From Opitutaceae bacterium (lineage in GTDB: Bacteria; Verrucomicrobiota; Verrucomicrobiia; Opitutales; Opitutaceae): a stretch of 64,000 nt of DNA. The stretch lies in assembly GCA_028691845.1 (NCBI GenBank), contig JAQUYL010000013.1:1-64000 (forward strand). Direction: 5' to 3'. Shown in pieces: positions 1 to 64,000 of this stretch. The translations under genes were made by a program, and so were the position numbers. Below the pieces are notes generated by a model. The model ran no database searches, was not told where the DNA came from, and worked only from the letters and a program-made list of their open reading frames with translations. The number at the start of each line of letters is the position of its first letter. Within the stretch, counting starts at the first letter, position 1.

Positions 1-199
1 GCGGAGCTTCCTGCGACCGTCGGAGTTACGGTGTCTTCTGGCATGGTGGCTGTCGGGTTTTGGATTAGCGGTTAATCCGCCCCAAGCCAACCTCCACAAA
101 ATGTGCGAAACATGCCGGACGTTATCCGACAAAGTAAACAGTGGAATGGATGGTAAGTGCATATAGATTAGTTTATTAAAACCATTTCGATTTTGCCAC

Positions 200-235
200 G
201 CCCGGCTCTCACAAGAGGCCGGGTCGTACTTTTTC
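200..235 (+). terminator. Possible rho-independent terminator
   Basis: A GC-rich inverted repeat with arms CCCGGCTCT and AGAGGCCGGG, one bulge and a 4-base loop, is followed shortly by a T run ending near 234. It would end transcription of whatever gene enters from the left edge. The first 75 bases are open in frame 1 and stop with TAA, so they may be the tail of a gene that cannot be identified. Nothing else is seen in 1-307. Confidence 0.5.
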
Positions 236-307
236 TGCTCGCTGCTGCACTTGGGGAAACACGGCGCTGCTGGCAGCTACCGTCGCAGTGGCGTCTGGCA
301 GCAGCAC

Positions 308-793
308 CTAATCCGCCTCTTCTTCGCGACGGCGTGGGGCGCGCTCGATCCTGATCTCGTCCCTAGGCAACACGTTGTCGGTAATCATGACGGAGACCGC
401 TTCCTTTGTTTTCACCCAGAGCTCGCACTCCTTGAAAAACTTGGCGCCGACAGCCTCAAGGGCTTCGCCTACGGATTTGACCGGCAGGCGTCGGCCTTTT
501 TTTGAGGCGTTGAAGTCGTAGGCTCCCTTGAAGATGCGCTCGCGGAGCGTTATGGGGCTGGTGTCCTCAGGAATCTGAACCACCCATCCTACCAAATCGA
601 CTTTTGGAAGTTTGTGTTCTGGATCGGAAAGCAGGATGACGAACTGCTTTTTAAGCGGAGGCGGCTTGTCCTCCTCATTGGGGTCAGGCTGTACTGCGAC
701 ATTGAGTGCCTCGACGATCTCGCGGAGGAGCGCCGGGTCAATCTTGTGCTTTTTAAGGATTTCGGCGACTTGGTTGACTTCAATCTTGGGCAT
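308..793 (-). CDS. Hypothetical protein, 161 aa
   Basis: This is an unrecognised soluble protein. The frame extends upstream to 910, but the extension is proline and arginine rich and overlaps the divergent NUDIX gene. The ATG at 793, beginning MPKIEVNQVAEILKKHKID, is therefore preferred. The first 40 residues look like a small helical domain, with a Pro/Glu linker near residue 45. The rest is mixed alpha/beta with a very charged C-terminus rich in Arg and Glu. No signal peptide or membrane segment is visible. There is no clear Shine-Dalgarno sequence before the start. No function can be assigned. Confidence 0.6.
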   Translation of the reverse strand: MPKIEVNQVAEILKKHKIDPALLREIVEALNVAVQPDPNEEDKPPPLKKQFVILLSDPEHKLPKVDLVGWVVQIPEDTSPITLRERIFKGAYDFNASKKGRRLPVKSVGEALEAVGAKFFKECELWVKTKEAVSVMITDNVLPRDEIRIERAPRRREEEAD

Positions 794-892
794 GGGAGGA
801 GGTGGAAGATCACACCGATTACACGGATGGCCGGGAATGAGAAAGCGAATTCTGCGCCATAGTTGCCATTGAGCCGATAAGCCGCTCGACAG

Positions 893-1450
893 ATGACCAG
901 CGGTGGGCATCTGTGTAGGACCGTGGGGCAGAATTTAAGCGAACTATTCGATGTCGTGGATGAGCACGACCGGGTTGTGGGCCAGGCGCCGCGCGGTGAG
1001 GTGCACGCCCGCGAACTGCGGCACCGGGCGGTGCATGTGCTTGTCGTGAACGCGCGCAGCGAAGTTTTTCTGCAGAAGCGATCACTGGCAAAGGATACGT
1101 TTCCCGGTGCGTGGGATTCCTCGGCCTCAGGACATCTGGGCGAGGGAGAGGACTACGACACCACAGCCCTGCGCGAGCTGGGCGAGGAACTCGGCTGGCA
1201 GCCGGCGCAGGCACCTCGCCGGTTGTTCAAACTGACCGCCTGCAGGGAGACCGGATGGGAGTTTGTCTGGGTTTATTCCGTTGCAGGCGAGGGACCATTC
1301 CAGCTGCAGCCCGAGGAAATTGAGAGTGGGGGCTGGTTTACCCCGGTGGATATTGACCGGTGGGTGGCGCTCCGACCGGAGGAGTTTGCCACGGCCTTCG
1401 TCTTGTTATGGCCGGAGGCGCGCTCCCGGCTCACTGGCCACGGCTCTTGA
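893..1450 (+). CDS. NUDIX hydrolase, IDI/YfcD-like
   Basis: A NUDIX-fold pyrophosphohydrolase that should cleave a nucleoside diphosphate-linked or related substrate using divalent metal. The complete NUDIX box is visible: G80, E86, R94-E95 and E98-E99, followed by the LGW end. The N-terminal lead (LFDVVDEHDRVVGQAPRGEVH) and the length of 185 aa match the subgroup that includes isopentenyl-diphosphate isomerase-like and YfcD proteins. The true substrate cannot be read from sequence. The ATG at 893 is used, and a GTG at 923 is a plausible alternative that would trim ten unconserved residues. The 3' end overlaps a convergent small gene by 20 bases. Confidence 0.87.
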   Translation: MTSGGHLCRTVGQNLSELFDVVDEHDRVVGQAPRGEVHARELRHRAVHVLVVNARSEVFLQKRSLAKDTFPGAWDSSASGHLGEGEDYDTTALRELGEELGWQPAQAPRRLFKLTACRETGWEFVWVYSVAGEGPFQLQPEEIESGGWFTPVDIDRWVALRPEEFATAFVLLWPEARSRLTGHGS

Positions 1451-1670
1451 TCAACTCGTATTGCTTTTTGCTCAGGAGCCGGCGCGGAAGACGGCGTTCG
1501 GCCTCGGCGACGAGCCGTTCCCAATCCTGCTCGGATGGCGGATAGGCCTCCCAGGGCTGGTGATGGCCCTGCTTGCGGCGCCACGTTATGTAACGCCCGA
1601 ACACATCGGCGCAAATCTGGAATTTGCGCCCTTCGTCATCTTTGGCCCACCATCCGAATTCCATAGGCAA
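1431..1670 (-). CDS. Small hypothetical protein, 79 aa
   Basis: A small, tryptophan-rich, basic protein, starting MPMEFGWWAKDDEGRKFQI. It has no membrane segment or signal peptide and ends in a Lys/Arg-rich helix. It is convergent with the NUDIX gene and overlaps its last 20 bases. The even amino-acid composition and plausible start suggest a real gene, not a mirror frame of the NUDIX gene, most of which lies outside it. The function is unknown. Confidence 0.55.
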   Translation of the reverse strand: MPMEFGWWAKDDEGRKFQICADVFGRYITWRRKQGHHQPWEAYPPSEQDWERLVAEAERRLPRRLLSKKQYELIKSRGQ

Positions 1671-1835
1671 GTGTTGATGTGCGTAACGATTCCGGCGGCG
1701 CCGGCAAGTCCAGTCTGACCGGGACGGAACAAGGGATTCGGATTTGTGGCGGGTAGGCCCTCCGGTAAGGGGCGATAGTAACCAGCGAATCTTTCAGTGG
1801 ACGCCTAGGGAACGTTTCATGCAGCATGGCGGCAG

Positions 1836-2642
1836 ATGAAGGCAAACTCCCAAATGATCGTGCTTTCGCTACTGCTGGCGATGCCGTACTCAATGCTGCG
1901 GGCCGGCATCGGAGACGAACTGGCGGCCATGCATGTTGAGAGAATGGGAGGCGTTGATCGGATTCACAATTTGCAGGCCCTGCGGGTGGAGGGGCGGACC
2001 TATGTGCAGGACAATGCCGTGGAGATGGTGATGTGGGCGGAGCGTCCGAATCATTTGAGGGTGGAAAGCAGGCAGGGTGAAAAGCGATTTGTGCAGGCTT
2101 ACGATGGAGCGCACGCGCCTTGGCAGAGCCATTCGGCGGTGGGAGAGGGTGCGCCCAAACTGATGGGCGAGAGTGAGGCGCGTGAATTTATCCGTAACGC
2201 CGACTTTGACGGACCGCTCATCGGTTACTCCACCAAGGGCTTCACCGTCGACTATGCGGGCGAGGAACAACTCGAAGGCCGGGCCGCCTACAAGTTGCTC
2301 GTGATGGGCCAGCATGATGAAATTCTGTTCCTCTGGCTCGACAAGGAGAGCTACTTGCTGGTGAAACGTCTAGAATACCACATCAGTCCGGAAGGACGAC
2401 GTGTGGGAATTGCGACCCTATACAAGGATTATCGTCCTGTGGGTGGCGTGCCCCAGCCGTACCGGGTGGAGACTCAGGTGAATGGTCGCCTGCTGAACAT
2501 GGTCTTGATGGATAAGATCGAGGCCAATCCGCGATTGCCAAATGGAATTTTCAGTCTGCCAGCGGCCCCGGCCGAGTCGGTGAAAGAAATAACAAAGGCG
2601 GCATCGGCAGCGCGGGACGACGCAACGGCCCCGGCACGGTAG
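1836..2642 (+). CDS. Exported LolA-like outer-membrane lipoprotein-sorting-type protein
   Basis: A 268-aa protein with a signal peptide (hydrophobic residues 7-22, probable cleavage after LRA). The mature part starts with a helix and the phrase ERMGGVDRIHNLQALRVEG. This lead is common in periplasmic proteins of the LolA/LppX beta-sheet fold that are annotated as outer-membrane lipoprotein-sorting-like. Long alternating beta strands follow (about 50-240), including a FLWLDKESYLLVKRLEY stretch typical of that fold. The C-terminal 25 residues are Ala/Ser/Thr rich and look disordered. It likely binds a hydrophobic ligand in the periplasm. It stands alone, so no partner can be named. Confidence 0.7.
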   Translation: MKANSQMIVLSLLLAMPYSMLRAGIGDELAAMHVERMGGVDRIHNLQALRVEGRTYVQDNAVEMVMWAERPNHLRVESRQGEKRFVQAYDGAHAPWQSHSAVGEGAPKLMGESEAREFIRNADFDGPLIGYSTKGFTVDYAGEEQLEGRAAYKLLVMGQHDEILFLWLDKESYLLVKRLEYHISPEGRRVGIATLYKDYRPVGGVPQPYRVETQVNGRLLNMVLMDKIEANPRLPNGIFSLPAAPAESVKEITKAASAARDDATAPAR

Positions 2643-2749
2643 CAAGCGCCTCCGCAAACCCGGAAACGACCGCGGCATCCGACCAGGCGGAATAATCAGG
2701 TGCGGACGCGGATTGCTGCGGCTCGAGGACGGCGAGCAATCTGAAACAT

Positions 2750-2766
2750 GTCACCTATTGGGTGAC
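2750..2766. repeat. 17-bp palindrome, copy 1 (GTCACCTATTGGGTGAC)
   Basis: This near-perfect inverted repeat belongs to a family with copies at 4158-4174 and 6961-6977. All fit the pattern GTCAMCTATTRGKTGAC. This copy lies about 110 bases after the LolA-like gene and upstream of the fpg remnant. It could be a protein-binding site or a remnant of a small mobile palindrome. Confidence 0.7.
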
Positions 2767-2948
2767 TTTCTTTCTGAAAAAAGATACCCTCATTGGATCT
2801 GGGCTCTGCCATGTGCGCGGGCACCGGCCGCCGTATTCCCGACGATGCCAATACAGCCAAAAAGGAGAGATGTGGACGTCGAGATCTCCCGGCCGACACC
2901 GTCTCTGGCCGCAAGAATTTAGAGCGTCAGCCGGCGGACGAGACGGCA

Positions 2949-3327
2949 TTAGCGATGCAGTGCCCGTACTTCCGACGGCCGGAGCGAACCGGCGGGAAGG
3001 CGCGTTCGCCGCGCGCCGCGTGCCAGAGGATTTCGTCGGCCATCCAGTTGCCGATACCAGGGAAACGATCCTGCATGATCAAAACGGCCTTGATCGGGGG
3101 TGCGAGTGTGGTTGATGAGGAAAGCGGCCACCGCCTCTGTGGTATAGGCGCGGAGAGGATTGCCGGCGTCAGCCCGTCCACTGTGGTGGGAACTGCGACT
3201 CGACGGCAAGGCTCACGCGTCCGAACATGCGCGTATCTGTGATGACGAGGATGCGTTGCCGCTGCTCCAGTACCGCATGGCCGTGTTTTTGCGGCGCGTA
3301 GCCGGGCGGCTCGACGCGTAATTCGTC
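2949..3327 (-). pseudogene. Decayed formamidopyrimidine-DNA glycosylase (fpg/mutM) fragment
   Basis: Successive reading frames on the minus strand encode consecutive parts of a bacterial Fpg. First comes ELRVEPPGYAPQKHGHAVLEQ with ILVITDTRMFGRVSL (about 3327-3230). Next comes TEAVAAFLINHTRTP in another frame, then IKAVLIMQDRFPGIGNWMAD with EILWHA, the helix-two-turn-helix region. Last comes LPAGSLRPSEVRALHR in the earlier frame. At least three frame changes are needed. The N-terminal catalytic proline region and the C-terminal zinc finger are absent. The intact enzyme removes oxidised purines from DNA; this copy cannot be functional. It abuts an IS630 transposase fragment at its 5' end, which suggests disruption by insertion or deletion. 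Confidence 0.75.
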
Positions 3328-3463
3328 GCTTGGGCCGGCAATGGCCGGTGCGCCGATGCTGATTCCAGAAGCGTTCCACGCTTTTCCCGCTCGCCCGGAA
3401 GCGCTGGCACACTTCGCCGGTGCTTTTCCCGCTCTCGCGGGCCGCGACGATGCGTAGCCGCAA
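3328..3463 (-). mobile_element. IS630-family transposase N-terminal fragment
   Basis: About 45 codons from a TTG at 3463 encode MRLRIVAARESGKSTGEVCQ followed by RFRASGKSVERFWNQ. This is the characteristic helix-turn-helix beginning of IS630-type transposases. The frame then runs straight into fpg-derived sequence without the DDE catalytic domain, and a TAG lies just upstream of the start. It is a remnant, not an active element. No terminal inverted repeats could be recognised. Confidence 0.65.
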
Positions 3464-3565
3464 ATTCTCACTCTATGGTCTCATGGGCTTGGTTCCTCAT
3501 GAAACCGTGGGTACAGGATTTAGCGCAATCCATCTATCTAAATAGAAAATGCTCGAGGGCATGCG

Positions 3566-4102
3566 TCAGACCAGCGTGGCGGCGAAATCTGCGAAGGTGG
3601 CGTAGACCGGCACCTGGTGCCGCGTCACCTCGGGAAGAGAACGCGGATCGATCTTGCCCGTGCAGACTACGGCCGCACGGATGCCGGCGTTGAGTGCGGC
3701 GCCAATGTCGGCGGCAGAATCGCCGACAACCCAGCACTGGGCCGGATCGAGGTGGTGACTGGCGATCGTTTCGAGGATGAATCTAGGCGAAGGCTTCCGG
3801 TAGACGACGGGCTGGTCGGGCGCTTCCGGGGCGATGCAGATCCCGGCAAACGCGGGCGGAGGCAGGCCCAACAGTTCCTCCAGCCGGGCATTAACGCTTA
3901 AGGTGTCGGCCAGGGTGTGGTAACCGCGGCCAATCCCCGATTGGTTGGTGAACAGGAAGAGCTGAAAGCCGAGGGCACGGACCCGGCGCAGCGCGGCCGG
4001 CACGCCGGGGATCACTTCAACTCCGGTGGGATCGGCCAGGTAGCCCTTGTCGATGATCAATGTGCCATCGCGATCGAGAAACAGGGCTCGGCTGGAATTC
4101 AC
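3566..4102 (-). CDS. gmhB: D-glycero-D-manno-heptose-1,7-bisphosphate 7-phosphatase-like HAD enzyme
   Basis: A 178-aa HAD-superfamily phosphatase expected to remove the 7-phosphate in ADP-heptose synthesis for the LPS inner core. Visible motifs are the nucleophile loop FLDRDGTL with D10 and D12, the FTNQSGIGRG segment, YRKPSP carrying the conserved Lys, and VVGDSAADIGAA. In the classical enzyme a zinc loop of Cys/His precedes the RKP motif. Here that stretch is short (ICIAPEAPDQPVVYRKP) and keeps only one Cys, so the zinc site appears lost. The heptose kinase gene lies immediately upstream on the same strand, supporting the role. A histidinol-phosphatase-type substrate cannot be fully excluded. 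Confidence 0.82.
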   Translation of the reverse strand: MNSSRALFLDRDGTLIIDKGYLADPTGVEVIPGVPAALRRVRALGFQLFLFTNQSGIGRGYHTLADTLSVNARLEELLGLPPPAFAGICIAPEAPDQPVVYRKPSPRFILETIASHHLDPAQCWVVGDSAADIGAALNAGIRAAVVCTGKIDPRSLPEVTRHQVPVYATFADFAATLV

Positions 4103-4157
4103 CGTTTATGATTTTTGAGTTTCGCTATGCAAAGGGAGCCGTTGGCACACCGGGAAT

Positions 4158-4174
4158 GTCAACTATTAGTTGAC
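4158..4174. repeat. 17-bp palindrome, copy 2 (GTCAACTATTAGTTGAC)
   Basis: Second member of the palindrome family, with compensating changes in both arms (CAAC/GTTG instead of CACC/GGTG). It overlaps the final codons and stop of the heptose kinase gene, so the kinase C-terminus (VNVN) is partly encoded by the repeat. It sits between the kinase and gmhB. Confidence 0.7.
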
Positions 4175-5170
4175 GTTAACGGATGCGCATTGAGGCTGAG
4201 ATTGTTTCTCCTCAGCGAGGTGCGCGAGCAACTCTGCTGGTGTAACAGTGGCAGTGCCAAACTTGCCTACGACGACCCCGGCGGCGGCGTTGGCGAAGTG
4301 AGCCGCCTCCTCCAGCCCGGCATCGGCGCAGAGGGCCAGTGTGAGCGCGGCAATGGCGGTGTCGCCCGCGCCTGAAACATCGTAGACCTCCCGCGCGGCC
4401 GTGGGGATGATCCGGCCGACCTTGCCCCTCTGGCTGAGCAGCATGCCGTCTTCGCCCAGGGTGATCACAAGGTGAGCGGGACGATATTGCCGATGAATTC
4501 TGGCGCACACATCGGCGGAGGGGAAGGGCTCGTGCGGCGCGGGCTCAAGACCAGCGAGCTCGAGTGCCTCCTTGCGGTTGGGAGTGATCAAATCGAGCTT
4601 GCGAAACGAGAGCCGGCGACGCGGTTTGGGATCGAGGGCGACGAACCGGCGGTGCGTCCGGGCGAGGGAAGTGACCCGGGCGATCAAATCGTCAGTGATC
4701 AGGCCCTTCGCGTAATCGGACAAAATAACCGCGTCGGCTTGGCGGATGAGTTTGTTGAAAAGCCCCTCGACGCGCCCTGGATCGATGGCGTACTGGTGCG
4801 AAGGGGATTCGCGGTCGAGGCGGCACAATTGTTGGCGGCGCACGACGACGCGCGTCTTGACGATGGTCGAACCGGTGCCGGGTGTGGAGACAGTGGGGAT
4901 GCCCATTCGGGTGAGAATGCCGCCGAGGCGCTTGCCCGCGTCATCCTTGCCGAAAAAACCGGCGACGCTGGCGCGTGCGCCGAGCGAAGCGATATTGAGG
5001 GCCACATTGGCGGCGCCACCGGCGCTGTAAGTGTCGTGATCGACATCGATGACCGGCACCGGTGCCTCGGGGGAGATGCGCTGGGCGTCGCCCCAGAGGT
5101 AATGATCCAGCATCACGTCCCCGATGACGAGGACATGGAGCTTCGCGATTTTTTTGAGAAGGGCTTTCAT
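4166..5170 (-). CDS. rfaE1: D-glycero-beta-D-manno-heptose-7-phosphate kinase (PfkB family)
   Basis: A 334-aa ribokinase-fold sugar kinase that phosphorylates heptose 7-phosphate at C1 for ADP-heptose synthesis. The start at 5170 (MKALLKKIAKLHVLVIGDVM) gives the standard N-terminus. An in-frame extension to 5236 would overlap the neighbouring peptidase gene. Features are VIGDVMLDHYLWGDAQRISP, the sugar-binding GGAANVALNIASLGA and the ATP/anion-hole motif DVSGAGDTAIAALTLAL with catalytic Asp. Only the kinase domain is present. The nucleotidyltransferase domain found in fused HldE is missing and must be encoded elsewhere. gmhB follows on the same strand. Confidence 0.88.
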   Translation of the reverse strand: MKALLKKIAKLHVLVIGDVMLDHYLWGDAQRISPEAPVPVIDVDHDTYSAGGAANVALNIASLGARASVAGFFGKDDAGKRLGGILTRMGIPTVSTPGTGSTIVKTRVVVRRQQLCRLDRESPSHQYAIDPGRVEGLFNKLIRQADAVILSDYAKGLITDDLIARVTSLARTHRRFVALDPKPRRRLSFRKLDLITPNRKEALELAGLEPAPHEPFPSADVCARIHRQYRPAHLVITLGEDGMLLSQRGKVGRIIPTAAREVYDVSGAGDTAIAALTLALCADAGLEEAAHFANAAAGVVVGKFGTATVTPAELLAHLAEEKQSQPQCASVNVN

Positions 5171-5186
5171 ATGGCGCGGATGAAAA

Positions 5187-6371
5187 TCAACGGATTTCCC
5201 AGTCGTATGGATAGCGTGAGAGGAGTCGCGGCGCACGGTTGGTCACCTGGACGACATCCTCGAAACGGCAGCCGCCGAGGCCGGGGTAATAAAGGCCGGG
5301 CTCGACCGTCACGACGGCGCCCTTTTTGAGGACCATGGAGACGGTTCCGCTCAGGCGCGGCATCTCGTGCACGGCTAAGCCGAGTCCATGGCCTGTCCCG
5401 TGGAAAAATCCGACTGAACCGTTCTTGCCGTGGCGCGTCGCGTAACCAGCCGCTGTGAAGGTGGAGACGACCTTTTCGTGCACGGTGCGGCCGTCAACCC
5501 CGGCGCGGATGGTCTGCAGGGCGGCGAGTTGGGCCGCCCGGACGGTGGAGCAGAGCTTGCGCTGGGCCTCAGAGGCGCGACCTTTCAGGAACGTACGCGT
5601 CATGTCGCCATAATAACCGGTCCGGTTGACCCTGGGGAAAATATCGATGATGATCAGCTCGTGGGGGTGTAGCGGACCGGAACCCTGGTTGTGCGGATCA
5701 CAGGCCTGATTGCCGCCGGCGACGATGGTGTCGTCGGATGTTCCACCCTCGGCCATAATTGCAGCGTCGATGGCATGGCGCAAGCGCTCGGAAGTGAGCT
5801 GTCGGCCCTGGTAGAGAAGGGTGCGGCCTTTTATGCGGGAAGTGCGAAGGATTTCCTCCGCTACGGCGTAGCCCACGGTGCTGAGACGGTTGCCTTCGCG
5901 GATGGCGGCAGCCTCCCATGGCGACTTGATTTCGCGTTCGGGAAACATTGCACCGCCGGCGACTTCAAGGCGCAAGCCGAGGCGTCGCAGCCGGAGGAAC
6001 AGCGCCGCAGGGAAGTCGTCCGGCACACGGAAGGCGCGGATCCGATAGTGTCGGGCGAGTGTGGCAATGATTTCGGCGGGGCCAGCCTGATGGCGGGGGT
6101 AACACGCTTCAGCGCGTTTGCGCCAAACCTCCAACGGCAGGATGACATCGAACGTGCCAGCCTTTTTTACGCGGCCGAGTTCGAGCGCGCTCTGGACCGA
6201 AAATTTACGACCCTTGAAGCCGAAGGAGATGAAGGGATCATGGATGCCGACGCGGCTGAAATAAAGCTGGTCGGAGCTTGTCCGGGTGTCGGCGTAGAGC
6301 AGGGGTGGAAGCGCGGCTGAATTCACGGAAGAAGCAATATGTTGGGTTGAATCTGAGCGGGCATTAGCCAT
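5187..6371 (-). CDS. M24 family metallopeptidase (Xaa-Pro aminopeptidase-like)
   Basis: A 394-aa pita-bread-fold peptidase that removes N-terminal residues from proline-containing peptides. The N-terminal half is a creatinase-like domain. The catalytic half carries the five metal ligands of the family: Asp in IIIDIFPRV, Asp in YYGDMTRTF, His in GTGHGLGLAVHE, Glu in TVEPGLYY and Glu in RFEDVVQV. The start at 6371 (MANARSD) is chosen because an upstream ATG at 6413 would overlap the divergent DUF192 gene. The heptose kinase gene follows 16 bases downstream, suggesting a shared transcript. Dipeptidase (PepQ) specificity is the alternative. Confidence 0.85.
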   Translation of the reverse strand: MANARSDSTQHIASSVNSAALPPLLYADTRTSSDQLYFSRVGIHDPFISFGFKGRKFSVQSALELGRVKKAGTFDVILPLEVWRKRAEACYPRHQAGPAEIIATLARHYRIRAFRVPDDFPAALFLRLRRLGLRLEVAGGAMFPEREIKSPWEAAAIREGNRLSTVGYAVAEEILRTSRIKGRTLLYQGRQLTSERLRHAIDAAIMAEGGTSDDTIVAGGNQACDPHNQGSGPLHPHELIIIDIFPRVNRTGYYGDMTRTFLKGRASEAQRKLCSTVRAAQLAALQTIRAGVDGRTVHEKVVSTFTAAGYATRHGKNGSVGFFHGTGHGLGLAVHEMPRLSGTVSMVLKKGAVVTVEPGLYYPGLGGCRFEDVVQVTNRAPRLLSRYPYDWEIR

Positions 6372-6392
6372 GAATCCGTCAAAAACGCAAAA

Positions 6393-6917
6393 ATGTTTTC
6401 CCTCACGCGGCAAAAGATTCCCTTTACGATACTGGCATTGATGACCGTGCTTTTGCTCGCGGCCTGCGGTGCCGACCGGAAGGAAACGGTGACCAAAACG
6501 GTCGACGACTTCTTCGAGATCAAGCTGGGCGAGCGTGTCATCAAGATGCAGATTGCCGTGCTCCCGGGCGAAGTGCAGCGCGGCCTGATGTTTCGCAAGA
6601 CGATGGGCTGGGACGAGGGCATGCTGTTTGCGTTCCGCCGGCCGCAGACCATGTCGTTTTTCATGCGCAACACCTCGCTGCCGCTTGATATCGGCTACAT
6701 TTCCGGGACCGGAGAGTTAAAGGAGATTTATCCAATGTACCCGTTTGACGAGCGCACTGTTATTTCGCACGGCAACGATCTGCAGTACGCGCTGGAAATG
6801 AACCAGGGGTGGTTCAAGGACCGCGGCGTGAAGCCTGGGGACAAACTCGATCTCAAGGCTTTGGCGGCGGCACTCAAGGCACGGGGATTGGATCTCCAGG
6901 CGGCTGAGATGCCCTAG
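6393..6917 (+). CDS. DUF192 family lipoprotein
   Basis: A 174-aa exported protein with a lipoprotein signal (hydrophobic 12-23, lipobox LAAC with Cys25). The mature part is a DUF192 domain: the RGLMFRKTMGWDEGMLFAF motif, FFMRNTSLPLDIGYI, then YALEMNQGWFKDRGVKPGD. DUF192 proteins are small compact beta-folds of uncertain function, often lipid-anchored in the periplasm. It is divergent from the M24 peptidase with only 21 bases between start codons, so the promoters must overlap the coding ends. Confidence 0.85.
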   Translation: MFSLTRQKIPFTILALMTVLLLAACGADRKETVTKTVDDFFEIKLGERVIKMQIAVLPGEVQRGLMFRKTMGWDEGMLFAFRRPQTMSFFMRNTSLPLDIGYISGTGELKEIYPMYPFDERTVISHGNDLQYALEMNQGWFKDRGVKPGDKLDLKALAAALKARGLDLQAAEMP

Positions 6918-6960
6918 CATCGTCTGACGGCGTGTTAGGCAGGAGGCAACCCAGACCCAT

Positions 6961-6977
6961 GTCACCTATTAGGTGAC
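6961..6977. repeat. 17-bp palindrome, copy 3 (GTCACCTATTAGGTGAC)
   Basis: Third and most symmetrical copy of the family; symmetry extends to AT on both sides. It lies 43 bases after the DUF192 gene in the 316-base gap before menB. The remainder of that gap (6978-7233) holds G/C tracts but no recognisable gene or promoter. Confidence 0.7.
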
Positions 6978-7233
6978 ATTCCTCCCGGGACCGACCCCCC
7001 TGCAGTAGGGGTAAGGCGACTCCCTGTGTGATCCGGTCGGGGGGCGTTCATTCGCGCCAATTGCGTAGTCATGGATGCCGAATATGATGGGCACTAAATG
7101 CCGGTCGTTCTGGCTGGAAACCGCTTTGCCAATTTTGGGAGGTGGAAGGCGGAAAATCCGGCCCGCCTGGGGAAAGGCGGGAGTGCCTGTGCCGGAGCTT
7201 TACCCCAGCGCTCCCCGGCTCTACGTTCCCCCC

Positions 7234-8067
7234 ATGCTCCCACACTGGAAGATCGTCAAAACCTACGAGGACATCCTCTATCACAAGGCTGAAGGCATCG
7301 CCAGGATCACCATCAACCGGCCCGAGAAACGCAATGCCTTCCGGCCGCAGACCGTGTTCGAACTGTACGATGCATTTGCCGACGCCCGCGAGGACCAGTC
7401 GGTCGGAGTCGTGCTGCTGACGGGCGCCGGTCCGGCGAAGGACGGCAAGTACGCCTTCTGCGCAGGCGGCGACCAGTCCGTGCGCGGGCATGCCGGGTAC
7501 ATCGACCAGAAGGGTGTGCCGCGTCTCAATGTGCTCGATCTGCAGAAACTCATCCGATCAATGCCCAAGGTGGTCATCGCGTTGGTGGCGGGCTATGCCA
7601 TCGGCGGCGGGCATGTGCTGCATGTTGTCTGCGATCTCACGATTGCGGCCCACAATGCCGTTTTCGGCCAGATCGGACCGAAGATGGGGAGCTTTGACGG
7701 CGGCTTCGGATCCAGCTACCTCGCGCGGCTGGTTGGACAGAAAAAAGCCCGCGAAATTTGGTTTCTCTGCCGCCAGTACGACGCCGCGCAGGCGCTGGAC
7801 ATGGGGCTCGTCAACGCCGTCGTGCCCGTGGCTGAACTAGAGGCCGAGGGCGTCAAGTGGGCACGGGAGATTCTGGGGAACAGTCCGCTGGCGATCCGCT
7901 GCCTCAAGTCGGCCTTCAATGCCGAGACCGACGGGCAGGCGGGCATCCAGGAACTCGCCGGCAACGCCACCATGCTTTACTATATGTCGGAGGAGGCAAA
8001 GGAGTTTCACGCGGCCCAGCGCGAGAAACGCAAACCCGACGCCAAGAAGTTTCCGTGGCTGCCGTGA
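7234..8067 (+). CDS. menB: 1,4-dihydroxy-2-naphthoyl-CoA synthase
   Basis: A 277-aa crotonase-fold enzyme that closes the second ring in menaquinone biosynthesis (o-succinylbenzoyl-CoA to 1,4-dihydroxy-2-naphthoyl-CoA). The start at 7234 ([11 protein letters not shown]) matches the family; the upstream open frame is unlike it. Diagnostic features are [17 protein letters not shown], the [11 protein letters not shown] oxyanion segment, the [20 protein letters not shown] core, the MenB-specific [18 protein letters not shown] stretch, and the KKFPWLP tail. Length and ending are standard. No other men gene is adjacent. It indicates that the organism makes menaquinone, the likely partner of the membrane Fe-S protein at 37.3-39.4 kb. 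Confidence 0.93.
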
Positions 8068-8068
8068 G

Positions 8069-8395
8069 GTGATTTCCGGATCAGACGACAAACTACACGG
8101 ACGGCACTACCGAGAGGGAAGCGCCATTGATACGCTGTTTCGGGTGTTTGAGGTCTTTTCGCAGATTGATCCTCGGTTTCTTGAGCGCTACGCCGCTCTT
8201 CCCAAGCATGGTCGGAAGCGGCGTTACTTGGCGCGCGACAAGATGGAGCTGTATCCGGGCCGCGGGGATCTCTTCGACGAGTACTCACAGCAGAAGTTCG
8301 GCGGTTGGTGGATCGGCACGAACTACAGCCGCTCGACGATACGTCACGCCATCGAGCTTGCGTGTGAGGTCGCAGGGCTTCGATTCGGGGGGTGA
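8069..8395 (+). CDS. Hypothetical protein without an ATG start
   Basis: An open frame of 108 codons can begin at GTG 8069, one base after the menB stop. It ends with a distinctive stretch: RFLERYAALPKHGRKRRYLA, ELYPGRGDL, GGWWIGTNYSRSTI and ACEVAGLRFG. This looks like a conserved C-terminal domain and not a chance frame, with basic and tryptophan motifs that could contact DNA or RNA. No ATG occurs in the first 70 codons, so it may be a GTG-start gene, translationally coupled to menB, or a 5'-truncated gene. No family can be named with confidence. The 180 bases after it hold nothing recognisable. Confidence 0.45.
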   Translation: MISGSDDKLHGRHYREGSAIDTLFRVFEVFSQIDPRFLERYAALPKHGRKRRYLARDKMELYPGRGDLFDEYSQQKFGGWWIGTNYSRSTIRHAIELACEVAGLRFGG

Positions 8396-8576
8396 TTTGA
8401 GGCTGCTATAAAGGCGAACAAGATGCCGGACCGAATGACGAAGAGCGCACTCAGTCACGTGTTCCTATTCGGACGTCTCTGGCGCGTTCCTCATCATCGG
8501 TCAGCCTTGCGATAGCCCGCTCGACCACGAGAAGAGAGTTGCTTGGCATTGGGACGCTCCTTGGCATGCTGCCGGC

Positions 8577-10331
8577 ATGTCCATGAACCGACCAGCGCCG
8601 GAGTCCTCCGCCTTTCTGCCCATGACCCGCGCCGAGATGGACGTGCGGCAGTGGTCGGAGTTGGACGTCCTGCTCGTCACAGGCGACGCCTATGTGGATC
8701 ATCCGTCCTTCGGTGCCGCCGTCATCGGCCGCGTGCTGGAGGCGGCGGGCTATCGCGTTGGCATCGTGGCTCAGCCGGACTGGCGGCGGATCGACTCCAT
8801 CCAGGGGATGGGCCGGCCGCGGCTGTTCTGCGGCGTCACGTCGGGCAACCTAGACTCGATGGTCTCGAACTACACCGCAGCCCGCCACAAGCGGAAGGAG
8901 GACGCTTACAGCGAGTGGGGAACGCCCGGCAAGCGGCCGAACCACGCCACCGTGGTTTACGCGCAAATGTGCCAGCGGGCCTTTCCCGGCGTGCCGGTCG
9001 TGCTCGGCGGCATGGAGGCGAGCATGCGGCGGGTGGCGCACTACGATTACTGGGAGGACAAGCTGCGGCCCTCCATCCTGGCCGACGCCAAGGCCGACAT
9101 TCTTGTGTACGGCATGGGCGAAACCGCGGTGAGGGAAATCGCCGCGCGGCTGCGCACCGGCAAGGCCGATCTCGGTGGCATTCCCGGGACGGTGCGAATC
9201 CTGGGCGCCAGGGAAACCGCGGCGGAGGATTTTGACGATTGCATCATTCTTCCGTCGTGGGAGGAGCTGCAGGAGGACAAACAGCTCCTGCTCCGGCTCA
9301 CCAAGGTGGTAGAAGCGCAGCAGACGCCGTTCTGCGGCCGGCGCATGGTGCAGCGCGATGGCCGTCGCGCCGTCCTCCTGGAACCACCGGCGGCTCCGTT
9401 GCCGGTGGGAGAACTTGATGCCCTCTATGAACTGCCCTTCCAGCGGCTTGCGCATCCGGCGTACCGCGGAGAGATCCCCGGTTTCGCGACCATCAAGGAC
9501 TCAATCATCGTCTCGCGCGGCTGTGCGGGTGGCTGCGCGTTCTGTGGGCTGGGGTTTCACCAGGGGAAATTTCTCACCAGCCGCAGCGTGGATTCGGTGC
9601 ATAAGGAAATCCGGCGGCTGGCGGAGGCGGAGACCTTTCACGGCACGGTATCGGATCTCGGTGGCCCCACGGCCAATCTTTACGGCTGCCAGAATGGCCA
9701 CACGGCTGCCTGCAGGAAATGCCACCGGCCGAGCTGCCTCTGGCCCAAGCTCTGCCCGTATTTCAGCCTCGGCGAGGAGCAGATCTTGCAGCTTCTGCGC
9801 GGCGCGCGGGAAACGCCTGGGATCAGCCACGTCTTCATCCAGTCCGGCATTCGCATGGACGTGGCCCTGCGCACGCCGGAATATTTCCGCGAGCTGGTCC
9901 GATCCCATGTTTCAGGCCACCTGAAGGTGGCCCCGGAACACCTGCATCCAGACGTGCTGCGACGGATGCGCAAACCGGCCGGAGACTTTGAGAAGTTCCG
10001 GGAAAAATTTGCCGAGGAGAGCGCCGCGGCCGGCAAGAAACAGTATCTAGTGCCGTATTTTATCTCCAGCTACCCGGGCTGCACTGAGGCGGAAATGGGT
10101 GCAGTCGAGCAATTTCTGCGGAAGGAGAAATGGAATCTGCAACAGGTGCAGGACTTTATCCCCCTCCCCATGACTCCGGCAACGGCCATGTATGTAACCG
10201 GCCTGGATTTCAACACGGGAACCCCCATCCCGGTTGTGCGCAATGCCGGCGACCGGGAAAGGCAGAAACGTGCCCTGCGACCAAATCCGTCCCGAAAGAG
10301 CCGAATTCGGTTCACCGATTCGGTGGCATGA
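8577..10331 (+). CDS. YgiQ family radical SAM protein
   Basis: A 584-aa radical SAM enzyme of the UPF0313/YgiQ family. The N-terminal cobalamin-binding-like domain begins with [20 protein letters not shown] and continues through a [16 protein letters not shown] motif. The radical SAM cluster site is [11 protein letters not shown] with C316, C320 and C323, in the CX3CX2C spacing. A second Cys-rich segment ([20 protein letters not shown]) follows, as in the family. The C-terminus contains [17 protein letters not shown] and [10 protein letters not shown]. Only the short C-terminal KSRIRF tail is variable. The substrate of YgiQ proteins is not established. The gene appears to be monocistronic. 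Confidence 0.9.
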
Positions 10332-10731
10332 TATGCTTATCCATGATGCCGGGCCTCGGTGCTTTCGGGGTGGCAAGAAGAGCAGGTAGTGGGCTGGACG
10401 GGGTTTCTGCCGTCCAGCCTGACGCCCGATGCCGGTCTCCGCTGAAGGCATCTGAACCCATTATTCGATGTTCGCGCTTCGAGAGGGAAGTGGGGAGCGA
10501 ACGCATGAGTCCGCTTCTCGATCCAACAAAAGCGCCTGTCATTCGAATTATGGCTTTCTGCGTTCGGAACGATGCAATCCTCCTTGGGCAGGTCTGTCGG
10601 GACGAAAATCTCTACCAGCGGCATTAATCCAATTCTGAAGGGCACCGGTATTGCATTTGAGCGGCGCCTCAAACGCGCAACTGAGCAGCCATCGCCCTGA
10701 AGCCGTGCTGGGTCCCGCCGGGGGTTCGCAA
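10332..10731. other. Gene-free stretch with a strong hairpin
   Basis: No convincing gene is seen between the YgiQ gene and the convergent M29 gene. A perfect 10-bp stem lies at 10392-10419 with arms GGCTGGACGG and CCGTCCAGCC and an 8-base loop. It has no following T run. It could act as a transcription barrier between the convergent genes or be an intergenic repeat unit. Confidence 0.5.
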
Positions 10732-11922
10732 TCAGACGAGATCGGCCGTTATCGGCAGATCCACATGGACGCGGCTTTGGTTGCCGCCGGCGGCCGCGAA
10801 TTGACGTGCAGTCATGCCGGTTCCGTCGCGCAGCGTGAACGCGTACGCGTTGCCAAGCGCGATGTGGTTGCCGGCGTTTTCATCCAGCAACGGAAGATGG
10901 AAAAGGCGTCCCGACCGTGCGATCGAGTTGCCCGGCGCAACGACCGCCACCTCGCCCAGGCGCATGGCACCGGCATCGGTCTGCAGGATCTGGTGCAGCA
11001 ACGCCTCGCCGACACGGGCTCTGGCGCGGATCACCCGGCCGCCGCGGAATTCCAGTTCGACGCCGTCGATGAGCGCGCCGCCGTAGGCCACGGAACGGGC
11101 CGCCCGCACGCGTCCTTCGGCGGAATCCATATGCGGCAGGGTGAATACCTCTTCAGTTGGCAGATTGGCGACAAACGGCACGCCCGCCTGCGAGGTGAGA
11201 CACGCCGTGCACCAGCGATGCCCGAGTGGCAGTGCGAGGGTGATGTCAGTGCCGTCGCCAGAGAAATGAAGGGAGGCGCGGCGACGAGAGTTGAGATTGT
11301 CGCGCTGTTGGCGCAATGCCTCGAGATGCCTTTGCCACGCGGTGAGGGGATCGGCAGAAGAAAGACGGCAGGCCTCAAAAATCGCCGACCACAGCAGGGG
11401 GAGGCGGTCGTTGACCGGCAAATCGGGGTAGACGGCGTCAGCCCAGCCGGGTGTCGGCGCGGGCGCGGCGGTCCAGTTCGTTGCACTGCGAGTAAGTCGC
11501 TGCGCGACGGAGCCGAAATGAGTCCATGCGAGATTGTGCAATTCGGTGACGCGCCCGGCCGGCACGCCGGCCAGCAGTTCAGGCTGGCCCGACTGAAGAA
11601 ACAGCAGAGCGTCGCCGCGGTCCACATATTCGGTCATGCGGTCGGTGTGACCGGACACCAACTGTTCGAAACGTCGGATGTCGCCGCGTTCGGCGTCCCG
11701 GCGATACTGTTGCTCGTCGCCCCAGATCACCTCGATGTCGCGTGCTCCTGCCTCCCGGGCGCAGGCCGTCACCGCCTCGACGAGTCCGGCCGCGTCGCGG
11801 CTGACGCCTTGCAGCTCGTAAGGTTCGGCGATGAGCAGCCGCTGGCCGCGCTGAAGGTTGAGGCCGACGCGTATGATGATCTCCGCCAGGGTATTCAGAT
11901 TCTGGGAGAAAGAGGAAGGCAC
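10732..11922 (-). CDS. M29 family aminopeptidase, C-terminally short
   Basis: A 396-aa metallo-aminopeptidase of the AmpS/AmpT (M29) family. The family ligands are visible: Glu in NLPTEEVFTLPH, Glu in RLGEVAVV, His in DENAGNHIALG, and the His and Asp of SRVHVDLP. The last strand normally after HxD (a G-x-D/E-IW-x-DG-type hairpin plus tail) is missing, because the protein ends ITADLV. Downstream sequence in the other frames does not obviously supply it. It may still be active since all ligands are present, or it may be an early-stage pseudogene. A second full-length M29 gene lies at 25293-26411. The gene is divergent from the large kinase at 12185. Confidence 0.8.
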   Translation of the reverse strand: MPSSFSQNLNTLAEIIIRVGLNLQRGQRLLIAEPYELQGVSRDAAGLVEAVTACAREAGARDIEVIWGDEQQYRRDAERGDIRRFEQLVSGHTDRMTEYVDRGDALLFLQSGQPELLAGVPAGRVTELHNLAWTHFGSVAQRLTRSATNWTAAPAPTPGWADAVYPDLPVNDRLPLLWSAIFEACRLSSADPLTAWQRHLEALRQQRDNLNSRRRASLHFSGDGTDITLALPLGHRWCTACLTSQAGVPFVANLPTEEVFTLPHMDSAEGRVRAARSVAYGGALIDGVELEFRGGRVIRARARVGEALLHQILQTDAGAMRLGEVAVVAPGNSIARSGRLFHLPLLDENAGNHIALGNAYAFTLRDGTGMTARQFAAAGGNQSRVHVDLPITADLV

Positions 11923-12184
11923 AGGCGCATGATTGCCGGCGGTCCCGTCAGCAGGCGACGAAAAAGCGGGCAGGGTTCAATTGAACAGTTACCGCTCAGC
12001 CGTGTCCGTGGCCGGCGACACCGACAACCAGAAGGCTGGCCACAAGCCGGGCCCGCTGCGCTCCGGCAGATTGCTCGCCCTTCCTGCCCGCAGAAGATAT
12101 CACGCAAGAATCGGACAAGAAATGGGGAGAGAAACCGTTTGCCGGCGATTACATGCGATCGCATACTGGTTTCGTCAAATCTCC

Positions 12185-15100
12185 ATGGTCATGGCTGTTC
12201 CCCAGTCTCAGCCGGAGCAAAATGAGCCACCGCCGCCGCACTTCCCCCTGAGGCTGTGGCTGGGGCTTGCCTGTCCGATGGTCACGGGAGTAGTGGCCAT
12301 CGTTTTTCTCTGGATGTGGTGGACGGGTCACTGGCAATGGGCGGTTTTCGGCAACATTGTACCCATGGCGCCCAGTACCGCGCTGGCGTTCGTACTGCTC
12401 AGCGTCGCGCTGGGACTTCAGCGGCTCTGGGCAACCCGGCCGGTCGCACGGGGGTTGGCCCTTCTGGCGGCCGGGATTACGGCGGCAGCGGCGCTCGATG
12501 TAGTCATCCGCAGTCTGACCACCGGCGACACCCCGGGCTGGGAGAACTGGCTGGGGCATGTCGATGCCACCGTGCGCGGCAGCCAGGTGGGACACATGTC
12601 TCCCTACACCGCCGGTTTGTTTTTGCTGTCGGCCTTCAGTCTGGCCACATTGTCATTAACGCTGACCAGCCGCGCCCGCCTCCGGGAGGCAGGATTGGGA
12701 GCCGCTTTTCTGGGCGGGTTTGCGGCGCTTCCCATCGTCCTGTCCTACGTTGCCGGCACTCCGTTGATCTTCAACAGCGAACGCGTGCCGATTGCCCCTG
12801 CGACCGCCCTCCTCTTCATGGTTTTGAATCTCGGTTTGTTGCTGGCCGGCAGAGGAGAGGTTTGGCTGCACCGCCTTTTTTTCGGAAGCGATGCCGCGAC
12901 GGCGGGCCCGGTGAGGGCCAAGCGGGAGGAGTATTTCGCCGCGGCGCTCATGCTGATGACCCTGCTGGCCGTCGTGAGCGGGGGACATTTTTATCTGCGC
13001 ATCCAGCAACGGATTCATCGGAAACTGATTCTGCATGAACTGACGGCCATCGCAGATCTCAAGGTCAACCAGATTACACAGTGGCGCGAAGAGCGGGATG
13101 GCGATGCGCGGATTCTGCAGCGCACGCCGTTACTGGGTCAAAACCTGGCGGCGCTGGCGGCGGCCGACCCGGGGTCCGCCGCCCTGCGCGCCGAGCTGCG
13201 GGACTGGATGCAGCGGTTTGTCGACAGCCACCGCTACAAAGCCATCATTCTGCTGGATTGCTCCATGCAGCCCCTGCTAGCCGTGCCCGGGTCGGCCGAA
13301 GCGTCCGGTCCCCGACTGAGGGAGTGGCTGCGCACGATCCCGGCCGGCGACGAAGTGGCGCAGAGCGAATTCTACCGCGATGAGCCCGGCGGACTATGCC
13401 TGGATCTGTTCGTACCGCTGCGGGCCGGCGACGGAGCGGCGGAGCCCGGCGGAGTACTGCTGCGAATCGATCCGGGCCGGTTTTTATTCCCGTTCCTCCA
13501 GACGTGGCCCTATCGGAGCGCCACGGCGGAAACCCTGATGCTGCAGCGCGAAGGGGACAGCTTGCTCTATTTGAATGAACTCCGCCACCAGTCGGATGCA
13601 GCGCTGAAATTGCGCCGCTCGCTGACGGCAGAGTCCGGCCTGCTGGGCGCCCGGACGGTGCGCGGAGAAACGGGGGCCATGGAAGGCGTGGATTACCGGG
13701 GGGTGCCGGTGCTGGGGGTCGGCCGGCCTGTGCCGGGGACGTCATGGTTTATTGTCGCGAAGATAGACCGGGAGGAAATCTATGCGCCGTTGCGCGAGGA
13801 AGCCTGGAAGGTGGGCTGGAAGGTGGCCGCAATTCTGTTTGCGATTGCGTTGGGGATGAGCCTGGCTTGGCGGCGGCGGCGAGACGAGATCTTGCAACGG
13901 CAATGGACGGCCGAGCGGGAGCGGGCAAAGCTGCATGAGCGGCTGGCCCTAGTCATGCGGCATGCCAACGATGCCATCCTGTTGCTCGACCAGAACCTGC
14001 GGGTGGTCGAAAGCAACGAGCGGGTGTCCCTTCTTTATGGCTACACCGAGAACGAGCTGCTCCAGCTGACCGTGCGGGATTTCCGCGCTCCGGAGGGGCA
14101 GGCGCGGCTGGCGGCCGATCTGGCGGGCTACCGCACCCCGGCGGGTGCCACATTGGAGACCGTCCATCGGCGCAAGGACGGCACGATTTTCCCCGTGGAG
14201 GTAAGCGGCCGCTGGGTCGAGATCGGGAGTCGCCCACATCTGCTCGCGATCATTCGCGATATTTCCGAGCGCAAGGCGCATGAGAGACAGATCGAACGAC
14301 TGACCCGCCTTTACCTCGGGCTTGGACAAGTGAGTCAGGCGATCGTCCGCATACAGACTCCGTCGGAACTGATGGACACGATTTGCCGGATCCTGGTTGA
14401 ACAGGGCCGTTTCAAGATGGCGTGGATCGGGTGGTACGAACCGGCGACTAGAGAGATTAGAGCCGCCGCGAAATTCGGCGACCCGGCGGGCTACCCTGAG
14501 ACGCTTCAGGTGTATCCCGATAATCAGCCGGAGGGCTGTGGTCCGAGCGGCACGGCCTTCCGCGAGAACCGTACTTACGTCTGCAACGATTTTACCCGCG
14601 ATCCGGCGACCCTGTCCTGGCGCGAGCGGGCGGCAGCCAGCGGTTTCCGCTCGTCGATTGCCCTCCCGGTGCGCCAGGGAGGGGAGGTTAAAGGCACCCT
14701 GACCGTCTACGCGGCGGAAAGCGATTTTTTCGGCGACCAGGAAGTCGCGCTGCTGGAGGAAGCGGCCTGCGACCTCTCATTCGCGCTCGATGTTTTTGAG
14801 CGGGACGAGCAGCGGCGCGCAGCGGAGCAGGCGTTGCACAATAGTGAAAACCGCCTGCAATTTCTGCTTACCTCCACGCCGGCGATCATTTACGCCGGCC
14901 GGGCCTCCGGGGATTATGGCGCGACTTTCGTCAGCGAAAATGCCGCCGTCGTGACCGGCCACGCCGCCCGGGAATTTGTCGAAGATCCGGGTTTCTGGGC
15001 CGCCCACCTGCATCCCGACGATGCGGCCGGTGCGATCGCGGCGCTGGCGCGCATTTTCGAAAACGGCAACCTCATCCGCGAATATCGCTTCCGGCACAAG

Positions 15101-15994
15101 GATGGCGGTTACCGATGGATGCTTGATGAATCGCACCTGGTGCGGGACACGCAGGGCCGGCCGTTGGAATATGTCGGCTTCTGGCTCGATATTACCGGGC
15201 GCAAGCAGGCAGAAGAGGCACTGCAGGCAAGCCGCACCCGCCTGGCCGAGGCCGAGCGAATGGCCGTCAAGCTCCAACAGGAGCGCGAGGTCTCCGAGAT
15301 GAAAACCCGCTTCATCGCAGTGACGTCGCACGAATTCCGCACGCCCATGGCGGCTGCGCTCGGATCGGTCGACCTGCTCTTGCACCACTTCGACCAGCTG
15401 CCTCCCGGCAAGCGACAGGAGTTGCTCGCGCGCATCGACGACTCGCTGCGGCGCATGGCCGACATGCTCGACGAGATACTGACCCTCAACCGGGTCGATT
15501 CGGGCCGACTCAGAGTGCAGTTGCTGGAGCTGAATCTGGGCGAATTCGTGCGCGATATCATGGAAGAGGTCCGCGCGGCCGACCGCGACATCCACCGGTT
15601 CGAGTGTCACATCGTGGGCGACGCCACGCGGGTAGTCACGGACCCGAACCTGCTTCATCACATCCTTTCCAATCTGCTCAGCAACGCCGTGCGCTTCTCG
15701 CCGCCCGGCAGGATGGTGACCGTCCGCCTAGAGTCGGGAACGCAGGGATTCCGGCTGGCGGTGGAGGATCAGGGCATCGGCATCCCGGAGGCCGACCGCC
15801 ACCGCATCTTCGAGCCGTTTGAGCGGGGTTCCAACGTCGGCGAGATTCGGGGCACCGGCCTCGGCCTCAACATTGTCAAGCGCATGACCGATCTGCTTGG
15901 TGGACATATCGCCCTCGACTCCGCCGCGGACCGCGGCACCTGCTTCGCCCTCGACTTTCCGCAGCAATCCCCATCCGCTCAACCCAACGCATGA
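12185..15994 (+). CDS. Membrane sensor histidine kinase (6TM-Cache-PAS-GAF-PAS-HisKA-HATPase)
   Basis: A 1269-aa sensor kinase. The ATG at 12185 (MVMAVPQSQPEQ) is chosen because the upstream open region is unlike protein; 12191 is equally possible. Six membrane helices occupy about 20-240. A seventh near 260 and an eighth near 550 bracket a periplasmic Cache-like domain. The cytoplasmic part holds a PAS domain (about 585-710), a GAF domain (730-870), a second PAS domain (885-1015) with the YRWMLDESHLVRDTQGRP motif, and a short coiled coil. Next come HisKA with the phospho-acceptor His near 1049 (TSHEFRTPM) and an HATPase with NLLSNAVRF, DQGIGIPE and GTGLGLNIVK boxes. The stimulus is unknown. 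Its stop overlaps the next start by four bases (ATGA). Confidence 0.88.
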   Translation: MVMAVPQSQPEQNEPPPPHFPLRLWLGLACPMVTGVVAIVFLWMWWTGHWQWAVFGNIVPMAPSTALAFVLLSVALGLQRLWATRPVARGLALLAAGITAAAALDVVIRSLTTGDTPGWENWLGHVDATVRGSQVGHMSPYTAGLFLLSAFSLATLSLTLTSRARLREAGLGAAFLGGFAALPIVLSYVAGTPLIFNSERVPIAPATALLFMVLNLGLLLAGRGEVWLHRLFFGSDAATAGPVRAKREEYFAAALMLMTLLAVVSGGHFYLRIQQRIHRKLILHELTAIADLKVNQITQWREERDGDARILQRTPLLGQNLAALAAADPGSAALRAELRDWMQRFVDSHRYKAIILLDCSMQPLLAVPGSAEASGPRLREWLRTIPAGDEVAQSEFYRDEPGGLCLDLFVPLRAGDGAAEPGGVLLRIDPGRFLFPFLQTWPYRSATAETLMLQREGDSLLYLNELRHQSDAALKLRRSLTAESGLLGARTVRGETGAMEGVDYRGVPVLGVGRPVPGTSWFIVAKIDREEIYAPLREEAWKVGWKVAAILFAIALGMSLAWRRRRDEILQRQWTAERERAKLHERLALVMRHANDAILLLDQNLRVVESNERVSLLYGYTENELLQLTVRDFRAPEGQARLAADLAGYRTPAGATLETVHRRKDGTIFPVEVSGRWVEIGSRPHLLAIIRDISERKAHERQIERLTRLYLGLGQVSQAIVRIQTPSELMDTICRILVEQGRFKMAWIGWYEPATREIRAAAKFGDPAGYPETLQVYPDNQPEGCGPSGTAFRENRTYVCNDFTRDPATLSWRERAAASGFRSSIALPVRQGGEVKGTLTVYAAESDFFGDQEVALLEEAACDLSFALDVFERDEQRRAAEQALHNSENRLQFLLTSTPAIIYAGRASGDYGATFVSENAAVVTGHAAREFVEDPGFWAAHLHPDDAAGAIAALARIFENGNLIREYRFRHKDGGYRWMLDESHLVRDTQGRPLEYVGFWLDITGRKQAEEALQASRTRLAEAERMAVKLQQEREVSEMKTRFIAVTSHEFRTPMAAALGSVDLLLHHFDQLPPGKRQELLARIDDSLRRMADMLDEILTLNRVDSGRLRVQLLELNLGEFVRDIMEEVRAADRDIHRFECHIVGDATRVVTDPNLLHHILSNLLSNAVRFSPPGRMVTVRLESGTQGFRLAVEDQGIGIPEADRHRIFEPFERGSNVGEIRGTGLGLNIVKRMTDLLGGHIALDSAADRGTCFALDFPQQSPSAQPNA

Positions 15995-17082
15995 CCCCTC
16001 CCATCCGCCCCAGGATACTGATTGTCGAGGACGACGAAGCCGTGAGGCAGACGCTCGCCGATTTGCTCCAGGTGAACGGCTTCGACCCCGTGACGGCCGG
16101 CACCGGGGAGGAGGGCCTGGCTCGCGCCCGCCAGGATGAACCGGCGCTTGTCCTTACCGACCTGTCCATGCCGGGCCTCACGGGGTTTCAACTGATCGAG
16201 GCGATGCGCCGGGACGCAGCCCTTTGCACCGTTCCCGTTATCGTGATTTCCGCCAAGGCCGACCGCGCGGCCACCCGGCGCGGTATGGAACTGGGCGCCG
16301 AGGATTTCATCTCCAAGCCCTTCACGGAGGCCGAGGTGATCCGCTCAATCCAGACCCGCCTGGAAAAGAAGGGCCTCCTCGACGAGCTTGATGCCTTTGC
16401 CCACACCGTGGCGCATGACCTGAAGGCCCCGCTGTCCGTGGTCAAACTCCGCGCCGACCTGTTGGAGCTTACCTGGCATCAAGACGACGACGAAACGAAG
16501 CACAAGCATGTGCGGGAAATCGTTGCGGCTACGAATCAGCTCGGCCGGATCGTTGATGAATTGCTCTTGCTGACCGGGGTGCTGCGGCAGCCCATCACGC
16601 CCGGTCCGGTCGACATGACCCCGGTGGTGGGCGAGGCGCTGGCGCGGCTTGAACCCCTCATCGCCCAGGCGAGGGCGAAAATCAGCCAACCGGCGGCATG
16701 GCCCGCGGCCAGCGGTTATGCGCCCTGGCTGGTGGAAGTCTGGACCAACTACATCAGCAATGCGGTGAAATATGGCGGGAACCAACCCCAGATCACGCTG
16801 GGCGGGGACCTTGTGCCGGATGGCAGCCGGGTGCGCTTCTGGGTGCAGGATGCCGGCCCCGGGATTGATCCGGCCGTCCAGGCGGCGCTTTTCGTGCCCT
16901 TTGCCCGTATCTCCACCATCCGTGCGAGCGGGCACGGCCTCGGGCTTCCCATTGTCCGCCGTATTCTGGAAAAACTGGGCGGCCAAGTTGGAGTCGAGAG
17001 CCACCCGGGCCGGGGCGCCCGTTTCTGGTTCGAACTGTCGCCGGTTCCGCGCGCGGCCACGATCTCGCCTTTCCCGTCGTGA
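15991..17082 (+). CDS. Receiver-histidine kinase fusion
   Basis: A 363-aa protein with an N-terminal receiver (acidic pair in VEDDE, phospho-acceptor Asp57 in LTDLSMPG, Lys in ISKPFTE). A soluble kinase core follows: HisKA with His near 142 in TVAHDLKAPL, and an HATPase with NYISNAVKYGG, DAGPGID and GHGLGLPIV motifs. The order REC then kinase is the reverse of ordinary hybrid kinases. The receiver probably takes phosphate from the upstream membrane kinase and controls this kinase core. The start codon overlaps the upstream stop, so translation is coupled. Confidence 0.87.
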   Translation: MTPPIRPRILIVEDDEAVRQTLADLLQVNGFDPVTAGTGEEGLARARQDEPALVLTDLSMPGLTGFQLIEAMRRDAALCTVPVIVISAKADRAATRRGMELGAEDFISKPFTEAEVIRSIQTRLEKKGLLDELDAFAHTVAHDLKAPLSVVKLRADLLELTWHQDDDETKHKHVREIVAATNQLGRIVDELLLLTGVLRQPITPGPVDMTPVVGEALARLEPLIAQARAKISQPAAWPAASGYAPWLVEVWTNYISNAVKYGGNQPQITLGGDLVPDGSRVRFWVQDAGPGIDPAVQAALFVPFARISTIRASGHGLGLPIVRRILEKLGGQVGVESHPGRGARFWFELSPVPRAATISPFPS

Positions 17083-18155
17083 AAATCCTGATCATCGAAG
17101 ACGAGCCCAACATCCGGCTGACGTTGCAGGACCTGCTCGAAATCAATGGGCATGTCGTGCTGGCTGCTGCCGATGGCGAGGAGGGCATCCGGCTCGCGGC
17201 GCAACGGCCGGACTTCATTTTTTGCGACGTGGCCATGCCCCGTCTGGATGGCTACGCCACTCTGGAGGCCATCCGCCGGCTGCCGGAAACCGGCGAGGTG
17301 CCGTTTGTGTTTCTCACCGCCAAAGCCGACCGGGGCGAGCAACGCCGCGGCATGGCCCTCGGCGCCGATGACTACATCACCAAGCCGTTTACCATGCGCG
17401 ATATTCTTGACGCCATCGCGGCCCGCATGCACCGGCACCGGACCGTCCGGGAACGCCTCGCCCAGATGATCGAAAATCGGCGCCAGCAGATCCGCGCACC
17501 GTGGTCGCATGAGCTGCTGACGCCGCTGACCGGCGTTCTCGGCGGCTTGGGACTGATTGAAGCAGAGGCCGAGACGATCGACCGGCGTGAACTCAAGGAA
17601 GCTCTCGCCATCATCCGGGCCGGGGCTGAGCGCCAGGAGCGGCTCTCGCGCAAACTCATCCGGTATTTCGAACTCGAGCAGGTGAAGGATGTGCCCCGTC
17701 GGTCCGGTTCTCATGGCTGCGATGCCCCGTGTGCGATCACGGAGGCCGCTGCCCAGGCCGCTCGCGAGGAGCAGCGCGAAGGCGACCTGACCGTCGTCAG
17801 CGATCCCGGCGCGGTCGCCGTGCGGGAGGAATATCTGGCCGGCGCCCTCCTCGAGGTGGTGGGTAATGCCTTTCGCTTTTCCCCTCCCGGCCGGCCGGTG
17901 ACGGTGACCGGCATCCGCCGGAACGGACGCTACCGGATCGAAATCCTGGACGAGGGACCAGGCATGACGACGGAACAGCGGGCGGAGGTAGGCGCATTCA
18001 TCCAGTTCGAGCGCAGCAAACGCGAGCAGCAGGGGCTCGGACTGGGCTTGGCCATCGCCCGGGCGACTGCGACACTCGCCGGCGGTCGCCTTGCTCTCGA
18101 AGCCGGCCCGGGCGGACGCGGGCTCAAGGTCATCTTCGATCTGCCGCTGGCGTAG
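17079..18155 (+). CDS. Receiver-histidine kinase fusion, degenerate kinase core
   Basis: A 358-aa protein starting with GTG inside the stop of its neighbour (GTGA overlap). The receiver has IEDEP, phospho-acceptor Asp50 in FFCDVAMPRLDGYA-like context (read FCDVAMPRLDG) and KPFTM. A dimerisation segment with WSHELLTPL (His144) and an HATPase (VVGNAFRFSPPG, DEGPGM, GLGLGLAIARAT) follow. It is a paralogue of the preceding protein, with a more divergent HisKA region. The three genes from 12185 form one signalling cassette. No DNA-binding output domain occurs in it, so the output must be elsewhere or by protein contact. Confidence 0.85.
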   Translation: MKILIIEDEPNIRLTLQDLLEINGHVVLAAADGEEGIRLAAQRPDFIFCDVAMPRLDGYATLEAIRRLPETGEVPFVFLTAKADRGEQRRGMALGADDYITKPFTMRDILDAIAARMHRHRTVRERLAQMIENRRQQIRAPWSHELLTPLTGVLGGLGLIEAEAETIDRRELKEALAIIRAGAERQERLSRKLIRYFELEQVKDVPRRSGSHGCDAPCAITEAAAQAAREEQREGDLTVVSDPGAVAVREEYLAGALLEVVGNAFRFSPPGRPVTVTGIRRNGRYRIEILDEGPGMTTEQRAEVGAFIQFERSKREQQGLGLGLAIARATATLAGGRLALEAGPGGRGLKVIFDLPLA

Positions 18156-18291
18156 ACGCCCCCGCCGGGCGTCTGACCGCGGCTTTGCTGCCCGGCAGAA
18201 CCCCGTGCCATTGCCCAAAAAAATCCAAGGATCAAAGGAGAGGAACCCTACCCAGCCGGCAATCAGCAGGGAATGGCCGGACGCATGCGGC

Positions 18292-18320
18292 AAAAAGGCG
18301 CGACCCGATGAGTCGCGCCT
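18292..18320 (-). terminator. Rho-independent terminator of the aldolase gene
   Basis: A perfect 9-bp stem (AGGCGCGAC with GTCGCGCCT, 7-base loop) follows the aldolase stop on the minus strand and runs into a T tract. The T tract is seen as CAAAAA on the plus strand. It also separates the aldolase from the convergent signalling cassette. Confidence 0.75.
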
Positions 18321-18346
18321 GAGGGGGGAGAGGGGGCAGGAGAGGA

Positions 18347-19297
18347 CTACTTGCCGAGGCTCTTGCGCAGATCGGGGATCTGTCCGGCGGAGCCGAGAAG
18401 CTGGTTGCGACTGGCGATGAACTTCGAGTACTCCTCCATGAAGATCTTGCCCGGCGAGCGGAAATCGAATTCGGCGGGCTTGTCGCGGAAGAACTCGCGG
18501 TGGACGCGGGTCCAGACCAGGCGGCCGTCGGTGTCGATGTTGATCTTGGTGACGCCGAGCTTGGCGGCGGGCAGGTATTCATTGACGTCGACGCCCATGG
18601 AGCCGGCGATCTTGCCGCCCGCGGCATTGATGCGGTCGACCTCTTCCTTCGGCACACTGGAGCTGCCGTGCATGACGAGAGGGAAGCCGGGGACGAGGGC
18701 CATGATCTTCTTCAGGACGTCGAAATGGAGGGACTGTTTGCCCTTGAACTTGAAGGCTCCGTGGCTGGTGCCGATGGCGCAGGCGAGGGAGTCGCAGCCG
18801 GTCAGTTGGATGAATTTCCTGGCCTCTTCGGGGTTGGTGAGGGTGGCGTGGCCGTCCTCGACCTTGATGTCTTCCTCGACGCCACCGAGCTGGCCGAGTT
18901 CGGCCTCGACGGAGATGCCCCGCTTGTGCGCGGCCTCAACGACGCGCTTGGTGATGGCGACATTCTGATCAAACGGCTCGTGCGAGGCGTCGATCATCAC
19001 GGAGCTGTAGAAGCCGGAGTTGATGCAGTCGTAGCAGGTTGCCTCGTCGCCATGGTCCAGATGGACAGCAAAAATCGCCTCGGGGAAGATCTGTTCGGCG
19101 GCACGGATGATAGCCTCGAGTATCTTCTTGTCGGTGTATTTGCGCGCACCCTTGGAAAGCTGGATGATGAAGGGCGCCTGCGACTGGATGCATCCGCGGA
19201 AGAGGCCCATGGCCTGCTCGGCGTTGTTGATATTGTACGCGCCGACGGCATACTTGCCATAAGCGTGTTGGAAGAGTTGGGCGGTGGTAACAATCAT
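18347..19297 (-). CDS. fba: Class II fructose-bisphosphate aldolase
   Basis: A 316-aa zinc-dependent aldolase of glycolysis and gluconeogenesis, cleaving fructose 1,6-bisphosphate to the two triose phosphates. The start at 19297 (MIVTTAQLFQHAYGKYAVGA) matches the family; the longer frame to 19402 lies in non-conserved DNA. Zinc ligands and catalytic residues lie in AVHLDHGDE, ISVEAELGQLGGVED-like (read VEAELGQLGGVEED), AIGTSHGAFKF and PLVMHGSSSVP. The NIDTDGRLVWT segment binds the substrate phosphate. It is a stand-alone gene with its own terminator. A tagatose-bisphosphate aldolase role is less likely, given the close match to the FBA type. Confidence 0.92.
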   Translation of the reverse strand: MIVTTAQLFQHAYGKYAVGAYNINNAEQAMGLFRGCIQSQAPFIIQLSKGARKYTDKKILEAIIRAAEQIFPEAIFAVHLDHGDEATCYDCINSGFYSSVMIDASHEPFDQNVAITKRVVEAAHKRGISVEAELGQLGGVEEDIKVEDGHATLTNPEEARKFIQLTGCDSLACAIGTSHGAFKFKGKQSLHFDVLKKIMALVPGFPLVMHGSSSVPKEEVDRINAAGGKIAGSMGVDVNEYLPAAKLGVTKINIDTDGRLVWTRVHREFFRDKPAEFDFRSPGKIFMEEYSKFIASRNQLLGSAGQIPDLRKSLGK

Positions 19298-19643
19298 AGA
19301 CGCTAAATTGGCTGAATCCCAGCCTACCGATGTCGCGGAAAACGCCGCAAGGGAAAAGTTCCGGAGCGGCCCGCTCGCGGTGGTGCACCGCTGTAGTGCC
19401 ACCGCCCGGGGGCGCGGGTGGTCTCTGTTGCCAGCGTGTCTGCGTCGCCAGTGGCCGCTGCAAGGACGAGAGATTGCTCGGCACTACCGTGACTGTCCCG
19501 AGCAAGCTTGTTCTTATAGCCAAAGTTGAGCAGCCGGTGTCAGCAGACACGCTGACACCCCGTGGCGCGGGCAGCAGTTGACTTTTGTGACGTCCCCGAC
19601 GGCGACAGCCGTCACGCCCGGGTCCGCCTGCCGCGGGGAGGAT
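19298..19643. other. Intergenic region with hairpins and a REP-like word
   Basis: No gene is seen. A 9-bp inverted repeat at 19536-19559 (GGTGTCAGC with GCTGACACC, 6-base loop) and a smaller one at 19599-19614 (GACGGC with GCCGTC) lie just past the topoisomerase stop and may end its transcription. The word GAGCAAGCTTG at 19500-19510 recurs at 27729-27739. The aldolase promoter must lie between 19298 and about 19500, but no clear boxes were found. Confidence 0.45.
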
Positions 19644-22433
19644 TTACCGTGGGGGAAATTCGAATTCCACCTTGGCGCGGTTGGGCGCGAGCACGAGAAA
19701 AGCGCTGAAGTGGGCACCGCGCTTGGAGACAAAGCCCTCGATCAGGTTGGTGCGGCCGTCGTCGAGCAGGCGCTTGATCTCGTCGACCGGCAGCTCCTTC
19801 TGGCATAGCTGGCGCTTCATGGTGAAGACGATGCGTCCGTCCTGGCCGGGCTTGCGCACGTAGAAGGCGTCGTCGGTCTGGAGAATTTCGCCGCCGAGCA
19901 GCTTGCTTTCGCCGATTGACACGGCCTTGGAGATGTCGGGCGGTGCCTTGGTTTTCCGCGGGATCGGCTTGCCGTCCTTGCCCACGCGCGGTTTGCGCGG
20001 TGGGAATTCCCACGCGATCCGGCCATCCTCCTTCTTGAGGAATGCGTCGAACGGCCGGCCTTTTTTCGAGATGAACCCCTGGATGAGGTCGGTCTTCCCC
20101 TTTTCAATCAGCTGGATGGCATGCTCGCGTGTCAGCGGCTTCTGGCACATGATGCGGCCAACCCGGAAGGTCTGCTTCCAAACGCCGCCCTCGCGTTCGC
20201 GGAGCACGAAATTATTGCCCGCCTCGCAGAGTTCCGCGCCAGTGCGCGGGTCGGTCCAGAAAGGGGTGAGGGTGTCGATGTCCGCCTTGTCGCCGAAATC
20301 CAGTTCGGTCTTCCACTTGCCGGTTTCCTCATCCTTGACGAGTCGCAGCGAGGCGGCGAAGCGGTTGCGGGTTTTGTTGGAAACAAAGCCGTCGAGCGGA
20401 CCAACAATGCCGTTGGTCACGAGGTCGCGAACCTCCGCCTCCTCGATTTTGCGGCCGCCGATGACCTTGTAGACCATGAACTCACCATCCTGCGACTTGT
20501 AGCCGCGCAGGGTTTCACGCAACGGCTTGCCGTCGGTGGGGGAGGGGATGTCGGTCACGCGCGCCACCGAGTCATCCTCCTCAAAGGTTTTCACCCGGTT
20601 CACGATGCCCCTGGTCTCGACGATGATTTCGCGCATGAACTCCTTGCGGGAGAACTTGCCGTGCTCCATTTGCCGCAGCTTGTATTCCCACTCGCCGGTC
20701 ATCGCGGGACTGGTCAGGTTCTCGGTCTTCACCGCCGCCAGGAACTGGAACAACTGCTCCGCCTTGGCCGTGGGCGCGAGATCGCGTTGCAGGCGTTCCA
20801 TGTATTTCTGGTGGATGAGGCCGTCGATGATGTCGGCGCGGGTCGCGGGTGTGCCCAGGCCGCGCTCCTTCATGGCGTCGGCGTGGTCCTCGTCGTCGAC
20901 GAGCTTGCCGGCTCCTTCCATCGCGGACAGGAGCGTGGCTTCAGTGTAGCGCGGCGGCGGCCTGGTGGCCTCCTCGTGGAGCACTGGCTCGACCGTCCGG
21001 CCGCGGGCCGGTTTGCCGTCGTCGGCAGACAGGGCGGGCAGCGCCGTGGAGCCGGGCGCGTCGTCCTCCACCGCGGTCTTGCCATAGACGGCCAGCCAGC
21101 CGGGGGAGGTGAGGACCTTGCCCTCGGTCCTGAATGTGTGGCCGGCGACGACGCTGAGGCGAGTGGTGACGTCGAATTCCGCTGCCGGATAGAACACGGC
21201 CACAAAGCGCCGCGCGATCATGTCGTAAATCTTCGCCTCCGCCTCATCCAGGTGCTTGTCCTCATGCTCGGTCGGAATGATGGCGAAGTGGTCTGAGACC
21301 TTGGAGTTGTTGAAAATGCGCTTGCTGAACTGCACCCAGCCCTCGTCCAGCGCCTTCTGCGCGTGCGGGGCGAGGGAGCCGTGCAGGCTCGCGAGGGTCT
21401 GCCGCACGGTGGGCAGGTAATCCTCGGGCAGTGCCCGCGAGTCGGTGCGCGGATAGGTGATCATCTTGTGCCGCTCGTAGAGGGCCTGCGCGATTTGCAA
21501 TGTGCGCCGGGCCGGGAATCCGTAGCGGGTGTTGGCTTCGCGCTGGAGCGTCGTCAGGTCGTAGAGTCGCGGCGAAATCTGCGTGGTCGGTTTCTTCTCC
21601 TCGGAAACCTCGGCCGGCGGATGGCCCCGGCAGGCAGCCAGCACGGCTTCGGCCGGCGCCTTCTCCCAGAGGCGGTCGACCCGGTCGTGCTCGTCGCCGC
21701 TCTTCTTGAAGTCGGGCCGCTGATAAACCCCTTCGTAGCGCCCGTTCGCCACATCGAACGAGGCGGTGACGCGCCAGTAGCCGCGTGGCTTGAAATTACG
21801 GATCTCCAGTTCGCGGGCGTAGACAATCCCGAGCGTCGGCGTCTGCACGCGGCCGACTGACGCGACATTGCCAGCCCGCGAGCCGAACATGCGCTTGGTG
21901 ATGGCCCGCGTGCCGTTGATGCCAATCAGCCAGTCGCTTTCGCTGCGGCACCGTGCTGCGTCGGCCAAGCCGTTCATCTGCTCATTGTTGCGCAAATGCG
22001 CGAACGCCTCGAGGATGCCCTCCCTCGTCATCGACGACATCCACAGCCGTTTGACGGGCTTCTGGCATTTTGCGAGCTGGTAGATGTAGGTAAAGATCAG
22101 CTCGCCCTCGCGGCCGGCGTCGCAGGCGTTGATGACCAGGCCGACATCCTTGCGAGCCAGCAGCCGTTTCAACATGTCGAAGTGCTTTTTGGATTCATCG
22201 ATCGGCCGGAGTTCGAATTTCTCCGGGATGATCGGCAACGTTTCAAGCCGCCAGAAGCCGTATTTCTTCTTGTCGATGTGCTCCGGCATCTGGAGTTCCA
22301 CCAGATGGCCCACCGCCGACGAGACGACGTACTCGTCGTTCTCGTAATGGTCGGTTTTCTTGGGCACCCGGCCGAGCGCGCGCGCGATGTCCGCGGCGAC
22401 TGACGGCTTCTCGGCAATGATGAGGGACTTCAT
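19644..22433 (-). CDS. topB: DNA topoisomerase III with C-terminal Toprim-cap repeats
   Basis: A 929-aa type IA topoisomerase that relaxes or decatenates DNA by single-strand passage. The start at 22433 (MKSLIIAEKPSVAADIARAL) is the canonical N-terminus. The TOPRIM region has NACDAGREGELIF. The catalytic tyrosine is in MITYPRTDSR, with GYWRVTASF and GLGTPATRADIID also diagnostic. After residue 650 come three related units with the pattern (M/L)CQK-x-L, a helix, LI(Q/E)GF(I/V)SK, then a strand ending in EFPPR. These are topoisomerase C-terminal repeats. Zinc-finger cysteines of the classical type are not evident, so the repeats likely provide DNA binding. It is larger than E. coli TopB (653 aa) because of this tail. 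Confidence 0.92.
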   Translation of the reverse strand: MKSLIIAEKPSVAADIARALGRVPKKTDHYENDEYVVSSAVGHLVELQMPEHIDKKKYGFWRLETLPIIPEKFELRPIDESKKHFDMLKRLLARKDVGLVINACDAGREGELIFTYIYQLAKCQKPVKRLWMSSMTREGILEAFAHLRNNEQMNGLADAARCRSESDWLIGINGTRAITKRMFGSRAGNVASVGRVQTPTLGIVYARELEIRNFKPRGYWRVTASFDVANGRYEGVYQRPDFKKSGDEHDRVDRLWEKAPAEAVLAACRGHPPAEVSEEKKPTTQISPRLYDLTTLQREANTRYGFPARRTLQIAQALYERHKMITYPRTDSRALPEDYLPTVRQTLASLHGSLAPHAQKALDEGWVQFSKRIFNNSKVSDHFAIIPTEHEDKHLDEAEAKIYDMIARRFVAVFYPAAEFDVTTRLSVVAGHTFRTEGKVLTSPGWLAVYGKTAVEDDAPGSTALPALSADDGKPARGRTVEPVLHEEATRPPPRYTEATLLSAMEGAGKLVDDEDHADAMKERGLGTPATRADIIDGLIHQKYMERLQRDLAPTAKAEQLFQFLAAVKTENLTSPAMTGEWEYKLRQMEHGKFSRKEFMREIIVETRGIVNRVKTFEEDDSVARVTDIPSPTDGKPLRETLRGYKSQDGEFMVYKVIGGRKIEEAEVRDLVTNGIVGPLDGFVSNKTRNRFAASLRLVKDEETGKWKTELDFGDKADIDTLTPFWTDPRTGAELCEAGNNFVLREREGGVWKQTFRVGRIMCQKPLTREHAIQLIEKGKTDLIQGFISKKGRPFDAFLKKEDGRIAWEFPPRKPRVGKDGKPIPRKTKAPPDISKAVSIGESKLLGGEILQTDDAFYVRKPGQDGRIVFTMKRQLCQKELPVDEIKRLLDDGRTNLIEGFVSKRGAHFSAFLVLAPNRAKVEFEFPPR

Positions 22434-22560
22434 GGGCTTGCGAGCGGGTAACGCTCCCGGCACAGATTTCAAGCACTACTTTTTTGGCCGAGACGCGCGC
22501 GGGCGCCCAGGCGACGCGCGCGTGAGGCAGAGGTGGAGGGAAGGTTGGAGGGGGAGGATG

Positions 22561-22588
22561 AAAAAAGCGCCACCATGAGGTGGCGCTT
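22561..22588 (-). terminator. Rho-independent terminator of the aminotransferase gene
   Basis: A perfect 10-bp stem (AAGCGCCACC with GGTGGCGCTT, loop ATGA) lies 50 bases past the aminotransferase stop. In minus-strand direction it is followed by a T run, seen as AAAAAA at 22561. Confidence 0.8.
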
Positions 22589-22640
22589 GGGAAGATGCCG
22601 GAGGATGGGAAACTGCTTCGCGGTACCTGGCCTCCCGGAC

Positions 22641-23732
22641 TCAAGCGGCGGGCAGCTTGGGGGTTTCGGCGAGGGAGAGATCGAGCGCCTTGATCAGCGC
22701 GGCCATCGTCTCATCGGTCTCGTCGCCCATGTTGGAAATGCGGAAGGTCTTGCCTTTGAGCTTGCCGTAGCCGCCGTCGATGAGGAACCCGTGCTTCGAC
22801 TTGAGCGTCTTGTTCAACGCGGGGAGATCGTAGCTGAGTGTGTTGGCGAAGCAATTGAGCGAAACGGAGCCGTAGCCCTCCCTGGGAAAGAGCTTGAAGC
22901 CCCGGTCGAAGGCCCAGTCGCGGACTTTCTTGTTCAGGCGGGCATGGCGGGCATAGCGGGCCTCGATGCCCTCGCCCCTGATGTCCTCGAGCTTGGATTG
23001 CAGCGCGTAGATGTGCGGAATCGACGGCGTGCTGGGCGTCATGCCCTTCTCGTGGTTGACCTGGAATTCGATCAGGTCGAAATAGTAGCCGCGGTCGGTC
23101 GTGCCGGCGGCGCGCTCGAGGGCGCGCTTCGAGGGCGAGAGCAGTGCCATGCCCGGCGGCAGCGCGAGCGCCTTTTGCGTGCCGGTGAGCATGATGTCGA
23201 CGCCGAGCTCGTCCTTTTTGATGGGCAGCGCGCTGAAGGAGCTGACGGTGTCGACGATGCTGATGACCTCGGGAAACTTGCGAACGACGGCCATGACCGC
23301 GGCGATGTCGGTCATGCAGCCGCAGGAGGTTTCGTTATGGATGAAGGTGATCGTGTCGTAGGCGCCAGTGGCGAGTTCGCGCTGCACTGCGGCGGGATCG
23401 ACGGGCTGGCCCCAGTCGAACTTCAGGGCGGTGGCCTGCCGGCCGATCCGCTGGGCGACATTGTACCACTTGTCCGAAAACGCACCATTCATGCAGCAGA
23501 GGACCTTCTTGCGGCAGACGTTGCGCAGGGACCCCTCCATGACACCCCAGGCGCTGGAAGTGCTGAGGTAGACCGGGTCCTTCGTGTAGAACAGTTCCTG
23601 CAGACCGGGTTGCAGAGACTGATACAAGGCTACGAAGTCAGTGCTGCGATGGCCGATCATGGGTCGGGACATCGCGCGCAGCGTTTTCTCCGAAACGGCC
23701 ACCGGGCCTGGGATGAAGAGCTTGTAGTTCAT
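22641..23732 (-). CDS. Class V aminotransferase (alanine/serine-glyoxylate type)
   Basis: A 363-aa pyridoxal-phosphate enzyme of the class V group that includes serine-pyruvate, alanine-glyoxylate and some phosphoserine aminotransferases. It starts with the family lead LFIPGPVAVSEKTLRAMSRPMIGHRS. It has the STSSAWGVMEGSLRN cofactor loop, VDTVSSFSALP (cofactor Asp) and the Schiff-base Lys in GTQKALALPPG. The Arg binding the substrate carboxylate is probably in FRISNMGDE. Members with this SNMGD ending can act as SerC substitutes in serine synthesis, but the substrate is not decidable here. The gene is monocistronic with its own terminator and divergent from lpxK. Confidence 0.82.
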   Translation of the reverse strand: MNYKLFIPGPVAVSEKTLRAMSRPMIGHRSTDFVALYQSLQPGLQELFYTKDPVYLSTSSAWGVMEGSLRNVCRKKVLCCMNGAFSDKWYNVAQRIGRQATALKFDWGQPVDPAAVQRELATGAYDTITFIHNETSCGCMTDIAAVMAVVRKFPEVISIVDTVSSFSALPIKKDELGVDIMLTGTQKALALPPGMALLSPSKRALERAAGTTDRGYYFDLIEFQVNHEKGMTPSTPSIPHIYALQSKLEDIRGEGIEARYARHARLNKKVRDWAFDRGFKLFPREGYGSVSLNCFANTLSYDLPALNKTLKSKHGFLIDGGYGKLKGKTFRISNMGDETDETMAALIKALDLSLAETPKLPAA

Positions 23733-23860
23733 AAATGGGAGCGCTGGGATTGGATTGCCTATTGCCTGTCACCGGGCGGGCAACTAGGCAGATCCGTTAA
23801 AAGCTAGACTCGCGCCAATCCGTCAACTGGTTTTCCTATCATAGGTCGTCTTTCCCCTTC

Positions 23861-25072
23861 ATGCCCCACCGCTGGTTCCGCAAAAAATTTTACGAGTTCG
23901 AGCAGTTCGCCATAGATGTAATCATGGGGCGGCGCGAGGATGCGTGGGCGCTGCTGTTTGCCGGTTTCCTGAAGGGCTGCTCGGTCTTGTTCAACGGCTT
24001 GGTTCAGCTCCGGGCGTGGCTTTATCGAGAACGCCTGCTGCACGATCACCCGTTGGGCTGCCTTGTGGTGGTGGTCGGCAACCTGACCGTAGGCGGGACG
24101 GGCAAGACGCCGGTGGTGGAAAAATTTGCCCGAGCCCTCCACGAGCGCGGGCGCAAGGTCGGTATCCTGAGCCGCGGCTACAAAAGCAAACCGCCCCCGT
24201 TCTGGCGCAAGTGGTGGAACTGGCTCACTCACACCACCGAGCCCCCGCCGCGCGTGGTGAGCGACGGCGAGCGCGTGCTGCTCGACTCCGAGCACGCGGG
24301 CGACGAGCCCTACATGCTGGCCCGCAATCTGCCCGGCGTGGTGGTGCTTGTGGACAAAAACCGGGTCAAGGCCGGCGCCTATGCCATCCGGAAATTCGGC
24401 TGTGACACGCTGCTGCTCGACGACGGCTTCCAGTATCTGCCGCTCAAGGGCCGGCTCAATCTCGTGCTCATTGACAAGACGAATCCCTTCGGGAACGGCC
24501 ACCTGCTTCCGCGCGGCGTGCTGCGCGAACCAGTGAAACACCTGAATCGCGCGTCGTATGTCTTTCTCACCAAGTCCAATGGGCAGCGCGATGCCGAGTT
24601 GGAGGCCCTCATCCGCCGCCATAATTCGTCGGCGGAAATCATCGAGTGTGCCCACCGGCCGCAATACCTGCAGCGGGTGGGCATTGACGAGCGGCGCCCG
24701 TTGGCGGATTTGAAGGGGCACGCCGTCGCAGCCTTTAGCGGTATCGCGGCGCCTGAGAGTTTCGAATCATTCCTGCGGGAGACCGGCGCACGACTGGTGG
24801 CGACAAAGCGGTTCATCGATCATTACCGATTCACCGCCGAGGATCTGGAAAGCATTTTCACCGAGGCGCAAATTGCCGGGGCCGAGTTTGTTGTGACCAC
24901 GGAAAAGGATTCAGTGCGGCTCGAGGCGGATGCCCGTTTCCCCCTCCCGCTCTACTATCTGCGACTGGAGATTGAGATCATCCGCGGCGCGACAGATTTC
25001 CAGGAGGCGGTCGAGAAGATCTGCTTTCCGTTGGGGGGGCACCGGGCATCGCCGGTGGCGGCAGCGGGATAA
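23861..25072 (+). CDS. lpxK: Tetraacyldisaccharide 4'-kinase
   Basis: A 403-aa membrane-associated kinase that phosphorylates the lipid A precursor at the 4' position. The Walker A motif lies in [16 protein letters not shown], followed by [32 protein letters not shown] and LPRGVLREP are LpxK signatures, and [12 protein letters not shown] completes the set. The hydrophobic N-terminal helix around 30-55 probably inserts in the inner membrane. A Trp-rich insertion ([11 protein letters not shown], about 112-122) lengthens it compared with E. coli LpxK (328 aa). It shows that the cell makes phosphorylated lipid A. Confidence 0.93.
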
Positions 25073-25292
25073 GGGCATGCGTCCATTTTCGCCACCCCGT
25101 GGCCAGCCCCGGGGAGGGCAAGGGATCCTTGCCATGCCGAACCTGAGTTTTGGTCCTCCGTGAGCCGGAGCAGTTGGACTAGGGGGCGAAGGCGAGCATG
25201 CTCTCGCCGCTGTACTGAACAGACCGTTTTGCCTGATGGGATTGGACCGCTTTGGAGTTGAACAGCAGGCGGCTTCCCGAGATACATAACTC

Positions 25293-26411
25293 ATGATTGA
25301 TCCTCGTCTTACCCAACTGGCCGATGTACTGACGGGATTCTCCACCGAGCTTAAACCCGGTGAGCGCGTGCTCATTGACGCGTACGACGTTCCGGATGAG
25401 TTTGTGATCGAGTTGGTGCGGGCAGCCCGCCGTCGCGGCGCGTTGCCCTATGTCAACATCCAGCATGTGCGTGTGACCCGCGAACTAATGCTCGGCGCGG
25501 AGAAGGAGCAATACCAGACCACAGCGGAAGTGGAGTTGCAGCGCATGAAGCGCATGCAGGCGTACATCGCGGTTCGTGGTTCGCCGAACATCTTCGAAAC
25601 ATCCGACGTGCCGTCCGCCCGGGTGCAACTGGTCACCAAAATGCTCAAGCCGGTGCTCGATTGGCGGGTGCAAAAAACCAAATGGATGGTACTGCGCTGG
25701 CCGTCATCGCCCATGGCGCAGCAGGCAGGCATGAGCACGGAGGCGTTCGAGGATTTCTTCCTCCGTGTTTGCACGCTCGATTACGCGCGGATGAAGCCCG
25801 GCATGAAGGCGCTGGGCGACCTGATGAGGAGAACCGACCGCGTGCAGATCAAGGGGCCCGGCACCGATCTGCGCTTCTCCATCAAGGGCATCGGCGCCAT
25901 CGAATGCGGGGGCCGGCGCAATATTCCCGACGGTGAGGTGTATTCCTGCCCGGTGCGGGAGAGCGTCGAAGGCATCGTCCAGTACAACGCACCGACGGTC
26001 TATCTCGGCACCTCGTTCGACCACGTCCGCCTTGTCTTCAAGCAGGGCCGGATCGTCGAAGCCACGGCCAACAACACGAAGCGCCTGAACGAGATTCTCG
26101 ACAGCGATGCCGGGGCGCGCTACGTGGGCGAATTCGCCCTCGGCTTCAATCCGCACGTGCTTGAGCCGATGCGCGACATCCTGTTCGACGAGAAGATTGC
26201 CGGCTCGTTCCACTTCACGCCGGGGCAGGCCTACGAGGATTGCGGCAACGGCAACAAATCGCAGGTGCACTGGGACCTGGTCTGCATCCAGCGTCCGGAA
26301 TACGGGGGCGGCGAAATCTGGTTCGACGGCAAGCTGATCCGCAAGGACGGCCTGTTCGTGCCGAAAGCACTTCAGAAACTTAATCCGGATTATTTGCTCG
26401 GAAAGGGTTGA
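25293..26411 (+). CDS. M29 family aminopeptidase
   Basis: A 372-aa M29 metallo-aminopeptidase, full length. It has the N-terminal Rossmann-like domain ([20 protein letters not shown]) and the catalytic domain. Family positions are seen in [44 protein letters not shown] and [10 protein letters not shown], followed by the terminal [12 protein letters not shown] hairpin that the paralogue at 10732 lacks. The Glu-Glu pair seen in many relatives (PTEEVF) is PDGEVY here, keeping one Glu. It removes N-terminal residues from peptides. It lies 85 bases before the deaminase gene on the same strand and may be cotranscribed. Confidence 0.85.
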
Positions 26412-26496
26412 CGCGTATTTTCCCGGAGAGCCGGACTTCCGCGTGCCGCGGTCGGCCGCGCGGCCTCGCCCGTAATCCGGACCCATATTTTCCCCC

Positions 26497-27483
26497 ATGT
26501 CAAACGACGGCGATCTTCGTAGTTTCATCCGGGCTCTGCCCAAAACCGAGACGCACCTGCACCTCGAAGGGGCGCTGCCCTTCGAATTGCTGCAGCGGGT
26601 GCGTCCGGAATTCGCCCGGCCGCCGGCCTCATGGGGCTGGGACTACAAGTTCAGCGACTTCGACCAGTTCGAGTCCGAACTGCTCGACATGGCGTTCTCC
26701 TGGTACAACTCGCCTGAGCGCTACCATGAGGCGGCGAAGATGATTTTCTCACGGCATCTGGCGCTGAACGTCCGCTATGTCGAAACCAGTTTCGCCTCGG
26801 GAGTGATCGAGTTCGGCGGACTCGACGGTCGCGAAGTCTTGGCGGCCATCCGCGCCGCGGTGCCGGCGGGGCTGGAAGTGCGGGTTTTCCTCGGCGTCCA
26901 TCACAACGGGGCCGGACCGAAGATGAAGCCGGTGCTGGAGGACGCGCTGGACTGGAAGGGGCTCGCCGGCATCGACCTGCATGGCACGGAGAGTTTTCCG
27001 CTGGAACCGTGGAGTGCGGAGTATTGGGACGCCGCGCGTCAGGCCGGCAAGTACACCAAGGCTCACGCCGGCGAGTTCATGGGGGCGGATTTCGTACGCC
27101 GGGTACTCGATGAGCTGCGCCCGCAACGTCTCGAACACGGCGTGCGCGCGGTAGAGGACGCAGCGCTGGTGACGGAGATCAGCCGGCAACGGGTGGGGCT
27201 CGACGTCTGCCCGATCAGCAACCACAAACTGATGCCCGGCGTGACGCTGGCCAATCATCCGATTCGTGAACTCTTCGACGCGGGCGTAATGGTGACCGTG
27301 AGTACTGACGATCCCCTTTCCTTTGGGAACACCGTGGTGGACGACTACGCCGCGCTGGCCGAATACCGCGGCTTCACCCGATGCGAGCTCGCGCAGCTCG
27401 CTCGCAATGGCTGGGAAGTGGCGGACGTGGATACGGCGACGCGCCGGGTGGCGCTGGCCGAGATCGACCGGCTAAACGCGTGA
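26497..27483 (+). CDS. Adenosine/adenine deaminase family amidohydrolase
   Basis: A 328-aa TIM-barrel metal-dependent deaminase. Zinc ligands are in TETHLHLEGALP (the HxH pair near the N-terminus), KAHAGEF (His and catalytic Glu), RLEHGVRAVED, and VSTDDPLSFG (the Asp pair). The length fits adenosine deaminase-like enzymes. Substrates in this family include adenosine, adenine, aminofutalosine and N6-methyl derivatives. The specificity loop (DFDQFESELLDMAFSWY) does not decide which. Aminofutalosine use is unlikely because menB indicates the classical menaquinone route. Confidence 0.82.
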   Translation: MSNDGDLRSFIRALPKTETHLHLEGALPFELLQRVRPEFARPPASWGWDYKFSDFDQFESELLDMAFSWYNSPERYHEAAKMIFSRHLALNVRYVETSFASGVIEFGGLDGREVLAAIRAAVPAGLEVRVFLGVHHNGAGPKMKPVLEDALDWKGLAGIDLHGTESFPLEPWSAEYWDAARQAGKYTKAHAGEFMGADFVRRVLDELRPQRLEHGVRAVEDAALVTEISRQRVGLDVCPISNHKLMPGVTLANHPIRELFDAGVMVTVSTDDPLSFGNTVVDDYAALAEYRGFTRCELAQLARNGWEVADVDTATRRVALAEIDRLNA

Positions 27484-27818
27484 TGGGGCCGACGACTGAT
27501 TCGATTTAACCGCCAAGAGCGCGAAGATCGTGGCGCGGTAGCGCCGGTAGGGACGGACCGCCGGGCCGTCCGCGAATGGGACTGCGGCGCGCCCAGCGGT
27601 CGCGCCCTCCCGTGAACACTCGCGGGATAAGTCTAATAGCTCTGGAACGTTAGTATAACACCGAGGCCGCAAAGGACGCGGAGAAAAGGGCGGAGGTACG
27701 AAATCTTTGCATTCTAAAAATACTGTGGGAGCAAGCTTGCCTCTACAATAACGGACCCAGCGGCTTAGCCCCGAATTCTTCGGGGGGCAGAATCCAGAAT
27801 ATTGCCTTCCGCTCCGGC
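27484..27818. other. Intergenic region with repeat-like words
   Basis: No gene is seen. The stretch holds CGCCAAGAGCGCGAAG near 27512 and ACCGAGGCCGCAAAGGACGC near 27660, which resemble short A/G-rich intergenic repeats. A hairpin (GGACGG with CCGTCC, about 27553-27572) and the word GGGAGCAAGCTTGC at 27727-27740 are also present. The last shares GAGCAAGCTTG with 19500-19510. The region looks like accumulated small repeats between convergent genes. Confidence 0.45.
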
Positions 27819-29120
27819 TCAGAGCTTCTTGAGCAGGATCTTCGAGTTTCGGCCGCTGTCCTCGTAGGACTTGAGCCGCGAATCGGGCAGCACCGATTTG
27901 TCGGCTTCCTCGAAATTGCAGACTGACATGAAAAAGGAAAAACTCTGGGTCGAGAGGGCGAGGATTTTGGAAAGGCCGCGCTCCTTGGCCATCAGGCAGC
28001 CGTAATCGACCATCTTTTTGCCGATGCCGCGGTTCTGGTAGAAGGGCATTACGTACAGCGAGCCAATCTCGGCCATCTCCGGGTCTTCCGCAAACTCGTG
28101 AAGAGAGACGCAGGCAATGAGATTCTCGTCGATCTCGTAGACGAAAAACTCATCGATGTTTTTTTCGATGGCCTGCTGCGTGCGATAGAGCAACTCCTCG
28201 CGTTTGACCGCCTGGCGGGTGAGGTTGTAGATGAGCCGAACATCGCGCTTGGTGGCCTGGCGGATCTGCTGGTACTCGTTGCCGTAGATCAGCGTGCCGA
28301 TGCCTTCATTGGAAAAAATCTCGGTGAGCAGGCCGTCGAAGACACGGCCGTCGAGCAGATGCACGCGCGCCGTGCCGGTTTCGATCGCCTTGACGGCGTG
28401 AGCCGCCTTGCTGCGCACCGTCGCATCGATGGCGTCCGGCCGAGTCTCCAGGGTCTGACGGAGGTCATCGACCGATATCGCGCGCTCCAGCCGGTCGTCG
28501 ATTTCGAGTCCTGGCTGGGGCGCAAGGAAGATGATCTTGCTGGCTTGCAGGGCCTCGGCCAGTTCGGCAGCCAGCAGGTCGGAATTGATCCGAAGCGAGT
28601 GGCCGTCCCGGTCGAAACCGATCGGTTGCACGATGGGCACGACCTGATGGGTGATCAATTGCAGGAGAAACTCCCGGTCAATGCGGTCGACCTTGCCGGT
28701 GAACTCATGGTCCACCCCTCGGATGATTCCCATGGGCACGGCGCGCACGGCGTTAGTCACGGCGGCCTTGAGGCCATTCTGCGTCAGCCCCTCGAAAATG
28801 ACATGGGAGACGCTGGACGACGCCATGGTGGCAAGCTCGAGCGTGTCGGCATCGGTCGCCCCGGTGCCGAAGAAATCGCTGATCGGAAGGTTGCGCCGCG
28901 CGGCCATCTCCTGAATCTGCTGGCCGATGCCGTGGACGATGACGACCTTGATGTTCAGGCTGCGGAGCACCGCGATGTCGATCAGCAGATTGGAGAAGTT
29001 CTCGTCGGTCACGATGCTGCCATCGACCGCGATGACAAAAATCTGGTCCTGGAAGCGCGGAACATATTTCAGGATGCCGCGTAGATCGGTGGGCTTGAGG
29101 GGGGCCTTGCCGTTGCTCAT
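27819..29120 (-). CDS. argA: Amino-acid N-acetyltransferase (N-acetylglutamate synthase)
   Basis: A 433-aa two-domain enzyme that makes N-acetylglutamate, the first step of arginine synthesis. The N-terminal amino-acid kinase fold (about 15-275) includes FVIAVDGSIVTDENF, VVIVHGIGQQIQE and INSDLLAAELAEAL. The C-terminal GNAT domain (about 285-430) has IGSLYVMPFYQNRGIGKKMV, the acetyl-CoA-binding Q/RxxGxG/A type loop, and FFMSVCNFEEADKSVLP. This matches classical bacterial ArgA in order and length. No other arg gene is adjacent. The start at 29120 is the first Met of the conserved frame. Confidence 0.9.
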   Translation of the reverse strand: MSNGKAPLKPTDLRGILKYVPRFQDQIFVIAVDGSIVTDENFSNLLIDIAVLRSLNIKVVIVHGIGQQIQEMAARRNLPISDFFGTGATDADTLELATMASSSVSHVIFEGLTQNGLKAAVTNAVRAVPMGIIRGVDHEFTGKVDRIDREFLLQLITHQVVPIVQPIGFDRDGHSLRINSDLLAAELAEALQASKIIFLAPQPGLEIDDRLERAISVDDLRQTLETRPDAIDATVRSKAAHAVKAIETGTARVHLLDGRVFDGLLTEIFSNEGIGTLIYGNEYQQIRQATKRDVRLIYNLTRQAVKREELLYRTQQAIEKNIDEFFVYEIDENLIACVSLHEFAEDPEMAEIGSLYVMPFYQNRGIGKKMVDYGCLMAKERGLSKILALSTQSFSFFMSVCNFEEADKSVLPDSRLKSYEDSGRNSKILLKKL

Positions 29121-29230
29121 GTCGGACTTGATTTAATCGGTCATCGCGGCACCTACGTCAATGCTGCATGGCGGGGCTGGCAGCATCGGCGGGGCGCGAG
29201 GTCCATCCCGGGGCGCGGCTCGGGCGTCCG

Positions 29231-29866
29231 TCACTTCACGCGAATTTCCCACCTGGCAGCCGGCCCCAGCGCCACCAGATGCGCCGTATAACGGCCGGGC
29301 GGCAGGCTCCGGGTCGGGAAATTCAGGCAGTAAGTTCCCTCCTGCGAACGGCCCAGCAATTTGCCGGGCATCAGCTCGATCGACGGAATCAGGATGAGAA
29401 CGCCGCGCTTGCGATAAAGTGAAACGCCTCCGAGCTGCGCCTTGAGATCCGGGGCGCGGCATTGAAAGACGGCGGCGTAGTCAGTGCCACGGCTGATCTC
29501 AGCGGGTGCGACGACCTGGCCGATGGTGGCGAGGAGGCGCGGCGGTTCCCCGAGGACAGTCGCAAGTTCCGCCGGCAACCCCGGCTGGGCGCGGGAGATG
29601 GCAGCCGGGGCCGTCTTGAGCCGGGCAATATGATCCGCCGGTCGGTTGGTGGTTACCGGGATGCGGTTCCAGCCTGCTTTCAGCAGGCGCGCCGTAGTGG
29701 CTCGATTTGCGAGGTCTTCATGGGGTTCGAACGCCTTGCCGGACTTGCGATAGTAGAAATTGATCAGGGTATAGCACACCACGAACGCGACAATGGACAC
29801 AGCGATCCATTTCATGGGCCAGGGTCGGGGGGCCGATGAATCGGGTGGGGGAGGCATGGCATTCAT
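29231..29866 (-). CDS. Membrane-anchored hypothetical protein
   Basis: A 211-aa protein with one N-terminal membrane helix (about 20-38, KWIAVSIVAFVVCYTLINFYY). The remaining 170 residues are probably periplasmic. That part ends in beta-strand-like sequence (YCLNFPTRSLPPGRYTAHLV) resembling a small Ig-like or beta-sandwich domain. The start is taken at 29866 (MNAMPPPPDSS); 29857 and the upstream 29911 are alternatives. It lies downstream of argA in the same direction, with about 110 bases between 29231 and argA in reverse order, so it is transcribed before argA. The function is not known. Confidence 0.6.
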   Translation of the reverse strand: MNAMPPPPDSSAPRPWPMKWIAVSIVAFVVCYTLINFYYRKSGKAFEPHEDLANRATTARLLKAGWNRIPVTTNRPADHIARLKTAPAAISRAQPGLPAELATVLGEPPRLLATIGQVVAPAEISRGTDYAAVFQCRAPDLKAQLGGVSLYRKRGVLILIPSIELMPGKLLGRSQEGTYCLNFPTRSLPPGRYTAHLVALGPAARWEIRVK

Positions 29867-29911
29867 CCGCCGCTTTTTTGGGCCGGATCGCAATACAAAG
29901 ATTCCCATCAC

Positions 29912-30484
29912 TCGCTGTGCTTCACCAGCCGCAGTCCTGGGCGCGTCGGCGGAAGCCGGTGCTGTGGCGGAGACCTGCTGACGTCGCCAGTGAATTCCCT
30001 CTGGAGGCTTGCAGGAATATGCGTTGTCTTCGCCAATATCCGGGTGGCGCCATCCTGATGGATCGATACAATAAGGCTTGTCCTAAAAACATTATTACCA
30101 GTCGCAGTTGAAGTTGGGCGGGATCGCAGAAAAATTAATCGAGCGTGTTGCATTACCTAATACACCTTTCCCGGGGTGATTTGCCCTCGCTATCATTATT
30201 AGCGTAAATTGTTATGCTTATTAATGGGAATACCCCTTCCCGTTAGAGAGTCTACCTCCTCTCTATGCTGGAGAGTCTTATGTTCTTGCCCCACTTGACT
30301 GAATCAGCGGTCCAAAGCCCGCCGTTCATCAGAACGCCGTCCTTCCCTAGGGCGATGATCATTTCCTTCATCGGCGGGCCGCCCAGCCGATGGGCGCATG
30401 CATCCTCGACGGGGCGAACGACCTGCGGACGCGGACTGAAATCGGTGGATGATAGATGAAGGCGGACCAAGCGGAAGCAACGCT
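29912..30484. other. Regulatory-looking gap before the sensor-Hdr operon
   Basis: This gap separates the divergent membrane protein gene and the sensor kinase at 30485. From about 30120 to 30260 it is unusually A/T rich for this genome and should contain the promoters of the whole downstream operon. An imperfect inverted pair, CATTATTAGC and GCTTATTAATG, lies at about 30194-30225. Two repeats of GAGAGTCT occur near 30247 and 30271. No clear sigma-70 or sigma-54 boxes could be assigned, and no gene is supported. Confidence 0.45.
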
Positions 30485-32503
30485 ATGAACAAAAGGCTGG
30501 ACATGCACTCGTTCCTCAAAATCGGACGGCACGTCCATCTCCCCGGCAGCAGCATACGCATCTTCAATGGACGGATTGTCACGAAGCTCGTCCTCAGTTT
30601 TCTGCTGATAATTCTGCTGACCAGCGGGACCTTCATCCTCGTAGGAGTACGGGTCATCGGATACCGCATCGTGGATGAGGCCCAGTCCAAGGTGCAGACC
30701 GACCTCAATTCCGCAAGAGAGATCCTGTTAAACAAACTGGCCTCGATCAATGACGTGGTGCGGTTCACCGGCGACCGCTTTTTGCTCATGAATGAATTGC
30801 TGGCGGGCGACACCAGGCAAGTCGCCGAGGTCTTTAGGCGGATCAGGGAGCGCGAAAAACTTGATGTATTGACCATCACAGACAAACGCGGCCGCGTAAT
30901 TTTGCGAACGGGCGATGGGAACCAAGTGGGCGACGATCAAAGCCATGACGAACTCGTGCGCGCCGTGATCGAGCGCAATGAACCCGTAGCCGCTCCCTGC
31001 ATTGTCCCGGCAGAGGAGTTGCGGCGGGAGGCATCGTGGCTGGCGGAGCAGGCGCGCATCACATTCAACGGCTCTCCCTCCCCACCGGGCCAGACGAAAT
31101 CCGAGGAGACTGCGGGAATAATGTTGAAGGCCGCGGCTCCCATCCTGGACCCAGAGAAGAACCTCCTGGGCGTCGTTTACGGCGGCCTGCTCTTGAACCG
31201 GAACTTTGAAATCGTGGACCGTATCAAGGGGACCGTCTTCCAGAACCTTCAGTACAAGGGCAAGGACATCGGCACGGCCACTATTTTTCAAGACGGCCTG
31301 CGTGTCTCGACCAATGTGAAATACGAAGATGGCTCGCGGGCCATCGGTACCAGGGTGGCGGATGACGTATACCGGCAGGTCGTGCTGGAAGGAAAGCCCT
31401 GGGTCGGGCCCGCCTTTGTCGTGAACCACTGGTACATTACCGCCTATGAACCGATCCGGGACCTGACAGGCCGGATCATCGGCATGCTCTACGTGGGGGT
31501 GCTGGAGCAGAAATATGCCGATCTACGGCAGCGGGCAGTGCTGGTGTTTCTGGGCATCACGCTGGCTGGGGCCCTAGCGGCGCTGGTGCTGGCCTTCTTC
31601 ATCTCTGAAAAAATCTCGGGCTCGATCAAGAAGCTGGCGGTGGCTTCGGAACAGGTGGCGCACGGCAATTTGGAGGCCAAGGTTGAAATTCGCTCCCAGG
31701 ACGAGTTGCGGGAATTGGCGGACACGTTCAACTTCATGGCGGCGGCTCTGAAGAAACGGGACGACCAACTCCGGGAGTATACCACCCGCCGGATCAAGGA
31801 ATCCGAGCGGCTCGCCCATATCGGCCAGCTGGCGGCCGGCGTGGCGCATGAGATCAACAATCCGCTCCAGGGAATCATTACCTACGCCCATTTGCTGCTG
31901 GAACGGACGGGGGCAGAGAACGGTTCGCGGGAGTTCCTGCAAAAAATAGTCATACAGGCAAACCGCTGCCGCGACATCATTCGCGGCCTGCTGGATTTTT
32001 CCCGACAGCGGAAGCCGGACAAGCGCTTGTCCAATGTGAACCGGGTCTTGGAGGAATGCATTAGTTTGGTGGACAATCAGGCTCTCTTTCACAATATACA
32101 GATCGTCAAGCGTCTCGGCCAGGACCTGCCTCAGGTCCTGATGGATCCATCGCAAATCCAGCAGATCTTCATGAATCTGGTCATCAACGCGGCAGAAGCG
32201 ATGAATGGCGAGGGACAGCTTACTCTCGTCACCAGGTTTGTTTCGACAGACAACACCGTCGAGGTGGAGATAACCGACACCGGCCACGGCTTTACCGAAG
32301 AGGGCCTCAACCGGATTTTCGACCCGTTCTTCACCACCAAGGAGGAGGGGCACGGGACGGGGTTGGGCTTGGCCATCAGTTACGGGATCGTCAAGGAGCA
32401 CAAGGGAACCATCACTGTTGAAAGCCAGGTGGGCAAGGGCGCCACCTTCGTCGTTTGTTTGCCCGTGACGGGCGAGCAAGAGGTCGTTCGCCGTGCTGGC
32501 TAA
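30485..32503 (+). CDS. Membrane sensor histidine kinase (Cache-HAMP-HisKA)
   Basis: A 672-aa kinase. The start at 30485 (MNKRLDMHSFLK) follows a GGAAG box; an ATG at 30449 is an alternative. The first membrane helix lies at about 30-56. A periplasmic Cache-type domain (about 60-345) follows, with VLTITDKRGRVILRTGDGNQ and KAAAPILDPEKNLLGVVYGG motifs. The second helix is at about 352-376 and leads to HAMP and a coiled coil. HisKA has His455 in GVAHEINNPLQGI, the NtrB-like form often paired with sigma-54 activators. The HATPase has NLVINAAEAMN, DTGHGF and GTGLGLAIS. It starts a run of coupled genes leading into the Hdr operon; an extracellular small molecule is the likely signal. Confidence 0.88.
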   Translation: MNKRLDMHSFLKIGRHVHLPGSSIRIFNGRIVTKLVLSFLLIILLTSGTFILVGVRVIGYRIVDEAQSKVQTDLNSAREILLNKLASINDVVRFTGDRFLLMNELLAGDTRQVAEVFRRIREREKLDVLTITDKRGRVILRTGDGNQVGDDQSHDELVRAVIERNEPVAAPCIVPAEELRREASWLAEQARITFNGSPSPPGQTKSEETAGIMLKAAAPILDPEKNLLGVVYGGLLLNRNFEIVDRIKGTVFQNLQYKGKDIGTATIFQDGLRVSTNVKYEDGSRAIGTRVADDVYRQVVLEGKPWVGPAFVVNHWYITAYEPIRDLTGRIIGMLYVGVLEQKYADLRQRAVLVFLGITLAGALAALVLAFFISEKISGSIKKLAVASEQVAHGNLEAKVEIRSQDELRELADTFNFMAAALKKRDDQLREYTTRRIKESERLAHIGQLAAGVAHEINNPLQGIITYAHLLLERTGAENGSREFLQKIVIQANRCRDIIRGLLDFSRQRKPDKRLSNVNRVLEECISLVDNQALFHNIQIVKRLGQDLPQVLMDPSQIQQIFMNLVINAAEAMNGEGQLTLVTRFVSTDNTVEVEITDTGHGFTEEGLNRIFDPFFTTKEEGHGTGLGLAISYGIVKEHKGTITVESQVGKGATFVVCLPVTGEQEVVRRAG

Positions 32504-33626
32504 ATCCAAAATATTAATCATCGACGACGAGGAAGTCGTACTCGATTCCTGCACGCAGGTGCTGGCCGGTGCGGATTGCGTTGTGGCGACCGCCGGCAAC
32601 GGGGTCCAGGGATTGAAGCTGATGGAGGAAACCACGCCCGACCTCGTCTTCCTGGACCTCAAAATGCCGGGTCTCTCCGGTTTTGAAGTGCTGGGAGAAA
32701 TCCGGGGCAGGCATCCGGACATGGTCGTTATAGTCATTACCGGCTACGCGACCGTAAGCTCGGCCGTCGAGGCGATGAAAAAGGGCGCGTTCGATTTCCT
32801 GCCCAAGCCGTTCACGCCCGAGGAACTGCGCCTGATTTTCCGACGTGGATTGGAACATCATAGCCTGGTGCAGCAAACCGTCGCCCTGCGGCGCGAAAAA
32901 GAGATGCTCCGGGAGAATTTTGCGGCGATTGTTTCTCATGAACTCAAGGCGCCGTTGGGTGCGATTCAACAAAACCTGTATGCGCTAACCGAGGATCTGG
33001 CGGACAAACTGTCCGACAGTCAGAGGGACCTTTTCGGGCGCCTCAAGATCCGCCTCGATGACCTCCTGAAGCTCATCCACTCCTGGCTCCGAATCATATC
33101 GGTGGATGTCAACCAGTTGAAGGGGACCTTCAGCCCGCTCTCCGTGGCCGACGTCTTGTCCAAAGCGATTGAGACGACCCAACCTCACGCGACGCGCAAG
33201 GCCATTGAAATCCAAGCGATTGTGGGGGAACCGCTCCCCCGCGTCAACGGCGACGAGGGCAGTCTAACCGAAGTGCTGGTCAACATTATCGGCAATGCTG
33301 TGAAATATTCATTTCCCCACAGCAAGATCCGCGTACGGGTCGAAGCCCAGGGCGCGCAGGTGCTGTTGTCGGTGGCAGACACTGGCGTGGGCATTGCGAA
33401 AGACGACCTGCCCTTCCTTTTCCAGGATTTTGTGCGAGGCCAGGCACAGCCCGGCGGTGCGACCGGTTGCGGGTTGGGCCTGGCGATCAGCCGGCGGATT
33501 GTCGAGGTGCACGACGGCTCGATCACGGTGGAGAGCGAACCCGGCAAGGGCAGCACCTTCGTCATCTGCCTCCCGGCCGTGCCCCCGGCGACCGAGAGCA
33601 ACCCCATCCCTGAACGCAAGGCATAA
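32493..33626 (+). CDS. Receiver-histidine kinase fusion
   Basis: A 377-aa protein beginning with GTG inside the previous gene (11-base overlap). The N-terminal receiver has IDDEE, phospho-acceptor Asp55 in VFLDLKMPGLSGFE, and the KPFTPEEL Lys. The kinase core has His149 in IVSHELKAPLG, NIIGNAVKYS, DTGVGIAKDDL and GCGLGLAISRRIVE. The REC-kinase order repeats the design of the genes at 15991 and 17079. It probably receives phosphate from the membrane kinase and integrates a second input. Confidence 0.87.
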   Translation: MLAKSKILIIDDEEVVLDSCTQVLAGADCVVATAGNGVQGLKLMEETTPDLVFLDLKMPGLSGFEVLGEIRGRHPDMVVIVITGYATVSSAVEAMKKGAFDFLPKPFTPEELRLIFRRGLEHHSLVQQTVALRREKEMLRENFAAIVSHELKAPLGAIQQNLYALTEDLADKLSDSQRDLFGRLKIRLDDLLKLIHSWLRIISVDVNQLKGTFSPLSVADVLSKAIETTQPHATRKAIEIQAIVGEPLPRVNGDEGSLTEVLVNIIGNAVKYSFPHSKIRVRVEAQGAQVLLSVADTGVGIAKDDLPFLFQDFVRGQAQPGGATGCGLGLAISRRIVEVHDGSITVESEPGKGSTFVICLPAVPPATESNPIPERKA

Positions 33627-33627
33627 T

Positions 33628-34053
33628 ATGAGCCAACCAAAACGACTCCTGATTATCGACGATGACCCCGACTTTGTCGCGGGTATCAAGTCTATTCTGG
33701 TTAAGGCGAAGTACGAAGTGGACGTCGCCTACAATCCCAAAGACGGCTTCCAAGCCCTGAAAGACAAAGCCTACGATCTGCTGCTCCTCGACGTCATGAT
33801 GGGCCGCGGGGCCGAAGGCATCATGGTCGCTCGCAAGCTGGGCAAGGATCCCAATCTGCGGAATATGCCCGTGCTGATCATCACCGGCATCCGCGAGCAA
33901 ATGGCCTTTCTCTTCCCCGGCCAGGCGGTGCATCCGCACTTTGTGTCCGTGGACGAGCTGGTTGAGAAACCAGTCGAACCCAAGCTCCTGCTCGATCGAG
34001 TACAAGCCTTGCTGATAAAATCGGCAGAGGCACGAAAAACCAATAGCAAATGA
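33628..34053 (+). CDS. Single-domain response regulator
   Basis: A 141-aa stand-alone receiver with the acidic cluster IIDDDPDF, phospho-acceptor Asp55 in LLLLDVMMGRG, and Lys in LVEKPVEPKLL. It has no DNA-binding or enzymatic output domain. A family trait visible here is an inserted segment, EQMAFLFPGQAVHPHFVSVD. This variant occurs in regulators encoded next to redox modules, but that association is inference. Its stop overlaps the hdrC start by four bases (ATGA), so the regulator and hydrogenase/Hdr genes are translationally linked. Output may be protein contact or through the NtrC-type regulator at 59082. Confidence 0.87.
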   Translation: MSQPKRLLIIDDDPDFVAGIKSILVKAKYEVDVAYNPKDGFQALKDKAYDLLLLDVMMGRGAEGIMVARKLGKDPNLRNMPVLIITGIREQMAFLFPGQAVHPHFVSVDELVEKPVEPKLLLDRVQALLIKSAEARKTNSK

Positions 34054-34670
34054 ACGCTGCCCCTCCGCTGGAAAAAGACGTGGTTCCTGATCCAACCCCG
34101 CCGGAAAACGGTCTCTCCTTCGTCGAGGAGATCCACAATCTGCTCCATGCTTCTGTCGGGAACCCAATCAGCTCGTGCATCCAGTGTGGCACCTGCGCGG
34201 CCACCTGCCCTGTTGCCTCGGGCGGATTCATGGAACACACGCCGCGCCGGATCATTGCCCTGATCCGGGCGGGATTCAAGGAACAGGTGCTGAAGGCCAA
34301 CACCTTCTGGTATTGCGCGTCCTGCTACCAGTGCACCGTCCGGTGTCCGCGGGGCATCGACATCGCCGAATTGATGTACGGCCTCAAGCGCTACACGGTC
34401 TGGAAGACCCAGTACCAGAAGGGACTGATCGGCCCGGTGTTCTCCGAGACGTTCGTGAAGATGATCCTGCGGACCGGCCGATCCTATGAACCCATCTTGG
34501 CCACAACCTACATCTTCACCTTCGGCCTTCCGGAAATGATCCAGGAGGCGCAAAACGGCACCGCCCTCATGCTCAAGGGCAGGCTTCCCTTGCTGCCGCC
34601 CAGAATCAAGCGGCTCGAAAACTTCAAGCGCATGATTCGGCGGATTATTCCATTGGGAGACTCAGAATGA
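34050..34670 (+). CDS. hdrC: Heterodisulfide reductase-like subunit C
   Basis: A 206-aa iron-sulfur protein that passes electrons between HdrA and HdrB. Two [4Fe-4S] sites are complete: C43-C46-C49-C53 in CIQCGTCAATCP and C89-C92-C95-C99 in CASCYQCTVRCP. The C-terminal 100 residues are helical, without cysteines. Overlaps with the response regulator upstream and hdrB downstream (ATGA at 34667) place it in one translational unit. In methanogens and some bacteria HdrABC with MvhADG couples H2 oxidation to ferredoxin and disulfide reduction by flavin bifurcation. The acceptor here is unknown because CoM/CoB are not expected. Confidence 0.92.
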   Translation: MNAAPPLEKDVVPDPTPPENGLSFVEEIHNLLHASVGNPISSCIQCGTCAATCPVASGGFMEHTPRRIIALIRAGFKEQVLKANTFWYCASCYQCTVRCPRGIDIAELMYGLKRYTVWKTQYQKGLIGPVFSETFVKMILRTGRSYEPILATTYIFTFGLPEMIQEAQNGTALMLKGRLPLLPPRIKRLENFKRMIRRIIPLGDSE

Positions 34671-35563
34671 AGACCTACGCGTATTTCCCGGGCTGTTCAC
34701 TCGAGAAGATGGCGCAAAGCTACCACCTTTCCGCCCTGGAGACCACCCGCGTCCTGGGGGTGGAACTCAAGGAACTGGAGGACTGGAATTGCTGCGGAGC
34801 CACAGCCTACTTCCACGTGGACGAACTGCTCGCCTACACCCTCTCGGCGCGCAACCTCGCCATGGCTGAGAAGGAAAAGCTCAACTTGGTGGCGCCTTGC
34901 AGCGGTTGCTACAAGAACATGTATTTCACCCGGGAGCACCTGCTGCGTGATCCGGACCTAGCTGAGCACATCAATGACGCGCTGGCTGAGGACAACTTGA
35001 GGTTTTCCGGCAGTGCCAACGTCCAGCACCTGCTGGAGGTCTTCGTGCATGAGGTGGGGCTGAAGGAAATCAGGGCCAAGGTTACCAATCCCCTGAAGGG
35101 GCTGCGGGTAGCGCCATATTATGGCTGCCAAATCCTGCGGCCGCGCAAGGACCACGAAGACATCGAACAGCCACGCTACTTCGAGGAGCTCGTGGGCGCC
35201 CTGGGCGCGGAGCCGGTCGATTATCCGCTCCGGCTGCGGTGCTGCGGCGGAGCATTGATCCTCACCAATCGCGTGGCTGCCCTCAGCATGGTGCGCAATC
35301 TCCTCGAGAGCGCTGTGAAGGCGGGTGCGGCGGTGGTCGCGACGGCCTGTCCGCTGTGCCAGGTCAATCTCGAGTGCTACCAAAAGCAGGTGAACAAGGA
35401 ATTCGGGACGGAGTTCTACCTGCCGATTATGTATTTCACTCAATTGATCGGTCTCGCGCTGGGCATCCCGCCCAAGCGTCTGGGTATCGGTTCGGAATTC
35501 GTGGCAGTGATGCCGGCCATAGCCGAGGCCCGCGATGCCGATCCTGTCCCCACTGGCAAATAA
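34667..35563 (+). CDS. hdrB: Heterodisulfide reductase-like subunit B
   Basis: A 298-aa protein with two full CCG domains, each expected to hold a non-cubane [4Fe-4S] cluster at the active site. The first set is C10, C42-C43 and C78/C81 (PGCS, WNCCG, PCSGC). The second is YYGCQ, LRCCGG and TACPLCQ. Both are intact, unlike the degenerate sites in the two related proteins at 37347 and 39370. It is the likely catalytic subunit that reduces a disulfide or another acceptor, with HdrC and HdrA. It sits between hdrC and etfB in the same operon, 15 bases before etfB. Confidence 0.92.
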   Translation: MKTYAYFPGCSLEKMAQSYHLSALETTRVLGVELKELEDWNCCGATAYFHVDELLAYTLSARNLAMAEKEKLNLVAPCSGCYKNMYFTREHLLRDPDLAEHINDALAEDNLRFSGSANVQHLLEVFVHEVGLKEIRAKVTNPLKGLRVAPYYGCQILRPRKDHEDIEQPRYFEELVGALGAEPVDYPLRLRCCGGALILTNRVAALSMVRNLLESAVKAGAAVVATACPLCQVNLECYQKQVNKEFGTEFYLPIMYFTQLIGLALGIPPKRLGIGSEFVAVMPAIAEARDADPVPTGK

Positions 35564-35578
35564 CCCCTCAATCAACAT

Positions 35579-36355
35579 ATGAACCTCTACGTCCTCCTTA
35601 AAATGGTTCCCGATACGGTGGAAGAGCTCAATGTGGCCACCGATGGCAAGTCATTGGATTCGGAATTCCTGAGGTTCAAGCTCGACGATCCGGACGAGCA
35701 TGCGCTGGAGCAGGCCCTCCTCCTCAAGGAGAAGCATGGAGGCAAGGTGACCGTGGTCGCCTTGGACGCACCGGAGGTAGACGAGGTGCTCTTCACCGCC
35801 CTGGCCAAGGGGGCCGATCGTGCCGTCAAGATTCTGGTCAACCAGTCCGGCTTGGGCACTGTCGCAGCGGCCAGAGTGCTGGCAGACTACTTCGCTTCCG
35901 CCTCGGACAAGATCACTTCCGATACATTGGTGCTCCCTGGCTCGCAGGCGATTGACGACCTCGAAGGCGAATTGGCGCCCTCGTTGGCGGCGGCGCTGAA
36001 TCTTCCCTTTGTCGGTGTCGTGAGTGGCGTGACGCTTGCGAAGGAGCAAGCCGTGGTCACGAAGGAGTTTGCCGGAGGGCTGCGCGGGGAGTTTGAAGTG
36101 GCGCTGCCGGCGGTGCTGGGGATCCAGTCCGCCGAAAAGCCGCCCCGCTACGTTCCCGTGGCCAAGGTGCGGGCCGTGATGAAATCCGCCAAGATCGAGA
36201 CCGTGGACCACACGCCTCCCGATCGTCTGATCCGACTCGAACTCGATCGGATGTACAAGCCAGAGGCCGCCGGCCGCGCCCAGATGCTCGAAGGGGCCCC
36301 GGAGGGAATCGCGGACAAGCTCGTGGAAGTGCTGGCAAATAACAGTGTGATTTAA
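35579..36355 (+). CDS. etfB: Electron transfer flavoprotein beta subunit
   Basis: A 258-aa EtfB forming with EtfA a soluble FAD/AMP-or-FAD electron carrier. Typical features are MNLYVLLKMVPDTVEE at the start, DEHALEQALLLKEKHGGKVT, ALAKGADRAVKI and the P-loop-like LPGSQAIDDLEGELAPSLAA. The C-terminal recognition region is also present. Whether it is a bifurcating ETF (second FAD in the beta subunit) or a conventional one cannot be settled by eye. It is preceded by hdrB and followed 13 bases later by etfA with a strong GGAGG site, so the pair is co-made with the Hdr proteins. Confidence 0.9.
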   Translation: MNLYVLLKMVPDTVEELNVATDGKSLDSEFLRFKLDDPDEHALEQALLLKEKHGGKVTVVALDAPEVDEVLFTALAKGADRAVKILVNQSGLGTVAAARVLADYFASASDKITSDTLVLPGSQAIDDLEGELAPSLAAALNLPFVGVVSGVTLAKEQAVVTKEFAGGLRGEFEVALPAVLGIQSAEKPPRYVPVAKVRAVMKSAKIETVDHTPPDRLIRLELDRMYKPEAAGRAQMLEGAPEGIADKLVEVLANNSVI

Positions 36356-36368
36356 GGAGGGGAAACAT

Positions 36369-37340
36369 ATGGCTACTGCAATTCTGGTTTTGGCAGAGCA
36401 ACTCCGGGGCGAGATCGCCGACATCACCTTTGAAATGCTGGGCGCAGGGCGCAAGCTGGCCAGTGCGTCGGGCGTGCCTCTCTACGCCGCGTTGCTGGGC
36501 AGTGAAGCCGCCCCGCTCGCCGCGAGGCTGGGTCTGGCAGACAAGGTTTTCGTCGCGGATCAACCGCAGCTCAACCTTGCCCCGGCCCACACGATAGCCG
36601 TGGCGCTCAAAGCTATTTTGGACCAGGCCCAGGTTGGGCTGGTTTTGATTGGCGGCACCAATGGGTCGATCGGGATCGGCTCCTTTCTGTCGGCCAAGAC
36701 CGGCCTACCCTTGGTAAACTTTGGGCGGGCGGCCAAACTTGAGGCCGGCGCCGTGGTGGTTACCAGCCAGTTGTTTGGCGGCAAAATCCTGTCCGACGTG
36801 AAGCTGGCGGACGGACGGGGCATCGTAAGCATCTACCCGGGTGCGTTCCCGGTGGAGGCGGGCAAGAGCGAGGGGACACCGTCCGTCGAGAAAGTGGACG
36901 TGGCGATCGAGGCGCCGAAGGTGTCCTTCAAGCAATACCTGGAACCCGAGAAAGGCGATGTGGACATCACGAAACAAAGCGTCCTCGTGGGCGTGGGTCG
37001 CGGCATGCAGACGCAGGACAACGTGCAACTGGCCGAGGATCTGGCGCGGATCTTGGGCGGCGCGGTCTGCGCGTCACGGCCCGTGATTGATCAAGGCTGG
37101 CTGCCGTTGAGTCGGCAGGTCGGCAAGTCCGGCATGACTGTCAAACCGCGCGTTTATCTGGCCTTGGGCATCAGTGGCGCGCCGGAGCATTGGGAAGGAA
37201 TGCAAAACTCCCAGTGCATCATCGCCGTCAACACCGATCCCAAGGCGCCCATCTTCGACGGGGCGCATTACGGCGTGGTGGGAGATGTTTTGGAACTGCT
37301 GCCTATTCTAATCGACAAGGTTAAAGCGAGAAAGGGGTGA
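36369..37340 (+). CDS. etfA: Electron transfer flavoprotein alpha subunit
   Basis: A 323-aa EtfA starting 12 bases after GGAGG. The C-terminal FAD-binding domain has ASRPVIDQGWLPLSRQVGKS-type sequence (split here as SRPVIDQGWLP and RQVGKSGMTVKP), YLALGISGAPEHWEGM, AVNTDPKAPIF and AHYGVVGDVLELLP. No N-terminal ferredoxin domain is fused. ETFs collect electrons from acyl-CoA or similar dehydrogenases and pass them on. The adjoining EMO-like membrane protein suggests transfer to menaquinone or the reverse reaction. Confidence 0.91.
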   Translation: MATAILVLAEQLRGEIADITFEMLGAGRKLASASGVPLYAALLGSEAAPLAARLGLADKVFVADQPQLNLAPAHTIAVALKAILDQAQVGLVLIGGTNGSIGIGSFLSAKTGLPLVNFGRAAKLEAGAVVVTSQLFGGKILSDVKLADGRGIVSIYPGAFPVEAGKSEGTPSVEKVDVAIEAPKVSFKQYLEPEKGDVDITKQSVLVGVGRGMQTQDNVQLAEDLARILGGAVCASRPVIDQGWLPLSRQVGKSGMTVKPRVYLALGISGAPEHWEGMQNSQCIIAVNTDPKAPIFDGAHYGVVGDVLELLPILIDKVKARKG

Positions 37341-37346
37341 GACACC

Positions 37347-39356
37347 ATGGATCCGGTTAAGAGCACAATTCTGGGGCTGCCAGGGGTGCTGTTGCTCTGG
37401 TTGCTTACCGTTGCGGCCTTCGGCGTCTTTGGCTACCGGATCTGGCGGCTCATTGGACTCCTGCGGCAGGGACGCTACGAAAGCCGCTTCGACCACCTTG
37501 GCCAGCGCCTGTGGCATGGAATCAAGCACGTCCTGCTGCAGCCGCGGATATTCAACGAACGGAGCATCGGTCTGCCGCACTTCCTGATCTTCTGGGGCTT
37601 TGTCGTCTATGTGATCTGCTTCAATTGGGCGTTGTTGCGCGGACTGTTCCCCTTTCTGTCGGTTCCCTATCCGGATGCCGTCAAGGTCGCCGCCCTGTTT
37701 CTCGAGAGCTTTTCGGTGTTGGTGCTGATTGGGCTCGGCGTGGCTGTGGCGAGACGGCTCTACTTCGCCCCCAAGTATCTGCACCTGAGCTTCGACGCCA
37801 ACCTGATCCTTGGGCTCATCGGCTTGCTGATGCTGAGCACGCTGTTCATGAATGCCTTCCGCATCGTGAGTGAAGGCGGTTTCACGTCCGCCTGGACGCC
37901 GTTTGGCAGTCTCTTGTCCAAGGCTTTCACCACGATGCCACCGGGGAAGGCCCACACCCTCGCCAATGGCATGTGGTGGCTCCACATGACAGTGGTGCTT
38001 TTGTTCCTGGTCTATCTGCCCTACTCGAAGCACCTGCACCTGTTTGCGTCGCCGTTCAACGTGTTCTTCAGCCAAGGCGCTACGCGCCCCGTGGGGGATC
38101 TGGGCGTCATCGGGGCGAAGGAAGACCTCTCGGCCGGCGCCGCCCGGTGGCAGGATCTCACCTGGAAGCAGTTGCTGAGCGGTTTCTCATGCGCCGAATG
38201 CGGGCGCTGTGACCGTTCGTGTCCCGCGACCGCCTCCGGCAGCCCGCTCCAGCCGCAGCAGATTGTGCAAAAGATCAAGAGCCACATGGTCCGTGTGGGG
38301 CTGGCGCGAAAGAACGGCGACGCAGTGCCCAAGCTCATCGGAGACGTAATCACCGAAAAGGAAGTCTGGGCCTGCACGACCTGCATGGCGTGCATGAATT
38401 GTTGTGCCGTGTGGAATGAGCAGGTCGCGCTCATCGTGGCCCTCCGCCGTCATCTGGTCAGCGAGGGACAGGTCGAGCGCACTGTGCAGGACATGCTGGG
38501 CAACCTGCAGCGTTACGGCAACTCGTTCGGCAAATCCGATCGCCTGCGGGCGAAGTGGGCGCAGACCGCCGGCCTGAAAATCAAGGACGCCCGCAAGGAA
38601 CCCGTCGAGTATCTCTGGTTTGTGGGCGATTACGCCAGCTACGATCCGCGGTGCGAGGACATCACGAAAAAGACCGCCGGCGTCTTTGCGCAAGCAGGAC
38701 TCGACTTCGGGTTGCTGCACGAGGCCGAGCGCAATGCCGGCAATGACGTGCGTCGCGTGGGCGAGGAGGGCTTGTACGAGATGCTTCGGGACAAAAACCT
38801 TCAGGCCATCGGGAAGGCGCAATTCAAGAAGATCATCACGACTGATCCCCATACCTACCATACGCTCAAGAACGAGTATCCGTGGAACGGCCATCGGCCT
38901 GAGATCCTGCACTACACGGAGGTGCTCGACGGGTTAGTCCAGGCCGGCCAGCTGCCATTGAAGCGGAAACTGGCCGGTCGCGTGACTTACCACGATCCTT
39001 GCTACCTCGGGCGCTATAACGGGGTGTATGACGCGCCGCGCCACGTCTTGCGCGCGTTGGGACTCGAGCTCGCCGAAATGCCGCGCTGCCGCGACCGGAG
39101 CTATTGCTGTGGCGCCGGCGGCGGCCGCATCTGGATGGAGGACACCGAAAAAGTGGCGGAGCGCCCCGCAGAGAATCGCATCCGCGAGGCCGTCGCGCTT
39201 GGGGGCGTACAGACCTTCGTGGTCGCCTGCCCGAAAGACATCGCGATGTTCCGAGACGCCGTGAAGACGACCGGCCACGAGGACAAGCTGGCGGTGAAGG
39301 ACCTCGCGGAATTGGTAGCGGAGGCAATGGCCGACGAGAGCCCGAAACCTGCCTGA
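37347..39356 (+). CDS. Membrane Fe-S protein resembling ETF:menaquinone oxidoreductase (EMO)
   Basis: A 669-aa fusion. The first 245 residues form five membrane helices with His in GLPHFLIFWGF, WWLHMTVV and YSKHLHLF, as in NarI-type heme b subunits. A ferredoxin-like part has CAECGRCDRSCP and CTTCMACMNCC clusters. The C-terminal HdrD-like part has one intact CCG site (YHDPCYLGRYNG, SYCCGAGGG). The other half-site has lost its cysteines: WFVGDYASYDPR, NAGND and TTDPHTYHTL stand where Cys is usual. This matches EMO-type proteins reported to link ETF with menaquinone. It follows etfBA by six bases. Direction could be quinone reduction or energy-driven reverse flow. Confidence 0.85.
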   Translation: MDPVKSTILGLPGVLLLWLLTVAAFGVFGYRIWRLIGLLRQGRYESRFDHLGQRLWHGIKHVLLQPRIFNERSIGLPHFLIFWGFVVYVICFNWALLRGLFPFLSVPYPDAVKVAALFLESFSVLVLIGLGVAVARRLYFAPKYLHLSFDANLILGLIGLLMLSTLFMNAFRIVSEGGFTSAWTPFGSLLSKAFTTMPPGKAHTLANGMWWLHMTVVLLFLVYLPYSKHLHLFASPFNVFFSQGATRPVGDLGVIGAKEDLSAGAARWQDLTWKQLLSGFSCAECGRCDRSCPATASGSPLQPQQIVQKIKSHMVRVGLARKNGDAVPKLIGDVITEKEVWACTTCMACMNCCAVWNEQVALIVALRRHLVSEGQVERTVQDMLGNLQRYGNSFGKSDRLRAKWAQTAGLKIKDARKEPVEYLWFVGDYASYDPRCEDITKKTAGVFAQAGLDFGLLHEAERNAGNDVRRVGEEGLYEMLRDKNLQAIGKAQFKKIITTDPHTYHTLKNEYPWNGHRPEILHYTEVLDGLVQAGQLPLKRKLAGRVTYHDPCYLGRYNGVYDAPRHVLRALGLELAEMPRCRDRSYCCGAGGGRIWMEDTEKVAERPAENRIREAVALGGVQTFVVACPKDIAMFRDAVKTTGHEDKLAVKDLAELVAEAMADESPKPA

Positions 39357-39369
39357 CGAAAGGAAATTC

Positions 39370-40575
39370 ATGATCGCCCCGTTTGAACCTGCAGTCGTGG
39401 ACAAAGCCACCACCCTCGAGACGCTCCTGGAGACGCCCGCGGGGAAACGCATGATGACATGCATCCAATGCGGCACGTGCGCCGGCACCTGCCCTTATGG
39501 CGAACACATGGACTTCTCACCCCGGCTGGTCATCAACATGCTGCGCGGCGGGTTCATCGACGAAGTTATCAAGTCCGACAGCCTGCTGCGCTGCGTCTCC
39601 TGCTACGCCTGCATGGCCAAGTGCCCGCGCGGCATCCGGCTGACGGACGTGCTGCTGCCGATGGTGAAGGAACAGGTGCTCGTTACCCAGTCCGCCATGC
39701 CGGCTGAATTCCAGAAGTCGCTGGAAAACATGCACCGTTACGGCAATCCGATGGGCGAGTCCCCGCGCAAGCGCGCCGCATGGACAGCCACGGCTGGCAC
39801 GAAGATTCCGCTCATCGCCGAGGTGAATCGCGAGGTGGACGTCCTGTGGTTTGTCGACAGCTACATGTCCTTTTACGCCCGCGGTCAGGACAATGGTCGC
39901 GCCACGGCCCGGCTGTTCAACGCACTGGGCGTGGATTTCGCCATTCTCGGCAATGAGGAGAAATCTGCCGGCGAATGCGGACAAGTCACCTGGGAGTCGG
40001 GACTATTCGAGTCGTTGGCGGAGTACAATGTGAAGCTGTTCAACAAGTACAAGTTCCAGCGGCTGGTGACCGGCGATGCCCACGCCTACAATGCGTTCCA
40101 CTTCCGCTACCCGATGTATGGCCTGACCCAGCCGGCGGAGCACACCGCGCAGTTCTTCGCCCGCCATCTGGACCAGTTGAAGCCCAGGCTCACAAGGCCG
40201 CTGAACCTGACGGTCACCTATCACGATGCCTGCTGTCTGGGGCGGGCCGTGGGTTCCTACGACGAGCCCCGGGCCCTGCTTCAGGCCATTCCGGGCGTGA
40301 AGCTTGTCGAGATGGTGCACAATCGCGTGAATTCGCTCTGCTGCGGCGGCGGTGGCGGGGGCATGTGGCTCGACACTTACTACAAACAGAAGGGCATGGA
40401 GCGGCTGTCCGAGCGGCGCGTCAAGGAAGCCATCGCCACCGGCGCGGATGTGCTCGCCGTGTCCTGCCCCTACGAGATTTCCCGGTTTGAAGACGCTTTG
40501 AAAGTGATTCCGCACGACAAGCCAATCGTCGTACGCGATGTCGCGGAACTGTTGGCTGACTCCCTTGCTTCCTAG
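39370..40575 (+). CDS. HdrD-like Fe-S reductase subunit (soluble)
   Basis: A 401-aa protein joining HdrC-like and HdrB-like parts. Two [4Fe-4S] sites are CIQCGTCAGTCP (about 32-42) and CVSCYACMAKCP. One CCG domain is intact: YHDACCLGRAVGSYDEPR, SLCCGGGGGGMW. The preceding half-site is without ligands (WFVDSYMSFYARG, SAGECGQ, TGDAHAYNAFHF). It therefore can bind one non-cubane cluster, like DsrK-type proteins. It lies between the EMO-like gene and hdrA, so it may connect the membrane protein with the soluble HdrA complex or replace HdrBC in an alternative complex. Confidence 0.87.
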   Translation: MIAPFEPAVVDKATTLETLLETPAGKRMMTCIQCGTCAGTCPYGEHMDFSPRLVINMLRGGFIDEVIKSDSLLRCVSCYACMAKCPRGIRLTDVLLPMVKEQVLVTQSAMPAEFQKSLENMHRYGNPMGESPRKRAAWTATAGTKIPLIAEVNREVDVLWFVDSYMSFYARGQDNGRATARLFNALGVDFAILGNEEKSAGECGQVTWESGLFESLAEYNVKLFNKYKFQRLVTGDAHAYNAFHFRYPMYGLTQPAEHTAQFFARHLDQLKPRLTRPLNLTVTYHDACCLGRAVGSYDEPRALLQAIPGVKLVEMVHNRVNSLCCGGGGGGMWLDTYYKQKGMERLSERRVKEAIATGADVLAVSCPYEISRFEDALKVIPHDKPIVVRDVAELLADSLAS

Positions 40576-40583
40576 AAATTATT

Positions 40584-42617
40584 ATGAAACCAATCGTACC
40601 GAAGAAACACGAACCCATTCGCATCGGTTTCTACATCTGCCACTGCGGAACCAACATCGCCGGCATGGTGGATGTCGAGGCGGTGGCCAAATATATTGGC
40701 ACGCTTCCCAACGTGGCGGTGTCGCGCCACTACAAGTACATGTGCTCCGATCCCGGACAGGAGCTGATCCAGCAGGACATCCGGGAAACCCACTTGAACC
40801 GGATCGTGGTGGCGGCGTGCTCGCCGCAGTTGCACGAGCACACCTTCCGCATGGCCACGGCGGCGGGGGGGCTCAATCCCTATCATTTCCAGATGGTCAA
40901 TGTGCGTGAACACGATTCGTGGGTGCACACCGACCGCGTCGAAGCCACACGCAAGGCCATGGCCTTGGCCCGCGCCGCCGTAATGCGCGTGCCGCATCAC
41001 AAGCCCTTGGAGGTTAAAAAGGTCGCCATCAATCCCAACGTGCTGATAGTCGGCGGAGGCATTGGCGGCATTCATGCGGCGCTCACCCTGGCCAACGCGG
41101 GCAAGATGGTTTATCTCGTCGAGAAGGAGCCGACCATCGGTGGGCACATGGCCAAGTTCGACAAGACCTTTCCGACGCTGGACTGCGCCATGTGCGTGCT
41201 CTCGCCCAAGATGGCTGCGGTTGGTTCCCATCCGAACATCCACCTTTGGACCTATTCGGAGGTGGCGAAGGTGGACGGCTACGTCGGCAACTTCAAGGTG
41301 AGCGTGCGCCGCAAGGAGCGTTACATTCTGGAGGATCTCTGCACCGGCTGCCAGGAATGCGTCAACGCCTGCGTGTTCAAGGAACCGAAATTCCAGGATG
41401 AGTTCAATCTTGGGCTCGGCAAACGCAAGCCGATCTACCTGCCGTTCCCGCAGGCCATCCCGCCGGTGACCTTGATCGATCCCGAGGTCTGCCTGAACTT
41501 CAAGCGGGGAAGGAATCCGGATGGCTCGCACACGGTGTCCGACAAATGCAAGAAGACCTGCGTCGAGGCCTGCGGTGACCGCAAGGCGATCGATTTCAAG
41601 CAGCAGGAGGAGATCAAGGAGATCACGGTCGGCACGATCATCATGGCCACCGGCTTCCAGATTTTCGACGCCAAGCGGACCCCGTATTATGGTTACGGGA
41701 TTTATCCCAATGTCTATAACGCGCTGGAAATCGAGCGGCTGATCAATGCCTCCGGTCCGACCGAAGGCGAGCTGGTCATGCGCAACGGCCAGTCACCGAA
41801 AAAAGTCGCCATCGTCCACTGCGTCGGTTCTCGCGACGAGAACACCAACCGGTGGTGCTCGCGGGTCTGCTGCCTTTACTCGCTCAAGTTGGCGCACCTC
41901 ATCAAGGAGCACACCGAGGCCGAGGTGTACAATTTCTACATCGATATGCGCACGCCCGGCAAAAGCATGGAGGAATTCTACAACCGCGTGGCCGAGGAGG
42001 GCATGCATCTCATTCGCGGCCGGGTGGCCGACGTGTACCCCGATCCGAACGACGGCACGACCGGTCGCCTCGTGGTCCAGGCCGAGGATACCCTGACGAA
42101 CAAGATCCTGAAAATCCCGGTGGACATGGTCGTGCTGTCGGTGGGGTTGGAGCCGCATCCTGAAGCCGAGAACCTGCGGCGCATGTTCAACCTGAGTTGC
42201 AGCAGCGAAGGCTGGTTCCTCGAACGGCACCCCAAGCTGGCGCCGGTGAACACCTTCACCGACGGCATTTTCCTGGCTGGCTGCTGCCAGGGGCCCAAGG
42301 ATATCCCGGACACGGTCGCCCAAGCCGGCGCCGCGGCGGCAGAGGCTCTGGCGCTCATCGACAAGGGCCACATCGAGCAGGAGCCGAACACCGCCTACAT
42401 CCTCGCCGAGGAGTGCAGCGGCTGCAAATCCTGCATCCCGTTGTGCCCCTACACGGCCATTGCCTTCGACGAGACGAAGAAAAAGGCCATAATCAACGAG
42501 GCGCTGTGCAAGGGCTGCGGCACTTGCGTGGCGTCCTGCCCGTCCGGATCGATTGTACAAAACCTCTTCGAGGATGCCGAGATCTTCAGCGAGATCGACG
42601 GCGTGCTGGCCGACTGA
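40584..42617 (+). CDS. hdrA: Heterodisulfide reductase-like subunit A (FAD, bifurcating)
   Basis: A 677-aa flavoprotein expected to carry the bifurcating FAD. The N-terminal cluster domain has YICHCGTNIAG. Ferredoxin-type cysteines CTGCQECVNAC lie near 254-264. The Rossmann FAD site is VLIVGGGIGGIHAALTLA (about 154-171). HdrA-specific Cys are seen in DCAMCVLSPKM and HCVGSRDENTNRWCSRVCC. The C-terminus has two further ferredoxin motifs, CSGCKSCIPLCP and CKGCGTCVASCP. This set matches methanogen-type HdrA. It gives electrons from MvhD to HdrBC and to ferredoxin. MvhD is a separate downstream gene and is not fused. It begins nine bases after the HdrD-like gene. Confidence 0.93.
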   Translation: MKPIVPKKHEPIRIGFYICHCGTNIAGMVDVEAVAKYIGTLPNVAVSRHYKYMCSDPGQELIQQDIRETHLNRIVVAACSPQLHEHTFRMATAAGGLNPYHFQMVNVREHDSWVHTDRVEATRKAMALARAAVMRVPHHKPLEVKKVAINPNVLIVGGGIGGIHAALTLANAGKMVYLVEKEPTIGGHMAKFDKTFPTLDCAMCVLSPKMAAVGSHPNIHLWTYSEVAKVDGYVGNFKVSVRRKERYILEDLCTGCQECVNACVFKEPKFQDEFNLGLGKRKPIYLPFPQAIPPVTLIDPEVCLNFKRGRNPDGSHTVSDKCKKTCVEACGDRKAIDFKQQEEIKEITVGTIIMATGFQIFDAKRTPYYGYGIYPNVYNALEIERLINASGPTEGELVMRNGQSPKKVAIVHCVGSRDENTNRWCSRVCCLYSLKLAHLIKEHTEAEVYNFYIDMRTPGKSMEEFYNRVAEEGMHLIRGRVADVYPDPNDGTTGRLVVQAEDTLTNKILKIPVDMVVLSVGLEPHPEAENLRRMFNLSCSSEGWFLERHPKLAPVNTFTDGIFLAGCCQGPKDIPDTVAQAGAAAAEALALIDKGHIEQEPNTAYILAEECSGCKSCIPLCPYTAIAFDETKKKAIINEALCKGCGTCVASCPSGSIVQNLFEDAEIFSEIDGVLAD

Positions 42618-42639
42618 GCACATTAGAAAGGATCAAACA

Positions 42640-43197
42640 ATGGCTAACACAATACAGCCCCCCTTACCTGACGGCAAATGGAAGCCGCGTATCGTAGCCT
42701 TCTTTTGCAATTGGTGCACCTATACGGCCGCCGACCTGGCGGGAGTGTCCCGGATGAAGCACGCGGCCAACGTGCGCATCATCCGGCTCATGTGTTCAGG
42801 TCGTGTGGACCCGCAATTCATCATCGCCGCGCTGACGAAGGGGGCGGACGCCGTCCTCATCGGCGGCTGCCACCCCAACGACTGCCATTACTCAGAGGGA
42901 AACTACAAGTGTCTCCGTCGCAATCAAATGCTCAAACGGATGCTTGCCGACATGGGCATCGAGCCGGAGCGAGTGCGCCTCGAATGGATCTCCGCCGCCG
43001 AAGGCGAGAAGGTCAAGCGCGTCATTAACGAATTGGTGGAGACCATTTCACGGCTCGGTCCGCTGGGAATCCCGCAGAAGTTCGAGGAGTGGGACCGGGA
43101 AATGAGCGAACTCACCCGTCAGATGAGTAAACAGCAGGAAGCAGTTGACGGGGGCGAGACTCCCGTTGCGGTCAAAACGGAGGTAATCCATGTCTAA
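42640..43197 (+). CDS. mvhD: MvhD-type [2Fe-2S] electron-transfer subunit
   Basis: A 185-aa protein that docks the hydrogenase to HdrA. The start at 42640 follows a GAAAGGA box. Cluster cysteines are C23 and C26 (FFCNWCTYTAADLAG), C52 (MCSGRVDP), and C77 and C82 (GGCHPNDCHY). The conserved MvhD domain ends near residue 140. A C-terminal extension of about 45 residues (FEEWDREMSELTRQMSKQQE and a charged tail) is unusual and probably a helix. Its last eight bases overlap mvhG. Confidence 0.92.
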   Translation: MANTIQPPLPDGKWKPRIVAFFCNWCTYTAADLAGVSRMKHAANVRIIRLMCSGRVDPQFIIAALTKGADAVLIGGCHPNDCHYSEGNYKCLRRNQMLKRMLADMGIEPERVRLEWISAAEGEKVKRVINELVETISRLGPLGIPQKFEEWDREMSELTRQMSKQQEAVDGGETPVAVKTEVIHV

Positions 43198-44173
43198 GCC
43201 CAAAGTAGCCTTTTACTGGTGCGCCTCATGTGGAGGCTGCGAAGAAACCGTCGTAGACCTGGCCGAGGATATCCTCGGGGTCGTCGAGGCAGTGGACATT
43301 GTCCTCTGGCCCGTTGCGATGGACTTTAAATACAAGGAAATCGAGGACATGCCGGACAAGTCTATCACCGCGACTCTGCTCAACGGCGCCGTCCGGTCTA
43401 CCGAACAGGAGGAAATGGCCCACCTGATGCGCCGCAAAAGCCAGTTCCTTATCGCCTATGGCTCGTGTGCTGTCAACGGGGGTATTCCCGGCCTGGCCAA
43501 CCAGTTTACGCGGGAGCAAATCCTCAAGTACAACTACGAGGACGCGCCGACCCTGGGCAACGGCGGGCAGAAGATACGTCCGCAGTTGAAATCTACCGAG
43601 GACGGCCGCGAACTCTCGCTGCCCGAGCTCCACAACGTCGTCCGCTCGCTGGACCAGGTCGTCGAGGTGGATTATTACGTGCCGGGCTGTCCGCCGACGC
43701 CCAACATCACCAAGACTGCCATCACGGCGTTGCTGGAAGGCAGGCTGCCGCCCAAAGGCTCGGTGCTCGCCCCCGACATCGCGCTTTGCGAGGAATGCGA
43801 TCGCAAGGCCAGCAAGCCCACCAATCTCGCCTTCACCGAGTTCAAGCGAACGCATCAAAAACTGATCGACCCGACCCAGTGCCTGCTCGCGCAGGGCGTC
43901 GTTTGCATGGGGCCGGCCACCCGCAGCGGCTGCGGGGCGCAATGCCTCGGCGGCAACATGCCGTGCACCGGCTGCTTCGGGCCCACCTCGCGGGTGCGTG
44001 ACCAGGGCCTCAAGATCATGTCCTCACTCTGTGCCAATGTCGCACCGAAGGAGGAGGGCGACATCAGCAAGGTGCTGGAGGGTATCCCGGACCCGATCGG
44101 CACCTTCTACCGTTACGGCCTCGCCAAGAGTATGCTCCGCCGCAAAGTGAATCTCCCTGCCAATGGAAAGTAA
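43190..44173 (+). CDS. mvhG: [NiFe] hydrogenase small subunit, Mvh (group 3c) type
   Basis: A 327-aa soluble small subunit carrying the electron-relay clusters. Proximal-cluster residues are in WCASCGGCEE, YGSCAVNGGIPG and YVPGCPPTPNIT. C-terminal cysteines (CEECDRK, CLLAQGVVCMGP, SGCGAQCLGG, PCTGCFGP) supply the other clusters. No Tat signal is present, so it is cytoplasmic. It overlaps mvhD and directly precedes mvhA, which agrees with an Mvh-type H2-oxidising module feeding HdrA. Confidence 0.93.
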   Translation: MSKPKVAFYWCASCGGCEETVVDLAEDILGVVEAVDIVLWPVAMDFKYKEIEDMPDKSITATLLNGAVRSTEQEEMAHLMRRKSQFLIAYGSCAVNGGIPGLANQFTREQILKYNYEDAPTLGNGGQKIRPQLKSTEDGRELSLPELHNVVRSLDQVVEVDYYVPGCPPTPNITKTAITALLEGRLPPKGSVLAPDIALCEECDRKASKPTNLAFTEFKRTHQKLIDPTQCLLAQGVVCMGPATRSGCGAQCLGGNMPCTGCFGPTSRVRDQGLKIMSSLCANVAPKEEGDISKVLEGIPDPIGTFYRYGLAKSMLRRKVNLPANGK

Positions 44174-44174
44174 T

Positions 44175-45704
44175 ATGAACCCAACGACTCAAGAAGCCTT
44201 CAATCAGGGCAACCTCCGCGCCAACGCTGCCTACCAGTCGGCCCGCCGCAGCGTCACCATCAACCCCATCACCCGGCTCGAAGGCCACGGCAGAATTGAC
44301 ATCTTCCTCGACGACAAGGGCGACGTGGAACGGGCCTACCTGCGAGTGCCCGAACTCCGCGGCTTCGAGGTCTTTTCCCTCGGCCGCCCGGCGGAGGACA
44401 TGCCACAAATCACCAGCCGCATCTGCGGCGTTTGCCCCACCTCCCATCACATGGCCTCGACGAAGGCACTGGACGACCTCTACAAGGTCGAGTCCACTTC
44501 GGCGGGCCGCAAGATCCGCGAGCTGGTCTACAACACCTTCATCCTGGAAGACCACGCTCTCCATGTCTTCGTGCTGGGTGGGGCGGATTTCTTTGTGGGT
44601 CCAGAAGCCCTGCCCGCACAGCGCAACATCGTCGGCGTCATCGGCAAGGTTGGCCTCGAGGCCGGCAAGAAGGTCATCAGCACCCGCCGGCGGTTGCGCG
44701 AGTTGATCGCCTACTTTGGCGGCAAGGTCGTGCACCCAGTGTTCGGCCTGCCGGGCGGCGTCAGCAAGGCACTCAAGCCCGAAGATCTGCCCAAATTCAA
44801 GCAGCTTGCCCAGGACGGCCTCGAGTTCGCCCTCTGGACGCTGAGTGTGTTCAGGAAACTCGTCCACGGCGACCCGGTCTATTTGAAGATGATCACCTCC
44901 GACGCGTACACCCACAAGACCTGCTATATGGGGATGGTGGACGAGCAGAACAAGGTGAACTTCTATGACGGCAAGCTGCGCGTCGTGGACTGCACCGGCA
45001 AGGAGGTCTGCAAGTTCGCCGCACAGGAGTATCTGGATTACGTGGCCGAGCACACCGAACCGTGGAGCTACATGAAGTTTACCTTCCTGAAGCAGCGCGG
45101 CTGGAAGGGATTTGTAGAGGGACCGGACACAAGCATTTATTCGGTCGCTCCGCTGGCCCGCCTCAACGCCTCCGACGGCATGGCTACACCCGAGGCCCAG
45201 GCCGCTTACGAGTCATTCTACAAGACCTTGGGCGGCAAACCAGTGCACTATACGCTCGCCAACCACTTGGCGCGCATCATCGAGATGGTCTATGCCGCCG
45301 AGCGCATGGTGCAACTCGTCAACGATCCGGAGATTACCAGCCCCGAAGTGCGACGGGTACCGACCAGTGTGCCGAAAGTTGGGATAGGGGTCGTCGAGGC
45401 TCCGCGTGGCACTCTCTTCCATCATTACGAGACCGACGAGAAGGGCTTGATCAGCAAGGCTAACATGATCGTGGCCACCGGCAACAACGCCGCCCGTATC
45501 GCCATGAGTGTCGATAGGGCCGCGAAAGGGCTCATCAAGGGCGGCCATGTCTCCGAAGGACTCCTGAATGAAGTGGAGATGGCCTTCCGCGCCTATGATC
45601 CCTGCCTGGGGTGCGCGACGCACTCGCTGCCCGGCCACTTGCCGCTCAAGGTCAGCATCTACGACCACGACCGCCGGCTGGTGCAGCAGTTGGTGCAGGA
45701 CTAG
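44175..45704 (+). CDS. mvhA: [NiFe] hydrogenase large subunit, Mvh (group 3c) type
   Basis: A 509-aa large subunit with the NiFe(CN)2CO site. L1 motif: SRICGVCPTSHH with C84 and C87. L2 motif: DPCLGCATH with C477, C480 and His483. Twenty-six residues follow His483, the expected C-terminal peptide removed by a maturation protease; a candidate protease gene follows. The start at 44175 (MNPTTQEAFN) has GGAAAG five bases upstream; 44163 is an alternative overlapping mvhG. With mvhD, mvhG and hdrABC it can supply electrons from H2 for bifurcation to ferredoxin and a second acceptor. Confidence 0.94.
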   Translation: MNPTTQEAFNQGNLRANAAYQSARRSVTINPITRLEGHGRIDIFLDDKGDVERAYLRVPELRGFEVFSLGRPAEDMPQITSRICGVCPTSHHMASTKALDDLYKVESTSAGRKIRELVYNTFILEDHALHVFVLGGADFFVGPEALPAQRNIVGVIGKVGLEAGKKVISTRRRLRELIAYFGGKVVHPVFGLPGGVSKALKPEDLPKFKQLAQDGLEFALWTLSVFRKLVHGDPVYLKMITSDAYTHKTCYMGMVDEQNKVNFYDGKLRVVDCTGKEVCKFAAQEYLDYVAEHTEPWSYMKFTFLKQRGWKGFVEGPDTSIYSVAPLARLNASDGMATPEAQAAYESFYKTLGGKPVHYTLANHLARIIEMVYAAERMVQLVNDPEITSPEVRRVPTSVPKVGIGVVEAPRGTLFHHYETDEKGLISKANMIVATGNNAARIAMSVDRAAKGLIKGGHVSEGLLNEVEMAFRAYDPCLGCATHSLPGHLPLKVSIYDHDRRLVQQLVQD

Positions 45705-45725
45705 CTCCAATAATCCGAAAAAAAA

Positions 45726-45754
45726 GGCAGGTCTGACACGCCTGTCCTTTTTTG
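45726..45754 (+). terminator. Terminator-like hairpin between mvhA and its protease gene
   Basis: GGCAGG pairs with CCTGTCC (one bulge) and is followed by a run of T; a matching A run precedes it. It lies 22 bases after the mvhA stop and 17 bases before the protease start. It probably ends most operon transcripts or reduces expression of the protease gene. Confidence 0.65.
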
Positions 45755-45770
45755 CCCCAATCCTCTTGCG

Positions 45771-46262
45771 ATGCCATATCCCGCCAAAGTCCTGGTGCTC
45801 GGGCTTGGCAACGACATCCTGACCGACGATGCCGTCGGCCTGCAGGTCGCTAATGCCGCCCACGAAGCTCTCGCCGGCGACCCGCATATCGAGGTCAAGG
45901 CGACAACCGAGATGGGTCTTGCCCTGCTCGACGAGATCGTCGATCGCGAGGCCGTGGTGATCGTGGATTCGGTGCAAACCGGCAAGGCTCCTCCGGGGCA
46001 CATCCATGAAATCGGGCCGGAGGATCTCCCGAGCCTGTTTGCCACCTCGCCTCATTTTCTTGGGGTGGGGGAGACATTGGCCCTAGGCCGCCTGCTCGGC
46101 TTGGCCATGCCCCGGCAAATTCGCATTTTCGCCATTGAGGTGCAGGACCCTTTTACCTTGGGTACGCATCTTTCCGCTGCCGTCCAGCAGGCTGTGGCGC
46201 CGGCCGTTGAACGGGTCATTGCCCAGGCCGGTGAATTTGCTGCAATGACTACTCCTGCCTGA
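45771..46262 (+). CDS. Hydrogenase maturation protease
   Basis: A 163-aa HycI/HyaD-family endopeptidase that removes the C-terminal peptide of the large subunit after nickel insertion. The VLGLGNDILTDDAVGLQV motif with Asp, the IVDSVQTG segment and SPHFLGVGETLALGR with His are the metal-sensing residues. The likely substrate is the mvhA product just upstream, since the EchE product at 56703 ends at its L2 motif. It follows mvhA after a terminator-like hairpin. Confidence 0.9.
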   Translation: MPYPAKVLVLGLGNDILTDDAVGLQVANAAHEALAGDPHIEVKATTEMGLALLDEIVDREAVVIVDSVQTGKAPPGHIHEIGPEDLPSLFATSPHFLGVGETLALGRLLGLAMPRQIRIFAIEVQDPFTLGTHLSAAVQQAVAPAVERVIAQAGEFAAMTTPA

Positions 46263-46267
46263 CCAAG

Positions 46268-46286
46268 GCGGTTTCCAGAAAACCGC
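46268..46286 (+). terminator. Hairpin after the protease gene
   Basis: A 7-bp stem GCGGTTT with AAACCGC and a 5-base loop lies just after the protease stop. There is only a weak T stretch after it. It may end the operon before proS. The rest of the gap to 46492 shows nothing recognisable. Confidence 0.35.
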
Positions 46287-46492
46287 AGCCGTTTAGTCTC
46301 GGCTACACTTCAACCTGACCCGCTCTGGCATGAGGCAGGCTGAGTCGCTGCGGGCTCATGCGTCGAATCGGACCGGCCCTGCAAGGTATGCGGGCCGGGC
46401 GCGGAGCGCATGAATTTTGCTGCTTGGCCGCTACTTGACCCGTCGCAAATACATTTGCAGGAAGAGGGGGCCTTCGTTCATTACCCCGCTCA

Positions 46493-48265
46493 ATGAAATT
46501 TTGGTCCCAGACTTTCCTCCCAACGTTGAAAGAGAGCCCGGCGGATGCCGAGATCACTTCGCACAAGCTGCTCGTGCGCGCTGGTCTCGTGCGCAAACTC
46601 AGCGGCGGACTCTACACATATATGCCGGCGGGCCTTCGTGTCATCCAGAAGATCACGCAGATCTGCCGCGAGGAGATGGACGCGGCCGGCGCGATAGAGT
46701 TGTGGATGCCGCACCTGCACCCGGTGGAGTTCTGGCAAGTGGGCCCGCGCTGGACGGCGGCACGCGAGATCATGTTCCGGGCCGACCACGCCGGCGCCGG
46801 GCGCAAGGCGTTTGCGGAGCCGGAGTTTGTCCTCGGACCGACCCACGAGGAGATCATCACTCCCCTGGTAAAAGCTGAAATTACCAGTTATCGCGACCTG
46901 CCGAAGAATTTTTATCAAATCGCCACCAAGTTCCGAAACGAGATCCGTCCACGTTACGGTCTGATGCGCGCCCGTGAGTTCATCATGAAGGACGCCTACA
47001 GCTTCGATGCCAATGACGAGGCTGCCATCGTCAGTTACAACCGGATGAAGCAGGCATATGCTCGGTTTTTCGTCCGCTGCGGTTTGAAAACCATCTCTGT
47101 GGAGGCCGACACCGGCGTGATGGGCGGCAGCTTTTCGCATGAGTTCATGGTGCCTGCCGAAGTAGGCGACGATGATGTGGTCTATTGCGAGGAAAGCGGG
47201 TACGCGGCAAACCGGGAGAAGGCGACGAGCGGAATCGTGGCGGCCGACCTGCAGGACGCCGCTCCGGCCGGCACGATCGAGAAATTTCCGACCCCCGGGG
47301 CCGTGACGATCGCCGCGCTGGAAGCCGATCCCTACGGCGTCCCGGCCAACCGGCAGTTCAAGACGCTCCTCTATATTGGTGACGGACGGCTGTTCGCGGT
47401 CGTGCTGCGCGGTTGCGACGAACTCGAGGAAGCGAAGCTGGGCAGTCTCGGCTTCCAGCTCTGGCGTCCGGCAACCCCGGAAGAAATCGAGCCGGTCATG
47501 GGCGCGAAGCCCGGCAGCCTGGGAGTGGCCAGGGGGACCATCAGGAATCCGAGCGCGCTGGCCGGCGTATATGCCGATCATGCGATCCGTCTCATCGGCA
47601 ATGGCGTCACTGGCGCCAACGTGGACGGGTTCCATCTGCGCAACGTCAATGTGGTGCGCGATCTGGCCGTCACCCAATGGGGTGATTTCCGCTCGGTGCA
47701 GGCTGGAGAACCATGTCCGAAATCCGGTCGGCCACTCAAGCTCGCCCGTGCTATCGAGGTGGGACATGTTTTCAAACTTGGCACCAAGTACTCGGAGAAA
47801 TTCGGGGCGGTCTATACGGATGACAAAAAACAGTCGCACCTGATGGTTATGGGCTGCTATGGCATCGGCATCAGCCGTACGATGCAGGCCATCATCGAGC
47901 AGGTGAACGACGCCGATGGCATCATCTGGCCGTGGTCCGTGGCACCCTGGCAGGTGCTGGTGGTCAATCTTGATCCGCAGGACCCCGCCGCCACGGAGGT
48001 CGCAATAAAATTGGCCGCAGCCGCAGAGGCAGCCGGTGCGGATGTGCTGGTTGATGATCGGGCCGAGCGACCGGGCGTCAAATTCAAGGATGCTGATCTG
48101 ATCGGCATCCCGCTGCGGTTGACGGTCGGCGGGCGGGGCCTTAAGGAAGGCATTTTCGAATTGAAGTGGCGCAGTGCAAAGGAAGTGCGTAAAGTACCGT
48201 TGGCAGAAGCCGGAACGGTCGTGGCCCAGGTGGTGAGCGAGGCTTCGGCCAACGCACGTGCATGA
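46493..48265 (+). CDS. proS: Prolyl-tRNA synthetase (bacterial type)
   Basis: A 590-aa class II synthetase that charges tRNA-Pro. Motif 1 region: RAGLVRKLSGGLYTYMPAGL. Motif 2: FRNEIRPRYGLMRAREFIMK. Motif 3: MGCYGIGISRTMQAIIEQ. The central region (about 230-390) is the editing insertion of the bacterial type; the C-terminal anticodon-binding domain starts near VAPWQVLVVNLDPQD. Its stop overlaps the start of clpS by four bases, so the two are cotranscribed. Confidence 0.95.
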   Translation: MKFWSQTFLPTLKESPADAEITSHKLLVRAGLVRKLSGGLYTYMPAGLRVIQKITQICREEMDAAGAIELWMPHLHPVEFWQVGPRWTAAREIMFRADHAGAGRKAFAEPEFVLGPTHEEIITPLVKAEITSYRDLPKNFYQIATKFRNEIRPRYGLMRAREFIMKDAYSFDANDEAAIVSYNRMKQAYARFFVRCGLKTISVEADTGVMGGSFSHEFMVPAEVGDDDVVYCEESGYAANREKATSGIVAADLQDAAPAGTIEKFPTPGAVTIAALEADPYGVPANRQFKTLLYIGDGRLFAVVLRGCDELEEAKLGSLGFQLWRPATPEEIEPVMGAKPGSLGVARGTIRNPSALAGVYADHAIRLIGNGVTGANVDGFHLRNVNVVRDLAVTQWGDFRSVQAGEPCPKSGRPLKLARAIEVGHVFKLGTKYSEKFGAVYTDDKKQSHLMVMGCYGIGISRTMQAIIEQVNDADGIIWPWSVAPWQVLVVNLDPQDPAATEVAIKLAAAAEAAGADVLVDDRAERPGVKFKDADLIGIPLRLTVGGRGLKEGIFELKWRSAKEVRKVPLAEAGTVVAQVVSEASANARA

Positions 48266-48573
48266 TCGTCTCGAATTCCAAAACCCATCAGCAACCCGGC
48301 CAGGCGGCGGCCACGGCCCCGGAGGCGCAATTGGCGGACGCTTGGCGCGTTGTTGTGCTCAATGACCCAGTCAATTTGATGTCCTATGTGGTGATGGTGT
48401 TTAAAAAGGTCTTCGGTTTTGATGAACCACGCGCAAGGCAGCATATGCTCGAGGTGCATGAGCGGGGCCGCTCCACCGTCTGGACCGGAAAGCGCGAACA
48501 GGCGGAGGCGTATGTCTTTACGCTCCAACAGTGGCATCTTACCGCCGTGCTTGAATCCGATGAAAAGCATTGA
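48262..48573 (+). CDS. clpS: ATP-dependent Clp protease adaptor
   Basis: A 103-aa adaptor that delivers N-degron substrates to ClpA. The core has VVVLNDPVNLMSYVVMVFKK, ARQHMLEVHERGRSTVW and a final AYVFTLQQWHLTAVLE, all standard for ClpS. The N-terminal 25 residues are flexible. It overlaps proS upstream and the DUF2017 gene downstream. No clpA is adjacent. Confidence 0.92.
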   Translation: MIVSNSKTHQQPGQAAATAPEAQLADAWRVVVLNDPVNLMSYVVMVFKKVFGFDEPRARQHMLEVHERGRSTVWTGKREQAEAYVFTLQQWHLTAVLESDEKH

Positions 48574-49021
48574 AGTCCGGTTGAATCTGGAGGTGGTCGC
48601 ACCGCTGCTCGACCTGATCAAAGCGGCGGCGGACGGCCTAAAGGAGGAGCTCGCCATCACCGCAGTCGTTCCGGATTCTGATGCGGACTTTGCCGACGGG
48701 TGGAGACAGGAATTGCTGCAGGATCAGACGGGTGACATTCAGGTCCTCCTCAGGGTTTTTGGCCGCGAGTTTTTCGCCAATGGGATCATTGCCTTGGATG
48801 CTTCGAACAGCGAGGCGGTGCTGCGGGCCTGTTCGGCGGTGCGATTGCGGCTGAAAAGCGGGCTGCTTCAGCGGATGGAAGACGAGGTTTTGGAGAGTGG
48901 CGAAGTGCCGGTGCAGAAGCTGACAGAGGACGAGCACAAAGCGTTTGCCTGCTATGTTTTCCTGGCGACGTTGCAGGAGCTGATCATTGAGCACCTGGAC
49001 CCGTCGGGAAGGGGCGTTTAG
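48560..49021 (+). CDS. DUF2017 family protein
   Basis: A 153-aa helical protein with no membrane segment. It begins in the last codons of clpS (MKSIEVRLNLEVVAPLLDLI) and ends ELIIEHLDPSGRGV. It resembles DUF2017 proteins found directly after clpS in some bacteria; the assignment rests mainly on neighbourhood, length and a shared acidic helix pattern. A role in ClpS-linked proteolysis is possible but unproven. The 260 bases after it hold nothing recognisable. Confidence 0.6.
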   Translation: MKSIEVRLNLEVVAPLLDLIKAAADGLKEELAITAVVPDSDADFADGWRQELLQDQTGDIQVLLRVFGREFFANGIIALDASNSEAVLRACSAVRLRLKSGLLQRMEDEVLESGEVPVQKLTEDEHKAFACYVFLATLQELIIEHLDPSGRGV

Positions 49022-49281
49022 TCAAGTGAAAGAATGCGGGTGCTTGTTCGCGTTTGACGGGAAGCGGGTTGCCCGTAGGTTCCGCGTCGACACCCTGCAG
49101 TGATCGAGGTGCCTTCAACAACCGCTCTTTACCTTTGAAATCATTTGGGAGCCTTACCCAAGGCGCACCGATGTCAGGCCGTAAACCGGAAGGCAGAGGA
49201 CGCCGGGCGGCGCCCACCTTAACCTAAAAGGGACCAGAGCCCTTGGGCATACGGCACAGGCGGGGTGTCAATTCCATCTTA

Positions 49282-49635
49282 ATGCATCCCGCGGAATACA
49301 GTATTTTGCATTTTTCCCATGTGTTTGCCGCCGTAGTGTTGGTCGGCTTCACCTACCAGGTTTTTGCGGCTCCGCTTCCCGAACACCGCAAACGCATGAT
49401 GATTTGGATCGGCGTCGCCAGCGTCGTCATGTTGCTGACCGGAATAAGGATGTGGCAGTCGATCTACGGCTTTACGGTGCTCGGGTGGATCATCGCGAAG
49501 ATATTCTGCTGGCTTGGCCTGTCGGTCCTGTCCGTCCTGGCATTCCGCCTGCGCGTGAAATCCGGGTTTCTGGAAAAAATTGCCCTGCTGCTGGTGGCCC
49601 TGGCTGTAGGCCTGGTCTATTTCAAGTGGTTCTAG
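49282..49635 (+). CDS. Small integral membrane protein, four helices
   Basis: A 117-aa inner-membrane protein with about four helices: 9-27, 38-55, 62-82 and 95-115. The start is taken at 49282 (MHPAEYSILHFSHVFAAV); an upstream frame from 49243 adds unlike residues. His in the first helix could bind heme, as in CopD-type or quinol-linked four-helix proteins, but no signature is strong enough to name. It lies before the DNA polymerase gene in the same direction. Confidence 0.65.
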   Translation: MHPAEYSILHFSHVFAAVVLVGFTYQVFAAPLPEHRKRMMIWIGVASVVMLLTGIRMWQSIYGFTVLGWIIAKIFCWLGLSVLSVLAFRLRVKSGFLEKIALLLVALAVGLVYFKWF

Positions 49636-49651
49636 CGAATGACGAGTCTTG

Positions 49652-49680
49652 TCATTCCCGACAAAGCGGGGGAATCTTAG
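49652..49680. repeat. Intergenic hairpin repeat of the GTCATTCCCG type
   Basis: The sequence GTCATTCCCGACAAAGCGGG and the following GGAATCTTAG form a short imperfect hairpin (ATTCCC with GGGAAT). This pattern is widespread as an intergenic repeat in bacterial genomes. It separates the membrane protein from the DNA polymerase gene. Confidence 0.45.
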
Positions 49681-49717
49681 TCAAAACCACCCCGGCGGTT
49701 CGGGCGTGGACCTCCGC

Positions 49718-51919
49718 ATGATCGAAAAAAACGACAAGGCCCCAGCCCCGGTGGGTTCGCTTTGCGGCCTGTGGATCGATGAGGCCGGACGCGTGCGGGT
49801 ATGCCGGGCCACGACCGAAGGCGGTCGCGAGGAATTGACGGAGGAGTTCAGGCCTTTTGCTTGGCTGGCCGAGGCCTCCACCTGCGCTGGCATTACCTTC
49901 GAACCCTTGCACGGCGACGGTGTTTTCCACTGGCTGGCGCATGCCGAGTCGCTTGAGGGGTTCGAGGCGTTTTTCAAGGAGGCCCGGGAAGGTGCGTTGA
50001 TCGACGTACTCAAACCGTATGAGCAGCAGTATCTCATACAGAAACGGGCGCGGCTTTTCCAGGGCCTGCATTTTGACCAGCTCCGTCGCTGCCAGCTCGA
50101 CATCGAGACCGGCACGAGCGAAGCGGGCAGGTTCAGCGATTCCCGTCTGGCCGGCGATCGGGTGCTGGCCATTGGCCTGCGGTGCAAGGACGAACAGCGC
50201 CTGCTCGTGCTGGAGGATGAGAGCGATGAGGGCGAACGGCGCCTGTTGCTCAAGTTCAACGACACCTTGGCCGGATTTGATCCTGACGTAATTGAGGGAC
50301 ACAACCTTTTCAAATTCGATCTGGATTATCTGCGGCAGCGCTGCCGGCGGCACAAGGTGGCCTGCGCCTGGGGGCGCTTCGGTCTGCCGGCCAGATTTCG
50401 CAACAGCCGGCTGAAAGTCGCCGAGCGCTGGGTGGACTTCCCGCGGTGCGACATGCCCGGCCGTGCGGTGATCGATACGTATCTGCTCGTACAACTCTAC
50501 GACATCACAGCGCGTGAAATGACCTCCTACGGATTGAAGGAGGCCGCGGTGTATTTTGGCCTCACGGCGGAGGACGGGGCGGGCCGTACCTATATCGACG
50601 GTCCAAGGATCAGCGAGATCTTCAAAACCGATCGTGCGCGGTTTCTGGCTTACCTGGCCGACGACTTGCGCGAGACGAAGGGACTCGCCGATGTACTGCT
50701 GCCGGCCTACTTTGAACAGACTCGCACTTTCCCGATCGTCCTGCAGGATGCCACCCTACGCGGCACCGCCGGCAAGATCGACCTGCTCTTTCTTGAGGAA
50801 TATTACCATGCAAGAGTTAGCTGCCCTGCGCCCATCGAGGTGGAGACGTTCGCAGGCGGTTTTACGCGCAGCTTTCAAGAGGGCGTTTTCCGGCAGGTGC
50901 TCCATTTCGACGTGGCCTCCCTCTACCCGAGCCTGCTGTTGCACATGGGCCGCAATCCGCGGAGCGACTCTCTCGGTGTATTCATCCCGTTGCTCCGCCA
51001 CCTGCGCGATTACCGCCTGAAATACAAGCAACTCGCCCGGACAGCCTCCTCTGAGGATGAGCGGGCGGAAGCCCAGGCGCGGCAGGCCAGTTTTAAGATC
51101 CTGATCAACTCGTTTTACGGCTACCTCGGATTTTCGGGGGCGCGGTTTGGCGATGGAGAATTGGCCGCTGAAGTGACGCGACAGGGCAGGGCCCTGCTGC
51201 AGGCGCTCATCGAGGAATTCCGGCGCGCCGGCTGCGTGATTCTTGAGGCAGACACCGACGGCATCTATCTCTCAAGCGAGGAATTCTACGCCCGGCCGGA
51301 AAAATTGCTGGCCCTGGTTGCGCAGATTCTGCCGGAAGGCATTGAATTGGAGTTCGACGGTTCCTACGACGCGATGTTTTGCTACAAGTCTAAAAACTAC
51401 GCGCTGGCCGCTGGCGGGGATATCACAATCAAGGGATCTGCGTTGCGCTCGCGCGGGATCGAACCGTTCCTCAAAAAACTCGGGGATCAGCTTATCGCCT
51501 ATTTGTTGGGCGTGTCGACAGACTCGCCTCTGGGGCGTGTGGCGGAATTGCGTGCGCAAATTGCCTCCCTGCGGATGCCGGTGTGCGAGTTGGCCAAGTC
51601 CGAGTCAATCAGCCAGAACCCCGAAGCTTATGAGTCTTGGGTAGCTGGCGGCGGCAAGCCGCGACGGGCTGCGGCCGAAGCCTCGTTGCGACTCAATCCG
51701 CGTCCGCGCATGGGCGAACGGGTCAGTTACTACATAACTACAAAGACCAAAGGACAGAATGCCGACTGGCAACGGGCGCGGCCAGTGGCACTCTACGATC
51801 CCAGCAATGCGCCCTATGATCCTGCCTACTACCTTGAAAAGATCGATGACTGGCTGGAGCGCTACGGGCGATTTCTGGGCGTTCCACCCACAAGACCGGT
51901 CCAGGGGGAGTTGTTGTAG
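49718..51919 (+). CDS. Family B DNA polymerase
   Basis: A 733-aa DNA polymerase B with proofreading. The start at 49718 (MIEKNDKAPAPVG) is chosen, as the frame before it crosses the intergenic repeat. Exonuclease motifs: CQLDIETGTSE, EGHNLFKFDLDYL and YLADDLRET. Polymerase motifs: A in HFDVASLYPSLL, B in KILINSFYGYLG, C in EADTDGIYLS, then YKSKNYALA. It is shorter than E. coli Pol II (783 aa). Family B enzymes in bacteria serve in repair or damage-tolerant synthesis. No mobile genes adjoin it, so phage origin is not indicated. Confidence 0.92.
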   Translation: MIEKNDKAPAPVGSLCGLWIDEAGRVRVCRATTEGGREELTEEFRPFAWLAEASTCAGITFEPLHGDGVFHWLAHAESLEGFEAFFKEAREGALIDVLKPYEQQYLIQKRARLFQGLHFDQLRRCQLDIETGTSEAGRFSDSRLAGDRVLAIGLRCKDEQRLLVLEDESDEGERRLLLKFNDTLAGFDPDVIEGHNLFKFDLDYLRQRCRRHKVACAWGRFGLPARFRNSRLKVAERWVDFPRCDMPGRAVIDTYLLVQLYDITAREMTSYGLKEAAVYFGLTAEDGAGRTYIDGPRISEIFKTDRARFLAYLADDLRETKGLADVLLPAYFEQTRTFPIVLQDATLRGTAGKIDLLFLEEYYHARVSCPAPIEVETFAGGFTRSFQEGVFRQVLHFDVASLYPSLLLHMGRNPRSDSLGVFIPLLRHLRDYRLKYKQLARTASSEDERAEAQARQASFKILINSFYGYLGFSGARFGDGELAAEVTRQGRALLQALIEEFRRAGCVILEADTDGIYLSSEEFYARPEKLLALVAQILPEGIELEFDGSYDAMFCYKSKNYALAAGGDITIKGSALRSRGIEPFLKKLGDQLIAYLLGVSTDSPLGRVAELRAQIASLRMPVCELAKSESISQNPEAYESWVAGGGKPRRAAAEASLRLNPRPRMGERVSYYITTKTKGQNADWQRARPVALYDPSNAPYDPAYYLEKIDDWLERYGRFLGVPPTRPVQGELL

Positions 51920-52303
51920 GCTGCAAGGCGGGATCGTTTTTCAAGGTGCAGGAGGCGTTTCAAATGTTTCCGGCCGGCCGGCACGATCAGCAGGAATCCT
52001 GCGGGAAGCCTTGCTGAAAGGCGGATGAGATCATCGGCCAATTATGTTAGCAGGCATACGGGCCTGATTAGCAGACGTGCAAAATGCCCTTTGCTTGCAT
52101 TGGATCAGGATGGGTCGAAGTGCGGAAGCTGTTGGAGGACAGGCCAGCCGGCATTCCGGCGGGGCGATTCCATAGATGAGGCGAATGGGCTTGCACGGCG
52201 GGGGAGTTTCCAAGGAAGACGAGCCAACGCTGCCCCGTGGTGTGCAAAAGCATCGACACTGCCGTTCCTGCTGTTTGTCGTGCCGGAGCGATCATGTAAT
52301 CTC
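51920..52303. other. Gene-free stretch before hypA
   Basis: This 384-base gap between the DNA polymerase gene and hypA contains no convincing gene, hairpin or promoter. An open frame continuing into hypA from 52025 has no family-like sequence before the HypA start. Confidence 0.5.
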
Positions 52304-52645
52304 ATGCACGAAGTCTCAATAATTCAAGGCATGCTGGAGCTGGCTGAGAAAACCGCCAAGGGGTCTGGCGCTACCCGAATTCACCGGTTGCATCTGCGCG
52401 TGGGAGCCATGAGCGGCGTCGTGCCGGAGTCTTTGAGTTTTGCCTTTGAAGTCGTCCGGGAGGGGACCATGGCGGCCGAGGCCGAGCTGTCTATCGAGTT
52501 CATCCCGCCCGTCTGCTGGTGCCCGCGATGCCAGGAGGAGTTTGGCTCGATAAAATATGTTTTTGAATGTCCCAAGTGTCACCAGTTTAGCCGCGATTTG
52601 CGAAAGGGACGGGAGTTGGAATTAGCCGACATGGAGGTTTCCTAG
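52304..52645 (+). CDS. hypA: Hydrogenase nickel incorporation protein HypA
   Basis: A 113-aa nickel chaperone for [NiFe]-hydrogenase maturation. It starts MHEVSIIQGMLELAEK; the His2-Glu3 start is the nickel-binding end. The structural zinc ribbon has CPRC and CPKC pairs (WCPRCQEEF, FECPKCHQF). The start at 52304 is chosen for this conserved MHE. It is 488 bases before the Ech operon. The usual partner hypB is not intact downstream, and hypCDEF are not in the window. Confidence 0.93.
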   Translation: MHEVSIIQGMLELAEKTAKGSGATRIHRLHLRVGAMSGVVPESLSFAFEVVREGTMAAEAELSIEFIPPVCWCPRCQEEFGSIKYVFECPKCHQFSRDLRKGRELELADMEVS

Positions 52646-52646
52646 C

Positions 52647-52871
52647 ATGCGCAAGGACTGTGGTCGCAGCGTTGAGACGGAGGCGGCAGTGAACGGACCT
52701 TCCGGTCGTCAGGCATCGGCGCCATTGTTGAATTCCGAGGTCGAGTGCGGTTGGGCCCAGTCTCATCCGGATCAGAGCGTGGAGATCTTCAGCAAAAGCG
52801 ATCTGGCTGCAGCTGCGGAGTATCCTCGCGCAAAAGCATTGGATACTGGTTCTTCACCCGGGGGGCATTAA
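52647..52871 (+). pseudogene. Short frame resembling a decayed HypB N-terminus
   Basis: A 74-codon frame begins one base after the hypA stop, where hypB often lies. It starts MRKDCGRSVETEAAV, close to the MCxxCGC nickel-binding start of HypB. Two of the three cysteines would be changed to Arg (positions 2 and 7), and no GTPase domain follows. It ends at 52871 in unrelated sequence. It may be a hypB remnant or an unrelated small protein; the similarity covers only about ten residues. Confidence 0.35.
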
Positions 52872-52940
52872 GATAATTCTTATGCGGATAATCTCCAGCT
52901 TATGACTTGAGTATTCATACACACTAAAATCGTTACATCG

Positions 52941-52968
52941 TTGACACGCCTTATATGGTGATTCCTAT
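52941..52968 (+). promoter_or_regulatory. Possible sigma-70 promoter of the ech operon
   Basis: A perfect -35 box TTGACA at 52941-52946 and a poor -10 TCCTAT at 52963-52968 with 16 bases between. It lies in a locally A/T-rich 260-base gap and would give a leader of about 160 bases before echA. It is a weak call, because the -10 is degenerate. Confidence 0.3.
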
Positions 52969-53132
52969 CAAACGATCTGCGCAACTGCGCACTGATTCCA
53001 AATATTTCTACTGCGTCCTATCACATTTATGGCTAGCATATTGATGACATATGAATCTGGACCCGCGATCGGCAAAGCCGTCGCTCCCGGAACATCCAAG
53101 TCCTGAAGCAGGCCATCCTGGGGAATAACACT

Positions 53133-55040
53133 GTGAATACTTTGTTTCTGTTAATCTTTCTTCCAATTGTTGTTGGTGGAATATTGGGCGTGCTTAAAAA
53201 TGACACAGGTCGCCGTGTCCTCGTCATCTCATCGGTGGTCGCTATCGGACTGCTTTCGATCAAGCTGCTCGTGGATTACTATGCAGCGACCGTGGTCTAT
53301 TTTCATTTGCCGGCCAAGTGGATCGAATCCTTGGTTTTTCCCGCAGAGGTCGCCATCGGTTTGCTCATCTTGGGAATGTGTTTCCGCTATCGGAGATGGT
53401 TTCCGGCATTGCTGGTTTTGGCCCAGTCCGGCCTGATCGCGTGGCTGGAATACTTCTCCACCAAGAAGGTAATTTCAGAAAATCCGTTTTTCCTCGATAA
53501 GTTCTCGCTGATCATGGCCCTCATTATCGGGGTGGTCGGCGGTTTGATCGCGGTTTACGCACTCGGATATATGAAAGTGTTCCAAGAGGACTACCACAAG
53601 GAGGTGGCGGACCGGCGGGGCATGTTCTTTCTGGTGCTGTTCCTGTTCATCGGGGCAATGTTCGGCATCGTTTTCGCTAACGATCTGATCTGGATGTACT
53701 TCTTCTGGGAGATCACGACCCTGGCCTCCTTCCTGTTAATCGGTTACAAGGGGAACAAGGAGTCGATCGACAATTCCTTCAAGGCTCTGCTATACAACCT
53801 TATTGGTGGACTGGGTTTTGCCGGGGCGATTGTTTATCTGAATGTCCGCGCGGACTGTGCCGATCTGAGCCAGGTGCTGGATAAAAATCCGGTGACTATC
53901 AGTCTGGCATTGGGCTTGCTGGCCGTAGCGGGATTGACCAAGTCGGCCCAGTTGCCTTTCTCGCGGTGGTTGCTAGGCGCTATGGTGGCCCCTTCGCCGG
54001 TTTCCGCCCTGCTGCATTCCAGCACGATGGTAAAGGCGGGCGTATATTTGCTGATCAAACTGGCCCCGCTGTTCAAGGACACCACGGTTGGTTATGTGGT
54101 GGCGCTGGTCGGCGGCATCACCTTCCTCGTTTCCTCTTTCGCGGCCATTTCGCAAAGCGACGCCAAGAAAGTCCTGGCGCACTCCACCATTGCGAACCTG
54201 GGGCTCATCGTCCTCTGTGCCGGTATTGGCACCTCCGAGGCGGTCTGGGCGGCCATTCTTCTCGTTGTCTTCCATGCGGTGGCGAAATGCCTACTCTTCT
54301 TGTGCGTCGGTTCGGTGGAGCATGCCTTGCACAGCCGGAGCATCGAGTCCATGGATGGCCTCATTCTCGCCATGCCCAAGACGGCCTGGATGATGTTGAT
54401 CGGCATGGCCGGCATGTTCCTGGCTCCCTTTGGCATGCTGATCAGCAAGTGGGCCGTGCTCAAGGCGGTCGTCGACGCCAATCCGCTGCTGACGGTGCTG
54501 TTGATCTACGGCAGCGCCGCCAATTTGTTTTTCTGGGTGAAATGGATGGGCAAACTGATCATGCTTGAGCGGCCCAGCGAGGAACTCACCGCCCTGAAGC
54601 TTGAGGCCAATATCAGTCGCACGATCTCGGTGCCGCTTTTCTCCCTCGGCTTTCTAACCGTCGCCGCCTGCTTGACCTTCCCGATCATGTCTGCCGTTTT
54701 GATCGAACCCTATGTGTTGAACGTCTTCGGGGCGACCGTCTCAATGACCAGAGGCAATCTGATCATCATGGTCCTGATGTTGGGCATGCTCCTGCTGTTC
54801 CCCTTCAACCTGGAGCCGAAGCGCAAAGGCCGCTGGATGCCGCGGGTGGTCGATGCCTATTTGGCCGGCGTCAACTATGACAGTTACAGCCACGTGAATT
54901 CACTGGGTGGCATTAGCAAGAACGCGAGCCGCAATTATTACTTGGAAAAATATTTTAGCGAGAGCGTGCTGTTGAATGCGGGGATCATTTCAACGGTCAC
55001 TCTTCTTGTTGTCATGTTTCTCATGGGGAGCAAAATATGA
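53133..55040 (+). CDS. echA: Ech-type hydrogenase membrane subunit A (NuoL-like)
   Basis: A 635-aa proton-translocating antiporter-like subunit with about 16 membrane helices. It starts at GTG 53133 after GGGGAA. NuoL/MrpD features are WEITTLASFLLIGY, the Lys in GLTKSAQLPFSRWLLGAM, the VSALLHSSTMVKAGVYLL helix and LAHSTIANLGLIV. It is the first gene of a six-gene operon and ends four bases into echB. Confidence 0.92.
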   Translation: MNTLFLLIFLPIVVGGILGVLKNDTGRRVLVISSVVAIGLLSIKLLVDYYAATVVYFHLPAKWIESLVFPAEVAIGLLILGMCFRYRRWFPALLVLAQSGLIAWLEYFSTKKVISENPFFLDKFSLIMALIIGVVGGLIAVYALGYMKVFQEDYHKEVADRRGMFFLVLFLFIGAMFGIVFANDLIWMYFFWEITTLASFLLIGYKGNKESIDNSFKALLYNLIGGLGFAGAIVYLNVRADCADLSQVLDKNPVTISLALGLLAVAGLTKSAQLPFSRWLLGAMVAPSPVSALLHSSTMVKAGVYLLIKLAPLFKDTTVGYVVALVGGITFLVSSFAAISQSDAKKVLAHSTIANLGLIVLCAGIGTSEAVWAAILLVVFHAVAKCLLFLCVGSVEHALHSRSIESMDGLILAMPKTAWMMLIGMAGMFLAPFGMLISKWAVLKAVVDANPLLTVLLIYGSAANLFFWVKWMGKLIMLERPSEELTALKLEANISRTISVPLFSLGFLTVAACLTFPIMSAVLIEPYVLNVFGATVSMTRGNLIIMVLMLGMLLLFPFNLEPKRKGRWMPRVVDAYLAGVNYDSYSHVNSLGGISKNASRNYYLEKYFSESVLLNAGIISTVTLLVVMFLMGSKI

Positions 55041-55897
55041 GCGTACGTTTGATCAGCGCATTGTCCTTCGTCGTGTTTGCTCCGCTGATCGGCGGATTGA
55101 TCAGCGGCATCGACCGCCGAATCACCGCCCGCATGCAGGGCCGATTCGGTCCACCGGTGCTGCAGCCTTTTTATGATGTTTATAAGCTGCTGCAGAAGGA
55201 GAACGTCATCGCCCGGGTCAGGCAGAACGCCTACATCGATTTTTATCTGCTTTTCGTCATTTTCAGCGGCATGCTGCTGTTTGCCGGGCAGGATTTGCTG
55301 CTGTTTATCTTTTCACTAACGCTGGCGAGTGTCTTCTTCATTCTTGCCGCTTTCAAGGGCAGCTCGCCTTACAGCCTGGTCGGGGCACAGCGGGAACTCC
55401 TGCTGGTAATGGGCTATGAGCCGATGGTGCTCTTTGCCGCTGTGGCATTTTACATGGCCACCGGCAGCTTCTGGGTCTCCAAGATCATCGTGCATCCGGT
55501 GCTTTTGATCAAACTGCTGCCTGGCATATTCCTCGGGTTCTTTTATATTTTAACAATCAAGTTGAGGAAGTCCCCGTATGATTTGTCGACCTCCCATCAC
55601 GGGCATCAGGAGCTGGTCAAGGGCCTGACAACCGAGTTTGCCGGCCCGTCGCTGGCGATGATCGAGGTGGCCCACTGGTACGAGACCGTCTTCCTTCTGG
55701 CCTTTGTCTACTTGTTCTTCGCCGCAACTCCCTGGCTGGGGGCTCTGGCCGTGGTGGTATGTTACTTCCTGGAAATTCTCATCGACAATGTCTTTGCCCG
55801 GGCGAAATGGGAGGTGGCCGTCAAATCGTCCTGGCTAGTCGCCGCCGTCCTGGGATTTGGGAATGTCGCGGTCTTGTATTTGCTGAAAGGATTCTAA
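55037..55897 (+). CDS. echB: Ech-type hydrogenase membrane subunit B (NuoH-like)
   Basis: A 286-aa NuoH/HyfC-like membrane protein with about seven to eight helices. GIDRRITARMQGRFGPPVLQ is the conserved cytoplasmic loop, and ELLLVMGYEPMVLF and SLAMIEVAHWYETVF carry buried acidic residues typical of the family. It forms the interface between the hydrophilic catalytic part and the membrane arm. It is translationally coupled to echA. Confidence 0.93.
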   Translation: MSVRLISALSFVVFAPLIGGLISGIDRRITARMQGRFGPPVLQPFYDVYKLLQKENVIARVRQNAYIDFYLLFVIFSGMLLFAGQDLLLFIFSLTLASVFFILAAFKGSSPYSLVGAQRELLLVMGYEPMVLFAAVAFYMATGSFWVSKIIVHPVLLIKLLPGIFLGFFYILTIKLRKSPYDLSTSHHGHQELVKGLTTEFAGPSLAMIEVAHWYETVFLLAFVYLFFAATPWLGALAVVVCYFLEILIDNVFARAKWEVAVKSSWLVAAVLGFGNVAVLYLLKGF

Positions 55898-55898
55898 G

Positions 55899-56360
55899 AT
55901 GGCCTATTTTAAAAAATCGCCGTGGATTATTCATTACGACGCCACCAGCTGCAACGGCTGTGATATCGAGGTGCTGGCCGCCCTCACGCCACTTTATGAT
56001 GTTGAACGCTTTGGCATCATCAATACCGGCAATCCAAAGCACGCCGACATCTTTCTCGTGACCGGCGCGGTCAACGAGCAGAATAAAATGGTCGTAAAGA
56101 ATATTTATGACCAGATGCCGGAGCCAAAGGCGGTCATCGCTGTTGGCATTTGCGCCTGCAGCGGAGGTATCTTCCGCGAATGTTACAATGTCCTCGGCGG
56201 GCCGGATAGCGTGATTCCCGTGGATATTTATGTTCCGGGGTGCGCTGCGCGGCCCGAAGCCATCATCGATGGGGTGGTTCAGGCACTTGGCATACTTGAG
56301 AAAAAGCATCTAGCCCGCAAGGAAGCGAGGAAACAACATGATCGAATCGCAGCCAACTGA
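55899..56360 (+). CDS. echC: Ech-type hydrogenase small subunit (NuoB-like)
   Basis: A 153-aa small subunit with one [4Fe-4S] cluster next to the active site. Ligands are in SCNGCDIEVL, GICACSGGIF and VPGCAARPEAI. It lacks the C-terminal cluster domain of the MvhG protein, as expected for group 4. The stop overlaps echD by 23 bases. Confidence 0.94.
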   Translation: MAYFKKSPWIIHYDATSCNGCDIEVLAALTPLYDVERFGIINTGNPKHADIFLVTGAVNEQNKMVVKNIYDQMPEPKAVIAVGICACSGGIFRECYNVLGGPDSVIPVDIYVPGCAARPEAIIDGVVQALGILEKKHLARKEARKQHDRIAAN

Positions 56361-56706
56361 AATTGTCACACTGGACCGGCTCAAGGACGCGGTCCGGATA
56401 AAATGGGCGGCTCATGCCCGGCTGGTCCAGATCGGCTGCACCAAAACCGCGGAGGATCAGTATGAGATCAATTACTCCTTCGATGAGAACCTGAAGTTCT
56501 CGAATCTACGGATTGTGGTCAACCCTGCCACCGACCGGGTGCCTAGCATCAGTGACATTTATTGGAACGCGTTTTTTTACGAAAACGAGGTCCATGATCT
56601 TTTCGGCATCACGATCGAGGGCATGGCCATCGATTTTAAAGGCAATTTTTACCGGATGGCTGTTAAGCATCCTTTCGCCGCCCCTGCCGGGCAGAAGAAA
56701 TCATGA
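56338..56706 (+). CDS. echD: Ech-type hydrogenase subunit D (NuoC-like)
   Basis: A 122-aa NuoC-type subunit. The conserved part is RVPSISDIYWNAFFYENEVH followed by DLFGITIEGM. It has no metal site and supports assembly of the hydrophilic arm. The start at 56338 follows a GGAAGCGAGGA site inside the 3' end of echC, and the stop overlaps echE by four bases. Confidence 0.9.
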   Translation: MIESQPTEIVTLDRLKDAVRIKWAAHARLVQIGCTKTAEDQYEINYSFDENLKFSNLRIVVNPATDRVPSISDIYWNAFFYENEVHDLFGITIEGMAIDFKGNFYRMAVKHPFAAPAGQKKS

Positions 56707-57782
56707 GCAAGAGAACCATCATCCCCTTTGGCCCGCAGCATCCCGTTTTACCAGAGCCACTACATCTGGATCTGGTGGTCGAGGATGAGATCGTCGTCGA
56801 GGCGGTCCCGTCGATCGGCTTCATTCACCGCGGCTTGGAAAAGCTGGTGGAGAAGAAGGATTTCAACGAATTTGTTTATGTCGCGGAGCGCATCTGCGGT
56901 ATCTGCAGTTGCATTCACGGGATGACCTACTGCCAGGGCGTTGAGGAGATAATGAATCTCCAAGTGCCTGGCCGGGCAAAATACCTGCGCACCATCTGGG
57001 GCGAGTTTTCCCGTATCCACAGCCATTTGCTGTGGCTGGGGCTGGCGGCCGACGCCTTCGGCTTTGAAAGCCTGTTCATGCACAGCTGGAGAATCCGGGA
57101 GAAGATCCTTGATATCATCGAGGAGACCACCGGCGGTCGCGTCATTTTCGGCACGAGCAAGGTCGGGGGAGTGCGTCGGGATGTCACGAACGAACGGTTA
57201 AAGGAAATCAGCGTCCTGCTGAAGACCTACGCCGGCGAAATAAAAGAGGTAACCGACATCTTTTTGAATGACAACTCGGTAAAACACCGCCTCTGCGGCG
57301 TGGGCGTATTATCCAAGGACGATGCGTTGATGCTCGGGGCTGTGGGCCCGATGTTGCGTGCCAGCGGAGTGGCGCAGGACATGCGCAAGCTCGGCTATGC
57401 GGCGTATAACGACATCCCGGTTGAGCCGATCATCGATCAATCGGGCGATTGCTACGGTCGTTGCGTGGTCCGCATTAAGGAAGTCTTCCAAGCCATCGAT
57501 ATCATCCAGCGAGCGGTGGATAAGATCCCCGATGGCCCGATAGACATGAAAGTGACAGGTTTCCCGAACGGAGAGTTTTTCGCCCGGACCGAACAGCCTC
57601 GCGGCGAGGTGATCTATTACATCCGCGGCAACGGCACCAAGCACCTGCAGCGCATGAGAGTGCGCACGCCTACCTTTGCCAATCTGCCGGCCATCCTGAA
57701 GGTCATCCCTGGCTGCAGCGTGGCGGACATTCCGATCCTGCTGTTAACCATTGATCCCTGCATCAGCTGTACGGAGCGCTAG
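56703..57782 (+). CDS. echE: Ech-type hydrogenase large subunit
   Basis: A 359-aa [NiFe] large subunit. L1: RICGICSCIHG with C65 and C68. L2: IDPCISCTER, with C353 and C356, forms the last residues of the protein. There is no C-terminal extension, so no maturation cleavage is needed; EchE and CooH subunits are known for this. With four ligand Cys intact it should bind nickel. It couples ferredoxin oxidation to proton reduction at the membrane, or the reverse. Confidence 0.94.
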   Translation: MSKRTIIPFGPQHPVLPEPLHLDLVVEDEIVVEAVPSIGFIHRGLEKLVEKKDFNEFVYVAERICGICSCIHGMTYCQGVEEIMNLQVPGRAKYLRTIWGEFSRIHSHLLWLGLAADAFGFESLFMHSWRIREKILDIIEETTGGRVIFGTSKVGGVRRDVTNERLKEISVLLKTYAGEIKEVTDIFLNDNSVKHRLCGVGVLSKDDALMLGAVGPMLRASGVAQDMRKLGYAAYNDIPVEPIIDQSGDCYGRCVVRIKEVFQAIDIIQRAVDKIPDGPIDMKVTGFPNGEFFARTEQPRGEVIYYIRGNGTKHLQRMRVRTPTFANLPAILKVIPGCSVADIPILLLTIDPCISCTER

Positions 57783-57783
57783 A

Positions 57784-58170
57784 ATGAGCCTATTCGCATT
57801 CACCAAAACAGTCCTGGGCAGCATGGTTTCGAAACCGGCTACCCGGATGTACCCATTTGAAGTCAGGGAGGCCTTTCCTGGCACCCGTGGCAGCATTGCG
57901 ATCGAGATCGAGAAATGCATTTATTGCACGCTCTGCGCTCGCAAATGCCCAACCTCGGCGATTGTCGTGAACAAGGCAGCGCGGTCTTGGGAAATTGATC
58001 GACTGCGTTGCATTTCCTGCCGGGCATGTGTGGAGGCGTGTCCCAAGGACTGCCTCTCGCAATTGACCTCCTATTCTCCCGCCGTTGCGATCAAAGGCGG
58101 CAAGGATTTCTTCCACCATCCCGCGCCCAAAGTTGCGGCGGCACCCGGTGCTGCTCCCGCTCAGGGTTGA
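57784..58170 (+). CDS. echF: Ech-type hydrogenase ferredoxin subunit (NuoI-like)
   Basis: A 128-aa protein with two [4Fe-4S] motifs, CIYCTLCARKCP and CISCRACVEACP. These form the electron entry point for ferredoxin in Ech complexes. The start at 57784 (MSLFAFTKTVLGSM) lies one base after the echE stop. The C-terminal 30 residues are Ala/Pro rich and likely disordered. It is the last gene of the operon and is convergent with the site-2 protease. Confidence 0.93.
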   Translation: MSLFAFTKTVLGSMVSKPATRMYPFEVREAFPGTRGSIAIEIEKCIYCTLCARKCPTSAIVVNKAARSWEIDRLRCISCRACVEACPKDCLSQLTSYSPAVAIKGGKDFFHHPAPKVAAAPGAAPAQG

Positions 58171-58225
58171 TTCAAGGAGCAGGGCAAGGAGCACGCTGGA
58201 TTTGCGCGGCGCTTCAGGCCGAAGC

Positions 58226-59026
58226 CTAGTTTGGACCGTGAATCAATGGCGGGGGTTGACCCTGCCATTGCCCGGGGGAGCTTCCCGCTCCGGTTCCCGC
58301 CACCCGGCGGGCGAGTTCAGCCCAGTATACGGCTTCCTCTTCGCGCCGTAGGACCTGACGGTACTCACTATCCGCTGCCATGAAAATGAAACCGAAGAGG
58401 ATGGCCCCGAGGTAGTGTTGGAACAGGAATACCATGATCAGGGCACCCATGATAGAGAGGGTCTTGCCGACCATGGCCGCCCAGTAGGTGGCGCGTAAAT
58501 AGGTTAGCCTGGTAGCCAGCACGGATCGGAAAATCCGGCCGCCGTCCATCGGGAAAACCGGGATGAGATTAAAGCCGCCCATGACCAGGTTGACGTAAAG
58601 TAATTGGTTGCCGATCTCGCTGAACGCCAGCGGGATCCCCGTCTCGTTTGGATCAATGGCGTGGCTGCGCAGGGGCCACAGCAAGGCCACCAAGGCAAGG
58701 TTGACTGCGGGGCCGGCAATCGAGATGAGAAATTCCGCGGAAGGCTGGCGCGGAATGCGGTCAAACTCAGCCATGCCCCCGATGGGCAGCAGCAGAATGC
58801 GTGGTACTCGCACACCATAGCGGCGTGCGGTGAGCGAATGACCGAGTTCATGCAGCACGACGCAGAAAAAAATCATGAGCACAAAGCCCACGCTCCACCC
58901 GATGCCGGCCAAGCCGGCCCCCATCCATCCCTCCCAGGCAGCAAAGAGGAGCAGCAGCAAAAAGCTGACATGCATCGCCAATTGGATGCCAAAGATGCGA
59001 AACAAGTTAATTGACCACCCGAGCAT
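58226..59026 (-). CDS. Site-2 protease family (M50) membrane metalloprotease
   Basis: A 266-aa intramembrane zinc protease. Active-site HELGH (His59, Glu60, His63) lies in the third helix, and the second metal site is NLIPVFPMDGGRI. Six membrane helices are expected. There is no CBS or PDZ domain, so it is a minimal SpoIVFB-like form. It releases membrane-bound regulators in relatives; the target is unknown. It is divergent from the NtrC-type gene, with 55 bases between starts. Confidence 0.88.
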   Translation of the reverse strand: MLGWSINLFRIFGIQLAMHVSFLLLLLFAAWEGWMGAGLAGIGWSVGFVLMIFFCVVLHELGHSLTARRYGVRVPRILLLPIGGMAEFDRIPRQPSAEFLISIAGPAVNLALVALLWPLRSHAIDPNETGIPLAFSEIGNQLLYVNLVMGGFNLIPVFPMDGGRIFRSVLATRLTYLRATYWAAMVGKTLSIMGALIMVFLFQHYLGAILFGFIFMAADSEYRQVLRREEEAVYWAELARRVAGTGAGSSPGQWQGQPPPLIHGPN

Positions 59027-59081
59027 GCGCAGTAAGTAGAACCGCGTTTGGGCAAATCGCTAATCAAATCAAACTTCTCCC

Positions 59082-60581
59082 ATGCCTGATGCCGAAAAAG
59101 TGCCCACAATTCTTGTCATAGACGACGACGCCGAGGTGCGCTACTCGCTCAACCGCGTGCTCTCGGCCCACCATTACGGCGTGATCGAAGCGGCCAGCGG
59201 GGAGGAGGGAGTGGCGGCGGTCAAACGGTGTCCGCCCGATGTAGTCCTGCTCGACAATCGCATGACGGGCATGAGCGGTTTGGAAACCCTGCAGCACATC
59301 CGCGCGGCCAATCCGCGGCAACTAGTCATCCTGATGACGGCCTATGGCACGGCGCAGACGGCGATCGAGGCAATGAAGTTCGGCGCCTTTGATTATGCCA
59401 TGAAGCCGTTTGACCCGCCCAAGGTGCTGGCGCTCGTCGAAACGGCTCTGCGGACCCAGGCCGAGTCGCTTTCGGCCAAAGACTACCGACCCAGCCTGAA
59501 TTTCGAGGAACACAAGGAAGGCATTGTTGGCGGCTCCGCCCCCATGCAGGAGGTGTTCAAGATCATCGGGCAGGTGGCCGCGAGTGACGTGACTGTGATG
59601 ATCACGGGTGAAAGCGGCACCGGCAAGGAGCTCGTTGCCCGCAGCATCCACCGGCACAGTCATCGTGGAAACAAGCCGTTCATTGCGGTCAACTGTGCCG
59701 CGATTCCCGACAATCTGATCGAGAGTGAACTATTTGGCCACGAGCGGGGTTCCTTTACCGGCGCCACGGCGCAACGGCTGGGGAAGTTCGAGATGTGCGA
59801 TGGCGGCACCATTTTTTTGGACGAGATCGGCGACATGGCGCCCGCGACACAGACCAAGATTCTCCGGGTGCTGCAGGAGGGCGAGATCCAGCGCGTTGGC
59901 GGCACGGGGGCGATCAAGGTGAATGTCCGGGTGATCGCCGCCACCAACAAGGATCTGGAGGCGATGGTCAAGGCGAAGGGCTTCCGCGACGACCTATACT
60001 ATCGCCTGAACGTGGTGCGCATCCGCATCCCGCCGCTGCGCGAGCGCGTTGAGGATATCCCGCTCATCATTGATTACTATCTGCAAAGGCTTACGAAGGC
60101 CAAAAAAACCAAGGTGCGCATGATCACACCCGAGGCGCTGGCAATGTTGTGCCGGTATCGGTGGCCGGGAAATGTGCGCGAGCTCGAAAATGTGGTTTAC
60201 CGCAGCGCCGTGGTGACGCAGGGCGAGGCGATTTTGCCCCAGGACATCCCGGCCGAAGTGCGCGGGAAGACGGTCCCGGCGCCAGGTGGAACGAACGCAG
60301 GACCCTTTGAGCGGACTCGGACGACGGCGGCGGAAAGTGCCGCGCCGGCGATGGCCAAAGTGGAGGCCGAGAGCATTGCGGCCGGCGAGCCGGCCCTGAC
60401 CCTGGAGCATGCCCTGAATTTTCTGTTCGCCGAGCTTGGCCAAGGCGATGAACCGATGCTGGCTCGACTCGAACGCGAGCTGATCAACCGGGCGGTTGCC
60501 TCTGCGGATGGCGATGTCGCCAAGGCGGCGGCGAAACTCGGCCTTACCAAGGCAGCATTGAAAAAACGAATCGGCAAATAG
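59082..60581 (+). CDS. NtrC-family sigma-54 dependent response regulator
   Basis: A 499-aa activator. Receiver: IDDDAE, phospho-acceptor Asp58 in [13 protein letters not shown], Lys in [12 protein letters not shown]+ domain (about 148-390): Walker A GESGTGKE, the sigma-54 contact loop RGSFTGAT, Walker B IFLDEIGD, and the arginine finger RLRIR-type region. C-terminal Fis-like helix-turn-helix: [20 protein letters not shown]. The partner kinase could be the NtrB-like kinase at 30485, which has a matching HEINNPL H-box, but this is inference. It follows the ech operon and may regulate hydrogenase genes. Confidence 0.93.
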
Positions 60582-60584
60582 CCT

Positions 60585-61574
60585 TTATTGATCGAATCCG
60601 CGCGGGTGCTTCGAATGCCATTGCCAGGCGGTGGCAACGATCGATTCGATGTCGGGAAACTTGGGCGTCCAGCCGAGCTCGCGCCGGGCTTTCGCGGAGT
60701 CGGCGTACAGGGCGGGCGGATCTCCGGCGCGGCGCGGACCGTACGTGACTGGTACTTTGCGGCCGGTGACTTTCTCCACTGCCCGGATGACCTCCAGCAC
60801 TGAAGTGGGATTGCCGGTACCCAGATTGTAGAAAAGCGCAGTCCCCGGAGCAGCCAGCCGGTCGAAGACGGCGATGTGCGCGCGGCTGAGATCGTCGACG
60901 TGCACGTAGTCGCGCAGGCAGGTGCCGTCGGGGGTGGGGTAGTCGGTGCCGAAAACCTGCAGCGGCGGGCGCCGCCCCTGGGCTGCTCCGATCGCCAGCG
61001 GTATGAGATGCGTTTCCGGATCGTGATCCTCGCCGATCGTGCCGTCCTCGGATGCACCGGCGGCGTTGAAATAGCGGAAGGCGGCAAAGCTCAACCCCTG
61101 GGCACGGGCCAGCGCCTTGAGGGCGTTTTCCACGTCGAGCTTGGTCTGACCGTAAGGGTTGATGGGCGCCTGGGGCAGATCTTCAGTGATCGGGAGACGA
61201 TCCGGCACGCCGAAGGTCGCGCAGGTCGACGAGAAAACAAATTTTCTCACTCCGTGGTGCTGCATGGCGTCGAGCAGCTGCAGGGTGGCCACGACGTTGT
61301 TGAGGTAATACTTCATCGGCACCTTGACCGACTCGCCGACGTAGCAGAACGCGGCGAAATGCATGACGATATCGATGCGCTCGGCAGCAAACAGCCGATC
61401 GAGCGCGGCGCGATCGCCGAGGGAGGCCTGGTAAAATGGCACGGTTGGCGCCAGTGCCGCCGGATGGCCATAGACAAGGTCGTCGAGGACGACCGGCTGG
61501 TGTCCGGCCGCAAGGAGCTGCCTTACGCAGTGGCTGCCGATGTAGCCGGCCCCGCCGGCGACTAGGACTTTCAT
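60585..61574 (-). CDS. galE: UDP-glucose 4-epimerase
   Basis: A 329-aa short-chain dehydrogenase-fold epimerase interconverting UDP-glucose and UDP-galactose. NAD site GGAGYIGSHCVRQLL, the VFSSTCATFG Ser and NPYGQTKLDVEN Tyr-x3-Lys active site, FRYFNAAGA and LRDYVHVDDLSRAH are diagnostic. The start at 61574 (MKVLVAGGAGYIG) is canonical; the much longer open frame upstream is antisense to the ketosynthase gene. It supplies sugars for LPS or exopolysaccharide. Confidence 0.93.
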   Translation of the reverse strand: MKVLVAGGAGYIGSHCVRQLLAAGHQPVVLDDLVYGHPAALAPTVPFYQASLGDRAALDRLFAAERIDIVMHFAAFCYVGESVKVPMKYYLNNVVATLQLLDAMQHHGVRKFVFSSTCATFGVPDRLPITEDLPQAPINPYGQTKLDVENALKALARAQGLSFAAFRYFNAAGASEDGTIGEDHDPETHLIPLAIGAAQGRRPPLQVFGTDYPTPDGTCLRDYVHVDDLSRAHIAVFDRLAAPGTALFYNLGTGNPTSVLEVIRAVEKVTGRKVPVTYGPRRAGDPPALYADSAKARRELGWTPKFPDIESIVATAWQWHSKHPRGFDQ

Positions 61575-61655
61575 GGATTGAGGTTGTATCGATTTTCGCT
61601 TCACTATGGCTAGGCAAATCCTCTTGAATACCGTGCTGCTTGCGCGGCCTCCTGT

Positions 61656-62894
61656 ATGAAACACTCTCGCATCGTCATCACCGGCGTGGGTCTCACGGCC
61701 CCGAACGGAAACTCCCTCGGCGAGTTCCGGCAGAACCTGCTGCGCGGGGTTTCCGGCGTCGAACGCATCGAGCTGCGCTACATCGGCCCGGTGCCGGCCG
61801 GCGTCTGCCATTTCGACCAGCTGAAATACCAGAAGAAAAAAGAGGTGCGCATCGGCACCCGGGCGGGCGGCATCAGCATCTACTGCGCCCGGGAGGCGGT
61901 GCAGGACAGCGGGCTCAAGTGGGAGGGGCTGGACAAGAACCGCGTCGGGATCTACCTCGGCATCACCGAGCACGGCAACGTCGAGACGGAAAACGAGATT
62001 CACGCCATCTCGCTGTTCAAGTACGACACCAAGTTCTGGAGCCATCACCACAATCCCCGCACGGTGGCCAACAATCCGGCCGGCGAAGTCTCGCTGAACC
62101 TCGGCATCACCGGGCCGGCCTACACTCTCGGCGCGGCCTGCGCCGCCGGCAACATCGGCCTCATCCACGGCGCGCAGATGCTGCGGCTGGGCGAGGTGGA
62201 CGTGGCCTTGGCGGGCGGCGTGAGCGAGAGCATCGGCACTTTCGGCATCTTTGCCGCATTCAAGAGCCAGGGGGCGCTCGCCTCGCACGACGATCCGAAG
62301 AAGGCGAGCCGGCCCTTCGACAAGGCGCGCAACGGCATCGTCGTGAGCGAGGGCGGCTGCATCTACACTTTGGAGCGTCTCGAGGATGCGCTGGCCCGAG
62401 GGGCCAGGATCTACGGCGAGATCGCGGGCTATTACATCAATTCCGATGCCACGGACTACGTGCTGCCCAATCCGGAACGGCAATCCGAATGTGTGCGCCG
62501 TGCCATTGTCCACGCCGGCATGACTCCGGCCGACATCGACATCGTGAACACGCATGCCACCGCGACGCCGCAGGGCGACATTCAGGAGTGCCAGGCCATC
62601 GGGGCGGTGTTTGCGGGCCTGGCGGAGCCGCCGCACATCAACAATACCAAAAGCTTCATCGGCCACGCCATGGGCGCGGCAGGCGCGTTGGAACTGGCGG
62701 GCAATTTGCCGTCGTTCCAAGACCGCATAGTCCACCCGACCATAAATGTCGATGAGCTTGATCCGCAGTGCGATATACCCGGTTTGGTGCTCAATCAACC
62801 CCGTGAGGCAAAACGGGTTGACGCCCTACTTAATAATTCCTTTGGTATGCTCGGAATCAATTCCACGCTGATCATCAAACGCTTTATCGCCTGA
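61656..62894 (+). CDS. Beta-ketoacyl-ACP synthase (FabF-like)
   Basis: A 412-aa condensing enzyme. The Cys-His-His set is C162 in YTLGAACAAGN, His in NTHATATPQGD and His in NNTKSFIGHAMGAAG. It starts MKHSRIVITGVGLTAPNGNS. Sequence differs from housekeeping FabF around TEHGNVETENEIHAI. A dedicated ACP follows 19 bases later and an FAD enzyme after that, so it likely makes a special acyl chain or polyene and not bulk fatty acids. Confidence 0.9.
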   Translation: MKHSRIVITGVGLTAPNGNSLGEFRQNLLRGVSGVERIELRYIGPVPAGVCHFDQLKYQKKKEVRIGTRAGGISIYCAREAVQDSGLKWEGLDKNRVGIYLGITEHGNVETENEIHAISLFKYDTKFWSHHHNPRTVANNPAGEVSLNLGITGPAYTLGAACAAGNIGLIHGAQMLRLGEVDVALAGGVSESIGTFGIFAAFKSQGALASHDDPKKASRPFDKARNGIVVSEGGCIYTLERLEDALARGARIYGEIAGYYINSDATDYVLPNPERQSECVRRAIVHAGMTPADIDIVNTHATATPQGDIQECQAIGAVFAGLAEPPHINNTKSFIGHAMGAAGALELAGNLPSFQDRIVHPTINVDELDPQCDIPGLVLNQPREAKRVDALLNNSFGMLGINSTLIIKRFIA

Positions 62895-62913
62895 CAACAC
62901 CGCGCCCAACCTC

Positions 62914-63180
62914 ATGACCAAAGAAGAGTGTAAGAAGCTTGTCCTCGACATCATTGCCGACATCGCTCCCGATGAGGATTTGGGCAACGTCAAGCCGGAC
63001 GTGAAGCTGCGCGACCAACTGCAGCTCGATTCCATGGACTTTCTCGACATCGTCATGGAGCTGCGCAAGCGCCACGGCATCGAGGTGCCCGAGGCCGACT
63101 ACATGCAGCTCGCCTCGCTCGACAGCTGCGCCGAGTATCTGACGCCCAAGTTCAACGCGGCCTCGACGGGCAAGGCCTGA
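62914..63180 (+). CDS. Acyl carrier protein
   Basis: An 88-aa carrier protein with the phosphopantetheine Ser40 in QLQLDSMDFLDIVMEL. It is acidic and helical with a short Ala/Ser tail. It lies between the ketosynthase and the FAD enzyme, so it is the carrier for their shared pathway. Confidence 0.93.
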   Translation: MTKEECKKLVLDIIADIAPDEDLGNVKPDVKLRDQLQLDSMDFLDIVMELRKRHGIEVPEADYMQLASLDSCAEYLTPKFNAASTGKA

Positions 63181-63201
63181 TTCGGGGCGGCGCCGAGGTC
63201 G

Positions 63202-64000
63202 ATGGCGAAAGGCGCAAACGAAAGTTTCGCCGAAAGCATGCGCATGACCGGCCGCTCCCATTACGACGTCGCGATCATCGGAGCCGGTATGTCCGGCCTG
63301 GCGGCGGGCATCCGGCTGGCGCACTTCGGCAAGCGGGTCTGCATTTTCGAGCGGCACAACGCCCCCGGCGGGCTCAACGGCTTCTATAGCATCGGCGGGC
63401 GCAAGTTCGACGTCGGCCTGCACGCCATGACGAATTTCGTGGCCCCGGGGATGCGGGGCACGCCGCTCGGCAAATTGCTGCGCCAGCTGCGCATCGATCG
63501 GGATGAGTTCGCCCTGTGTGCGCAAAAGCAATCGCGCATCGCCTTCGGTTCGCAGGGTGGGCAGTCGCTCCGGTTCACCAACGATTTTGCCGTGCTCGAA
63601 TCCGAAATCGCCGCCAAGTTTCCCCGTCAGATCGACGGCTGGCGCGCCCTGGTGCGGGAAGTGAAGGGCTATGACGATGTCTCGCTCGACGTTCCCACTG
63701 TCTCAGCCCGCAAGGTTGTCGCCCGGCATCTCACGGATCCGCTGCTTTCCGCCATGATTTTCTGCCCGCTGATGTATTATGGCAGCGCGCAGGAGCGCGA
63801 CATGGATTTCGCCCAGTTCGTCATCATGTTCAAGGCGCTTTTCCTCGAGGGCTTCGCCCGGCCGCTGGCGGGCGTGCGCCAGATCATCCGCGTGCTGCTG
63901 GAGAAATACCGGCAGGCCGGCGGCGAGCGCCGGATGAAGTGCGGGGTCGCCCGGATTGTCGAGCGGCAGGGGCGGGCGGCCGCGCTGGTGCTCGACAACG
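63202..64000 (+). CDS. FAD-dependent oxidoreductase, phytoene-desaturase-like (partial)
   Basis: The N-terminal 266 residues of a flavoprotein cut by the window edge. The FAD site is YDVAIIGAGMSGLAAGIRLA, followed by VCIFERHNAPGGLNGFY, the PGG-type loop common to carotenoid desaturases and retinol saturases. It starts at 63202; an ATG at 63238 (MTGRSHYDVAII follows) is an alternative. In this setting it may desaturate or saturate an acyl product of the KS/ACP pair; the specificity is unknown. The 3' end is outside the window. Confidence 0.85.
   Translation, partial: MAKGANESFAESMRMTGRSHYDVAIIGAGMSGLAAGIRLAHFGKRVCIFERHNAPGGLNGFYSIGGRKFDVGLHAMTNFVAPGMRGTPLGKLLRQLRIDRDEFALCAQKQSRIAFGSQGGQSLRFTNDFAVLESEIAAKFPRQIDGWRALVREVKGYDDVSLDVPTVSARKVVARHLTDPLLSAMIFCPLMYYGSAQERDMDFAQFVIMFKALFLEGFARPLAGVRQIIRVLLEKYRQAGGERRMKCGVARIVERQGRAAALVLDN

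Follow-up and report, generated by a model that had tools for sequence, protein, structure and literature searches.

The stretch of DNA analysed here, 64,000 nucleotides from an Opitutaceae bacterium (contig JAQUYL010000013.1, positions 1 to 64,000; referred to as the window), carries a run of genes on one strand which encode, in this order, a membrane histidine kinase (HK1), a soluble kinase with a receiver domain (RecHK), a stand-alone receiver (Rec), HdrC, HdrB, EtfB, EtfA, a membrane Fe-S/CCG protein, an HdrC/CCG protein, HdrA, MvhD, the small and large subunits of a hydrogenase and a protease (Table 1). HK1 and RecHK are genes 1 and 2 of a conserved block that ends with HdrB; the former contains two hydrophobic segments, at residues 26-60 and 349-379, and no hydrophobic segment was found in the sequence of the latter. 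A scan of GTDB genomes placed the closest relatives of the window HdrB in Verrucomicrobiota, at 77-82% identity.

Table 1. Products of the gene run, with positions in the window and the basis of each assignment.
Product	Description	Positions	Strand	Basis
HK1	membrane histidine kinase, 672 aa: sCache_3 (extracytoplasmic), HAMP, HisKA, HATPase_c	30485..32503	+	Pfam
RecHK	soluble kinase, 377 aa, GTG start: N-terminal receiver, HisKA, HATPase_c	32493..33626	+	Pfam
Rec	stand-alone long-loop receiver, 141 aa, ATG start	33628..34053	+	PF00072, alignment
HdrC-like	206 aa, two CxxCxxCxxxC [4Fe-4S] motifs	34050..34670	+	Pfam and NCBIfam-type models
HdrB-like	298 aa, two CCG (cysteine-rich) domains	34667..35563	+	family models
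EtfB	partner module, outside conserved block	35579..36355	+	label from sequence and gene order, no Pfam scan behind it
EtfA	partner module	36369..37340	+	label from sequence and gene order, no Pfam scan behind it
Membrane Fe-S/CCG oxidoreductase	669 aa, about four N-terminal hydrophobic segments; partner module	37347..39356	+	family models
HdrC/CCG	fusion-like protein, 401 aa; partner module	39370..40575	+	family models
HdrA	partner module	40584..42617	+	HdrA2 model, 825 bits
MvhD/FlpD	partner module	42640..43197	+	family models
[NiFe]-hydrogenase small subunit	VhuG type	43190..44173	+	family models
[NiFe]-hydrogenase large subunit	VhuA type	44163..45704	+	family model
Hydrogenase maturation protease		45771..46262	+	TIGR00072, score above cut-off

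The elements by which an HdrABC-MvhADG system is recognised, namely HdrA, an HdrB with two CCG domains, an HdrC with two 4Fe-4S motifs, MvhD and the hydrogenase subunits, are all encoded in the window, and in this the locus resembles the MvhADG-HdrABC-type [NiFe]-hydrogenase/heterodisulfide reductase. It differs from that system in being bacterial, in scoring below the archaeal equivalog cut-offs (73.9 bits for HdrC against the CoB-CoM HdrC equivalog TIGR03290, the cut-off of which is 160 bits) and in the addition of Etf, the membrane Fe-S protein and the signalling cassette. The gene of the membrane Fe-S/CCG protein lies beside EtfAB and travels with Etf instead of the Rec block; its product is of a kind that could connect Etf with the quinone pool. 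A second hydrogenase is encoded 7 kb downstream of the first, where positions 52025-57782 carry a HypA-like gene and, after it, the genes of a complex-I-like/Ech-type membrane [NiFe]-hydrogenase with antiporter-like, NuoH-, NuoB-, NuoC- and NuoD-like subunits, and a family B DNA polymerase gene occurs in this bacterial genome at 49649-51919.

Among Pfam families Rec matches PF00072 alone, with 61.4 bits against a gathering cut-off of 30.2. The acidic pocket, the phosphorylated Asp and the conserved Thr and Lys (D11, D12, D55, T86 and K114) are invariant in 28 orthologues. The conservation reaches far beyond the phospho-site, with 56 invariant columns in the 28 aligned sequences and two conserved loops, MGRGAEG following the phosphorylated Asp and REQxAxLFPG following the Thr. 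Between T86 and K114 there are 27 residues, with an expanded loop at about residues 96-108, in which F96, P97, G98 and P103 are invariant. The AlphaFold model, computed for a single chain that cannot show a partner, has the standard receiver fold with a moderate mean pLDDT of 80; the loop at 96-103 is poorly folded on its own (block means 49-55), which, as far as the model goes, is as expected of a conserved loop that would become ordered on a partner. The best match of the model in the PDB was the FrzS receiver. This match hinted at a degenerate pseudo-receiver, a possibility ruled out by the complete phospho-site; a FixT-like Fe-S-binding receiver was ruled out as well, since neither the window Rec nor 27 of the 28 orthologues contain Cys.

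The sequence-only reading had described a single-domain receiver whose stop codon overlaps the start of hdrC by ATGA, and this was borne out: the reading frame runs from ATG at 33628, and its TGA (34051-34053) shares the four bases with the hdrC ATG at 34050. The hdrC/hdrB junction has an identical 4-base overlap, and overlaps of 8-11 bases occur at the HK1/RecHK, MvhD/VhuG and VhuG/VhuA junctions. Among the relatives, the -4 overlap between Rec and hdrC was found in the window and seven other loci, all of the close Verrucomicrobiota group; elsewhere the two genes are separated by 7-18 bases and in many Chloroflexota by 63-149 bases. The overlap being limited to close Verrucomicrobiota, coupled translation of receiver and hdrC, which had been proposed from it, is possible in this genome but is not the trait maintained by selection, and it was ruled out as the main feature of the pair. 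In the close Verrucomicrobiota group, HdrC is extended at its N-terminus by about 20 aa rich in Pro and Ala (34050-34115 in the window); the extension, which includes the overlapping start, is missing in other phyla. In seven Chloroflexota loci (L060, L064, L066, L068, L074, L077 and L087) the gap of 113-149 bases might leave room for a promoter or a processing site.

Non-conservation of the receiver-hdrC pair in other genomes had been named as one half of the outcome that would refute direct binding of the receiver to the redox complex, and the pair proved to be conserved in at least four phyla. The GTDB scan with HdrB gave 57 loci. Wherever HdrB was at least 64% identical and enough upstream sequence was available (29 of 29 loci), the block HK1-RecHK-Rec-HdrC-HdrB was present with Rec immediately preceding hdrC on the same strand, the kinase genes of a few of these loci being cut short by the end of the contig or interrupted by a frame error. 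These loci belong to Verrucomicrobiota, Bacteroidota/Ignavibacteria, Chloroflexota and Armatimonadota; three more (L053, L073, L092) are cut by a contig end, and in the 25 loci with HdrB at no more than 49% identity no such receiver was found upstream of hdrC. Nearly all of the genomes compared are metagenome assemblies. A search with the receiver alone recovered seven orthologues in 400 Chloroflexota genomes (the centre genome of the search included), all followed by hdrC, and in 388 Verrucomicrobiota genomes the orthologue of the window's own genome only. Each of 17 genomes tested contained exactly one Rec orthologue (237-269 bits), the next receiver scoring at most 90 bits. Single-protein searches of close relatives returned generic receivers only, because the Rec gene is patchily distributed.

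Around the block the cluster is rearranged in three or more ways, the five genes staying together. Etf and HdrA lie downstream of it in Verrucomicrobiota; in Chloroflexota Etf is upstream and HdrA downstream; in L069, L072 and L079 all of these lie upstream; and in L067 the block sits between the genes of the small and large hydrogenase subunits. The conserved feature is thus the gene order, a five-gene signalling-redox block, rather than the overlap. No description of this block or of the receiver class discussed below was found in the literature searched.

Comparison of the proteins over the same loci showed that Rec is the best conserved within the block, with a mean pairwise identity of 0.74, followed by HdrB (0.70), HdrC (0.66), RecHK (0.60) and HK1 (0.60). 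The distances of Rec correlated best with those of HdrC (rho 0.71), then with HdrB (0.54), HK1 (0.49), RecHK (0.39) and the hydrogenase (0.26-0.34). After control for the other block genes, the partial correlation was 0.53 for HdrC against 0.10 for HdrB and 0.07 for either kinase, a difference supported by the bootstrap, the rows of which are not independent. Neighbouring genes can diverge in step because they were transferred together, though the kinase genes are equally close. The distances of HdrA, MvhD, hydrogenase and Etf are correlated among themselves (rho 0.6-0.9) and form a separate module; the likelier partner of Rec is therefore the HdrC/HdrB unit and not the whole complex. In the HdrC of the block loci, compared with that of loci without Rec, about thirty residues are clade-specific, and most of them lie in the C-terminal half.

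Weaker relatives of Rec, at about 30-40% identity, also adjoin redox complexes. They share a long loop: the conserved Thr and Lys are separated by 24-31 residues, compared with 20-23 in ordinary receivers. As a class we propose receivers with at least 24 residues between Thr and Lys whose gene has an anaerobic redox complex, or genes for its maturation, within about 7 kb; the window Rec, with its 27 residues and hdrC adjacent, belongs to it on both counts. The complexes found near such receivers are of the Hdr, HydABC, Ech/complex-I-like and NrfD types. The [FeFe] hydrogenase HydABC is the neighbour in L030, L032 and L139, together with Rex and an HK1-like kinase, HdrCBA-MvhD in L137, and a complex-I-like or Ech-type hydrogenase in L138, L141, L145 and L146; tandem receivers accompany MetF-HdrA-MvhD in L147. 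A fusion of receiver and HdrC was looked for and not found; in L142 (146-919) and L144 (9536-10309) two long-loop receivers are fused in tandem (257 aa), and an unfused HdrA-like gene follows directly. Further examples were noted in L197, L198, L206 and L232, from genomes of delta-proteobacterial sulfate-reducer relatives (G857-G860), where a long-loop receiver lies beside MetF, HdrA and MvhD, and in L203 (5063-12702), where three long-loop receivers and a kinase-like protein accompany an NrfD/ferredoxin/CCG membrane redox complex.

The association was assessed as gene proximity. A redox complex within 7.5 kb was present at 24 of 26 long-loop loci versus 1 of 33 short-loop control loci of the same genomes (p=4e-13) and, in a second set (L194-L233, 20 further genomes, mostly of other phyla), at 11 of 12 versus 0 of 27 (p=7e-9), these p-values and those below overstating independence because several loci come from the same or near-identical genomes. 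Stricter counts are given for the second set, since some redox neighbours were recognised by queries from the examined loci: leaving out queries drawn from the tested locus itself, 10 of 12 long-loop loci retained a redox neighbour, and with a query set fixed beforehand the counts were 7 of 12 versus 0 of 27 (p=5e-5). Being stand-alone is not the reason for the association, for among single-domain receivers only, 30 of 33 with a long loop and 0 of 15 with a short loop lay by redox complexes (p=7e-10). In a tree built without the loop columns the short-loop receivers lay to one side of a single, weakly supported branch.

It had been suggested that the receiver, made in step with HdrC, could bind the redox complex directly; the weight placed on the overlap, a local and ordinary feature, was not supported, and the suggestion was borne out in part, the pair being conserved in at least four phyla. 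The interpretation towards which we incline, with slightly more confidence than doubt, is that Rec is the output of a dedicated cassette (HK1 and RecHK) and acts post-translationally, by phospho-dependent docking on the HdrC, together with HdrB, of the neighbouring hydrogenase/heterodisulfide-reductase-type complex. HK1, RecHK or both would set the phosphorylation of Asp55, which would alter the face formed by residues 88-115, the expanded loop 96-108 included. This face would bind the clade-specific C-terminal half of HdrC, and the docking may couple or uncouple HdrC/HdrB from HdrA, Etf and the hydrogenase, activation and inhibition both being in view. The co-divergence with HdrC, stronger than with the kinases, and the tie of the class to unrelated redox complexes agree with a direct action of Rec on the complex. 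No DNA-binding gene occurs in the HK1-RecHK-Rec cassette, and at several FeFe-hydrogenase loci with long-loop receivers the Rex repressor is present for transcription; both observations were counted for post-translational action.

By analogy, the proposed mechanism may be compared with that of EpsW, a single-domain regulator of Myxococcus xanthus which stimulates the enzyme EpsZ, proximity labelling pointing to direct contact (PMC12802240). EpsW too is a receiver without output domain and acts on an enzyme post-translationally and in a phosphorylation-dependent manner, but its target is a phosphoglycosyl transferase and its kinase input a chemosensory system. FixT of Caulobacter is likewise a stand-alone receiver in a redox setting; unlike Rec, it binds an Fe-S cluster through a 4-Cys site and inhibits a kinase (PMC7078487). 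Among the better NCBIfam matches of Rec is another single-domain receiver, DVU0259_DivK of Desulfovibrio (NF045717), but at 51.2 bits Rec is far below the cut-off of 160 bits and the match is confined to residues 5-93. The DVU0259 gene presumably lies near the genes of the Tmc redox complex.

The main rival is a transcriptional output through a sigma-54-dependent response regulator encoded 25 kb away, by the Ech-type genes (59082-60581). Rec would then be a phosphate sink or relay, HK1 and RecHK would control this or another unlinked DNA-binding regulator, and HdrC and HdrB would be mere co-expressed neighbours. No HK1- or RecHK-like kinase was found in the 20 kb around that regulator, which makes it a candidate output of the two kinases, and upstream of the block in L056 the genes of an HK1-family kinase and a sigma-54 response regulator stand directly together, so that transcriptional output is possible elsewhere. 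However, a search for a sigma-54 promoter tying the regulator at 59082 to the operon gave no site above chance. Neither the highest conservation within the block nor co-divergence with HdrC would be required of a sink, and the association of long-loop receivers with unrelated redox complexes would be left unexplained; we regard this explanation as unlikely. A second HK1-like kinase (about 545 bits) is encoded upstream of the block, on the other strand, in L056 (669-4091), where it is the sigma-54-paired one, and in L058 (867-4243).

The flow of information might also be reversed, with HdrC/HdrB as redox input, Rec/RecHK sensing the state of its clusters and signalling it to the kinases, and the block being a redox sensor derived from an enzyme module. 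That enzyme activity and signalling can be linked is a familiar theme; the evolution of HdrC and HdrB follows the signalling genes, not HdrA or the hydrogenase, and the separate HdrC/CCG protein could serve HdrA. Yet both proteins retain their full cluster-binding motifs, HK1 already has an extracytoplasmic sensor domain of its own, and the neighbours of the wider class are diverse catalytic complexes, not HdrC/HdrB; we consider the reversal rather improbable. That the block spread as one piece by horizontal transfer and that the adjacency has no further functional meaning agrees with the scattered occurrence (in 1 of 388 Verrucomicrobiota and in 7 of 400 Chloroflexota genomes), but this is already disfavoured and seems to us very improbable: the five genes hold together while the rest of the cluster rearranges in several ways, and long-loop receivers standing independently by unrelated redox complexes are not accounted for.

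Going beyond the docking of Rec on HdrC, it is tempting to speculate, though with a little more doubt than belief, that the long-loop single-domain receivers, an apparently undescribed class, are a plug-in regulatory subunit of unrelated anaerobic electron-transfer machines (Hdr, HydABC, Ech/complex-I-like, MetF-Hdr and NrfD-type), docking on their Fe-S subunits and phospho-switching electron flow faster than transcription could. Little is understood of how electron bifurcation and hydrogen metabolism are controlled rapidly, and the control that is known is mostly transcriptional, for example by Rex. Through the class, many genes annotated just as "response regulator" receive a name and a likely role. 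Loop length is a sequence mark of receivers that lie nearly always beside redox complexes, which would make post-translational two-component control of redox enzymes directly testable across many phyla; electron-transfer enzymes may thus be under direct signalling control.
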